DNA of 64,000 bases from Theocolax elegans (Eukaryota > Arthropoda > Insecta > Hymenoptera > Cerocephalidae), in the NCBI GenBank assembly GCA_026168455.1, contig CM047426.1, forward strand, positions 4,457,501-4,521,500, read 5' to 3'. The translations under genes were made by a program, and so were the position numbers. Positions 1 through 64,000 of the stretch are shown here, one piece after another. Numbering within the stretch: position 1 is the stretch's first letter; the number at the start of each line of letters is the position of its first letter. The notes under the pieces are model-generated. The model searched no databases. It was not told where the DNA came from and was given only the letters and a program-made list of their open reading frames with translations.

Positions 1-460
1 GTGTGTGCGTGTGTATACACGGCGCCTCGCCTTTGGGTCAGCTGCACCATCAGGCAGTTCCGCGCGCAAGGATTCGTTTCGTGTATACGTGAGGCACACA
101 CACATACGCGCGTACACACGGTGGAGAGACAGAGCCCGTGCTGCGCGCCCGTCAGAGTCACAAGCACAGAGAGAGAGAGAGACTGGTATATTACAGTACA
201 GAAGGTAAGAAGTGTGAGCGTCGTGCAGTGGCGATAATACGATATGAAAAAATGATCAGCGATCGATATCAACGAGGAGGCGGCACATCCAACCTGTGGA
301 GGACGACATCATCCCGAGATCCGATTGTTCCCGTCATCATCGACCCCGAGTCCTCGACGACACGGAACTCCTATCGGTATGTATACAATACATGCCTACA
401 CATTCGCATACGTGCATACGTACGTTTTTCGGTGTGCGTATATACGCGCAGCATACGTAC

Positions 461-491
<31 letters not shown>

Positions 492-1755
492 GTATAGAGA
501 GAGGGAAAAGTGAAAAAGAAGAAAAAAAAAAGAAGTGGTGTGTATATACGCGCGCACACACATACATACATGCATTGTGATGTGTGCATGTATTGACAGC
601 TCTTCCGTTCGTCCTTTGTACGCACGTTGATTTCGTAAATATGTACGTCCATACCTAGAGTGTGTGAGAGAGAGGGAGGGATTCCTTATGTATATATGTA
701 CGAAACTCTCCATCCTCCTCTCTCTCTCTCTCTCAAAAAAAAAGAAGTGGTGTGTATATACGCGCGCACACACATACATACATGCATTGTGATGTGTGCA
801 TGTATTGACAGCTCTTCCGTTCGTCCTTTGTACGCACGTTGATTTCGTAAATATGTACGTCCATACCTAGAGTGTGTGAGAGAGAGGGAGGGATTCCTTA
901 TGTATATATGTACGAAACTCTCCATCCTCCTCTCTCTCTCTCTCTCTGCACCCGATATGTATATCGATTGGCGTGCGCGCTTTTTCCTCGACGTTTCTTC
1001 TCTCTCTCTCTATGTATATGTGTGTTTGTATGGGCGCGCGCGCGTGTGTGTGTGTGTGTATACACGGCGCCTCGCCTTTGGGTCAGCTGCACCATCAGGC
1101 AGTTCCGCGCGCAAGGATTCGTTTCGTGTATACGTGAGGCACACACATACGCGCGTACACACGGTGGAGAGACAGAGCCCGTGCTGCGCGCCCGTCAGAG
1201 TCACAAGCACAGAGAGAGAGAGAGACTGGTATATTACAGTACAGAAGGTAAGAAGTGTGAGCGTCGTGCAGTGGCGATAATACGATATGAAAAAATGATC
1301 AGCGATCGATATCAACGAGGAGGCGGCACATCCAACCTGTGGAGGACGACATCATCCCGAGATCCGATTGTTCCCGTCATCATCGACCCCGAGTCCTCGA
1401 CGACACGGAACTCCTATCGGTATGTATACAATACATGCCTACACATTCGCATACGTGCATACGTACGTTTTTCGGTGTGCGTATATACGCGCAGCATACG
1501 TACATATTACACACACACACACACACACACACGTATAGAGAGAGGGAAAAGTGAAAAAGAAGAAAAAAAAAAGAAGTGGTGTGTATATACGCGCGCACAC
1601 ACATACATACATGCATTGTGATGTGTGCATGTATTGACAGCTCTTCCGTTCGTCCTTTGTACGCACGTTGATTTCGTAAATATGTACGTCCATACCTAGA
1701 GTGTGTGAGAGAGAGGGAGGGATTCCTTATGTATATATGTACGAAACTCTCCATC

Positions 1756-1799
<44 letters not shown>

Positions 1800-1915
1800 C
1801 CCGATATGTATATCGATTGGCGTGCGCGCTTTTTCCTCGACGTTTCTTCTCTCTCTCTCTATATGTATATGTGTGTTTGTATGGGCGCGCGCGCGTGTGT
1901 GTGTGTGTGTGTGTG
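1..1915. repeat. Nested tandem duplication of microsatellite-rich upstream DNA
   Basis: Three blocks recur. Block A (about 1-530) returns at about 1045-1570. Block B (about 533-735), which ends in a CT run, returns at about 746-945 and 1573-1795. Block C (about 946-1045), starting GCACCCGATATGTATATCG, returns at about 1794-1905. Copies are nearly identical apart from CA, GA and CT run lengths, which points to recent duplication or to collapse and expansion during assembly. No open frame shows protein-like composition; the apparent ORFs are translations of CA/TG/CT runs. Confidence 0.85.
1339..1419 (+). other. Possible untranslated upstream exon segment (second copy; first at about 296-376)
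   Basis: Within the duplicated block a GC-balanced, non-repetitive stretch ends at a good splice donor: CTATCG followed by GTATGT, with the exon end at 376 in the first copy and 1419 in the second. A second donor, GAAG followed by GTAAGA, lies at 204/205 and 1247/1248. These are plausible ends of noncoding Asap exons because the Asap start codon lies about 1 kb downstream on the same strand. There is no transcript evidence, and the acceptors that would pair with them are not certain. Confidence 0.3.
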
Positions 1916-2468
1916 TGTCTATCTCTCTCTCCTTCTCTCTCTTGTATTATTTCTGCGACGCGCGGCCGTAACCGCGTCTATATATCTCTCTCTGTGGTAC
2001 GTGTGTTGTAGGTGCGGAAATTAGTGGAGCGACGCCAAAAAAAAAAAAGAAGACGAGAAAAATAATACGCCTACCACGAGCTGCGTCTGTGGCTCTCCGT
2101 CTGTCTGTCTGTCTGTCTATCTGTCTGTCTGGTCTCTGGTGGTGTTGTGACGCAGTTTTCGTACTCGAAGAAGGGAACACAGAGAGGAGAAAAAAAGGCC
2201 GACCGACCTTTTTGGAGCAATTTCTTTTTCTTGACCCCCCCGCCCCCCCTTTTCCATTTTTGAGAAGGGTGGGAAGAGAGAAAGAGAGAATTCACCGAGT
2301 GAGAGAGAAGAGTCCAAGTGTCGGGTGTTTGGTTTCTTCTCTCTTGTACACCTTTTTTTTCCTTTGGTGTACTTTATTTAACTATTTATCTTTTTTGTGT
2401 TTGACAACGAGTCACCAAGTGAATTTTGGTAACACAGTTGATATTGACTGATAAGAGATCGAGACAAG
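1916..2468 (+). other. Asap 5' flank / 5' untranslated region
   Basis: Low-complexity (TCTG) and poly-purine runs, then about 120 bp of ordinary sequence ahead of the start codon. The nearest upstream acceptor-like site is the CACAG at about 2434, so the first coding exon may start there. Stop codons occur in all frames between that site and the ATG, so the ATG at 2469 is the first usable start. Confidence 0.4.
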
Positions 2469-3654
2469 ATGCCAGGCCTCATCGCTGTCAGTGATTTTAT
2501 CGATGAGACCAGAGGTGATTACAATTCGCCCACTACGTCTACTTTTGTTTCAAGGATGCCACAGTGTAGGCAAACTATCGCCGCATTGGAGGAGGTATGT
2601 CCTTTTCTTTTTCATTTTCTTTTTGTTATATGGATTTGATTATAGTACCATATTTTGTATTTGTTTGAAAGGTAGTCTGTACCGAAGGAAAGCCTCTATG
2701 TTACATTGAGTCAATTATAGTTGTAAATTTAAATTATTTTGATAGGTAATTGTCACAAAGATAAAAATGACAGGTTGTTTTGCATCGCGATTATTGTACA
2801 AAATATATGAAAGATTACATTTTAAGCTTATTGTTTCAATATCAAGGTTGTATAGATTATGAAACTTTTAATGATTCGTGTGTTTCCAAAACGAGTGGCA
2901 ACGTTTTCCCATTTATTCATTGTGTGTTTTATGTCTGCACGCATTCACATTCACAGGATATATACATATATATATCCTATATATATACATATAAAAATTG
3001 CTTTACTAATTGACACCATATTTAGCATGTACCCATTAAAGATTGCAAATTACAAATGATAATTATCTATGCCAGTTAAATCATTCATAACTTTATGTGT
3101 ATCCTATAATTCCTTTTTAGCATTCGAATCGATAAACAATAACATCAAATCTTAAAAATTGTACACATTGAATTTCAAATTTAATAAATTAAACAATAAT
3201 TAATGTTAATTTCTTTTTTATCCAACTTAAACTTCAAAATTTCTGCTGTTGTATTTTCTGGTTCAAATAAAAAATACATTATGTAAAGCCTGATGAAAAC
3301 AAATGTTGCATTGCAATGGAATTGTGATTTGTGTTTATTATTTTTTTTGTAGACTCTTGATTTCGATCGAGATGGACTCACTAAACTCAAAAAAGCGATC
3401 AAGGCAATCTATAACTCAGGAAATGGTTAGTATTTTTAGCAAACTGAGAATTTTTTTTTATTAACCGGTTGACAATTAAACTCACAAAATGATAAACAAA
3501 ACTTTTAGCCCACGTTGACAATGAAATGTACTTGGGGAGAGCGTTGGAAAGATTGGGTGATGCTGCACTTAAGGAACAAGAACCAGATATTGGTGCAGCT
3601 TTTCTTAAATTTGCTGTTGTTACCAAAGAATTAAGTGCATTAATGAAAACATTG
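2469..3654 (+). CDS. Asap: Asap exons 1-3: N-terminus and first BAR helices
   Basis: Exon 1 (2469-2594, 42 codons) begins [14 protein letters not shown], the typical ASAP N-terminus, and ends at GAG GAG before GTATGT. Exon 2 (3353-3425) follows a TTTTTTTTGTAG acceptor. Exon 3 (3509-3654) completes a split GCC codon and encodes ..[16 protein letters not shown]. This part forms the start of the amphipathic, curvature-sensing BAR coiled coil. Phases run 0, 1, 0. Confidence 0.93.
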
Positions 3655-6600
3655 GTATGACACATTCTTTAATAACTTGCAATGTATACAAATTTCAAAT
3701 TAACTTTCAAAGTATATTATACAAATTTTGATTAAATTAAATTTAAATTAAAGTCAAAAGTAAATTGAATCAGGCGGTTACCGAGAAAAATAATTATTAT
3801 TGCAGATGCAAAATATTAGTAACATTGTAATGTTCCCATTGGACTCTGTGTTAAAAGGAGACTTAAAAGGTGTTAAAGGGGATTTAAAGAGACCGTTTGA
3901 TAAAGCTTGGAAAGATTATGAAGCTAAATATGCAAAAATTGAAAAAGAAAAGAAACAACACGCAAAAGAGGCTGGCCTCATTCGTACAGAAATTACTGCA
4001 GCAGAAGTTGCTGATGAAATGGAGAAGGAAAGGAGACTGTTTCAGTTACAAATGTGTGAAGTAAGACCCAAACAATGTATCTAAAACAAAAAGAAAACAA
4101 AAATTGTTCATGTATTTGTGTTTTTACTCATGATAAAATATATTTTTCAGTATTTAATTAAAGTTAATGAAATAAAGACTAAAAAAGGCATAGAGCTCCT
4201 TCAACACTTAGTTGAATATTATCACGCACAAACAAAGTAAATATGCTTCACGTATTTTAAGTGTACAAAATGATCAATTTTAGTCAATTCGCACCCATAT
4301 GTGTATATATATTTTTCTTTATTTCAGCTATTTTCAAGATGGACTGAAAACTATTGAACACTTTGGTTCTTACGTTGTGGACCTAAGTATGAAACTCCAA
4401 AAAATTAGACAGGCCCAGGATGAAGAGAGAAGGCGCCTAATGGAACTGAGAAGTCTACTAAGAAGTTCTGGATGTGATAAAGAAGTAATTTGTCATTTCT
4501 CATATTTAACAATTGATCACAATTGACCTCTGCACGTAAATGTAAAAAAAATCCTTTGTTTTGACAATAGTTAAACGCAAACACGAGCAGTGGATATTCG
4601 CTACATCAGTTACAAGGTGATAAGCAACATGGCGTAACACGTACGGGCCATTTGTTAAAAAAGAGCGAGGGTAAAATGCGACGAGTTTGGCAAAAACGAA
4701 GGTGTTCTGTACAAGCGGAAGGATATCTGGATATCTGTCACGCTGATGAGAACAAACCACCGACAAGGGTGAATTTATTAACGTGCCAAATAAAACTGGT
4801 ACCTGATGATAAAAGGAGCTTTGACCTTATAAGTTGTTAGTATTACACCACGTATTTTTATCGTTATTATAAATGCGCATTGTGTCGCAAGCTCGTTTGA
4901 AGTATTGAAAATCAATAAATCGTTATACGATGTTTTGAATTTATTAAATATAGCGACCATTGAAAATTTCAGATAATAGGACTTATCACTTTCAAGCGGA
5001 GGACGAAGCGGATCAGCGGGCGTGGATGTCCGTCCTAGTCAACTGTAAAGAGCGTGCTTTATTAAGAGCTTTTGATGCCAGTGGCAAACCGGAAGCGAAT
5101 CACGGTAATCCCAGTTTAGTTGAGTTGCAACAAGCTGTTATTCGGTGTGTCATGAGGTTACCCGGTAACGATAAGTGCTGTGACTGTTCTTCTCAAAATG
5201 GTACGAAAAATCTTACGTTTAAATAATCGTTGGAATTAATATTGTTCGTCAAATTATCCGACTAAAAATATTATACATTCGATTCAGATGCAACTTGGCT
5301 GTCGACGAATTTTGGTATAATCGTTTGCATAGAGTGTAGCGGCATACACAGAGATTTAGGTGTCCATATATCTAGAATACAATCTCTCACACTTGATAAT
5401 ATAGGCACGTCACAATTATTGTTAGCAAGATACATGACAAATCAAGCTTTCAACGAAGTTATGGAAGCAATGTTACGTCACAATTTTAAACCTTCTCCCA
5501 CGTCCTCGATGTAAGCTATTTTTTTTATATTATCTAATAATACAATTATGTTGATTTTGTTACCAAGAGAACCACTGGTGAATCATTCGTTTATCTTTTT
5601 TCTGTTTTAGGGAGGAAAGGTACGAATTTATTAGAGCCAAATATGTAGATAAAAAGTATATCACTAGAACTTGCGTTAACGAGCAAGATCTGTTATCGGA
5701 TCTTGAGCATGCTGTAAATAATCGAGATTTGCATCACCTGTTACAAGTTTATGCGGAAAGCGTAGATTTATCGGCTAGTTTACCCACATCGGTATGTAAC
5801 GATTGCGTATTTTACTTCAAATTAAAAAATCTGTCGTGTGATTAATTATGTTTATTTTCTTTTTATTTTCCAGGATTTGTGTGAAACAGCTCTTCACTTA
5901 GCGATTTTAAGAGAAATGGGAAACAGTTTACACATAGTAGACTTCCTTATTCAAAATATGCCGACAGGCACTATAGACAAAACCACAACGGAAGGAGATA
6001 CGGCTCTCCATTTATCCGCTAAGCACGATAAAGCGGAAGCGATGAAATTACTATTAAAAGCTGGCGCCGATCCGACACTTCGTAACAAACAGGGAAAAAC
6101 ACCGTTGGAAATTGCGCAAGAAATTGGTCACCATACATGCCAAGAATTGGTAAGTTGTACTTCTTCTTACTATGTAATTGTTCTTCTTTTTTTCAACGTC
6201 AAAAAATTACATTTAATTATTTATTATCGATCAGTTAAATCACGCACTGCAACGGCAGAAAACACTTTTCGACAATGTAAATATCGATTGGAACCTCTCG
6301 CACGACGAAGCGTCAACCGATTTTTCAGATGACGAGACTATTATAGAAGAGAGAGTGAGTGTTCATATAATTATGGTTGATTAAAAATATTTTCTTTTTT
6401 TATTCGTGAAAATTGATTTTCTTCTTAATCTATTATAGAACGGTTGCTCGACGCCGGAGAAAAAATTACGTAGCAGACCACCGTCGTATGCAGGAGGTAC
6501 AGAAACCGGTGTTACGGATTCACCAGTGACTTTACGCAGTCGGAGTAGTACTTGCGACAGTTTACAAAGTGGCTTGTCACCAGGTTTTTGCACAACCAAA

Positions 6601-9600
6601 GAACAAATGCCACCGCCGCCACCTCCACAAATTAAAAAACCAGTTATAGGTATGTAGAAATTTTACAATTTTTACACGATCTACTAATAAGAAATTTAAT
6701 TTAATACATGAAAATAATTTTATTTAATTATAAGCCTGATTAAATGTAAGATAATGTTATGAAATTCTTTTTTAAATTCGCATGGATCCAGGATTAACGT
6801 ATTAAAACTTTAACTACAGTTTGTGATTGTGTTTTATTTATTAAATTACTTATCATTTAACGACTACAGAGTGATTTTTACTTATCGATTGAATAAGTTT
6901 TTATAAAAATTTATAATTATTTTGATTATTTTATTACTTTACATTATAAATTACAGTATAATTTTCTATAATTTAAATGGTGGCTACTGCAATGACATAC
7001 CTGCAAGTGTGCTATTTAGAATTTGAATCGACGTCTCATAATTTTCTTTTATTTTTTAACTACTTTGATATTTATTTTAAACATTCATTTTGTTATCTGA
7101 TTTATTCGTCGACGTATTTGAAAGATCAAGATAAATGAATTGTATTGTACTTATCAAAAGTAAGAAAAAAATGTTGTTAATTGTTATTGAGAATTCAATT
7201 AATCATACTTTTTCATAAATTAAAAATAATATTGACTGTGACATTGAATTTACAAAATTCCAGTATACATGTCACTGACACTGGATATTGGATACTAAAA
7301 AAGTGAAGGAATATCTTAAATTAAATGTTATTTGTTGTTATCAATTACTGAATTAGTCATAATTTTTCATAAATTAAAAAAAACAGAGGCAAAATATTTT
7401 CTTATGCAAACGAATCATCGCAGTAGCTGCATTCGTAATTTGAACACAATTTAACTTTAAGTTTCTTTCTTTTCTCCTCTTTTTTAACATTTCCTTTCTT
7501 ATCAATTAACCGCATTAGTTTTAATTGGATTTTGTTGTGGACAATTAATGACTTTGACGGCACGACACTCGGTCGTAAAGCAATGACACGATTGTTTGTA
7601 GTACCGACTCCAGTGGTACCCGACGTCTCGATAAATTTCCACGGTTCGTTGAAAAAACGCGTGGCACCACCACCACCGGCAGGACTCGACACAAGTGGTT
7701 GCGGTACGAGTATCCTATCGCCGCATTATGGGACACTACCCACGGCTTCACACAGCAGGACGACAAGTGAGCCTATTTTGACTAGTCACACTACTATTCA
7801 AACTCTACCACTCGTAATGCGAACCCCGAACACTACTCAGAATCACAAAAGATCGCCCAGCGGTGATTCATCAACGGTGCTGCATGGCCCTGATGAATTG
7901 CGTAAGTCAAGCAGCAACAGAATCTGCGCATACATACAGTTTTTTTTTCTTTTTTATTATACTTAATACCAATTGTCTGGGACACGTGCAATCGAGTTTC
8001 AAAATTAATCAAGGATGGATTATTGGATTTTTTAATTCACAATTATTTCCTGTTTGGCTGCAGTTTATGTGGGCCGATCGATCGATCGACCGCCCGTGAG
8101 TTTAATTTGATACCTTGGAACTTGACTCTTGACAGGATATCATTTTTAAATTAAATCGATTTTATATATATACATACTCAAAAGCGTCAGGGAGATGTGT
8201 ATACGTTGTTATTCGATGAGAAGATTAGAAAAATATTGAAAAATGTTTTATTGTAATTATTTATTAGGTTAATTAAGTATTTAAAACACATTAATCAACC
8301 ACTGATAATATTTATCAGTATCTTGACAATCAACCTTTTTTTTTTATTTTATCAAAATAATGCTACAGTGCTAAGATAAAGATAATTTTCAGTGTTTCAC
8401 AAAACATTTTGTAAATGCATTATTAATAACTTTTTTTATTAAGTTGTAACGGTATTTTTAATAAAAATTAATATATCGTTATTCACTAAATTAATAAGGA
8501 TATTAGTCAAATAGCACGTTAAAGACTATATCTCGTGAGGAGGTTGGAAACAGGGAATAGTTGGCATTATTAATAATGAACAATATACGACCGGATACGA
8601 ATAACTGAGCGAGCGAACTTTATTTATTAATATCTAATACAAATTATATACATCTTAATTATAAGCATTATTTTATCGATACGCGAACATTTACTAACGT
8701 TATTAATCGCGTGGTACACAAATCCGCTCGACCGTGAATATGGCGTCGGTTTAGCCTTGCGTACCTTGATAGATACGCGTCAGCATCACCGTGGCGCCGA
8801 TATTATTTAAGATAAAATAGCTACTCAGGTCGTCACCACACGCACCCGGTCGCACTGCCTTTCGGCGTGCGGGATCAGGGCAATGCAGGAGAAACCAATG
8901 AGTACAAATATAACAATAGCAAATTAAAATAATAATAAAATTAACTTTACCGGAATTTTTACCATAATACTTGGCTTCCTCATAGCGACAATAGAGTTCG
9001 ACTATTTAATCACGACTGTTTATCATGAAATCCGGAAGGGAACAAGAAGGAGATCGCAGGATCTCGTCGGTTTTATTACAACACCGACGCTTTTCCCACT
9101 CACGATCCCTCGATGGCTGGAGCATGCTGATTGGACATCCTCAGCATGCGCCGAAAAATCGCGATGTCACGACAACATGTCAGCCGCGCGAAAATCAAAA
9201 ATATATATTGAGTGAAGGCAGGTGTTCATTGCAGACACCTCCTAACACCCAACATGTAGCCTCCACCTCCATGATCTCGATACGCACTCAAGAATCCCCT
9301 CCACAAGTGCTTTCTACTCGTGGAGGCACGAATCATATTCCAAGCGCAGCACTGGTTGCAATGCTATTCACGGTTCGCATGCGCGAACCGCCCGAGCATG
9401 CTACTATTTGCTGAGATTTGCACTGCGCATTAAATGCGCGAAAATATGAATTTTTCATTTAATATATTATACATAATGTTAATATTCCTTATAATTACTA
9501 ATTCTATTTAAATAACCTTTAACAGTTCCAATAACCAATATAGGTAAATTACATTCTAATATTCATAGTTAGTCTATCATAATTCGCTTATATATAATGT

Positions 9601-12600
9601 ACATAATCTTCTATAAATACTACGTTATATCGTATATCTGTCTTTGTCGCTCGTTCAAGGCTTGACGACAAAGACAGAAAATCATTCTCCCCCCAGGTGA
9701 TAATTCGCCTCACCTGGGTCATGTTCCTGGAGAGGTCGCACCTACCACCATGTATTACAGGAAGGGAAGCGTCGTCTGCGCGTGGGGGGGGGGGGGGAAG
9801 TCGCGCATCGCATACGACAACATGGCCGACCTCGTCTCCGTGACTACACGTGTAGTCTGTTTCGCGAAAAGCCTCCGGTGTACCGACACCGTCGAGGCCT
9901 TCTCCCGCTTATTTATTAATTAATATTTATCTTTTGACATGCAATGTCACAAAACCCCCCCCTAAATCACAATTACCCGACTAATTTTGATTTACCTTTT
10001 TAAGTTAATTATAACAAAAAAAAAAAAAACTCACCAACTCATATATGGGACTGCATCACGATTCCCGACAAGCCGACCCAATCCTCCACAACCGCGCTTT
10101 TCCCTTCCCCCCCCCCCCCCCCCCGAAAGTAGCCGACGTTGAGGCTATACGCTGGGAGTCAGCAATACCGACTCCAAAATCGCATCCCGCTCACCAGCCG
10201 GAATATCCCCCAGCGAATCAATGAGTTCTTGTAGAACCTTGATTGCCGGAAGATCACCAGCGGCTCGCAGGACCCGAGCTCGGAGATCGGGATTGCATCC
10301 TCCCAACGACACTGATAGGCGCCCCAACGCCTGCACCCTCGGGAGGTTCAGTCCAGCAGCGGGTGAGGGAATGGCGGCTGGTAGGCCCAGGTTCGGCGCC
10401 AACGGAGTTGAAGACGCCTCCGTCGGCAGTACGGAGGCTTGATCCACCTTGGACCTGGTTGCCCGTCGGCCTCGTCGACCTCGTCGTTTCCTTTTCGTCC
10501 CTGACGCCGGACCCTCAGCTGCCACCGCCGGTTCTTCCTGGGGCGACACGTCCACCACCGCCACTTCCAGAGTCGGTGGTACCTCTGAGCGCGCTGGTTC
10601 CCCATCCAACATCACCACGAAAGTCGTAACTTCCGGTGATGTCGATGAAGGAACCGCTAGCGACTCGTCGGTCTTCCGCTCCTCCGGAGTGCGGTGCACT
10701 GGTGCGCACCTAGGGCAAGAGCGCAGGGTTACTCCTCTCCGCCCACAATTATAACAAAACATAACATTCGTCGGATCCCGACATTCCGACCGCTTGTGTC
10801 CGTATTGCCAGCATTTTATGCAGGCACGGGGCGGAGGGTCTAATTCGGGATCCGTCTGAATAGATACTAACCCCTGGAACTGCACCCCGGTGGTTCTTGG
10901 TGGCTCCTGATCGCGGACATCGGTGTTCGCGCTCCGTACCGTGGAACCCTCCGGCACCACCACCTTCGAAGAGACCGAAGGTGTGGGGCGGAAGTCCACC
11001 TCCGGGCCGCGTCGCACCAACGTCGCGGGTCCAGGAGGAGGCGACTCATCACGCTCCGGGGACCGGTAGAGCGTCCCGAAGTAATCATCCGCAGTCAGAT
11101 GTCGTCGACTGGGCGACCCTCTCCTCCTGCGTCGTTTCGAACGTCTCGACGGTGGCCAGTTCATTGGCCGTTGCAGTTGGACGAGCGGGGAATCGGTTAC
11201 CGGCGTATCGTCCCAAAGAGGCCCCTCGGTTTCCCAAGTGGACGCCGATGGGACCGGCACCCACCCTGGATGAGGTGCATCCTCCAACTCCGGAAACGGA
11301 AATTGCGGCTCGGCCAACTGCACCGGATCTATACCTCCTTCTGTTCGGGCCTCTCCGCTTCACGAACCTCCTCTCCCAACGCCGCCTCCAGCTCCATCTC
11401 CGCCGCCTCACTCTCCAATAGCTCCTGGCTGGGAGCTCCAGGTGTAGGGTTAGGAGGAACCTCGGTGGATCCCGACGGCTCCCGGTTTAACCGAGGTATC
11501 GGACCCACCTCAGATGGGGTTCGCGGCAGCATCCACCGGCGCTCCGGAGAAATCTCCTCCCCCGGGCGGATTAGTGGCAATTGCCCCAAAGCCGTGGCCA
11601 GGCGTTCCTCCGCACGAATTTCTAACTCCATCTCCTCGATGGGAGATAGAATTTTCTCCTTCTTTTTAACACAACAAACAAAAAAAAACATATACTCGAT
11701 TATTCTCTGGGCTTTTTGTACCGCCTAATTTGGGAGATGTGCACCTTTGGATTCTCTCGCTTGTCATGCGTTTTTACTAGATACGTCGACGGACCCAATA
11801 CCTTTTCTATTTCGTACGGTCCCTTATGCTTCTCGGCAAGCTTCGCGGAGAACTTATTTGGCCCACTCGATAACGCGTTGTTCTGCCGAAGGACTAAGTC
11901 CTTTTCTTTATAAGACTCGACCCGTTTATTTCGATTATAGTACCTAGCTTGCCTAACCTGCGCATCGCCGATATTTTTCAATACTAGTTCGCGAAGTGCA
12001 TCCAATCGGCGCATTCCATCTGCCCAGAGTTCCGGAGACTGGCGAAGCTTGATTTCGTTAGGCTCAACGTCACAACGTAAACTTTTAACCGGTCCAGGAT
12101 GCCGTCCGTAATTTAAATAAGCCGGCGAAACCCTAGTAGACGCCTGCGTAGCGGTATTAACTGCGTGTCTAAATTCATTAACGTGCTGGTCCCATGTCTG
12201 ATGATCCGCACGGGCAAACATCGCGATCATCGTTTTCAACATTCGATTAGCACGCTCGACCGGATTAGCCTGCGGGTGATAGGGGGGTGAAGTAATATGC
12301 TTTACTCCATACTCCTCTAACACGGCCAATAATGTTTTATTCGCGAATTCTTTTCCATTATCCGTAAGAAGATAGTCCGGCGTATCCCAGCGGAATAAAA
12401 TTAATTCTTCGAAGGCCCGTGCAACCGATTTACCGTCCGCCACGCGTAAAGGTTTTAACTCGACCCACTTCGTGAACAAATCCTGGAACACCAGTAGATA
12501 ACGACAACGATTCTTACTCGGCGGGAATTCCATCATATCCGCAGCCACTACCGCCCATGGACGCTCAACGTTACGATTGCCCAACAGCCCGACGGCGCGT

Positions 12601-15600
12601 TGCTGTGAAATTTTATACCGCTGACAAAGATCACACCTCTCGATAAACGAATGTACGTCGTGCCACATTCCAGGCCAATAATACTCCCTCGCTACTCGGT
12701 CATACGTCTTTTCGATACCTAAATGTCCCGACGAGGCCTCGCAATAAGCGTCAGTGATAACTCGATCCCGATATTCCTTAGGCACGACCAAGCGCCAGCC
12801 AATCTCCGGATACTCTACCGGATCAATTAACTCATCTTTACGGAACCGATAAAGCATATCGTTTTCTAACCTCCACTGCGGAAATTTATTGGGACGCTCC
12901 CGCACGTTTTCCATCTGTCGTAAGTACCACTCGTCATCTATCTTCTCAAACGACGCGACTTCCTCGAACCCTCGTGACAACGCGTCAGGCACATGGTGCA
13001 TTGCGCCTTTCCTATGCAATATCGTGAAATCCCATTGTTGCAACTCGAGTACCCAACGCATTAAACGACCGGACGGTTCTTTCAAATTATGCAACCACCT
13101 CAGCGCGCTATGATCTGTAATGACTGTAAAGTGATACCCCTCGATATATGGTCTAAGCTTAAGAATCGCCCATTTTACCGCTAAACATTCCTTTTCCGTG
13201 GTAGTATAGTTACGCTCCGCGGGAGTTAACACACGACTTATGTACACAATAGGATGCTCCCCGTCGTCATCCTCTTGTGTTAATACCGCCCCAATCGCGT
13301 AATCACTTGCATCACACTGTATACTAAACGGCTTCCTAAAATCCGTTCTCGACAAGACGGGTGCACGCGTCAATGCTAGTTTAAGCGACTCGAAGGCATC
13401 CTGTTGTTCGTCACCCCATACCCACGGATATTTTTTTTGTAATAGTTTAAGTAACGGAATTTTAACCTCAGAATCGCGCTCGATAAATCGCGAGTACCAT
13501 CCTACCATTCCTAAAAACCGTCGTAGCTCTTTAACATTTCGCGGTGGTGGATAATTAAGTACCGGCGCCACCCGCTCCGAATCGGGACGTAATCCGTCTT
13601 TATCTAACAAGTAACCCAAATACGACACTTGGGAGCAGCAAAATTCACACTTTTCGCGATTTACCGTTAATCCCGCTTCCGATAACCGCCTAATAACAAA
13701 TTCTAACCATTTTAAATGATCCTCAAAGCTTTCTGTCACGACGATCACATCATCCAGATACGCGAACACATACGGCTCGACCTCCGGTCCGAATAAACTA
13801 TCCACCAATCTTTGAAAAGTTTGCGGCGCATTCGTTAACCCGAACGGCATTCGTTTAAACTGCCAAAGATCCGGACCCGGGCACTGCGAACGCTGTCAAC
13901 GGACGACTTGACACCTCCATTTTCACCTGGAAGTACGCTTGTTTAAGATCGACCTTTGTGATAAACCGAGCTTTCCGTAATTTATCCAGTATACTGTCCA
14001 TATTCTGACTAGGATAAGCGTCCTTCTTTGTTACTTTGTTTAAGTCGCGATAATCGACACAAAACCGATACGATCCATCGCGCTTCTTCACGATTACCGG
14101 CGCACTACGCCACTCACTCCACGATTTCTCGATAATGTCGTTTTCTAACGTCTTCTTTACCTCATCGTTCGCGACTTCCCACATCTGAGGCGATAATCGG
14201 CGCGGTTTATGTTTTACGGGTTCCGCCCCTTGAACGTCGATTACGTGTTCTATTAAATTAGTATAACCGAAACCCCGTGGTCGCTCCGGTAATAACTTTG
14301 ACATTAGCCGTTGCACTTGTTCTTTTTGATCGTCATTTAGTTCACTCAAACCCGCGCACTCCGCGTAAATTTTACTCTCATTACTCGGACACCCATCCTT
14401 AAAAAATTCAACCCAGGGCCCGTCACGACAACGCCAAAGTCCATCTCGATAGTTTGTCTCGATTGCGAATTCTTTACAAAAATCGATTCCTAAGACCACG
14501 TCATGACTCGTTACATCGGTAGCCCGGGCTATTATTATTCCACTAACCCCTAACACATCGAGGTTTAATTTCAACGTTCCCCTCACTGACGATAATTGCC
14601 CCGTTACTGACCGGATTTGCGCCGAGGATCGTTCTAACTGTTTTTTAAAACGTTCCGCCACCTTGGACCCTATTAATGATACCATCGCCCCCGGGTCTAC
14701 TAATGCACGGTACACGATCCCTTCTATTTCTATCTGTAAGTTCTGTCTCTCGTCGACGACCGTATCCGCGATCTCCAAATCACTCACGATATCGATTGAC
14801 TCCAAATTTTTATCTGCCATTGAGGCAGATCTACCTTCCCCATAAGGAAAAACGCCGGTGTCTAACACCGAGCCAGAGCTTAAAACCACTGAATTACCTA
14901 TCCGCGGCGCGAATGCCGTTGCGTCAGGTCGTAACACCGATCGTGATTTTGTTTTACCTAAATCCTCTAGCAACTCGTCCACCGCGGCTTTAATTAATTC
15001 GTTATCGTTCCTTAAAAGTCCCTCTTGAGGCTCTCCCGATTCGGTGCGATGAACTTCTACGTCGCTAACCACTATTCGATTATTATCGGGTAATTCTCCG
15101 GTAATCCCTTGGCGAGCTGACAACCTATCGCTACCAACTTCTGCACTTATCCGTGCAATGCGAGCTGATAGGTTATCGTCTCTAACCGTCGAGTCATCCG
15201 GTAACGAGTGAGCCGATAATTTACCGCTGCTAACTTCTGCACTGGTTTGTGCAGCGCGAGCTGATATATTATCGTCTCGAACCTCTATACCGGTGCCTCC
15301 AATCCCGTTACCCTCCACGAATCTAACCTTTTTTCGACCGTTTCTACCATTCAACGAATTAAGTGAACTACGTGGATCTTGATCAATTACCCGAGATGCA
15401 GTAGACCCGTCTGCATCCCTCTCTAGTCGTTTCCCGACAAGGCTCGACGTATAGCTTCGCAATCCGGACAAGTCTTAATGTCTCGATCCGGGCGTTTACA
15501 TCCTAGACACCTTTTTACGTTGGGGTCTCCTACTGACACACGTGGTCTATTTAAACACTCTATCAATCGGTGTCCCGGTTTCTTACAGTATCTGCATACC

Positions 15601-18600
15601 CGTTGGGGACAATCGCGAGCGAAATGCCCGGTGCTTTTGCACTCATAACAGCGAATTCCGTCCGATGCATTTGCAACCGGTGTCTCGATCGGTTTAATCG
15701 GCGTGCTGCTGTACTGAGGTTTTGACGATCCCACTCGCGCCGTGACCGACTCGTAGCTAGTTTTATCGTTTTTAACCGTGTCCGTCTTTTGAGCACTCGC
15801 TATTTCAATCGCTTTATAGACCTTATTACCGCGGTCACTACGACGTTTCGTTATCCCCTTAACAGAATCTACCGCGCACGTCTCGACATCGTCTACTAAC
15901 TCGACTATCGCGACGTTTCTTGACTTCTTATTCTTTTGTGCGCCCATCCAAGCCGTCCCTTCAATACGACCAGTACCGTTCGGGCCACTAATACCATCGA
16001 TCTCGATCAGTCTTTCGAATTCATGCCCGTACTTCTCGACCTCCGCCACGTTACGAGCCCGCCGAATTGCCACGAACATCCGATAGTCTCGTTTCATGTT
16101 CCGTATTAATATCTGCAACAATACTTCCTCCGTTGGCGGGTTTTTGAATTTATTCACGATTATTTTAAAACACGCGATAAAATTTGACAGGGTGTCCAGT
16201 TTTCTGGAAAACAAGGAACACATGGAAAACTCAGGGAATCATTTTTGCACTGGAAAATATGGAAAATTCAGGGAATTTTTATGTGAATCTGGAATATCAT
16301 AAAACTGAATGAAAAAGTTGCGAGATTATAAAACAAAATCATTGGAACTGGCGTTTTTGTTTTTATTCTCCTTACACGGCGTATTCGCAGTATTTGATAC
16401 TAAGAATTCTAGATTTCCGAATTCGCTCGAGTTTGTGTACAAAATTTTGTGAAGTTATTCAGTTGCTCGTCGCAGTTAGTCATAATTACTCGCAGTTATT
16501 ATTCTTTTTGCATAATTTTATACATTTCACAAAATTACAGTAAGTATTTTAATTATATACATCGTATACGGATAATTTTTCATAACTACATATTTAAATT
16601 TACGTAAAAACGAGAATTAAAAAAATATTTTGTTCCCTTACATTTTGTTCTTTAAAGAATTCCCTTGGACAAAGGCAGTACCTAACGATGTCCACAGTTT
16701 TAAGTGCAGTATATGCAATAGTAAAGTAGATTAATCGGCCGATTAATCTAAGCAATATGGGAAAAGGTGCATTCTCGAGTTATGAAAAGTCAGAAAGACA
16801 TAAGAAACCTGCGAAAATGTTATCATTCACTCCTTCGATAGCAGAAGCGTTTCTCTCTTCCAAATCGAATAGCTGTAGCAGCGCGATTTTTGGTTCGCTA
16901 TCTAACAAAACTGATCATGTAAAGGTAACAAATGAACCTGCTTCAACCAGTATGAAGATACAGATTCAAAATATTAAGTCGACTGTTGATGAAAAAGGCA
17001 AACAAAATACGTTAAAATCATATTTCTGAAGCAGAAATATGGTAGATTTTAAATTCCATCATTCGACATATTTCATTACATGACATAAGAATTTAGTATT
17101 CCAATTTTTTGTAAAATGTTTAAAGATAGTGAAATAGCTTCAACAATGCAATTAGGTAAAACTAAAGCTTCTTTTGTAATTAATTACGGTATTAGCCATT
17201 ATTTTAAGAACGAACTGATAAATTTAATAAAAAATTGTGATGAGATAGTAGTAGGTTTCGATGAAAGTATGAACAATGTATATAAAAAACAACAAATGGA
17301 TTTTGTTATCAGATTTTGGAACATAAAAAATAACGAAGTTTCTACACGCTATTTTACATCTGCTTTCTTAGGTTATACGCGAGCCACTGATTCACTAAAA
17401 GCTTTTATTGATAATATACCTGACGAATTAATTAAAAAAATAATACAAATTTCGATGGATGGACCTAATGTTAATTTAAAATTCTTAAAGGATTTTCAAG
17501 AAATTATTTCTATAGAGAACGGTATTTTCGAGATATTAGATATTGGTACATGTGGTTTACATACTTGCATAACGCTTTCAAATCGAGTTTTGTAAAAGTT
17601 CAGTGGGAAATAGGTGACTTTTTGAAAGCTTTATTTAATTTATTTGCGTATAGTGCTTCGCGGCGTCGAGATTTCTTAGATGTTACCGAATTAAAACTTT
17701 TTCCTTTGAATTTTACCGGTATTAGATGGATCGAAAACTCTCTTGTTGCAGAAAGGGCTAGAAAAATGTTACCATCTATACAAAAATATGTATTATATGT
17801 TACAAAAAATAAAATTGAGCCGTCTAATAATAGTTATAAAATAGTTAAAAATCAAATATTTGATAAATTTTTAGATGCAAAATTAGCATGTTTTAAATCA
17901 TTTGCCAATGATTTGCATCCATTTCTTACCGAATTTCAATCCAGTGAATGTAAAGCATCTTATCTTTATGAGGATCTAGTTTTAGTGTTTGTAAATTTAC
18001 TAGAACGAATTGTGAAGCCTGAATGTCTGGAAACATTTAAAAGGAATGTTTTAAAAATTAATTTAAACAATGATGAAAACCTTTTATTTGCGGATAAAAT
18101 AAAATTAGATTACTCGACTAAAATTGCATTAAAGAGTTACTGATATTTCTATTAAAGAAATTTTACAATTTAAGAATCAATGTCGTACAATTTATAAAAA
18201 TTTTACTAATGCGCTTAAAGAAAAATCACCTTCAAAATATACGTTAGTTAAGGGTATTTCGTGTCTTAACCGTTTCACTGGTGCAGCTTTTTTACTGTAC
18301 GGGCCAAAAATGGTAAGACAATAAACTAAAGAAATTATACGATTAACTATGAATATAACCCTGGTGGAAGAATAAATTGTACATTGGCAAATATTTCCGT
18401 ATTTTTTTGTATATTGTTAAACATTTTTGTATGTTTCTGTATATCTCCGTATATTTCTATATATTTCTGTATATTTCTGTATATTTTTATCAGTTATTGG
18501 ACTTTTATACAGAAATATACAGAAATATACAGAAATGTACGGAGATATACGAAAATGTACATAAAGATTTAAAAATAAGCAAACAAAAGCATACAAGGAT

Positions 18601-21600
18601 ATAGAAAAATATTCAATGATAAAAGTATATTGTAAATTAAAATTTTTTTTTACTTTTTAAATTAAAGGCAGATGCTAACTATTTTGGAATAGTTTGTAAT
18701 TAATAAGACAAGAGCAATATTCCAATTAACGTTTTATTCTAAATAAATAAAAAAATATATTTACATAACTGTATTTTAGTCACCAATACAAGCTGTAGGA
18801 ACACAACTGATGTAATTTTTTCCATCAATTTCGATTAAAATACATTGCGTTGATACATCTTCTGGTTTGCAGTATTGCAAACGGTGCGAGTCAATTTCAC
18901 ATTGCTTTATTTTAGTAAATGGTGAGAAAGTATCATTGGTTTTTACATTGACAATTTTGTATATGATTATAACTTTTTTTTACTATTAACTGAAATAACA
19001 CATATATATGTTCAATTATACCAAATTTTCCAGAATGTAGTTTCACGATTGAGTCATTAATTTTTAATGAACGAGCATAAGAAAAAAAATTTTGGTAGTT
19101 TCCACGTACACCTTTTTACAGATTTTTACGTATCCCCTACACCTTTATTATTCCATTTCATTCCATTTCCAATTTTTACCCCCTCTTTACCCCACCTTCT
19201 CGCATTCGCCCGGGGTTATGCCCGTGGAGAGAGGGAAAACCTGTGGCCAAACCCGTTGGGATAAATGCCATTTAGGAAAACCTCCTCCGAGAAGGGCGGT
19301 GTATTCGAGAACAATTCTGTTTGGGTGGCAAGGTCACATTGCGTAGACTTTAACACCGAAACCGAATGCCTCACACCTCCCGCTCACGTTGTGGAATGTG
19401 AAGAAACACCTAACCGATCATTTAAGCTAAGCCCGAGAACGGTCACCCATCCAAGTGCCAACCGCGCTCGGTGCTGCTTAACTTTCATGACCGGCCGAGG
19501 TGCGTTTCCGCCACTCCGCCACCGTGTCGGTCACGAGCATAAGAATATGTACAATATCTTCTCTTTCTATGAATGATTTTTTCATATCTTGTACAAGTTT
19601 CTCCAAAGCCAAATCGTTGTTCTTCTTCAGTAAAAATATAGTCTTTGCCATTGCCGATTAAAATTGTGTCGTCTAAATTAAAAATATTCTTAAGCTTGTT
19701 TTCAAAGCTTTCAACGAACTCAAAAACTCGAGACCCAATACTAGTATACACAACTACTTTTGAGATAGTTATAGAGAATTAATTAAAATTATAATAAAAT
19801 AAAAATGGTTTATTTTGCAAGTAAAATAAAAAAAATGTCTTAAGTACAGTCTCTTAGAACATTTTTGAATCGTAAAGGATTTATATCGTTATACCTAATA
19901 ATTTCAAATATTAATTAATAATATTACCTAAAAGAGCAAAAATAATAAAATTCATATTATTCATGCATAAAGTTATATTTGTATATTTTTTTTTTATTTT
20001 TTTTTATAATTCTCTTTGCTCGTCACCCCGTACACCCATTATTAAACGGTTTTTTACAGGGACACCTCTACCATCTATGTGTGGGGGTGAAAACATTCCA
20101 ATTTTTCCCATCCCTGTCCCCACCGTCTCGCATTCGCCCGGAGTTATGCCCGTGAGGAAGGGAAAACCTTGTAGGAAAACCTTCCCCGAGACGGCCGGTG
20201 TATTGAAACATTCTGTTTAGATGTTCAGGTCACCTTCCGTAGGCCCAAACACCGAAACTGAATGTTCCACACCTTCCGCTCACGTTGTGAAGTGTGGAAA
20301 AACACCTAACCAATTCCGAAAGCCGCACAAGAATGGTGTCACCCATCCAAGTGCGAACCGCACTCAGTGCTGCTTAACTTTCGTGATCGGCCGAGGTGCG
20401 TCTCCGTCACTCTCCACCGTGTCGGTTAAGTTATATTTGTATATTTTTGTACATTAGTGCATAATTCAGTACATTGTTACATATTTTTATACAATTTCGT
20501 ACATTTCTGTATATATCCGTATATTTCTGTATATTTTCATAATAAAGTCTAATAACTGATAAAAATATACAGAAATATACGAAAATATTTAGAAATATAC
20601 GGAAATATGCAGAAATGTACGAAATAACAGTTAATACTTCCGCCAAGGAAGGCTTTTGGGGACGCAGAATCGATTTTGATGGTTATGTTTGCGTCATTTT
20701 GAATTTTTTACGTAATCAGCAAATCCCAGAACTCTTACACACCGAAGTTGAAATGAATTGACTGAAAAATGCAGCAGTTATTCAATTTGATCATATATGA
20801 TACATTGCCAGTGAAAGGGTTAATCCGGAAGTAACTTTGCAACTAGAAAAGGCTACAAGTAGATTAAATGTAGCAAATACCGCTTTAGTTAGTAATAACA
20901 TTATATCTACTTTAAAAGCAAAAAAAAATTAATCGCGAATTTAAAGAAATTATGTCTTTTCATGCAACAAAAGAAATGCTTAAGTCATTTAAACGAAGTG
21001 AAACACGACTTGATCATTTTCGGATTAAACTTCTTGAATTATATGGATTTGAAAAATATTCATGCTTTTTAGAATTTGTTAAAACAATAATTATTTTATC
21101 ACACGATAACGCAGCACTAGAGTGTGGATTCTCAATTAATAAAGAGGTTTTAGCGGAAAATCAACAAGAAAAATCTCTTATGGCCCAATGTATTATATGT
21201 GATGCTATTAATGCCACGAATGCGCCATTAAGTTAATTTGAAATCAGCAGGTAAATGATTAGTGCTGTTAGAATGGCATACAGTCGTTACAAAGAAGCGG
21301 TCGATAACGAAAAGAAAAAGAAAGAAAAAGAAGTTGCTGAAAAGTTGAATTTAAAAAGACGGTCAGAAATATTGAACGAACTGAAATAAAAAAAAAAACA
21401 AAAAATAATCGGTGATGCTTTAAAGCAGAGTGCGGAAATAGAAAAAAAATGTTAAATTTAAAGGTCTTAATTAAATTATATTAAAAAAATAATGATGACA
21501 TTGTATCTATAAACGTTAGTAAATAAAAATTTTATACTTGTAAAATCTGGTGTATTTTTATATCCTTTTCCGTTTATACCATATATGGAAACTAATATAA

Positions 21601-24600
21601 TGTCTTCTGGAAAACATGGAAAACTCAGGGATTCGTATTCAAAAATATTACTGGACACCCTGTTTGATATCCACTCGCCGTCCCCTTGTTTACGCTTGTA
21701 TAATTCTTCTAACACATCGTTATAATCCAGACGCTTCATAAATCGATAATGAAACGCCTGAGTAAATTGTTTCCACGACTTAATACTTTTACCGACCGCT
21801 TCGAACCATCTACCCGCCGATTCCATCAATATTGCTGGCAACGCACGTAATAAATCCGCGTCCGTTACTTCCCCGGACTTCCGCCAAACATTCAACCGAC
21901 GTAAAAATTCATCTGCGCCCCCTTTATCGGTGTCTCCTGTGTAGGATAAGTGCCACGTTTGTAGGGACTTTACCAAGCGGTTGCGCATCTCGATCGCTGC
22001 TAGACGAGTCCCTTCGTCCCGCACCCCGTGCTGCGCATTCGACTCGAGCTCTGAGTCGCTCGAGCTGGAATATCGCGCTCTGGGTGTGAGACTGGGCGCC
22101 GTCGAGCGCGTGGCTCGGTGCGACTCTCTCCGCTCGGTATGTCCTTTATATGGCAAAACCTGTTGCTCCGTTTCCGAACGCGCGTCACGACGACTTTTCG
22201 TTTTCTTCTTCTTAGTCACCCGTAATTCACTGATATGATTTGTGACTTCGTCGCTCGAGGAAGTCATCGTCCCGACATCCCGTGTACTCGGTTTTCCCGC
22301 ATTTACCTCGGGGAAGCCTAACACCTCATCTCTCGAATCGCGATGATCCTCGCTGATTCGTACGCTTTTCGAGTTTTCCTTGCCGGCGGTCTTCGAACTT
22401 AGCCGACGTGAAGAACCTTTACACGGAGTAACACGCGAATCAACTCCCGACATTCCCGTCTTCCGTGCGTTCGCGTTCTCCTTCGAGTAACCGATCGCGT
22501 ACCCCATGGCAGCTATCGTATTTCCTAGTTCCATAACTCTTTCGGTTAATTTCGCGATCTGCTCCATCATCTGCAAATTATTATCGGATCGCGACCCTAA
22601 ATCGTTCGGCAGCGAATATCTAGTTTCTTTAGACTTAAAACTTTCACGGAAATCTTGACTTCCCGATAGTTCCTTGCGACTTTCCCGCGTTTTTGTCCGC
22701 GTACCGGTTGCCGCCATATTCCCTTCCAACTCTAACTCGTTCCGCGTATTTATCGACAAGGACAACTCGGACAATTCATCGTCTATACCGGACGACTCGT
22801 CGGCCTCCCCCGAATCCTCGTGAGTCACGACGTTTTTCCCCAAGGCTACCGCGCCTTCTTCAACGCCGATAATCACTAACGGATCAAAAATCAAATCTTC
22901 TTCGTAGATTCCTGTAGGAAGTCCGGTACCGAGAACGTCCCATCCTTTATCCCACGGAACATCGAGTTTGGCTGAATACGTACGCGACTCGAATCTGACA
23001 ATTCTTTCTTTCAATTGCGCGATTGTCCCGATATCGCTGAGTCCAAATTCGCGAATTCTGTCCAGGACTCCATTCTCGTCCAAAGAACATATTTTCTCCC
23101 AGAATTTCCGTATCGACCGATTCTTTTTTAATAATTCCGTCATGCGCGAGCAATAATTGGATAGCGAATCTACGCCCTTTTTCCCGTTATCTCCTCGCAA
23201 CATCGGTGCCATTTTAAAATCGTCTTCACAATCCGCGCCGAACTAAACACCACTAGTTATTTACGTCGCACAATCTTCTTTTATTCACTTTCAGCTAGCA
23301 TCGCCATTTTATTGCCGAGCGACGACGCGATCACGACCACGAACACGACGTATCCTCTCCGGAAGCCAACAGATTCCATTTCCCAAGCCCCACGTTGGGC
23401 GCCATTTTGTAACGGTATTTTTAATAAAAATTAATATATCGTTATTCACTAAATTAATAAGGATATTAGTCAAATAGCACGTTAAAGACTATATCTCGTG
23501 AGGAGGTTGGAAACAGGGAATAGTTGGCATTATTAATAATGAACAATATACGACCGGATACGAATAACTGAGCGAGCGAACTTTATTTATTAATATCTAA
23601 TACAAATTATATACATCTTAATTATAAGCATTATTTTATCGATACGCGAACATTTACTAACGTTATTAATCGCGTGGTACACAAATCCGCTCGACCGTGA
23701 ATATGGCGTCGGTTTAGCCTCGCGTACCTTGATAGATACGCGTCAGCATCACCGTGGCGCCGATATTATTTAAGATAAAATAGCTACTCAGGTCGTCACC
23801 ACACGCACCCGGTCGCACTGCCTTTCGGCGTGCGGGATCAGGGCAATGCAGGAGAAACCAATGAGTACAAATATAACAATAGCAAATTAAAATAATAATA
23901 AAATTAACTTTACCGGAATTTTTACCATAATACTTGGCTTCCTCATAGCGACAATAGAGTTCGACTATTTAATCACGACTGTTTATCATGAAATCCGGAA
24001 GGGAACAAGAAGGAGATCGCAGGATCTCGTCGGTTTTATTACAACACCGACGCTTTTCCCACTCACGATCCCTCGATGGCTGGAGCATGCTGATTGGACA
24101 TCCTCAGCATGCGCCGAAAAATCGCGATGTCACGACAACATGTCATTGAGTGAAGGCAGGTGTTCATTGCAGATACCTCCTAACACCCAACATGTAGCCT
24201 CCACCTCCATGATCTCGATACGCACTCAAGAATCCCCTCCACAAGTGCTTTCTACTCGTGGAGGCACGAATCATATTCCAAGCGCAGCACTGGTTGCAAT
24301 GCTATTCACGGTTCGCATGCGCGAACCGCCCGAGCATGCTACTATTTGCTGAGATTTGCACTGCGCATTAAATGCGCGAAAATATGAATTTTTCATTTAA
24401 TATATTATACATAATGTTAATATTCCTTATAATTACTAATTCTATTTAAATAACCTTTAACAGTTCCAATAATCAATATAGGTAAATTACATTCTAATAT
24501 TCATAGTTAGTCTATCATAATTCGCTTATATATAATGTACATAATCTTCTATAAATACTACGTTATATCGTATATCTGTCTTTGTCGCTCGTTCAAGGCT

Positions 24601-27600
24601 TGACGACAAAGACAGAAAATCATTCTCCCCCCAGGTGATAATTCGCCTCACCTGGGTCATGTTCCTGGAGAGGTCGTACCTACCACCATGTATTACAGGA
24701 AGGGAAGCGTCGTCTGCGCGTGGGGGGGGGAAGTCGCGCATCGCATACGACAACATGGCCGACCTCGTCTCCGTGACTACACGTGTAGTCTGTTTCGCGA
24801 AAAGCCTCCGGTGTACCGACACCGTCGAGGCCTTCTCCCGCGTATTTATTAATTAATATTTATCTTTTGACATGCAATGTCACAAAGTACATTGAGAAAG
24901 AAATATATTTATATTTAAATTAATTATAACAATAATGACTCTTCAGTTACTAAGAGGAAGATAACGTTTAACTTTTCATAAAAATTTTATAAAAGTAATG
25001 AAAGTAATTAACATTTAAATTTTAATGAATATATTCCAGAGCACATATCTTTTCATTTATTGTATCATAATTCAACAGTAATACTCATAAATATTATATT
25101 ATATAAAAGTAATATTCATAATTTTTTTTAATTAAATATGTCAATAAAGTTAAATACGTTTGTTTTATATTGAAATATGATACAAGTGTTGTAATGTTTG
25201 TGCATTGGAATCTTCTTGATTTTACGAACAAAATCGATTGTTTAATAATCCAGCAACATAATTGTTTTTTTTTTCTTTTTTCAAAGAAAAAGAAAAATTG
25301 CAATTCACATCAGGATACCTTGTCAAGAATAAACAAAAAAAAATATGTATACTCTCTGTAACGTATACAGTACACAAAATTATTACGATAAATTGAATAT
25401 CAATGTACAAAGGATCTCTTGTGATTCATTAAAATACAATAGAGAAACTCTCGTGGTTTCCATCTATATACCTCTTATCGCGAGACTCGTCCAGTCTACC
25501 GAGAATACAAGGGAGGCGGGGTGAAAAAAAAAGAAAAAATGAACGACTATTTCCGCGACATAATCGATATAATGGTTTCTCGACAAAGTTGTTTCATGTT
25601 TGTATTTCCAACAGGTATCGACAAAATAGGTATGAACACATCGACGTTACAAAGGCCACGAAATCCACCACCACCAGCACCATCAGCGACACCAAGATTA
25701 ACAGATGAACAATCAAGCGAATCTTTAAGTACTACGGAATCTGGTTTAGGAAATCCATTGCCACCTCCTAGAAAGGTAAATTGGATATTTTACTTAATAT
25801 TTACACTGCATCGATTGGGATGGATATCTCAATTACTTATTAATTATTATATTCGCAATTCGTCACCAAATTTATAAAGTTTAGAATTTATTTTATAGTT
25901 TGATTACACTGAAATAATAAAACAAAAAGAGAGAATTGTAGGAAATTGATTTTTATTTTTGCTGAAATAGTTTATCGAATTTCGTTTGTTCCTGAAATGT
26001 ATAATGTTTAAATACGTTATTCAATAGTCATTGCACTGAACATTAAAGGAATTTACTCATTGATAAAAAAAAAAAGACGAACAGTTGTTCTATTGAAATA
26101 TTGCGAGGTAATGTAATTTATATCTGTTTGCTTATCAATAAAGTCAAATGAAAATGACAAATTATCTTTACTACAATCAATCATACATATCAATTAAAGT
26201 TTTACTATCTAAATAGAAAGTACAGTAAAAACATTTGTTTATTTTTTAATTTTTATTCAAAATCAGAAATTATTTCCGAAATTATCGGAATAATATTTAT
26301 TTTGTAATAATTACAGAAAAAAGTATACTACAAACACTTATGTCTTTTCTTCATTTTAAATAATATTAGTAAATTCTAACATTGACATTGGATTGTCAAT
26401 TTATCTCAACAATGTATATTTTTGAATAACTAAAGAAAAAAATGTACTGCAAATACTTCTATTTTTTTGTATACATTTGAAATATTTCTTTGTTTCATTA
26501 TTATTTTGAATAAGAAATTCACATTTGAATAATCAATCAATAAATCTTAATAATGTTTATTTTTCAATAACTATAGAGAGAAAAAATGTAGTAATCGTGA
26601 CGACTACTATAAATGCTTTTATATCTCATACATGTATAATTACAAAATACTATTACTAGTTTTTGAAAATCGGCAGTTTAAGAAAAAATATTGCAAGACA
26701 CTACAAGTTGGGTAATGTAATTACATATCGCATGTGTATGTACAACGAACTATTATCAAACAATATGTTCAAGATAATGATGTATCAGGTAATTTGTTTA
26801 TGTGTCTGTTTTGAAAATGTCTTTTTGATTTTTATAATTAAACGCACATATATGTCATTTTCATTAATTAATAAATAAATAAAATAACTGCTTTTTCTTC
26901 ATTGTATTTTCATTTCGACTGTAATGTACTTAAGAAAGTGTCATCGTTTAAATTTTGTGTAAAAATCAGAATGTGGATACTAACAAAAAGAGAAAATAGT
27001 TTTTCTTACACTAATTCAGCAATTAATAATATCATTGAAACTAAGAATAAAAAAATGAAAGAGCTTTTTCTGCATATGCATATATGTAAATTCCACTGAG
27101 TATAAAATCAATATTTTTATTATTTTACAGTGAGCGTATAAATTAGTACTCAAAAAAACGAAATGCATAAATGCATGGTAATCTCTTTATCAGCATATTT
27201 AATGCATACACTTGAAATTTCATTCAAATTTGTAATATAGATCTTGCATTTATAATGTATACTTTAGGTGTAGATTGTTTGATAATCATTGATTCTTTCT
27301 TGTTTTCCTTTGAAACTATGTGCATTAGCTAAGCGAGGTCTGTAAAATTGCACCCAATAACGCGATGTTAAAAATAAAGCTTTTTCTTCTGTCATATTCA
27401 AATAACTGCAGTGTAATATTAAAATTTTGTATGATGCTTTTTTTAAATTAACAGTTTAGAGTGATGTATTGAATTGAACTTTTATTTTTGAATACACAGG
27501 ATGATATTAATGAATTATATAAATATTCAGTTATTTGTCTTTGTTCATTTTAATATTTATTGTTTTGCAATATTGATTAAATCCGTTGATATTATTTTTT

Positions 27601-28577
27601 ATATTTTGTATGCTTGTTATTTATTATTTAAAAAGAAAATAATTTAATTTTGATCAAATCAATTTTTTTACTTGTTATGGCAAGTACCAAAATTTACAAA
27701 AAAAAAACAAACTAAACTGAACAAGTTTATTATTATAATTAAAACTTTTGTTCTTCTAATAATTGATTATATTTTTAGTAGCAAGTATTCATTACAAGAA
27801 TAAGACAATGTAATTATTAGTAACAATTATTTTCTGCACTGTGACAATGCTAATATAAAATTTTCTATAATTTTTCCAATATTCATCTTAGTAATAATTA
27901 CTTTCAACACTGAAAATATAAATAAAATTTTCCTGTATATTTTTTTTATTAGTTTTCAGCAATAATTATTCTATAATTGCTGAAATAATCTGACAAAATT
28001 TTTTCATCAACAATTGTACCTTCACCGCTGAGACAACGTAAAAAAAAATCAAGTCCTTGTTTTTTTTCATTATTACCCTTATAAGTAACAAATATGTTTT
28101 TCAACGTTAAAGCAACGTAAATAAAATGGTAGCAAGTTCAAAAAAGCATCAAACGTATGAAAAATAAAAAGGGAAAACGAGCGAACTAAGCGCATAAGCT
28201 AATCACTCGAAATGATTACTGAAGGGTGGGTTCTCGTAGTGTGCACATTGCCTCATTAGACGAGGGTGAAGAAGAAAAAAGATGAAAGGAAAATGTTGCT
28301 TGCTTTATGTTTTTTTTCCCCTAACCGAGACTTTGTGTTTTACATTTTTCAGCCACCATCGGGAGTTGGAAGTTTCGGTGGATTACGACGTTGCCGCGCG
28401 CTCTACGATTGCGAAGCCGATAACGAAGATGAATTATCGTTTCGCGAAGGTGACATAATCGTCGTAACGAACGAACACACGGACGACGATAATTGGATGG
28501 AGGGCTTCCTCGAACGAGCACCCGAACGTAGGGGCATGATTCCTATTAGCTTCGTACACATGTTGCAAGATCAATAA
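2469..28577 (+). CDS. Asap: Arf-GAP with SH3 domain, ankyrin repeats and PH domain (ASAP family), 16 coding exons
   Basis: ASAP proteins stimulate GTP hydrolysis on Arf small GTPases at membranes and link Arf signalling to membrane curvature, actin and adhesion. Exons read from splice signals: 2469-2594, 3353-3425, 3509-3654, 3806-4060, 4151-4236, 4328-4484, 4571-4835, 4973-5200, 5288-5510, 5611-5791, 5874-6149, 6235-6354, 6439-6649, 7614-7901, 25615-25775, 28353-28577. Their lengths sum to 3021 nt (1006 residues plus TAA) and every junction phase agrees. Approximate domain order: BAR 20-280, PH 305-402, ArfGAP 420-545, ankyrin 560-680, proline-rich 735-930, SH3 940-1003. This is the complete family architecture. 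The only soft point is the acceptor of exon 14, where 7581 would also be in phase. Intron 14 is 17.7 kb and filled by transposons; all other introns are under 2.7 kb. Confidence 0.93.
3806..4484 (+). CDS. Asap: Asap exons 4-6: core of the BAR domain
   Basis: Exon 4 (3806-4060, 85 codons) contains the invariant ASAP stretch around [20 protein letters not shown] and a long charged helix. Exon 5 (4151-4236) and exon 6 (4328-4484) share a split AAC codon and continue the dimerising helices ([20 protein letters not shown]). All have AG/GT borders. This stretch is the most conserved part of the family and supports the assignment strongly. Confidence 0.93.
4571..5200 (+). CDS. Asap: Asap exons 7-8: PH domain and start of ArfGAP zinc finger
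   Basis: Exon 7 (4571-4835) and exon 8 (4973-5200) encode a pleckstrin-homology fold: [20 protein letters not shown] opens the first strands and the C-terminal helix carries the [10 protein letters not shown] tryptophan. In this family the PH domain binds phosphatidylinositol 4,5-bisphosphate and activates the GAP domain. Exon 8 ends in the first zinc ligands, CCDCSSQNG. Confidence 0.93.
5288..5791 (+). CDS. Asap: Asap exons 9-10: ArfGAP catalytic domain
   Basis: Exon 9 (5288-5510) carries the second zinc-ligand pair and catalytic loop, [17 protein letters not shown]; the arginine of HRDLG is the family's GAP arginine finger. Exon 10 (5611-5791) completes the domain ([16 protein letters not shown]) and leads into the first ankyrin helix ([16 protein letters not shown]). 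The zinc cysteines and the finger are all present, so the GAP is expected to be active. Confidence 0.93.
5874..6354 (+). CDS. Asap: Asap exons 11-12: ankyrin repeats and acidic linker
   Basis: Exon 11 (5874-6149) contains ankyrin signatures [40 protein letters not shown] and [19 protein letters not shown]. Exon 12 (6235-6354) is the linker with an acidic patch ([14 protein letters not shown]), as in vertebrate ASAPs. Donors are GTAAGT and GTGAGT. Confidence 0.92.
6439..7901 (+). CDS. Asap: Asap exons 13-14: serine- and proline-rich region
   Basis: Exon 13 (6439-6649) has the [11 protein letters not shown] tract, a likely SH3-ligand. Exon 14 (about 7614-7901) has [12 protein letters not shown] and a long S/T/P-rich stretch. 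Two acceptors fit the phase: CCAG at 7613, used here, and AAAG at 7580. A better-looking polypyrimidine acceptor at 7518 is out of phase and was not used. Confidence 0.8.
6650..7613 (+). other. Asap intron 13, no other feature seen
   Basis: AT-rich intron. No conserved reading frame, repeat or RNA gene is visible apart from a long pyrimidine tract at about 7450-7515 near the 3' end. Confidence 0.6.
7902..8444 (+). other. Left part of Asap intron 14
   Basis: AT-rich intron from the GTAAGT donor at 7902 to the LTR-element target site. A short (GATC) run lies near 8085. Nothing else is recognisable. Confidence 0.6.
8445..9951 (-). repeat. 3' LTR (element orientation) of the Gypsy element
   Basis: 1507 bp, nearly identical to 23408-24884. 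It carries 25 bp (about 9183-9207, GC-rich then A/T-rich) absent from the other LTR and a 14-G run where the other has 9. TG...CA termini. The apparent ORF at 9025-9414 is shared with the other LTR only in part and is interrupted by the 25-bp difference. Confidence 0.93.
9952..9965 (-). other. Polypurine tract of the Gypsy element
   Basis: Directly before the 3' LTR the minus strand reads TTTAGGGGGGGGTTT, a purine-rich plus-strand primer in the expected place. Confidence 0.65.
10145..11691 (-). CDS. ORF3 of the Gypsy element: extra zinc-knuckle protein downstream of pol
   Basis: Two consecutive open frames (11691-11329, then 11323-10145 through GTG, related by a -1 shift) begin about 8 nt after the pol stop. 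The product is E/P/R-rich. It carries one canonical knuckle, [14 protein letters not shown], a second lacking the histidine, [14 protein letters not shown], and a basic patch [11 protein letters not shown]. There is no signal peptide or membrane segment, so it is not an envelope protein despite sitting in the env position. A nucleic-acid-binding, Gag-like or accessory role is an inference. The two frames may be one gene with a one-base lesion. Confidence 0.65.
11700..15471 (-). pseudogene. pol: pol of the Gypsy element: protease, reverse transcriptase, RNase H, integrase (one frameshift)
   Basis: In order: retropepsin-like protease ([16 protein letters not shown], with DPG instead of the usual DTG/DSG); RT with palm motifs ([36 protein letters not shown]); RNase H ([40 protein letters not shown]); integrase with the H..H..C..C finger ([21 protein letters not shown]) and a D-D-E core ([22 protein letters not shown]); and a GPY-type C-terminus ([18 protein letters not shown]). 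The order RT-RNaseH-IN defines Ty3/Gypsy. The frame is lost by one base in the G/C-rich stretch at about 13855-13885, between FAVP and LWQFKR, so this copy cannot make full Pol unless the base is an assembly error. Confidence 0.93.
15423..16187 (-). pseudogene. gag: gag of the Gypsy element, 3' part with nucleocapsid zinc knuckles
   Basis: Continues the capsid-like domain ([20 protein letters not shown]). It ends with two CCHC knuckles, [14 protein letters not shown] and [14 protein letters not shown], and a further CxxC..CPDC module. The knuckles bind genomic RNA during particle assembly. The stop TAG at 15423-15425 lies right after a slippery heptamer, and pol overlaps in the -1 frame. Confidence 0.9.
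15429..15435 (-). promoter_or_regulatory. -1 ribosomal frameshift slippery site GGGAAAC between gag and pol
   Basis: On the minus strand the gag frame reads TCG GGA AAC GAC TAG, a canonical X XXY YYZ heptamer two codons before the gag stop. Slipping back one base gives the frame AAA CGA CTA GAG, which is the open pol frame. Gag codons start at positions congruent to 2 mod 3 and pol codons at 0 mod 3, exactly the -1 relation. A downstream stimulatory structure was not modelled. Confidence 0.8.
16660..18145 (+). pseudogene. Broken hAT transposase, N-terminal and central part
   Basis: Starts with a BED-type zinc finger ([16 protein letters not shown], then [19 protein letters not shown]). It continues through 16757-17029, 17116-17595 ([35 protein letters not shown]) and 17550-18143 in shifting frames. 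The finger is interrupted by a 22-bp palindrome at 16728-16749 that adds a stop, and further frameshifts follow, so this is a dead copy. The family assignment rests on the BED finger plus the catalytic-core text typical of insect hAT proteins. Confidence 0.75.
16728..16749. repeat. 22-bp perfect palindrome inside the BED finger
   Basis: The sequence from AGATTAATCGG to CCGATTAATCT equals its own reverse complement. It splits the zinc-finger coding sequence between NSKV and SNMGKG and shifts the frame by one. It looks like an excision footprint or a foldback insertion. Confidence 0.85.
18775..19751 (-). pseudogene. Unidentified decayed coding remnant (split by a SINE)
   Basis: Minus-strand reading 19751-19546 ([39 protein letters not shown]) continues across the SINE at its target duplication to [20 protein letters not shown] (about 19070-19010). 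It then runs on, after a gap, through KCKNQ.. and [20 protein letters not shown] to CVPTACIGD and a TAA (about 18779). It reads like part of a transposon-encoded protein, but I do not recognise the family. Confidence 0.5.
19071..19545 (-). mobile_element. 5S-rRNA-derived SINE, copy 1
   Basis: Body 19084-19532 on the minus strand, flanked by the 13-bp duplication ACGAGCATAAGAA (19071-19083 and 19533-19545). The head (right end) matches 5S rRNA in its internal promoter: GTTAAGCAGCACCGAGCGCG (A box/intermediate element) and CTTGGATGGGTGACCG (C box). This fits SINE3-type elements transcribed by RNA polymerase III. It interrupts the coding remnant around it. Confidence 0.8.
19970..20448 (-). mobile_element. 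5S-rRNA-derived SINE, copy 2
   Basis: Body 19991-20427 on the minus strand, flanked by a perfect 21-bp target duplication (19970-19990 and 20428-20448, beginning AAGTTATATTTG). The head has the same 5S-like internal promoter (AAGTTAAGCAGC, TTGGATGGGTGAC) and the 3' end is A-rich. It resembles copy 1 along its length, with many substitutions and small indels. Confidence 0.82.
20650..21235 (+). pseudogene. Broken hAT transposase, C-terminal part
   Basis: After the nested insertion the transposase resumes. The frame at 20952-21236 ends with a hAT-dimerisation-like region, [20 protein letters not shown] followed by the [14 protein letters not shown] helix. Stops upstream (near 20758 and 20931) confirm decay. 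Confidence 0.7.
21663..23212 (-). pseudogene. gag: gag of the Gypsy element, 5' part (split by a hAT insertion)
   Basis: The frame starts at 23212 ([13 protein letters not shown]) about 175 nt inside the primer binding site. It runs through a charged, low-complexity middle to a retrotransposon Gag domain near residues 440-515, with [35 protein letters not shown] and [15 protein letters not shown]. It is broken at codon GGA TAT CAA by the transposon at 21662. The frame shown past that point is transposon sequence. Together with 15423-16187, and counting the 5-bp target duplication once, it would be 769 codons plus a stop in one frame. Confidence 0.88.
23387..23404 (-). other. Primer binding site candidate of the Gypsy element
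   Basis: Three bases inside the 5' LTR the minus strand reads TGGCGCCCAACGTGGGGC. The TGG start pairs with the CCA tail of a tRNA, as expected for a minus-strand primer. I cannot name the tRNA with confidence. Confidence 0.7.
23408..24884 (-). repeat. 5' LTR (element orientation) of the Gypsy element
   Basis: 1477 bp direct copy of 8445-9951, adjacent to the primer-binding-site candidate. It should hold the element promoter, reading leftward. On the minus strand it starts TGTGACATTGC and ends CGTTACA. Confidence 0.93.
24885..25614 (+). other. Right part of Asap intron 14
   Basis: AT-rich, from the LTR-element target site to the exon 15 acceptor (TTTCCAACAG, 25605-25614). No gene or repeat recognised. 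Confidence 0.6.
25615..25775 (+). CDS. Asap: Asap exon 15: proline-rich linker
   Basis: Completes the CGT codon split by intron 14, then encodes [16 protein letters not shown] and [11 protein letters not shown] before a GTAAAT donor. The proline clusters are probable SH3-domain ligands. That it can be joined in phase across 17.7 kb of transposons suggests the gene is still spliced normally. Confidence 0.9.
25776..28352 (+). other. Asap intron 15, no gene seen
   Basis: AT-rich. At about 26280-26600 a degenerate segment with AATAACTA-AAGAAAAAATGTACTAC-like text recurs two or three times, perhaps an old tandem repeat. No coding or RNA gene recognised. Confidence 0.55.
28353..28577 (+). CDS. Asap: Asap exon 16: C-terminal SH3 domain
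   Basis: Encodes [20 protein letters not shown] (ALYDY-type first strand and acidic RT loop), then [10 protein letters not shown], in which the W of the ligand groove is present, and a closing [11 protein letters not shown], ending in TAA. A C-terminal SH3 is the hallmark of ASAP1/2-type proteins; ASAP3-type proteins lack it. Confidence 0.93.
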   Translation, partial: PPSGVGSFGGLRRCRALYDCEADNEDELSFREGDIIVVTNEHTDDDNWMEGFLERAPERRGMIPISFVHMLQDQ

Positions 28578-28965
28578 ATAATAATTACTGTTTTGTCGAC
28601 GCAATCCGTTTAATATATCCATTTAATCAGTGGTGGTGTAGTCGATTGTTATCGACCGAGCGAAATGTCTTGATTTTTTTATATTTATTTTTTATTTATT
28701 TAACGAAATTTGATACGTCGGATAAGACACGTGCAAGTCTCTGGAATGATAGGCACCTTTGAAAAGTTTGCTTGGAATACTGCGTGTTTTTATGGTGAAA
28801 AGAATTTTTTTTTATAGGTGATATGTTAATCAATAATCTTCGCTGAATAATAGATTTTGTTAAACGTTTACGGTAATGATGAACACGTCTTGCTCGGTCG
28901 ATAACAGTGTTATACTCATATTGTTGCTGACCGAATTAGTGGAGACGAAAAAGCTATTTTAATTG

Positions 28966-28971
28966 AATAAA
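28966..28971 (+). terminator. Polyadenylation signal candidate for Asap
   Basis: AATAAA about 390 nt after the stop. A second AATAAA overlaps the stop codon at 28573-28578 but is too close to be the main site. No transcript data. Confidence 0.4.
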
Positions 28972-29840
28972 TATTGTAAATTATGGAAAACCAAGAGATT
29001 GTAATCCTTTGAGTATTATCTACTGTATTATCCAATGGGATGTTTTACTTTGTGATTGTGTTCTGCACGTCTAAGTAAAATTAATATCGAATTTATGTAT
29101 CAACGACATGTTTTTGTTTAAAACACTGAGCGATACCACCTACGATATTTTACCTCGCAATAGGGTGCTGTACCTATTTTCTCATTATTCTTCGAAATTT
29201 AGCACAGCGACAGATAATACTCGAATGATATCGAAATTTACCATGTTGATTTATCCACGATACTTTTTTTGTTTCATCGTTCAACCTCTATTCGCTCGGT
29301 ATCGATAAGAATCGGGTACGCCACCCCGTTAAAATCGACTATGTGTTTCTCGAAAATCTTTAAAGAAAAAAAAAAGAATCACGGCTATTGTCTATAATGC
29401 TGCCAGTATTACTAGTTTCCTCGATTAGCATTCGGGAAAGACTCGGTCTGTTGCGCGCGATTTAAAAGAAAATAATAAAGTAAAATAAAAAGAAAGAAGA
29501 TATTTAATGTTTCACGTTCGAGAGAAAGAATATTGTTGCGATGGAAAACTATCCGAGTTTTAGCGAACGAGGGCGGAAGTGGGCAAGAGAGATACTAATT
29601 AAAACAAACGTTGCAAATTCGTCAAATGCCTTTTTCCTTCTTCTTCTTTTTCTTTTCCTCCAATGGAACGATACAGAGTATTGAATTTTGAAGAAGAAAA
29701 AAATTAAGATAATGAAAAGACCGGTTGTTCATCTATATATATATATATTTCGATCACGAGATAATACTTCACTACGCTATTATTTTTTTTCTTCTTTTTT
29801 TTTCAATAGCAGTGCCATTATGTCGAATTTATACATATAT

Positions 29841-29922
<82 letters not shown>

Positions 29923-30102
29923 TAAACGAAAAGAAATAATGTGTCGAAAAATAAATCTTTACCTTCTTTTTTTTTCTTGTTTATTTTCTCTTCGAACAAG
30001 ATGTGTCGTACTTGCTGACAATGAAGTAGCCTTAGTATACCGATGCTAGTGACTTTTATAATTAATTTATTATACGAAATAAAAATATATATATATATAT
30101 AT
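28972..30102. repeat. Intergenic DNA or long Asap 3' UTR with CA/TA microsatellites
   Basis: No gene seen. A long (CA)n run followed by (TA)n occupies about 29843-29921, and another (TA)n lies at about 30083-30102. The composite element to the right inserted into that second TA tract. Confidence 0.7.
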
Positions 30103-30270
30103 TGTAACGGGCCTAATTTCAACTCGAAACACAAAAATACATTTATTTTTTGCCTAACCCGAAATAAATGTATTAGGTGGAAGAATCTGGGGTAGCTAAA
30201 GAATTAAACAAATAATTCTTTCTCATCCCAGTTTAACCTCCAAGTTTAATAAATTTGATAAATTAGGATT
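30103..30270 (-). repeat. LTR-like 3' tail of the composite element
   Basis: About 168 bp between the LINE TAA run and the element end. On the minus strand it has AATAAA (in AAAAAATAAATG) and ends GGCCCGTTACA, complementary to the other end, TGTGACGGGCC. It could be the end of the 3' LTR of the gag-bearing element. Without a matching 5' copy this stays tentative. Confidence 0.45.
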
Positions 30271-30880
30271 ATTATTATTAAGTTACTCAGTTGGCACCCT
30301 CCTATTTGACTAGGTTATGCCAGGCACTTAGGTATTCCCTTTGCGCCCTGTTTTCCATTTCCCATCTTTAGCCCCCCGAAGTGTATAGCAATATTGCCAC
30401 ACCTGGGTGAGCCTTCTTATGGGTCCTAGGTTTTTTCAATCGGGCACCGCCCAGAGACCCTGCCAAACAGCAAGTATTCTCTGGACATCCCAACTGGGGA
30501 TATCTCCTGAATCAATTAGAAATTCACCTGTGAGGCGCTATCTTCTTGTCATGATTCTGGGGCATTCACATAAGATGTGTAGAGGTGTTTCGTTTGCCTC
30601 CTTGCACATTCGGCATAATGGATCTGTTTCCAGTCCCATTTTATACCTATGGTATCGCAAATCTCCATGTCCAGTAAGTATGTCCATTAGCTTGCGAGCT
30701 GTCTTTCTGCTAAGTTTCCTAAGCCCTTCTTCCCAGTGTCCGCTTATTGCGTTTCCGAGTGCGGCTTTAGCTTGTCTGCATCCTGCAGTTTTTACCCAAG
30801 CCCTTTGGTGTTCCTTCACCAGCCATTCCTTTATTAATTCTATGAGGTGGCTATGTGACATCTTCACCATCATGCTTGGT
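30271..30880 (-). pseudogene. 3' end of an I/Jockey-type LINE (ORF2 C-terminus, 3' UTR, TAA repeats)
   Basis: Unit 1 alone continues the LINE past the array joint: instead of SWNLLEV it reads SWDVQRILAVWQGLWAVPD and a stop at about 30436, then a 3' UTR and a (TAA)n run at about 30271-30282. The ORF2 C-terminus carries the CxxC-x7-H-x4-C finger (CRMCKEANETPLHILC) common to I, Jockey and R1 clades. TAA-repeat ends favour the I side. In this copy a TGG is TAG after MTRR. RT and endonuclease regions are absent. Confidence 0.75.
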
Positions 30881-32266
30881 TCCGCATGTTTTCGTTGAGA
30901 CAATAGTAATGTCCCCACTGCATGGATTAGAAAATATAACTGTGGATTCTTAGATGCGGAATAGTTCGTCTTGTGAACCAACTTCATATCAGACTGATAC
31001 GGGAAATAAGAGTAAGGGTTCCGTTGTTTCTTCTGTGGACTTAATCATTCTAGTGATCTCATGTGATAATTTTCCAGTCCATATCCAATCAAGTAATATA
31101 GATTCCGATGAGAAATCTAATAATTTAGAAATATATCCTATGGATAGTAGCCCCGCACAATCTTTGAATCTTGAACGTAATGTGCAGATCCTGAGATTGC
31201 TATAAGGATTATCCGGATATCTGTTTAGAAACATGTCTAAAGCTGCTATCATTTTACAATAGTTATCATCTAGATACCATGTATCATACAATCCCTGCAC
31301 AGGAAAGACATTTAGAGGGCAATTTGACAATTTCATTTGGGCAAAGATCCTCCTCTTAATATTTTCGCTATAATCTGTATCATTAATATTAGACAAACGA
31401 TTTGCCGATAACAAGAATATCAATATCCATTTTTCATCGTTCTCATCTGCTTTGGCTTCTGTTAGTCCAGGAATTTCAGAGTTATCAAGATTCACTTCCA
31501 AAAGATTCCAACTGGGGATATCTCCTGAATCAATTAGAAATTCACCTGTGAGGCGCCATCTTCTTGTCATGATTCTGGGGCATTCACATAAGATGTGTAG
31601 AGGTGTTTCGTTTGCCTCCTTGCACATTCGGCATAATGGATCTGTTTCCAGTCCCATTTTATACCTATGGTATCGCAAATCTCCATGTCCAGTAAGTATG
31701 TCCATTAGCTTGCGAGCTGTCTTTCTGCTAAGTTTCCTAAGCCCTTCTTCCCAGTGTCCGCTTATTGCGTTTCCGAGTGCGGCTTTAGCTTGTCTGCATC
31801 CTGCAGTTTTTACCCAAGCCCTTTGGTGTTCCTTCACCAGCCATTCCTTTATTAATTCTATGAGGTGGCTATGTGGCATCTTCACCATCATGCTTGGTTC
31901 CGCATGTTTTCGTTGAGACAATAGTAATGTCCCCACTGCATGGATTAGAAAATATAACTGTGGATTCTTAGATGCGGAATAGTTCGTCTTGTGAACCAAC
32001 TTCATGTCAGACTGATACGGGAAATAAGAGTAAGGGTCCGTTGTTTCTTCTGTGGACTTAATCATTCTAGTGATCTCATGTGATAATTTTCCAGTCCATA
32101 TCCAATCAAGTAATATAGATTCCGATGAGAAATCTAATAATTTAGAGATAGTATCCTATGGATAGAAGGCCCGCACAATCTTTGAATCTTGAACGTAATG
32201 TGCAGATCCTGAGATTGCTATAAGGATTATCCGGATATCTGTTTAGAAACATGTCTAAAGCTGCTA

Positions 32267-34207
32267 TCATTTACAATAGTTATCATCTAGATACCATGTA
32301 TCATACAATCCCTGCACAGGAAAGACATTTAGAGGGCAATTTGACAATTTCATTTGTGCAAAGATCCTCCTCTTAATATTTTCGCTATAATCTGTATCAT
32401 TAATATTAGACAAACGATTTGCCGATAACAAGAATATCAATATCCATTTTTCATCGTTCTCATCTGCTTTGGCTTCTGTTAGTCCAGGAATTTCAGAGTT
32501 ATCAAGATTCACTTCCAAAAGATTCCAACTGGGGATATCTCCTGAATCAATTAGAAATTCACCTGTGAGGCGCCATCTTCTTGTCATGATTCTGGGGCAT
32601 TCACATAAGATGTGTAGAGGTGTTTCGTTTGCCTCCTTGCACATTCGGCATAATGGATCTGTTTCCAGTCCCATTTTATACCTATGGTATCGCAAATCTC
32701 CATGTCCAGTAAGTATGTCCATTAGCTTGCGAGCTGTCTTTCTGCTAAGTTTCCTAAGCCCTTCTTCCCAGTGTCCGCTTATTGCGTTTCCGAGTGCGGC
32801 TTTAGCTTGTCTGCATCCTGCAGTTTTTACCCAAGCCCTTTGGTGTTCCTTCACCAGCCATTCCTTTATTAATTCTATGAGGTGGCTATGTGGCATCTTC
32901 ACCATCATGCTTGGTTCCGCATGTTTTCGTTGAGACAATAGTAATGTCCCCACTGCATGGATTAGAAAATATAACTGTGGATTCTTAGATGCGGAATAGT
33001 TCGTCTTGTGAACCAACTTCATATCAGACTGATACGGGAAATAAGAGTAAGGGTCCGTTGTTTCTTCTGTGGACTTAATCATTCTAGTGATCTCATGTGA
33101 TAATTTTCCAGTCCATATCCAATCAAGTAATATAGATTCCGATGAGAAATCTAATAATTTAGAAATATATCCTATGGATAGTAGCCCCGCACAATCTTTG
33201 AATCTTGAACGTAATGTGCAGATCCTGAGATTGCTATAAGGATTATCCGGATATCTGTTTAGAAACATGTCTAAAGCTGCTATCATTTTACAATAGTTAT
33301 CATCTAGATACCATGTATCATACAATCCCTGCACAGGAAAGACATTTAGAGGGCAATTTGACAATTTCATTTGGGCAAAGATCCTCCTCTTAATATTTTC
33401 GCTATAATCTGTATCATTAATATTAGACAAACGATTTGCCGATAACAAGAATATCAATATCCATTTTTCATCGTTCTCATCTGCTTTGGCTTCTGTTAGT
33501 CCAGGAATTTCAGAGTTATCAAGATTCACTTCCAAAAGATTCCAACTGGGGATATCTCCTGAATCAATTAGAAATTCACCTGTGAGGCGCCATCTTCTTG
33601 TCATGATTCTGGGGCATTCACATAAGATGTGTAGAGGTGTTTCGTTTGCCTCCTTGCACATTCGGCATAATGGATCTGTTTCCAGTCCCATTTTATACCT
33701 ATGGTATCGCAAATCTCCATGTCCAGTAAGTATGTCCATTAGCTTGCGAGCTGTCTTTCTGCTAAGTTTCCTAAGCCCTTCTTCCCAGTGTCCGCTTATT
33801 GCGTTTCCGAGTGCGGCTTTAGCTTGTCTGCATCCTGCAGTTTTTACCCAAGCCCTTTGGTGTTCCTTCACCAGCCATTCCTTTATTAATTCTATGAGGT
33901 GGCTATGTGGCATCTTCACCATCATGCTTGGTTCCGCATGTTTTCGTTGAGACAATAGTAATGTCCCCACTGCATGGATTAGAAAATATAACTGTGGATT
34001 CTTAGATGCGGAATAGTTCGTCTTGTGAACCAACTTCATATCAGACTGATACGGGAAATAAGAGTAAGGGTCCGTTGTTTCTTCTGTGGACTTAATCATT
34101 CTAGTGATCTCATGTGATAATTTTCCAGTCCATATCCAATCAAGTAATATAGATTCCGATGAGAAATCTAATAATTTAGAATATATCCTATGGATAGTAG
34201 CCCGCAC
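32267..34207 (-). pseudogene. Longest array reading frame (646 codons across two units)
   Basis: Runs LINE-free from a partial N segment into LINE, then a complete second N segment, LINE, and a third partial N segment, without a stop. It is possible only because left-hand units have AAA instead of TAA at the N/LINE joint. It holds two copies of the N core RSRFKDCAG and of the LINE finger CRMCKEANETPLHILCEC. A run this long in a decaying viral insertion is notable, but it may simply reflect recent amplification of an open unit. The neighbouring frame 30989-32065 (358 codons) is of the same kind. Confidence 0.6.
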
Positions 34208-37200
34208 AATCTTTGAATCTTGAACGTAATGTGCAGATCCTGAGATTGCTATAAGGATTATCCGGAAATCTGTTTAGAAACATGTCTAAAGCTGCTATCA
34301 TTTTACAATAGTTATCATCTAGATACCATGTATCATACAATCCCTGCACAGGAAAGACATTTAGAGGGCAATTTGACAATTTCATTTGTGCAAAGATCCT
34401 CCTCTTAATATTTTCGCTATAATCTGTATCATTAATATTAGACAAACGATTTGCCGATAACAAGAATATCAATATCCATTTTTCATCGTTCTCATCTGCT
34501 TTGGCTTCTGTTAGTCCAGGAATTTCAGAGTTATCAAGATTCACTTCCAAAAGATTCCAACTGGGGATATCTCCTGAATCAATTAGAAATTGACCTGTGA
34601 GGCGCCATCTTCTTGTCATGATTCTGGAGCATTCACATAAGATGTGTAGAGGTGTTTCGTTTGCCTCCTTGCACATTCGGCATAATGGATCTGTTTCCAG
34701 TCCCATTTTATACCTATGGTATCGCAAATCTCCATGTCCAGTAAGTATGTCCATTAGCTTGCGAGCTGTCTTTCTGCTAAGTTTCCTAAGCCCTTCTTCC
34801 CAGTGTCCGCTTATTGCGTTTCCGAGTGCGGCTTTAGCTTGTCTGCATCCTGCAGTTTTTACCCAAGCCCTTTGGTGTTCCTTCACCAGCCATTCCTTTA
34901 ATAATTCTATGAGGTGGCTATGTGGCATCTTCACCATCATGCTTGGTTCCGCATGTTTTCGTTGAGACAATAGTAATGTCCCCACTGCATGGATTAGAAA
35001 TATAACTGTGGATTCTTAGATGCGGAATAGTTCGTCTTGTGAACCAACTTCATATCAGACTGATACGGGAAATAAGAGTAAGGGTCCGTTGTTTCTTCTG
35101 TGGACTTAATCATTCTAGTGATCTCATGTGATAATTTTCCAGTCCATATCCAATCAAGTAATATAGATTCCGATGAGAAATCTAATAATTTAGAGATATA
35201 TCCTATGGATAGAAGGCCCGCACAATCTTTGAATCTTGAACGTAATGTGCAGATCCTGAGATTGCTATAAGGTTATCCGGAAATCTGTTTAGAAACATGT
35301 CTATAGCTGCTATCATTTTACAATAGTTATCATCTAGATACCATGTATCATACAATCCCTGCACAGGAAAGACATTTAGAGGGCAATTTGACAATTTCAT
35401 TTGTGCAAAGATCCTCCTCTTAATATTTTCGCTATAATCTGTATCATTAATATTAGACAAACGATTTGCCGATAACAAGAATATCAATATCCATTTTTCA
35501 TCGTTCTCATCTGCTTTGGCTTCTGTTAGTCCAGGAATTTCAGAGTTATCAAGATTCACTTCCAAAAGATTCCAACTGGGGATATCTCCTGAATCAATTA
35601 GAAATTCACCTGTGAGGCGCCATCTTCTTGTCATGATTCTGGGGCATTCACATAAGATGTGTAGAGGTGTTTCGTTTGCCTCCTTGCACATTCGGCATAA
35701 TGGATCTGTTTCCAGTCCCATTTTATACCTATGGTATCGCAAATCTCCATGTCCAGTAAGTATGTCCATTAGCTTGCGAGCTGTCTTTCTGCTAAGTTTC
35801 CTAAGCCCTTCTTCCCAGTGTCCGCTTATTGCGTTTCCGAGTGCGGCTTTAGCTTGTCTGCATCCTGCAGTTTTATACCCAAGCCCTTTGGTGTTCCTTC
35901 ACCAGCCATTCCTTTATTAATTCTATGAGGTGGCTATGTGGCATCTTCATCATCATGCTTGGTTCCGCATGTTTTCGTTGAGACAATAGTAATGTCCCCA
36001 CTGCATGGATTAGAAAATATAACTGTGGATTCTTAGATGCGGAATAGTTCGTCTTGTGAACCAACTTCATATCAGACTGATACGGGAAATAAGAGTAAGG
36101 GTCCGTTGTTTCTTCTGTGGACTTAATCATTCTAGTGATTCATGTGCTAATTTTCCAGTCCATATCCAATCTAAGTAATATAGATTCCGATGAGAAATCT
36201 AATAATTTAGAGATATATCCTATGGATAGAAGGCCCGCACAATCTTTGAATCTTGAACGTAATGTGCAGATCCTGAGATTGCTATAAGGGTTATCCGGAA
36301 ATCTGTTTAGAAACATGTCTATAGCTGCTATCATTTTACAATAGTTATCATCTAGATACCATGTATCATACAATCCCTGCACAGGAAAGACATTTAGAGG
36401 GCAATTTGACAATTTCATTTGTGCAAAGATCCTCCTCTTAATATTTTCGCTATAATCTGTATCATTAATATTAGACAAACGATTTGCCGATAACAAGAAT
36501 ATCAATATCCATTTTTCATCGTTCTCATCTGCTTTGGCTTCTGTTAGTCCAGGAATTTCAGAGTTATCAAGATTCACTTCCAAAAGATTCCAACTGGGGA
36601 TATCTCCTGAATCAATTAGAAATTCACCTGTGAGGCGCCATCTTCTTGTCATGATTCTGGGGCATTCACATAAGATGTGTAGAGGTGTTTCGTTTGCCTC
36701 CTTGCACATTCGGCATAATGGATCTGTTTCCAGTCCCATTTTATACCTATGGTATCGCAAATCTCCATGTCCAGTAAGTATGTCCATTAGCTTGCGAGCT
36801 GTCTTTCTGCTAAGTTTCCTAAGCCCTTCTTCCCAGTGTCCGCTTATTGCGTTTCCGAGTGCGGCTTTAGCTTGTCTGCATCCTGCAGTTTATACCCAAG
36901 CCCTTTGGTGTTCCTTCACCAGCCATTCCTTTATTAATTCTATGAGGTGGCTATGTGGCATCTTCATCATCATGCTTGGTTCCGCATGTTTTCGTTGAGA
37001 CAATAGTAATGTCCCCACTGCATGGATTAGAAAATATAACTGTGGATTCTTAGATGCGGAATAGTTCGTCTTGTGAACCAACTTCATATCAGACTGATAC
37101 GGGAAATAAGAGTAAGGGTCCGTTGTTTCTTCTGTGGACTTAATCATTCTAGTGATTTCATGTGCTAATTTTCCATGTCCATATCCAATCTAGTAATATA

Positions 37201-37907
37201 GATTCCGATGAGAAATCTAATAATTTAGAGATATATCCTATGGATAGAAGGCCCGCACAATCTTTGAATCTTGAACGTAATGTGCAGATCCTGAGATTGC
37301 TATAAGGGTTATCCGGAAATCTGTTTAGAAACATGTCTATAGCTGCTATCATTTTACAATAGTTATCATCTAGATACCATGTATCATACAATCCCTGCAC
37401 AGGAAAGACATTTAGAGGGCAATTTGACAATTTCATTTGTGCAAAGATCCTCCTCTTAATATTTTCGCTATAATCTGTATCATTAATATTAGACAAACGA
37501 TTTGCCGATAACAAGAATATCAATATCCATTTTTCATCGTTCTCATCTGCTTTGGCTTCTGTTAGTCCAGGAATTTCAGAGTTATCAAGATTCACTTCCA
37601 AAAGATTCCAACTGGGGATATCTCCTGAATCAATTAGAAATTCACCTGTGAGGCGCCATCTTCTTGTCATGATTCTGGGGCATTCACATAAGATGTGTAG
37701 AGGTGTTTCGTTTGCCTCCTTGCACATTCGGCATAATGGATCTGTTTCCAGTCCCATTTTATACCTATGGTATCGCAAATCTCCATGTCCAGTAAGTATG
37801 TCCATTAGCTTGCGAGCTGTCTTTCTGCTAAGTTTCCTAAGCCCTTCTTCCCAGTGTCCGCTTATTGCGTTTCCGAGTGCGGCTTTAGCTTGTCTGCATC
37901 CTGCAGT

Positions 37908-38822
37908 TTATACCCAAGCCCTTTGGTGTTCCTTCACCAGCCATTCCTTTATTAATTCTATGAGGTGGCTATGTGGCATCTTCATCATCATGCTTGGTTC
38001 CGCATGTTTTCGTTGAGACAATAGTAATGTCCCCACTGCATGGATTAGAAAATATAACTGTGGATTCTTAGATGCGGAATAGTTCGTCTTGTGAACCAAC
38101 TTCATATCAGACTGATACGGGAAATAAGAGTAAGGGTCCGTTGTTTCTTCTGTGGACTTAATCATTCTAGTGATTTCATGTGCTAATTTTCCTGTCCATA
38201 TCCAATCTAGTAATATAGATTCCGATGAGAAATCTAATAATTTAGAGATATATCCTATGGATAGAAGGCCCGCACAATCTTTGAATCTTGAACGTAATGT
38301 GCAGATCCTGAGATTGCTATAAGGGTTATCCGGAAATCTGTTTAGAAACATGTCTATAGCTGCTATCATTTTACAATAGTTATCATCTAGATACCATGTA
38401 TCATACAATCCCTGCACAGGAAAGACATTTAGAGGGCAATTTGACAATTTCATTTGTGCAAAGATCCTCCTCTTAATATTTTCGCTATAATCTGTATCAT
38501 TAATATTAGACAAACGATTTGCCGATAACAAGAATATCAATATCCATTTTTCATCGTTCTCATCTGCTTTGGCTTCTGTTAGTCCAGGAATTTCAGAGTT
38601 ATCAAGATTCACTTCCAAAAGATTCCAACTGGGGATATCTCCTGAATCAATTAGAAATTCACCTGTGAGGCGCCATCTTCTTGTCATGATTCTGGGGCAT
38701 TCACATAAGATGTGTAGAGGTGTTTCGTTTGCCTCCTTGCACATTCGGCATAATGGATCTGTTTCCAGTCCCATTTTATACCTATGGTATCGCAAATCTC
38801 CATGTCCAGTAAGTATGTCCAT
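37908..38822 (-). pseudogene. Typical right-hand unit frame: LINE C-terminus followed by N segment
   Basis: 304 codons from a LINE methionine (MDILTGHGDLRYHRYKMGLE) through the LINE finger, across the SWNLLEV joint, through the N segment to the TAA after RAWV. The same 304-codon frame recurs at 40960-41874, 44009-44923, 45026-45940 and 46043-46957. In the other right-hand units it is broken by single-base indels, for example at about 36140, 37165, 39200 and 42240. Confidence 0.65.
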
Positions 38823-41800
38823 TAGCTTGCGAGCTGTCTTTCTGCTAAGTTTCCTAAGCCCTTCTTCCCAGTGTCCGCTTATTGCGTTTCCGAGTGCGGC
38901 TTAGCTTGTCTGCATCCTGCAGTTTATACCCAAGCCCTTTGGTGTTCCTTCACCAGCCATTCCTTTATTAATTCTATGAGGTGGCTATGTGGCATCTTCA
39001 TCATCATGCTTGGTTCCGCATGTTTTCGTTGAGACAATAGTAATGTCCCCACTGCATGGATTAGAAAATATAACTGTGGATTCTTAGATGCGGAATAGTT
39101 CGTCTTGTGAACCAACTTCATATCAGACTGATACGGGAAATAAGAGTAAGGGTCCGTTGTTTCTTCTGTGGACTTAATCATTCTAGTGATCTCATGTGCT
39201 AATTTTCCATGTCCATATCCAATCTAGTAATATAGATTCCGATGAGAAATCTAATAATTTAGAGATATATCCTATGGATAGAAGGCCCGCACAATCTTTG
39301 AATCTTGAACGTAATGTGCAGATCCTGAGATTGCTATAAGGGTTATCCGGAAATCTGTTTAGAAACATGTCTATAGCTGCTATCATTTTACAATAGTTAT
39401 CATCTAGATACCATGTATCATACAATCCCTGCACAGGAAAGACATTTAGAGGGCAATTTGACAATTTCATTTGTGCAAAGATCCTCCTCTTAATATTTTC
39501 GCTATAATCTGTATCATTAATATTAGACAAACGATTTGCCGATAACAAGAATATCAATATCCATTTTTCATCGTTCTCATCTGCTTTGGCTTCTGTTAGT
39601 CCAGGAATTTCAGAGTTATCAAGATTCACTTCCAAAAGATTCCAACTGGGGATATCTCCTGAATCAATTAGAAATTCACCTGTGAGGCGCCATCTTCTTG
39701 TCATGATTCTGGGGCATTCACATAAGATGTGTAGAGGTGTTTCGTTTGCCTCCTTGCACATTCGGCATAATGGATCTGTTTCCAGTCCCATTTTATACCT
39801 ATGGTATCGCAAATCTCCATGTCCAGTAAGTATGTCCATTAGCTTGCGAGCTGTCTTTCTGCTAAGTTTCCTAAGCCCTTCTTCCCAGTGTCCGCTTATT
39901 GCGTTTCCGAGTGCGGCTTTAGCTTGTCTGCATCCTGCAGTTTATACCCAAGCCCTTTGGTGTTCCTTCACCAGCATTCCTTTATTAATTCTATGAGGTG
40001 GCTATGTGGCATCTTCATCATCATGCTTGGTTCCGCATGTTTTCGTTGAGACAATAGTAATGTCCCCACTGCATGGATTAGAAAATATAACTGTGGATTC
40101 TTAGATGCGGAATAGTTCGTCTTGTGAACCAACTTCATATCAGACTGATACGGGAAATAAGAGTAAGGGTCCGTTGTTTCTTCTGTGGACTTAATCATTC
40201 TAGTGATTTCATGTGCTAATTTTCCTGTCCATATCCAATCTAAGTAATATAGATTCCGATGAGAAATCTAATAATTTAGAGATATATCCTATGGATAGTA
40301 AGGCCCGCACAATCTTTGAATCTTGAACGTAATGTGCAGATCCTGAGATTGCTATAAGGGTTATCCGGAAATCTGTTTAGAAACATGTCTATAGCTGCTA
40401 TCATTTTACAATAGTTATCATCTAGATACCATGTATCATACAATCCCTGCACAGGAAAGACATTTAGAGGGCAATTTGACAATTTCATTTGTGCAAAGAT
40501 CCTCCTCTTAATATTTTCGCTATAATCTGTATCATTAATATTAGACAAACGATTTGCCGATAACAAGAATATCAATATCCATTTTTCATCGTTCTCATCT
40601 GCTTTGGCTTCTGTTAGTCCAGGAATTTCAGAGTTATCAAGATTCACTTCCAAAAGATTCCAACTGGGGATATCTCCTGAATCAATTAGAAATTCACCTG
40701 TGAGGCGCCATCTTCTTGTCATGATTCTGGGGCATTCACATAAGATGTGTAGAGGTGTTTCGTTTGCCTCCTTGCACATTCGGCATAATGGATCTGTTTC
40801 CAGTCCCATTTTATACCTATGGTATCGCAAATCTCCATGTCCAGTAAGTATGTCCATTAGCTTGCGAGCTGTCTTTCTGCTAAGTTTCCTAAGCCCTTCT
40901 TCCCAGTGTCCGCTTATTGCGTTTCCGAGTGCGGCTTTAGCTTGTCTGCATCCTGCAGTTTATACCCAAGCCCTTTGGTGTTCCTTCACCAGCCATTCCT
41001 TTATTAATTCTATGAGGTGGCTATGTGGCATCTTCATCATCATGCTTGGTTCCGCATGTTTTCGTTGAGACAATAGTAATGTCCCCACTGCATGGATTAG
41101 AAAATATAACTGTGGATTCTTAGATGCGGAATAGTTCGTCTTGTGAACCAACTTCATATCAGACTGATACGGGAAATAAGAGTAAGGGTCCGTTGTTTCT
41201 TCTGTGGACTTAATCATTCTAGTGATCTCATGTGCTAATTTTCCTGTCCATATCCAATCTAGTAATATAGATTCCGATGAGAAATCTAATAATTTAGAGA
41301 TATATCCTATGGATAGAAGGCCCGCACAATCTTTGAATCTTGAACGTAATGTGCAGATCCTGAGATTGCTATAAGGGTTATCCGGAAATCTGTTTAGAAA
41401 CATGTCTATAGCTGCTATCATTTTACAATAGTTATCATCTAGATACCATGTATCATACAATCCCTGCACAGGAAAGACATTTAGAGGGCAATTTGACAAT
41501 TTCATTTGTGCAAAGATCCTCCTCTTAATATTTTCGCTATAATCTGTATCATTAATATTAGACAAACGATTTGCCGATAACAAGAATATCAATATCCATT
41601 TTTCATCGTTCTCATCTGCTTTGGCTTCTGTTAGTCCAGGAATTTCAGAGTTATCAAGATTCACTTCCAAAAGATTCCAACTGGGGATATCTCCTGAATC
41701 AATTAGAAATTCACCTGTGAGGCGCCATCTTCTTGTCATGATTCTGGGGCATTCACATAAGATGTGTAGAGGTGTTTCGTTTGCCTCCTTGCACATTCGG

Positions 41801-44800
41801 CATAATGGATCTGTTTCCAGTCCCATTTTATACCTATGGTATCGCAAATCTCCATGTCCAGTAAGTATGTCCATTAGCTTGCGAGCTGTCTTTCTGCTAA
41901 GTTTCCTAAGCCCTTCTTCCCAGTGTCCGCTTATTGCGTTTCCGAGTGCGGCTTTAGCTTGTCTGCATCCTGCAGTTTATACCCAAGCCCTTTGGTGTTC
42001 CTTCACCAGCCATTCCTTTATTAATTCTATGAGGTGGCTATGTGGCATCTTCATCATCATGCTTGGTTCCGCATGTTTTCGTTGAGACAATAGTAATGTC
42101 CCCACTGCATGGATTAGAAAATATAACTGTGGATTCTTAGATGCGGAATAGTTCGTCTTGTGAACCAACTTCATATCAGACTGATACGGGAAATAAGAGT
42201 AAGGGTCCGTTGTTTCTTCTGTGGACTTAATCATTCTAGTGATTCATGTGCTAATTTTCCTGTCCATATCCAATCTAGTAATATAGATTCCGATGAGAAA
42301 TCTAATAATTTAGAGATATATCCTATGGATAGAAGGCCCGCACAATCTTTGAATCTTGAACGTAATGTGCAGATCCTGAGATTGCTATAAGGGTTATCCG
42401 GAAATCTGTTTAGAAACATGTCTATAGCTGCTATCATTTTACAATAGTTATCATCTAGATACCATGTATCATACAATCCCTGCACAGGAAAGACATTTAG
42501 AGGGCAATTTGACAATTTCATTTGTGCAAAGATCCTCCTCTTAATATTTTCGCTATAATCTGTATCATTAATATTAGACAAACGATTTGCCGATAACAAG
42601 AATATCAATATCCATTTTTCATCGTTCTCATCTGCTTTGGCTTCTGTTAGTCCAGGAATTTCAGAGTTATCAAGATTCACTTCCAAAAGATTCCAACTGG
42701 GGATATCTCCTGAATCAATTAGAAATTCACCTGTGAGGCGCCATCTTCTTGTCATGATTCTGGGGCATTCACATAAGATGTGTAGAGGTGTTTCGTTTGC
42801 CTCCTTGCACATTCGGCATAATGGATCTGTTTCCAGTCCCATTTTATACCTATGGTATCGCAAATCTCCATGTCCAGTAAGTATGTCCATTAGCTTGCGA
42901 GCTGTCTTTCTGCTAAGTTTCCTAAGCCCTTCTTCCCAGTGTCCGCTTATTGCGTTTCCGAGTGCGGCTTTAGCTTGTCTGCATCCTGCAGTTTATACCC
43001 AAGCCCTTTGGTGTTCCTTCACCAGCCATTCCTTTATTAATTCTATGAGGTGGCTATGTGGCATCTTCATCATCATGCTTGGTTCCGCATGTTTTCGTTG
43101 AGACAATAGTAATGTCCCCACTGCATGGATTAGAAAATATAACTGTGGATTCTTAGATGCGGAATAGTTCGTCTTGTGAACCAACTTCATATCAGACTGA
43201 TACGGGAAATAAGAGTAAGGGTCCGTTGTTTCTTCTGTGGACTTAATCATTCTAGTGATCTCATGTGATAATTTTCCAGTCCATATCCAATCAAGTAATA
43301 TAGATTCCGATGAGAAATCTAATAATTTAGAGATATATCCTATGGATAGAAGGCCCGCACAATCTTTGAATCTTGAACGTAATGTGCAGATCCTGAGATT
43401 GCTATAAGGGTTATCCGGAAATCTGTTTAGAAACATGTCTATAGCTGCTATCATTTTACAATAGTTATCATCTAGATACCATGTATCATACAATCCCTGC
43501 ACAGGAAAGACATTTAGAGGGCAATTGACAATTTCATTTGTGCAAAGATCCTCCTCTTAATATTTTCGCTATAATCTGTATCATTAATATTAGACAAACG
43601 ATTTGCCGATAACAAGAATATCAATATCCATTTTTCATCGTTCTCATCTGCTTTGGCTTCTGTTAGTCCAGGAATTTCAGAGTTATCAAGATTCACTTCC
43701 AAAAGATTCCAACTGGGGATATCTCCTGAATCAATTAGAAATTCACCTGTGAGGCGCCATCTTCTTGTCATGATTCTGGGGCATTCACATAAGATGTGTA
43801 GAGGTGTTTCGTTTGCCTCCTTGCACATTCGGCATAATGGATCTGTTTCCAGTCCCATTTTATACCTATGGTATCGCAAATCTCCATGTCCAGTAAGTAT
43901 GTCCATTAGCTTGCGAGCTGTCTTTCTGCTAAGTTTCCTAAGCCCTTCTTCCCAGTGTCCGCTTATTGCGTTTCCGAGTGCGGCTTTAGCTTGTCTGCAT
44001 CCTGCAGTTTATACCCAAGCCCTTTGGTGTTCCTTCACCAGCCATTCCTTTATTAATTCTATGAGGTGGCTATGTGGCATCTTCATCATCATGCTTGGTT
44101 CCGCATGTTTTCGTTGAGACAATAGTAATGTCCCCACTGCATGGATTAGAAAATATAACTGTGGATTCTTAGATGCGGAATAGTTCGTCTTGTGAACCAA
44201 CTTCATATCAGACTGATACGGGAAATAAGAGTAAGGGTCCGTTGTTTCTTCTGTGGACTTAATCATTCTAGTGATCTCATGTGATAATTTTCCAGTCCAT
44301 ATCCAATCAAGTAATATAGATTCCGATGAGAAATCTAATAATTTAGAGATATATCCTATGGATAGAAGGCCCGCACAATCTTTGAATCTTGAACGTAATG
44401 TGCAGATCCTGAGATTGCTATAAGGGTTATCCGGAAATCTGTTTAGAAACATGTCTATAGCTGCTATCATTTTACAATAGTTATCATCTAGATACCATGT
44501 ATCATACAATCCCTGCACAGGAAAGACATTTAGAGGGCAATTTGACAATTTCATTTGTGCAAAGATCCTCCTCTTAATATTTTCGCTATAATCTGTATCA
44601 TTAATATTAGACAAACGATTTGCCGATAACAAGAATATCAATATCCATTTTTCATCGTTCTCATCTGCTTTGGCTTCTGTTAGTCCAGGAATTTCAGAGT
44701 TATCAAGATTCACTTCCAAAAGATTCCAACTGGGGATATCTCCTGAATCAATTAGAAATTCACCTGTGAGGCGCCATCTTCTTGTCATGATTCTGGGGCA

Positions 44801-47059
44801 TTCACATAAGATGTGTAGAGGTGTTTCGTTTGCCTCCTTGCACATTCGGCATAATGGATCTGTTTCCAGTCCCATTTTATACCTATGGTATCGCAAATCT
44901 CCATGTCCAGTAAGTATGTCCATTAGCTTGCGAGCTGTCTTTCTGCTAAGTTTCCTAAGCCCTTCTTCCCAGTGTCCGCTTATTGCGTTTCCGAGTGCGG
45001 CTTTAGCTTGTCTGCATCCTGCAGTTTATACCCAAGCCCTTTGGTGTTCCTTCACCAGCCATTCCTTTATTAATTCTATGAGGTGGCTATGTGGCATCTT
45101 CATCATCATGCTTGGTTCCGCATGTTTTCGTTGAGACAATAGTAATGTCCCCACTGCATGGATTAGAAAATATAACTGTGGATTCTTAGATGCGGAATAG
45201 TTCGTCTTGTGAACCAACTTCATATCAGACTGATACGGGAAATAAGAGTAAGGGTCCGTTGTTTCTTCTGTGGACTTAATCATTCTAGTGATCTCATGTG
45301 CTAATTTTCCAGTCCATATCCAATCAAGTAATATAGATTCCGATGAGAAATCTAATAATTTAGAGATATATCCTATGGATAGAAGGCCCGCACAATCTTT
45401 GAATCTTGAACGTAATGTGCAGATCCTGAGATTGCTATAAGGGTTATCCGGAAATCTGTTTAGAAACATGTCTATAGCTGCTATCATTTTACAATAGTTA
45501 TCATCTAGATACCATGTATCATACAATCCCTGCACAGGAAAGACATTTAGAGGGCAATTTGACAATTTCATTTGTGCAAAGATCCTCCTCTTAATATTTT
45601 CGCTATAATCTGTATCATTAATATTAGACAAACGATTTGCCGATAACAAGAATATCAATATCCATTTTTCATCGTTCTCATCTGCTTTGGCTTCTGTTAG
45701 TCCAGGAATTTCAGAGTTATCAAGATTCACTTCCAAAAGATTCCAACTGGGGATATCTCCTGAATCAATTAGAAATTCACCTGTGAGGCGCCATCTTCTT
45801 GTCATGATTCTGGGGCATTCACATAAGATGTGTAGAGGTGTTTCGTTTGCCTCCTTGCACATTCGGCATAATGGATCTGTTTCCAGTCCCATTTTATACC
45901 TATGGTATCGCAAATCTCCATGTCCAGTAAGTATGTCCATTAGCTTGCGAGCTGTCTTTCTGCTAAGTTTCCTAAGCCCTTCTTCCCAGTGTCCGCTTAT
46001 TGCGTTTCCGAGTGCGGCTTTAGCTTGTCTGCATCCTGCAGTTTATACCCAAGCCCTTTGGTGTTCCTTCACCAGCCATTCCTTTATTAATTCTATGAGG
46101 TGGCTATGTGGCATCTTCATCATCATGCTTGGTTCCGCATGTTTTCGTTGAGACAATAGTAATGTCCCCACTGCATGGATTAGAAAATATAACTGTGGAT
46201 TCTTAGATGCGGAATAGTTCGTCTTGTGAACCAACTTCATATCAGACTGATACGGGAAATAAGAGTAAGGGTCCGTTGTTTCTTCTGTGGACTTAATCAT
46301 TCTAGTGATCTCATGTGCTAATTTTCCAGTCCATATCCAATCAAGTAATATAGATTCCGATGAGAAATCTAATAATTTAGAGATATATCCTATGGATAGA
46401 AGGCCCGCACAATCTTTGAATCTTGAACGTAATGTGCAGATCCTGAGATTGCTATAAGGGTTATCCGGAAATCTGTTTAGAAACATGTCTATAGCTGCTA
46501 TCATTTTACAATAGTTATCATCTAGATACCATGTATCATACAATCCCTGCACAGGAAAGACATTTAGAGGGCAATTTGACAATTTCATTTGTGCAAAGAT
46601 CCTCCTCTTAATATTTTCGCTATAATCTGTATCATTAATATTAGACAAACGATTTGCCGATAACAAGAATATCAATATCCATTTTTCATCGTTCTCATCT
46701 GCTTTGGCTTCTGTTAGTCCAGGAATTTCAGAGTTATCAAGATTCACTTCCAAAAGATTCCAACTGGGGATATCTCCTGAATCAATTAGAAATTCACCTG
46801 TGAGGCGCCATCTTCTTGTCATGATTCTGGGGCATTCACATAAGATGTGTAGAGGTGTTTCGTTTGCCTTCTTGCACATTCGGCATAATGGATCTGTTTC
46901 CAGTCCCATTTTATACCTATGGTATCGCAAATCTCCATGTCCAGTAAGTATGTCCATTAGCTTGCGAGCTGTCTTTCTGCTAAGTTTCCTAAGCCCTTCT
47001 TCCCAGTGTCCGCTTATTGCGTTTCCGAGTGCGGCTTTAGCTTGTCTGCATCCTGCAGT

Positions 47060-47428
47060 TTATACCCAAGCCCTTTGGTGTTCCTTCACCAGCCATTCCT
47101 TTATTAATTCTATGAGGTGGCTATGTGGCATCTTCATCATCATGCTTGGTTCCGCATGTTTTCGTTGAGACAATAGTAATGTCCCCACTGCATGGATTAG
47201 AAAATATAACTGTGGATTCTTAGATGCGGAATAGTTCGTCTTGTGAACCAACTTCATATCAGACTGATACGGGAAATAAGAGTAAGGGTCCGTTGTTTCT
47301 TCTGTGGACTTAATCATTCTAGTGATCTCATGTGATAATTTTCCAGTCCATATCCAATCAAGTAATATAGATTCCGATGAGAAATCTAATAATTTAGAAT
47401 ATATCCTATGGATAGTAGACCCGCACAA
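47060..47428 (-). pseudogene. Continuation of the N-like segment and its junction to the LINE (unit 17)
   Basis: After a one-base lesion near 47400 the N text continues (SKLLDFSSESILLDWIWTGK, SYFPYQSDMKLVHKT, LIHAVGTLLLSQRK). It passes into LINE text (HSHLIELIKEWLVKEHQRAW) and stops at a TAA directly after RAWV. The last part of a normal N protein is missing, replaced by LINE sequence. The N-to-LINE joint lies near EPSMMMKM, at about 47130-47150. Confidence 0.75.
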
Positions 47429-49215
47429 TCTTTGAATCTTGAACGTAATGTGCAGATCCTGAGATTGCTATAAGGGTTATCCGGAAATCTGTTTAGAAAC
47501 ATGTCTATAGCTGCTATCATTTTACAATAGTTATCATCTAGATACCATGTATCATACAATCCCTGCACAGGAAAGACATTTAGAGGGCAATTTGACAATT
47601 TCATTTGTGCAAAGATCCTCCTCTTAATATTTTCACTATAATCTGTATCATTAATATTAGACAAACGATTTGCCGATAACAAGAATATCAATATCCATTT
47701 TTCATCGTTCTCATCTGCTTTGGCTTCTGTTAGTCCAGGAATTTCAGAGTTATCAAGATTCACTTCCAAAAGATTCCAAGGGTTGATTTTTCCCATAGTT
47801 CCAATCACTGTTCCATAGCTTTTCCAATCTCCCACTAAATCATCTTGAATTTTAAGGCCCATATAATGTATATAACTTTTAACAAGATCTATAGGTAATT
47901 TATTTTGATCTATGCCACTTCTTACATGCCTAACAAGTTGTCTTCCATCTATCCTGCCGGATTTTACTGTAATTTGTGGTTTCCTGCCTTGATTAGTATC
48001 GAACCAAGAGGACGGGTATTGAGATGGAGTCTCTATAGCTGGTATTTTCAACTCATAAGTCTCTCCGGTCTCTATGTGTTTATAAACCATTTTGAAATAT
48101 GATCTCTTAGGATATATCTGTTCATAACTTTCATATTGATTCAAGCCTTTATCATATTTTCTATTCTTATCAAAATCAAAATCAAAATCAGCTAAAATTT
48201 TTAATAAATTTTCTTTAGTTTTATTTTGTTGCCCTAAAATTGAATGTTTAATAGCCCTTTCGAAATGATCAACTATTTTTTCCACTAATTCTGATTCTGT
48301 TAACTCATAATTTAATTCTTTAGCTAACCCTAAAATATACGTTGCATATTCAACTCTACTACTTTTTCCGCTTATATATTGTCCGAATTCAATATCTCTA
48401 CGGTTTTTTCTTTGTATTGTCGAATCCCAATATCGTTCAATAAATTTATTCTTAAAGTCTTGAAAATTATTAATCTCGTTTTCAATCAAATACCACCAAT
48501 CTTTAGCTGCATATTCTAAAGCTTGTGAAATAGTACACATCATTTCATCGTGAGTTGATGCCGTAGTATTTATGTATTTTTCAATTTCTTTAATAAAACG
48601 AATAGGTCTCTCATTTTTATTCCCTTTAAATTTTGGTAAAGTTAATTTCACTTTATAACTACTATTTTCTGTTTGCATAGTATTACTTCCTAAAGTATAA
48701 TTATTTCTATAATTTTGTTCTAATTTATCCATTTTAGTAAAAATTAAATTATTGTTATGTTCTAAAGATTTATCAATTAAATTTTTTACTTCATTCACTT
48801 TAGCATTTTCAAGATTTAAATCTTCAAAATTATTAAAATCATTACTTAATGCGGTAAATTTTTTCTTAACCTCATCATTTTCTTTTTCAATTAACAATAA
48901 ACGTTCTTTCATTTCTTTATTTTCATTTATTAATTTTTTTATCGTTTCTGTTAATATATCAATTTGTTCATTATAATTTTCTTTCAAATTTGTTAATTGT
49001 TTTGTTCCTTCGGATTTACTTGTTTGATATAAATTACTACAAAATTCAATCTTTTGTTCTATTTCATTATCTTTATCATATAAATCTTTCAATTCTTGAG
49101 TAACAGCTTTTTCCCAATTCATTCGATATTGACTCAACCCCTCAGTTTCATTTCGTTCTTTAGCTTGTTCAATATTTAACATAAATGTTTCCGAATTTCT
49201 CTTATTTAAAGCCAT
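47386..49215 (-). CDS. Gag-rhabdovirus nucleoprotein fusion ORF (609 codons)
   Basis: One uninterrupted frame. Residues 1-365 are Gag-like: a long charged, heptad-rich helix (about 45-175), then a retrotransposon Gag domain (about 188-345; VKLTLPKFKGNKNERPIRFI, AAKDWWYLIENEINNFQDF). From about residue 366 the text switches to a rhabdovirus-type nucleoprotein: FKMVYKHIETGETYELK near its N-terminus, YCKMIAAIDMFLNRFPDNP, then RSRFKDCAGLLSIGY. The N fold coats viral RNA in its home virus. The frame ends LNY-stop because a base is missing near 47400 relative to the array units; the N text resumes at 47428 in another frame. No second knuckle, protease or RT follows. This is a degraded endogenous viral element by origin; whether the fusion is translated is unknown. 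Confidence 0.75.
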   Translation of the reverse strand: MALNKRNSETFMLNIEQAKERNETEGLSQYRMNWEKAVTQELKDLYDKDNEIEQKIEFCSNLYQTSKSEGTKQLTNLKENYNEQIDILTETIKKLINENKEMKERLLLIEKENDEVKKKFTALSNDFNNFEDLNLENAKVNEVKNLIDKSLEHNNNLIFTKMDKLEQNYRNNYTLGSNTMQTENSSYKVKLTLPKFKGNKNERPIRFIKEIEKYINTTASTHDEMMCTISQALEYAAKDWWYLIENEINNFQDFKNKFIERYWDSTIQRKNRRDIEFGQYISGKSSRVEYATYILGLAKELNYELTESELVEKIVDHFERAIKHSILGQQNKTKENLLKILADFDFDFDKNRKYDKGLNQYESYEQIYPKRSYFKMVYKHIETGETYELKIPAIETPSQYPSSWFDTNQGRKPQITVKSGRIDGRQLVRHVRSGIDQNKLPIDLVKSYIHYMGLKIQDDLVGDWKSYGTVIGTMGKINPWNLLEVNLDNSEIPGLTEAKADENDEKWILIFLLSANRLSNINDTDYSENIKRRIFAQMKLSNCPLNVFPVQGLYDTWYLDDNYCKMIAAIDMFLNRFPDNPYSNLRICTLRSRFKDCAGLLSIGYILNY

Positions 49216-49367
49216 TTTTATTAACTAATTTAAACAGTTCTTAATATTTTAAATCTAATTTTCTTAATCTTCAAATTTATAAATTAATTTAATTTTAAAA
49301 TTTTAAATTTCTTTATTAATTTATTATTTATTAAATCTTTTATCAAAATTATTTTATTTAAATTTCG

Positions 49368-49386
49368 GATCCTGGCAGGATCGCCA
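49368..49386 (-). other. Primer-binding-site-like motif upstream of the gag-N fusion
   Basis: The minus strand reads TGGCGATCCTGCCAGGATC about 150 nt ahead of the gag start, with the TGG expected to pair with a tRNA CCA end. Only 69 bp separate it from the element end, too short for a normal LTR, so the LTR upstream is probably truncated. Confidence 0.5.
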
Positions 49387-49459
49387 AATTAATTTAAATA
49401 ATTAAAAAAAAACTACCGAAAGTTGAATTTGAATTATATAGTCAGGCCCGTCACAATAT

Positions 49460-52400
49460 ATAAATATATATATATTACGTACGCGAATGTAAGCACGCAT
49501 ACAGATATTTGTGAGAATTGAATATTAAAAAAAAGTATACGTATGCGTGGATAGATTTGCGTATTTGTGTATGTATAAGGAATATGTTTTTTGTTATGTT
49601 CATACATCACGTGTAACAAATATTGTAATATTCTTTTTTTTCCCCTCTCCTATGTATTTTCTTTTTTCTCTCCTCGAAATATATTTATTATTCGAAAATA
49701 AAAACAAATATAACTATTTAACATTAGAATCGCCAGTTGTATACAATTTATTCTTTTAATGTAAATGTGAAGGTGTATACTATCAATTATACGTTTAATC
49801 CGAGATAATGATTTATTTGTACTTTAAAAAAAAACCAAGACACGAGGTGTAAGCGAATACAAGAAAATAAATAAATAATAACATTATAAAATGATAATAC
49901 GCGGGTTTTCGTGATTAAGCGAGGACTCGCGCACTTTTGAAAATGGAAAATAACAAAAAAATTAATAGTAAAGTAAAAAAAAAAAGTAAGTTTTAAAGGA
50001 TTTAGCGCACTACTTTTAGGCATGTCGTATGCTGATGATGTTTTTTATGAAAAACGCTTAGGTAACCTATACTTACGATTTCACAATGCATATATACGAA
50101 TCAGCAATCTGAAAATTTTTTACAAATTTTTTTACCAGTATTAAACGAGAAAATGAAAATAGAAATAATGAAATATATGAAATTTTAGATATTTTTCTCT
50201 TTATTGTAATAAAAGATAAACGATAAAAAAAATAATTCTGTTCTTATTTATTTATTAAGAGATGTTAAGTATATTTCAGTAATAAATACCAAAAATTGCA
50301 TACTTAAAGTGCGTTGGTGACTTATTTTATTTTGAACACCCGATCTGTAAATAGGATAAGTTTTTTTTATACGTCAATGTGTTGTTTTGGAGGTTTGATT
50401 TTTTTTTTTGGTATTGTAAAAAAGGAAAAGGGGTTAATTTTGTGAAAAACTAAAAATATATTGACTGCAAAGAAAAATTAATTTATTTTCTATAAAGTTT
50501 TTTTTTTAAATAAGATTTGTTTTGTTTACGAGATACATCCTGTATTCTTTGTCATTTTCTATTTTTATTATTTTCTAATTAATTTACAAAGATATAGCTG
50601 TGTGTAATTTAAAATATCAAATTACGGTATCAGACTCTTAATAAAAATAAAATTCTGTATTATAAATTTAATACGATTTGTCTTGTGTCGAGCAAGTTAC
50701 ATTTTATTCGAAAATTTTTGATATATCGATCGATTCTTTCCAAATTATTATAAAAAAGATGTAACAAGAAATTTTTATTTTTTTAAAAAATGTAATAAAG
50801 AAAGTAACGTAAAAAAATAAACAAGATTCCAAAGAATAGAATGAAAACTTTCTTTATTAATGAATCTTACTTGTCACTCGTTAAAAATCAAAATTTCCCT
50901 CGCGCTTGGCAATTTTCTCTCCATAATTTTCATTTGATTTCAGCTATATAATCGTATATGAAAAATACTATTCAAGTGTTTAATTCATTAATTTAGTTTA
51001 TGACATTTTTCGTTGGTATTTTACAAGATAATTTACATTACTATAAATAAAAAAAATATTGAATACAAAGAAAGTTGTCTGAGTAAATAAAATTTAGTGG
51101 AATTAAATACATATTTATTTAAATTAAAAAATTTTATTTAAAACAAATGACGCGTTATTAAATCTACAAAATATTTATTTATTTTAAATGAATCTTTCTT
51201 CAAGTAGTCAAAGAAATATTTTTTTGAATATAGTACATTTTTTTTGTTTGTAAAGATCAATTTTTAATTTGGCTGCGTATTTTTCTCTATTTTTCTTTTA
51301 AGTTTTGCAAGTTTCAAATTTTTACCTTTATTACTTTACCTACGTAAAATGTGACATAAATTGGTCCTAAATAGAAAAAAGCAATTTATAAATATCTTAA
51401 ATAGTGACTTTTTAACTATTAAATTTGACAGAATAATATTCATTACTATTTCAAAAATTCTACCAAAAATTAAAAAATATATTGAACATATAACCTACTA
51501 TATACAAAATATAATTACAAAATGTTGGTACATTTGGGATGGTTCTCAAAAAATAATAAATATTTGTAAAAATTAATAAACTATGAAAAACAATGAACAT
51601 ATATATTTTTAAAATTAATCCCCCTTAATTACGTTCAATTTAAACGTCGATAAGGCAAGAAGATTAAAATCGTTCGTTTTTAATGGAGATTAAAAATCAT
51701 TTACAGAAATCAAATCTTTTTTAATTAGATCCATTTTTCCTGTTTTATTTTTTATTATTTCGTATTAATTTTCGAAAAAGGTCGAATTACTTTATTCATA
51801 TAAGCTTCATAAAATAAATTCGTTTTCAAAAAAAGGTCAATTATTCGTCTTGTACAATGGTTCAATCCAATGGTTTAAGAATTAATAATATTTTAATAAA
51901 TGTAATATCACTGTAGCCCATTCTTTTTTTCATTTTAATATATGAACATTATTTTCGTAAAACGTTTAAAACAAAAATCAATTTTTTTAAATTTCCTTAC
52001 TTGTACACAATGGCAAAGAAAAAGTTTGACGGTGTAACTAATATCGTTTAGTTGAAACTGCAGATTGAAGGATTATATTGGTAATAATTGTAATAAATTA
52101 AGGTACTTGGTAAAAGAGACGACCAAATGTTGGATAGGCATTAAAATTAATAAATTAAATTATTAAATAAAAAATTAAATTAAAAAATAAAAATATTTGA
52201 CAATATTATAATAAATAAACTAATAAAAATTAAGATAAATATTGTATTTATATAACCATTAAAACTTCTTACGATTATATTATATATTTTTATACTGAAA
52301 AACTTGTTTAACAGCTAATTGAAGAGGACTGATCAAATATATCTTTCGAAGAGTATACGTGGTAAATTATTTTCTTTAAATAAATGTTTTATTATATTTA

Positions 52401-52794
52401 TAATCGAAGATTTACGTTTGTATATTATAATTGTATCATTATACTGTGATACCTTTATTTATTTATCTATAAAACAATTTATTACTCACATGTCAATATT
52501 GCTAAAATTTTATTAGGAAGATAGATATAGCATATAATAGAAATTGAGATTAGTAAAAAATATTTCATTTCTTCGCAATTAATTAAGGACATTTATTGCC
52601 CAATTTTGGCCAATTCTGCTAGGGAATAAACCGACATTGTCTTTTCATTTTTTTTATCGAGTAGTAAATACTTACTGATAATTATCATATATATGAATCG
52701 CGTTCAATCAATTGGTAAAAAAGATTTATAAAAGAGAATACTACACTACTTGAAATACAAAAATTGAATTGAATTAAAATAAATAATTAAAATT
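49460..52794. other. AT-rich intergenic DNA without recognisable features
   Basis: Very AT-rich with many homopolymer runs; short open frames (for example 51361-51576 and 52319-52516) have no protein-like composition. I see no gene, RNA or transposon structure here. Confidence 0.5.
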
Positions 52795-52912
52795 AAAATC
52801 AATACTAAAAATTTTAATTTAAAATCACATGAAAATTAATACTAAAAATTTTAATTAAAAACACACGAAAATTAATACTAAAAATTTTAATTTAAAAGCA
52901 CACGGAAATTAA
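52795..52912. repeat. Minisatellite, about three copies of a ~37-bp unit
   Basis: The unit AATACTAAAAATTTTAATTT followed by an A-rich stretch and CACACG/CACATG occurs three times in a row with few changes. Confidence 0.75.
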
Positions 52913-53469
52913 AAATTATAAAATTAAACAATTCATAGGTTTCAACTAAGTTTTCTTTTTAAATTCACTATGTATTTCTATATGTAAACTTTTTTATTTA
53001 AGAATGCATATTGAATTTCCGAAAAATAGATAAATAAAATTTAGTTCTTATAGCGTGTGCGAAAAAATATATGTTTATATATAGGTATTTTTATTATTTG
53101 ATGACTCGAGAAATGTTGAGTATTCTGTTTAATATGTGATGCAACGATATTTTCATGAAGTAAGAGGTATCGCCAAGTGAATTATTATCTATCTTTTTAA
53201 TTGCGTAATTAAAATTTTGTAGCTGTGTATTAACATTTTAAACAAAACATGAATTAATTATTTATTCACTAAGGGAGTAAAATAGACGTTTATTCCCGGA
53301 GATGAAAGTTGCTGATTGACCTATAAGGGAAAAAACTCACCTTGTACTTCCGAAGTGTATGTTGTATAACATTTTTTTGCCTAAATTATTCTGGAATTGA
53401 ATATATTTTTTTCACCCAAATTACTTGAAAAGTTTTTCACTCTAATCATCTAAAAAGCCTTATACTTTA

Positions 53470-53887
53470 TTGACCTCTATACGAAGGGAGTAAAATTGCA
53501 TTTTATTCCTCCGATGATTTTATTCTCCGTAGACTCATTTTATTCCCCCTCATCGTAGACTTACTTTTTTGTTTCGAACGCTTATTTCAGACGTTTCCTA
53601 CAAATATAAAATTAAATTTATCGTAGTACATTAAATTTATGTACTAAAAAATTTTACAATATTAAACGAAATTTAGAAATTTAAAAATAAATTTTTGTCG
53701 CACAAAGTGGCCTATTAAACGATCAGGGTGTAAAAGACGATTATTCCCTTATAGACGAATTAAAAAAGTCTCTATACGAAGGGAGTAAAATTGCATTTTA
53801 TTCCTTCGATGATTTTATTCTCCGTAGCCCCATTTTATTCATCGAAGATACGTTTTATTCATTGTTGACTTACTTTTTTGTTTCGAA
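53470..53887. repeat. Direct repeat of a ~115-bp segment
   Basis: The stretch from CGAAGGGAGTAAAATTGC to TTTTTTGTTTCGAACRCTTA occurs at about 53475-53583 and again at about 53775-53887. It holds a near-palindromic GGGAGTAAAATTGCATTTTATTCC-like core. A third partial relative lies at about 53273-53300. Probably an old transposon or satellite remnant. Confidence 0.6.
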
Positions 53888-54125
53888 CACTTAGCTTAGA
53901 CTTGTATGTTAACTTCTATGTCGATCTGAAGGAGGCCAGTGGTGGGAAAAAAGATGACAATTTTCGAAAAATTCTATTTTTACTTCCATGATTAAAATGG
54001 GTGTATAAAATTAGTCTACGGGGAGTAGGAATGAAATATACAAATTTTACTTCCTTGGTTTGAAGTGAATAATTCTTGGATAATTGCGTACATTAATTGT
54101 ATAAAGTTATGTAATGTATATGTTA

Positions 54126-54330
54126 CTCTGGATTAATAAAGTAAATAAAGTTAATAATTAAATAAATAAATAAAATAATGTAATAAATAAATAAATAATT
54201 TTAATAAATAAATAAATAAATAAAATAAATAAATTAAAAATATAATATAAAAAAAATAAAGTAAATAATATAAAAATAAAATTAAAAATGAAAATAAAGA
54301 AGTAAATATAATAAAATAATTTAAATAAAT
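54126..54330. repeat. AAAT/AATA-type simple repeat
   Basis: Nearly pure A/T tract made of AATA, TAAA and AAAT units. Confidence 0.8.
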
Positions 54331-55142
54331 AGATAAATCATGTATTATCTTAATTAATTAAACTTTTCATCTATATAAGGATATAGCACTGAGAAAAGTA
54401 ATTCTTTGGATGAGAAAGAATCTTCCTTAACTGTTAAGAAATGTGGATTGAAATACGACAAAAGGCACATGACCTAAAAATAAAGTTTTCCATTCCTTGA
54501 TTTGGCAAGGTACCCATTATATTTAAATTATTGATAGTTACGACGCGAATCGTTCACAAGTAAGAATTGTGATTTTGCTACACGAGTCCAGTGAATTAAT
54601 CATTTTTCGCAATAATTGACTCGTATTAAATTTAAATTAAATATGATTATATTATTAAAAAAATTAATAAAAACAACTGAATTTAGATTAAACTTTCACA
54701 CGTCTGCAGTAAATAATAATTTATTTGTACTACAATTAATATCAAATAAGAATTTCCCTTGTAATTATTAAAAATGATTATTACCTTCAATTATGAGATA
54801 ATAAATATTTTTTTTTTTACAAACAAACGGTAAATGAATATTTCTTAACTATTAACAAAACGACATTATAGGTACAAAAAAAAGAAATAAAATTTAACGC
54901 TAGGAAATTCATGGTTTACTTGAACGAAAGGATCGTTATATAATAGGTATACGTCAGGGTTTACCAAATGAAGACACATAATAATAAAAACGCACACATA
55001 GTGTTAATATACATCGCTCCATTTTTATTCATTTATTATAGCGAAAAATCAGCCCACATAATGTAAGTTTCATCAATACAAGGAATTTAGACATTCTGCG
55101 TGTTTGTGTCTGTATACATGTGTGTGTGGGTGTGTGTGTGTT

Positions 55143-56809
55143 GTACACAGTGTTGGACGGGAAATTCTGCCAAATCGGGAAATAACTAGAAGACGAATAT
55201 CTAGTGATTTCCCAACGGTAGCGCAGCTATGTTCACGTCGACACGAAGGCGCGCTGCTCGACGCGTCGAGTTTACATTTCATACACAGCTGTAAGCTGTT
55301 TGATTTTTAAGAGGTTAAGCATTGAGAGGTACCTTAAAAGTGTACCATCAAATAAGCTCTAGGAGGAGAAGGGGAGTTTTTATCACAAGGTCCTGTTCCT
55401 GGTTTTCCTGGTGGATACATGTCAATAGTTTCTGCTACTGGTCGGTACATACATGAGATTTAAACAATTAGTGGGAGTTTAGGTAAGTTTTTGAATTACC
55501 ACTAATAACTATGATTTTATTTTAGTTAAAGTTTTTGAGATATGATTTTTTTTAAATAAACTAGTTAATACGAAGCACATTTTATTTTAGGTCTCAGTGG
55601 TTATCACTTGTGCTTTTACCAAAAAACTAGTCAACAATTTCAAGTAGGAGTTGAAATGGAAAATAATTCTAAAATGCAAGAAGCTGTAACTACAATAGCT
55701 TATCAAGTTGATTTACCAAAAGCAGATTTAGTCTTTAAAGGTTAATATTCATAAGTTTAAAATTTCTTTGACTTTTTCACATATACGTTAGTGGCTCAGT
55801 GCCAACAATAATAAAATTTTTGCAAATTTAAAATCAATTACAAAGTGTATGTAGATTTCATTACTTTTTTATATTTGTCAGTGGTTTAGTATATTTATCA
55901 ATTTATATATATTTACATACATTAGTATTTTAGTTTCAACAACAAATATTATTTTGCAGGAAGCGCAGATACAAATTGGACTGTCGGTGCTGTTTTAGAA
56001 AAGAAATTATGCACTTAGCGGACTGATTAATTACAACAAGAATCAGTTTAGGTTAGGTTGTGGTCTAGTCATTGGTTAATTTGTTATTTGGAAAAAATGA
56101 AATTTTGTAAAATTAAATTTTATAAAATCAAATTTGCAAATTGGTTGAATTTTGTCGAAAGTTCTATTAGGATTGATGCAACTTTCAGTCAACAAATGAC
56201 ATATCATTATATTTGCTTTACATAATATTATGACTGTAGCCAGTTAGCATTTTCTTGGTCAAGTTTCATTGAACAATATTGTAAAAACTTCTTACTGGTT
56301 TTGCTAATGATTTTCTTACTAGGCAATATAAGTCATAGGTTCATTTGTGTAAATAAGAAATTAATTTTTACTACATATTTTGTTTTTACTTCTATCAACA
56401 TGCAAAAACCAAAACATCTTAATAAAATAAAATTCTGCTGATGCCAAATTTATTCATTGAATATGAAAAACTTTTTACAGTTATATACATTATTCTGTTA
56501 TGTATGCTACATTTTAGAATGTCGAATAAAATAAACAGTAAAATATAAATTTATACATTGAGCAAAATGTATAATATGTACTATATGAGAGATTCCGTAA
56601 AATGCTTACACTTTTAGTTAATTATAAATTGGAAGTATTTAAATTTAGTGCCTTGTAAATAATTATAACTAAAAAGTTATTTCAGCTCTGTGAACAAACA
56701 GTATATCAGCTGCATTTATGTTAATAGTAACATTATCCTTCTGTAAACAGCAATTGTATTATAAATGATTTATTAAACCCTTTTATTGAGTGTATTAATC
56801 ATTGAACTT
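55143..56809 (+). repeat. Left arm of a large inverted duplication
   Basis: 1667 bp matching the reverse complement of 59098-60756 almost end to end, with scattered substitutions and small indels. The outer ends sit next to TG microsatellites on both sides (GTACACAGTG... and ...CACTTGTAC). Confidence 0.9.
55381..56079 (+). pseudogene. Tom40 (TOMM40) C-terminal exons, broken copy 1
   Basis: Three exons with intact splice borders: about 55381-55482, 55591-55740 and 55960-56079. They encode the end of the Tom40 beta-barrel, the mitochondrial protein-import pore (GYHLCFYQKTSQQFQVGVEM, AYQVDLPKADLVFKG, TNWTVGAVLEKKL, LINYNKNQFRLGCGLVIG). Exon one has a frameshift and stop (CAT GAG ATT TAA). The last exon has an internal deletion that shifts the frame after EKKL. 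The N-terminal two thirds of the gene are absent. Confidence 0.8.
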
Positions 56810-57899
56810 TACCAATACATCTGATATTACAAAAAAATATAAAAAGTAATCGTTTACTTAAAATCAACGTTGCATTTAAACTCTCACAAGGAGAGGTACG
56901 TTTCACCTTTCGGGAAACAGTTTTCGTTGCAACTTTGAGAGCCGTTTTCTGGTGCCCAAATTTGAAAGATTTCATATGAAATTCAATCTTATAGGCTCTT
57001 TGACGAAAATTATACGCAGTTATCGAAAAATTGTGAAAAAAATATGTTTTAAGCTTAATCGCCAAAAACTCGGAAAGAAATAGACGAAGTTGCTCAAACT
57101 GAAATTCATTATATAGTTGAGATCAAGTAGACATGGTTTTTAAAAAAAAGAAGTTCAAATATCTCAATTTGGACAAAAGTTATGGAAAAAAATAAGAATT
57201 AGACGAAATATTTGCCTAAAAAGTCTATCAAATTTGAATACTAAATTTTCGTTAAAATTTTATCTAATTCTTATTTTATATACTACTCAAGTATAACGTA
57301 CAATTTTCTTCAGATTTTTATTTCCGTATTTACAGAAATTTTTTGGATTTTAAAAGTAGAACCCTGTAATTTAGCTATCACATCTTAAAATAAAAAAAAT
57401 AATTAACGCAAAAACAAAATTATGTGACTTAAATTCGTCCAAGGCACTAACTAAAGCGTATGTATAGATGAATGTACGTAATAACTCGGCCAAATTTTTA
57501 TCGATTTTACTGAAATTTATGGGGTTATCTTTTTATAATATGGAAAGTATATGATCCTATTCCTGGCTATATAACTAAAAAAACTATTAAAAATATTTAC
57601 CATTAAATGTTTGTTAAATAGTATTATGTGGATTATTTCGAAAAGTATATCGGTAAACACTTATATGGACGAAATGTTCATCTCAAAATTACGAAAGTTT
57701 TTACGTATCATGTTCTTTGTGATTTAATAGAACAGTTTGCTTTCAAAAATAAACATACAAAACGAAATGAACATAATGAAAAGACGACTAAAGCACGTTG
57801 TTTCATAATAGATTCAAATGTATCGGTTATCTATAAAACATTTAATTTATAAAATGTTCGTTTTAAAATTACAACAAACATTCCTTTATGAAGAAGCTA

Positions 57900-57916
57900 A
57901 TATATATATATATATA

Positions 57917-57966
<50 letters not shown>

Positions 57967-57982
57967 CTATATATATATATAT
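57900..57982. repeat. (TA)n microsatellite
   Basis: Almost uninterrupted TA dinucleotides with a few TAA steps; able to fold back on itself. Confidence 0.9.
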
Positions 57983-58240
57983 AATAGTAAAATTTTTTTA
58001 TTTGTTAAAACATGTTAGAAGTTGTGGGTTGGGACAAGTAGTTTCCTTTCATTTTTCTGAATCCGTAAAAAATGATTTTTCGATCTATAGATTTAATTTT
58101 GAAGTGATTTTCGATTATTTATATAAAACACCTTCCACGAAGGTGTCAACATTCGCAAGTATGGTTTCCAATCGCACTTCAAATATGTTATCTGACAAAA
58201 AAATCTTTAATTCTTACTCCCATCTTATTTCTACTTACAT

Positions 58241-58480
58241 TTTGCTTAAACTCCATAAAAAATTTCTGCAACAGAAAGTACTGAAATCAAATCGGCATAA
58301 TCGTCAAGTATTTTTAATTAAATATTTATATATTTTTTTTTGCTTAAACTCCATAAAGTTTCTGCAATAGAAAGTACTGAAATCAAAGCGGATAATCGAC
58401 AAGTATCTTCACCATACCATACATTGTATTTTTTAAATGAAACTTTTATATATTTTGCTTAAACTCCATAAAACGTTTTA
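58241..58480. repeat. Tandem repeat, about 2.3 copies of a ~100-bp unit
   Basis: TGCTTAAACTCCATAAA recurs near 58241, 58341 and 58456. The first two copies are followed by matching TTTCTGCAAYAGAAAGTACT text. Confidence 0.75.
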
Positions 58481-59097
58481 TTCATTTTCACAAAACTGAT
58501 AAAAAGGAAACTTTTTATTCTCATAAAATAAACAATGTCTATCCTTCCCGTGCTTTACATCAGTAGATAAACAATTTTATAAAATAATAATAATACATTT
58601 GTGCAAAATTAATTTCTGCATAACTAATAAAAAATAATTTCTCCTTTTTATGCTCTTTAAATAAAAATAATACTTGCACCACCGTTGATTAAGTGTTACA
58701 GTCGAGTTATTTTGACTTGCTAATATCCTCTTACATATCGATGATAGTAGGTTTTGTGTAAAATAATATAGTGCAAAAAAGCATTCTAATGACTTACATC
58801 TAAAGTAAAGTGTATTTCCGATTTGGAATTGGACGTGTATATTCTATTTTTACCATAAAATTGTTATCAAGTACTGATGCTTCATTTCACTGCAAAAGCC
58901 GATCAAAATCAATCACTGTGTCGACATATATACGCCTCATTAGAAACATATAATGTCGTTATATAAATCTTACAAATCTTACTTAATAAAAAACTTAAAA
59001 TATTTTAAGTCTTTGATATAAACATGCATATGCAATACGCTATTTAATTCAAATCAGACGTATTATTCAAAAGTAAATGGCAATCCAACGCGTGGTG

Positions 59098-60756
59098 AAG
59101 TTCAATGATTAATAACACTCAATAAAAGGGTTTAATAAATCATTTATAATACAATTGCTGTTTACAGAAGGATAATGTTACTATTAACATAAATGCAGTG
59201 ATATACTGTTTGTTCAGAGCTGAAATAACTTTTTAGTTATAATTATTTACAAGGCACTAAATTTAAAAATTCCAATTTATAATTAACTAAAAGTGTAAGC
59301 ATTTTACGGAATCTCTCATATAGTACATATTATACATTTTGCTCAATGTATAAATTTATATTTTACTATTTATTTTATTCGACATTCAAAAAATGTAGCA
59401 TACATAACAGAATAATGTATATGACTGTAAAAGTTTTTTACATTCAATGAATAAATTTTGGCATCAGCAGAATTTTATTTTATTTAAGATGTTTGGTTTT
59501 GCATGTTGATAGAAGTAAAAAACAAAATATGTAGTAAAAATTAATTTCTTATTTACACAAATGAACCTATGACTTATATTGCTAGTAAGAAAATCATTAG
59601 CAAAACCAGTAAGAAGTTTTTACAAATTGTTCAATGAAACTTGACCAAGAAAATGCTAACTGGCTACAGTCATAATATTATGTAAAGCAAATATAATGAT
59701 ATGTCATTTGTTGACTGAAAGTTGCATCAATCCTAATAGAACTTTCGACAAATTCAACCAATTTGCAAATTTGATTTTATAAAATTTAATTTTACAAAAT
59801 TTCATTTTTCCAAATAACAAATTAACCAATGACTAGACCACAACCTAACCTAAACTGATTCTTGTTGTAATTAATCAGTCCGCTAAGTGCATAATTTCTT
59901 TTCTAAAACAGCACCGACAGTCCAATTTGTATCTGCGCTTCCTGCAAAATAATATTTGTTGTTGAAACTAAAAAACTAATGTATGTAAATATATAAATTG
60001 ATAAATATACTAAACCACTGACAAATATAAAAAAGTAATGAAATCTACATACACTTTGTAATTGATTTTAAATTTGCAAAAATTTTATTATTGTTGGCAC
60101 TGAGCCACTAACGTATATGTGAAAAAGTCAAAGAAATTTTAAACTTATGAATATTAACCTTTAAAGACTAAATCTGCTTTTGGTAAATCAACTTGATAAG
60201 CTATTGTAGTTACTGCTTCTTGCATTTTAGAATTATTTTCCATTTCAACTCCTACTTGAAATTGTTGACTAGCTTTTTGGTAAAAGCACAAGTGATAACC
60301 ACTGAGACCTAAAATAAAATGTGCTTCGTATTAACTAGTTTAATTAAAAAAAAATCATATCTCAAAACTTAACTAAAAATAAAATCATAGTTTATTTAGT
60401 GGTAATTCAAAACTTACCTAAACTCCCACTAATTGTTAAATCTCCATGTATGTACCGACCAGTAGCAGAAACTATTGACATGTATCCACCAGGAAAACCA
60501 GGAACAGGACCTTGTTGATAAAAAACTCCTCCTTCTCTCCTAGAGCTTATTTTGATGGTACACTTTTAAGGTCCTCTCAATGGTTAACCTCTTAAAAATC
60601 AAACAGCTTACAGCTGTATGAAAATGTAAACTCGACGCGTCGAGCAGCGCGCCTTCGTGTCGACGTGAACATAGCTGCGCTACCGTTGGGAAATCACTAG
60701 ATACTCGTCTTCTAGTTATTTCCCGATTTGGCAGAATTTCCCGTCCACACTTGTAC
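59098..60756 (-). repeat. Right arm of the large inverted duplication
   Basis: 1659 bp, reverse complement of 55143-56809; the spacer is 56810-59097. The arms share the same Tom40 exon deletion, so duplication came after the gene broke. Confidence 0.9.
59822..60545 (-). pseudogene. Tom40 (TOMM40) C-terminal exons, broken copy 2
   Basis: Exons 60418-~60545, 60159-60308 and 59822-59941, the same lengths as in copy 1. Here exon one is open (GGYMSIVSATGRYIHGDLTI) and exon two is open, but the last exon has the same internal deletion, giving EKKLCT-stop instead of the conserved P-rich link to ALSGLINYNKNQF. Better preserved than copy 1 but still lacking most of the gene. Confidence 0.8.
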
Positions 60757-61168
60757 AACCGCTGTCCGTACATACGCGTATCTGTGTGTGTGCGCGCGCG
60801 CGCGATCTGTCAAATTTCGATCTCTCCCTTCCTCGTTAGTATACTGCAGATCCTGATGGGATTTGATAAACGCACACTTTTACACTTTTATATATAATGT
60901 ATGCGTTTCACACACAAGAACGTACGTGTATGTATATATATATTATGTGTATATGTATGTATGTATTTATCTTCATTTTTCTTTGTTTCTTTCACGATGG
61001 ATTAGAGTTTCTAATAGTACACTTATCGTGATATACAAATAACTGCAGCTATATACGTTGTCGTATATTTATACTTTTAGTTTATCGTTTAGTTCTTCCT
61101 TGCTTATATTATATATATATGCGGGTTTCCTCTTTTTTTCTCTCCATTTTTTTGTGGGTTCTCTCTCA

Positions 61169-61204
<36 letters not shown>

Positions 61205-62007
61205 GTCGTCGGTATATATATCTAAAATATCTTTAGTTCTTCTGGTTCGCCCTCGTGTCGGATTTTTTTTTTCCGTATATATTTATGATAGTGCGTGTTT
61301 GTGTGTGTGTGTGGATGGATATGGGTACGTGTTGGTGTGTCATTACAGTTTCACACGTACGCACACACACACACACAGGTGTATACGTTAATCATTCAAT
61401 CAGAATCGCTGCGCTGTGATCTTCTTTCATTTTCCTTTTCGGTCGATTCGATCGTCGTATCTTTTATATATATAGGTGTTTTATACACTTTTTGCGCGCG
61501 TGTGTGTGTGTGTGTGTGTGTGTCTACACCTCGAACGAAATTATGCGCTTAGCCTGCTGACACGTGCGTGTGTTTCATATATTTTTTTTTTTGGTAAAAT
61601 TAAGGACGGTTCTTATTTATTTATTTATTTTTTTTTTATATTATATATGTATAAAGAATAAGGAATGGGAGGGGGGAGGATTGTGTGTGTGTGTGTATGT
61701 GTGTGTGTATTAGCATCTTATGCGTATGTGTGTATGTGTAGCCGCTCTTTTTGTAAGTATACATATGTATATATATCCGTTTTTTGAAAAGTTCAAGTGA
61801 TGCCTGTGGATATATATGTATATATATATTTTTCTTTCTTTCTTTATCTCGTATACGACGCAACTACTAAGTGAATCTGTGTGTGTGTGTGTGTGTGTGT
61901 GTGTCTGTATTAATATATTCATATTTATTTAAAAACTACAAAAAAATCCGCGATTCTGATCAAAGCGCTGCACATTATTATTTTTCCTTTTTTCGGTATA
62001 ATATGTG

Positions 62008-62047
<40 letters not shown>

Positions 62048-62834
62048 CACACACATATTATTCCCACGATCGTCACAATGTGTGTAATATAATGAATTTT
62101 ATTTTTATTTTTTTTTTTGAAAATTATTATATTGTTAGTTTTATTATTTTTTTCTTCATTTATTATACTTTTTGTTTTAAGATATAGTTATTGTATGAAC
62201 AGTTTCTTATATACCCTCGTACATTCCATACCCTTTTACATTTATATTTATATATATATATCTTACTCGTTATTCCTTTTATTTACCTTCGTTTTCTCTT
62301 TCGCTTTTAGTTCCTTTTTTCTATTTTTTACTTCCCTCTTTGCTCTTTTGGTATTTTTCTTCTTTTTTTTTTATTAATCTAATTGGAAAAAACACGTACC
62401 GGAAAGGTGTATTTATATATGTGTGTGTGTTTGTGTGTCTCTGTGTGGGTGGGATTTTTTGTTTTCATTCGCGTTCACATTCGAAATTGATCCATCGACT
62501 GCTTGTTCCTCTTATTCGATCGCTTCGACGTGATTTTATTCTGGTTTTGAAGTTTATGGTTTTCCCACGAGATTTTTCGGTGTAAGAACATTTTATTTTT
62601 AATTAGTTTGTTAGATGTCTGAAAAAATATGTAATATTTGTTATTGAACTTTTTTTAGGCGATGTTTTTCTTTAAAGAAATTAAACATTTAGCTTTGCTT
62701 CTATCCTTTGAGGATATAGTGGACACTTTTTTGTTCGTTGAATGTTCTTTAAAGAAAATTTTTTATATTGGTTTTCTTTTCTTGAAAATAACAACAAAAA
62801 ATTTTTTTAAATATTTTTCCTTTATCTCCCGCAG
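60757..62834. other. Microsatellite-rich DNA, no gene assigned
   Basis: Runs of CT (61140-61205), TG (61500-61525, 61680-61712, 61878-61906), TA (62010-62042) and many T tracts. The TG/T-rich strand bias resembles long insect UTR sequence, but no gene can be anchored here. All open frames are translations of the repeats. Confidence 0.5.
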
Positions 62835-62919
62835 GAAATTCAAAGACCGGACAAAGTCGAACGAAACGATCGAACATTTTCCAACTGGGTCCAACGAGAA
62901 TACAATGATAGTTTCTTAC
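62835..62919 (+). other. Weak candidate coding exon
   Basis: Follows a good acceptor (TTTATCTCCCGCAG). It is GC-richer than its surroundings and open in phase 0: EIQRPDKVERNDRTFSNWVQ followed by REYNDSFL. The only donor nearby is a GT inside a TG repeat. Not recognised as a family; could be chance. Confidence 0.2.
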
Positions 62920-63748
62920 GTGTGTGTGTCGCTCTCTCTCTCTCGCTCTCTCTTTCTTTCTCTATATATATAATACCTCGGTAAAACAACGACTTATTCG
63001 TTTACTTTTTATTTTATTTTATTCTTTTTTTTTTTCATCTTCATTGTAAAAATCCACACGCGTTCCTCTATTATTAGAACGTTTTCCGGTGCTTCTTTTT
63101 TTTTGTTCATTTTATTATATTATTATTTTATTTACCATAATTGTCATACGTTGCAGGTATACGCACTCGGTGTCGTCGTGCGATTTCGCTTACACATTTT
63201 TTTTTCTCCCTCTTTATCGAGATTTTTTATTTTTCTTTTTTTTTTGGGTTAGCGGCCTTGATATATTTATACATATATATATATATATTTTTTTAAAAAC
63301 ATATCAATTTGAACGGGAAAAGAAAATTTAGTTAATTATATATCGTCGGCCGACTAGACCAAATTACACATTTGGTTTCTCGTCGTTTTCGGATGCATCG
63401 CAAGTATAAATAATTTTTTCGTGAAATTATTTTGTCATTTGTGTATATATATATACTTCGTTTTCCCTTCGAATGAAAATTCGATATTTAGTACATGCGT
63501 AAATATATATATATATGAGCAAATCCACGGAACCTTTGATTTTCATTTGAAAAATTTTTTTTTTTTTTTTTGGGAGGCACATTGATTTTAATGGAGATTT
63601 CTACTTCTTTAGAGGTTAAATAGTAGGAAAATATGAGGGCCCCCTATTTCTTTTCAAGACTTATCTAAGAAATTAACGATTAAAATATTAATGAGGGGTA
63701 TCATAGGGTAAATTATAAAAAATCACTTCGTAAATAAACAGAACATTT
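62920..63748. other. Low-complexity DNA, no gene seen
   Basis: CT and T tracts, TA microsatellites near 63275 and 63505, and a 16-T run near 63560. Confidence 0.5.
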
Positions 63749-63790
63749 TTTATTCTATAATTTATGAATATAACAACATAATTAAGTCTC

Positions 63791-64000
63791 TTATTTAACA
63801 AAAATTGAAATATCTAACAACAATTTTTCATATAAAAGGATGTTTTCAAGTGCCGTTACAGTACTGTAATTTTCTTTTCCTAGTAACAATGGTTTTTTTG
63901 TTTGAGTACTTGTAACAGGAATTTCATTTTTTGCTCCATAAATCTTCCAACTTGAAGGTTTCAATTGGTAATGAGTACATGGCAAATTATTTGAAACATT
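63791..64000 (-). CDS. 3' end of an unrecognised minus-strand coding frame (partial at window edge)
   Basis: Open from the window edge to a TAA at 63791; it encodes NNLPCTHYQLKPSSWKIYGA, then TSTQTKKPLLLGKENYSTV and ENILLYEKLLLDISIFVK. Composition is protein-like, unlike the neighbouring repeats, and an AATAAA on the same strand (63749-63754) follows about 37 nt after the stop. It may be the last exon of a gene lying to the right. I do not recognise the family. Confidence 0.4.
   Translation of the reverse strand, partial: NVSNNLPCTHYQLKPSSWKIYGAKNEIPVTSTQTKKPLLLGKENYSTVTALENILLYEKLLLDISIFVK

Follow-up and report, generated by a model that had tools for sequence, protein, structure and literature searches.

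Introduction

The entry of cytoplasmic RNA virus mRNAs into insect germlines is poorly documented, and the closest described systems, given here from excerpts of the papers named, each resemble one part of the locus reported below. In Aedes, endogenous rhabdovirus-like nucleoprotein (N) sequences (NIRVS) are found in LTR and above all Ty3/gypsy surroundings, and some were apparently duplicated after integration (PMC5497376). LCMV-IAP recombination in the mouse (Geuking 2009, via PMC3205384) joined a viral RNA sequence to an LTR retrotransposon, with subsequent integration, while endogenous bornavirus N genes (EBLN) arose through LINE-mediated insertion and display target-site duplications (TSDs) and poly(A) (PMC3205384). 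At insect endogenous viral elements (EVEs), according to Katzourakis and Gifford, TSDs and poly(A) are not apparent (PMC2987831). Anakin is a multi-copy BEL/Pao element with full domains that carries a chuvirus glycoprotein (PMC7642597), and a fragmented IHHNV EVE of Penaeus monodon consists of parvovirus DNA in 661-bp units of inverted pieces (PMC8982415). In these excerpts, the proximity of rhabdovirus N fossils to Ty3/gypsy elements, the joining of viral RNA to an LTR element and the multiplication of a DNA-virus EVE are each documented separately.

We analysed 64,000 nucleotides of Theocolax elegans DNA (this whole stretch being termed the window) together with the genome of 658 Mb in 1,277 contigs. 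The window carries a chimera of Ty3/gypsy gag, rhabdovirus N and LINE sequence, and the best explanation of the whole, to which we assign a probability of roughly two in three, is that a rhabdovirus N gene became endogenous and afterwards underwent rearrangement and amplification. The locus offers a base-level joint between gag and an apparent viral mRNA 5' end, as well as two haplotypes by which the later events may be ordered.

Results

Layout of the chimeric element

All parts of the chimera lie on the minus strand and are enclosed by the outer ends of one LTR element, namely the LTR start TGTGAC at 49455 and the LTR end TTACA at 30103; both ends sit in an AT tract, where a short target duplication is indistinguishable from the repeat. 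The element opens with a 5' LTR remnant of ~70 bp (49386..49455), comprising the LTR start and a 48-bp inner piece and lacking the rest of the 1,275-1,278-bp LTR, and continues with a primer-binding-site-like motif (49367..49386) that also follows the 5' LTR in the related copies L020 and L023. In these two copies, an LTR stretch near the start of the 3' LTR appears tRNA-like by eye. The gag region (48124..49215) is followed by the gag/N joint (48091..48123) and by the first N copy (47164..48090), which runs from the start codon to approximately residue 312 of 420 with its frame broken near 47400. Next to it lies the first LINE segment, an ORF2 piece of ~400 bp (46764..47163) that recurs in every unit of a tandem array of 17 N and 17 LINE segments (30487..47779). 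The last LINE copy (30268..30893) reaches the LINE 3' end and is abutted by the final 170 bp of the 3' LTR (30103..30272). Thus, relative to a Ty3/gypsy element with two full LTRs, gag and pol, the window copy retains gag and LTR remnants of ~70 and 170 bp without pol.

The joining of gag, N and a LINE 3' end between LTR-element ends, as proposed in a sequence-only reading of this DNA, is real; that reading identified the parts correctly and overlooked the tandem array, which spans most of the 19 kb. The gag-N, N-LINE and LINE-N joints all keep one frame (in frames of 612 and 668 aa), an outcome with a chance of ~1/27. The N match and the DNA identities of the parts are far beyond chance.

On the plus strand, exons encoding ankyrin repeats (5,826-6,332) and an SH3 domain (28,260-28,577) are reminiscent of an ASAP-type Arf-GAP gene. 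The element, which has the opposite orientation, lies ~1.5 kb past this SH3 exon, and read-through RNA from the SH3-coding gene would therefore be antisense to N. Elsewhere in the window, the minus strand at 11700-16238 holds another Ty3/gypsy-type element, with protease, RT, RNase H, integrase and zinc-knuckle in separate frames, and an exact 212-bp duplication (two copies) was observed at 523-946.

Origin of the N, gag and LINE parts

The N-like part is an endogenous viral element derived from a Rhabdoviridae N gene. In a profile search, the 612-aa gag-N frame matched Rhabdo_ncap at 2.5e-44 and one array unit did so at 5.5e-49; rhabdovirus N chains of solved structure matched at 4.8e-38. The nearest named virus is Hubei dimarhabdovirus virus 2, whose N is 53% identical over 98% of the 313-aa N frame of contig C1037 (a second copy of the locus, described below). 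Rhabdo_ncap is present in all nine protein matches to that frame, among them a hypothetical protein from the wasp Eretmocerus hayati. The viral origin claimed for this part would have been in doubt if a host protein had matched better than any viral N; the matches obtained, to Rhabdo_ncap and to viral N, bear the claim out. The setting of N is that of a host chromosome, with a contig of chromosome size, host-like exons nearby and a flank common to C1037. Of viral genes, the search covered N alone.

The gag region is represented by 11 other copies in the same genome, 97-99% identical over gag (40 of 159 candidates scored), and a full copy of the family has protease, RT, RNase H and integrase domains; the LTRs measure 1,275-1,278 bp in four copies. 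Within the gag-N frame, Arc_capsid_dom was matched at 2.6e-4, which is below the curated cut-off of that domain, and the protein relatives of gag are two unnamed proteins of 37-38% identity. The LINE end, including 3' UTR and TAA repeats, is 98-99% identical to two LINE copies (L027 and L028), and, of 39 rows scored from outside the window's own units, 37 matched the 407-bp LINE part of the unit at 99% and two (C1037 and C1041) matched via N. The zf-RVT domain at the end of ORF2 falls below its cut-off in one unit and above it in a two-unit frame, and one genomic LINE copy has RT and RNase H domains with a weak zf-RVT; the LINE is young.

The gag/N joint and the mRNA 5' end

Five aligned gag copies equal the window up to ...AAAGTTAT (48124), save two substitutions in L020. 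After this position the window reads one G and then AACAGATATATCC..., which begins with AACAG, 32 nt ahead of the N start codon. AACAG is the usual 5' end of rhabdovirus mRNAs, and as the joint lies one base before this motif, copying of the N mRNA very likely proceeded as far as its 5' end. As a control, AACAG was sought within 36 nt upstream of window ATGs outside the element and was present at 19 of 652 and 14 of 699. By eye, AACAG was seen 21 nt before the ATG of an N locus on contig C1; it was missing from the 36 nt that precede the apparent start of an N locus on contig C3, and this latter result counts against the reading of an mRNA 5' end.

The extension of gag to 48097, as reported by blastn for five copies, was rejected, those copies showing gaps and substitutions relative to the window after 48124; since the copies diverge there and the window 30-mer is unique, the joint was set at 48124/48123. 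A homology-guided switch at this point is not demonstrated: the resemblance that the 5' end of N bears to gag was equalled or exceeded by 39 of the 3,024 windows taken from one element and by 89 of 2,000 shuffles. At up to three mismatches the joint 30-mer occurs at two places in the genome, the window and C1037, and gag was found joined to N in two of 44 rows, again the window and C1037 (40 of 159 candidates scored). No second locus with the gag/N joint or with the joint between broken LTR and primer-binding site was found in the genome beyond these two. The virus-derived part does lie between the ends of one LTR element, as had been proposed; that it is a mobile cargo was not supported by the searches for the joints. 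As the joint is known only at the window locus (and C1037), nothing shows mobility of the chimera, and its classification as a mobile Anakin-like element was set aside.

A second haplotype and the proposed sequence of events

Contig C1037 is collinear with window positions 47,154-63,420, with identities of 98.3%, 94.4% and 98.6% over three stretches and one insertion on each side. It contains the flank, the broken 5' LTR, gag and the gag/N joint of the window; its gag frame is broken and its N frame is open to the contig end. This end overlaps contig C1041 over 568 bp at 99.8%, and the far end of C1041 equals contig C976 at 100% over 918 bp, inside a repeat. Both C1037 and C1041 are short unplaced contigs (~17 kb) and, with one stretch only 94.4% identical, could represent a duplicated locus. 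Two further differences between the copies were noted. C1037 holds ~5.5 kb (5676-11217; L017/L018) that is absent from the window, while window positions 55147-60751 are absent from C1037 and constitute a polymorphic fold-back-like element, the arms of which (55154-56793 and 59115-60747) are inverted and mostly 84-100% complementary.

In C1041, N runs to residue 329 of 420, ~17 residues beyond the N/LINE joint of the window (at ~312), where it meets the 96-bp minisatellite of a dispersed repeat. This repeat (L019/L029; C1041 14350-16454) has many genomic copies. No LINE, array or LTR end of the gag family was found in C1041, save a weak 139-bp match of 76% to L020, and no array was seen in C1037/C1041. 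As N of this haplotype passes the window N/LINE joint without a LINE, N was longer before the LINE arrived, and the LINE is most likely secondary at the locus. This is evidence against capture of the N mRNA by a LINE, the route that the sequence-only reading had favoured; the viral part did not end at the LINE joint ancestrally, and the LINE as capturing agent is no longer the first choice. A comparison of the two haplotypes over the first 230 codons of N revealed 10 differing codons (6 synonymous and 4 nonsynonymous), which are too few for constraint on N to be claimed.

Structure and growth of the tandem array

The 17 N segments alternate with the 17 LINE segments head-to-tail at a near-constant spacing of 1,015-1,018 bp (~1,017), in the manner of a tandem satellite-like repeat; compared with one reference unit, full units show 98.8-100% identity. 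The N terminus and the junction with gag are confined to the first N, and the LINE 3' end with its TAA repeats is confined to the last LINE copy. The joint between units, ...ATATCCCCAGTTGGAATCTTTTGG..., is identical in all 16 later units; its LINE parent is CCCCAGTTGGGATG and its N parent CAACCCTTGGAATC, and TTGG is present in both, which fits a duplication founded on microhomology. Within the LINE part, units 1-11 read TAA and units 13-17 read AAA, unit 12 having an extra base. Such variants, being common to runs of neighbouring units, fit unequal exchange and argue against a pure assembly artefact. The array thus probably began with a duplication at the TTGG microhomology and grew by unequal exchange. 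Additionally, single-base indels occur in single units, several of them in homopolymers, and may be sequence errors.

An open frame is present in six of the 17 N segments, and coding function is therefore not claimed. Because most N segments are broken, the array today is probably a non-coding, satellite-like viral fossil, and its action, if any, would most likely proceed through RNA such as putative piRNA precursors.

Other N loci and arrays

A Rhabdo_ncap search of the genome returned 41 rows, comprising 26 from the window array, two from C1037/C1041, 11 from C1:106.106-106.114 Mb and two from C3:70.45 Mb; 14 control genomes gave none. The C1 locus (G000:C1:106105500-106114000, L061), situated on another chromosome, is 67-69% identical to the window N at the DNA level and contains the N 5' end, its AACAG start having no gag alongside in the 8.5 kb compared. 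Like the window locus it is a tandem array, composed in this 8.5-kb stretch (the whole array may be longer) of ~1,014-bp units with an extra piece and of three 535-bp units, the latter covering N residues ~201-379. Of the three N loci detected, two thus have a tandem organisation. The extra piece, present in four full copies at C1, has no Pfam match and recurs at 90% at six places ~3.2 kb apart on another contig (C2:95271771-95288045), in an array without N; array formation is therefore not confined to N.

Discussion

The four steps proposed for the origin of the locus follow the order suggested by the joints and by the second haplotype. In the first, reverse transcription of an N mRNA would have reached the 5' end of that mRNA, and the cDNA would have become fused in frame with a Ty3/gypsy gag; the joint itself is directly visible, and as to the route, we lean slightly towards a template switch made while the element was itself being reverse transcribed, rather than towards an N cDNA inserted into a gag already in place. 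In the second, confined to the window haplotype, a 5'-truncated LINE 3' end would have come to separate N from the final 170 bp of the LTR, the simplest means being a target-primed LINE insertion in the LTR accompanied by a deletion. A duplication between the TTGG of the LINE and that of N may then have generated the first two units, as the observed unit joint suggests, and unequal exchange, to which the block-shared variants point, may finally have expanded these to 17 units with partial homogenisation.

The original 3' joint of N, which would record the entry route, has been lost in both haplotypes. Also counting against the scheme are the single reading frame kept across all three joints and the possibility that C1037/C1041 stem from a duplicated locus. 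A reasonable competitor, though one we consider less probable than the scheme as a whole, is that LINE machinery placed an N cDNA into a resident gag in the style of a processed pseudogene, the later steps being alike. Copying to the mRNA 5' end and one extra G fit this equally well, and the N locus on C1, which starts at AACAG with no gag adjoining in the 8.5 kb compared, is in line with it; against it, no duplicated gag target or poly(A) is visible, the N 3' end being lost in both haplotypes. It is unlikely that synthesis by a LINE reverse transcriptase began in the LTR, ran through the LINE 3' end and jumped to an N mRNA, copying it to its 5' end, and that the cDNA then joined gag with loss of the middle of the element. 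Such an event would explain every part of the window haplotype at once, placing the LINE tail at its target site and the 5' end of the mRNA beside gag; the other haplotype, which has the same gag/N joint, ~17 more N residues and no LINE, argues against it.

With two N arrays available, accident and selection can be tested against each other as causes of the tandem amplification of viral fossils. The array may have been selected as a source of antiviral small RNAs, with the second N array being convergent; in its broader form, this proposal holds that the lineage repeatedly makes ~1-kb N arrays as amplified sources of antisense RNA, or putative piRNAs, against rhabdoviruses. If true, N fossils on different chromosomes would constitute convergent antiviral memory arrays. 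The tandem arrangement of two of three N loci and the plus-strand SH3 exon ~1.5 kb away, read-through from which would run antisense to N, are consistent with selection; we nevertheless regard selection of the array as rather improbable, and the broader proposal as equally doubtful, as the array without N on C2 likewise contains the extra piece known from C1 and as C1037/C1041 are without an array. Least probable of all is that the 17-fold repeat is wholly or partly an artefact of assembly. The one-base indels in single units, several in homopolymers, would agree with such an artefact, though it is at odds with substitutions common to runs of neighbouring units, with the attachment of gag to the first N only and of the 3' end to the last LINE only, and with the existence of a separate array at C1. 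An endogenous N gene, rearranged and amplified after its arrival, remains the preferred reading.

In titles and abstract openings of the open-licence literature, no tandem array of rhabdovirus N was found, nor did that literature yield the combination of an mRNA 5' end/gag joint, a later LINE, a 17-fold array, a second N array and two haplotypes. As the comparisons below draw on excerpts, they extend to what those excerpts describe. The EBLN share with the locus the copying of a viral N mRNA into the genome; in the window, conversely, the LINE probably came later, and N displays neither a TSD nor poly(A) (PMC3205384). Anakin likewise places a gene of a negative-strand RNA virus within an LTR retrotransposon, the window chimera differing in being one locus with broken LTRs and without pol, and in carrying N rather than a glycoprotein (PMC7642597). 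In LCMV-IAP recombination, too, a viral RNA sequence and an LTR retrotransposon are joined; there the virus is an arenavirus, the host a mouse and no fossil copy is reported, whereas at the window the 3' joint is lost and the route is inferred (PMC3205384). The IHHNV EVE resembles the array as a viral fossil multiplied to repeat units at one locus, although it stems from a DNA virus instead of an RNA-virus gene and no retrotransposon chimera is described for it (PMC8982415). For the Aedes NIRVS, neither a tandem N-LINE unit nor a base-level joint of gag to an mRNA 5' end is described, while the likeness to the window lies in an endogenous N situated amid Ty3/gypsy sequence (PMC5497376).
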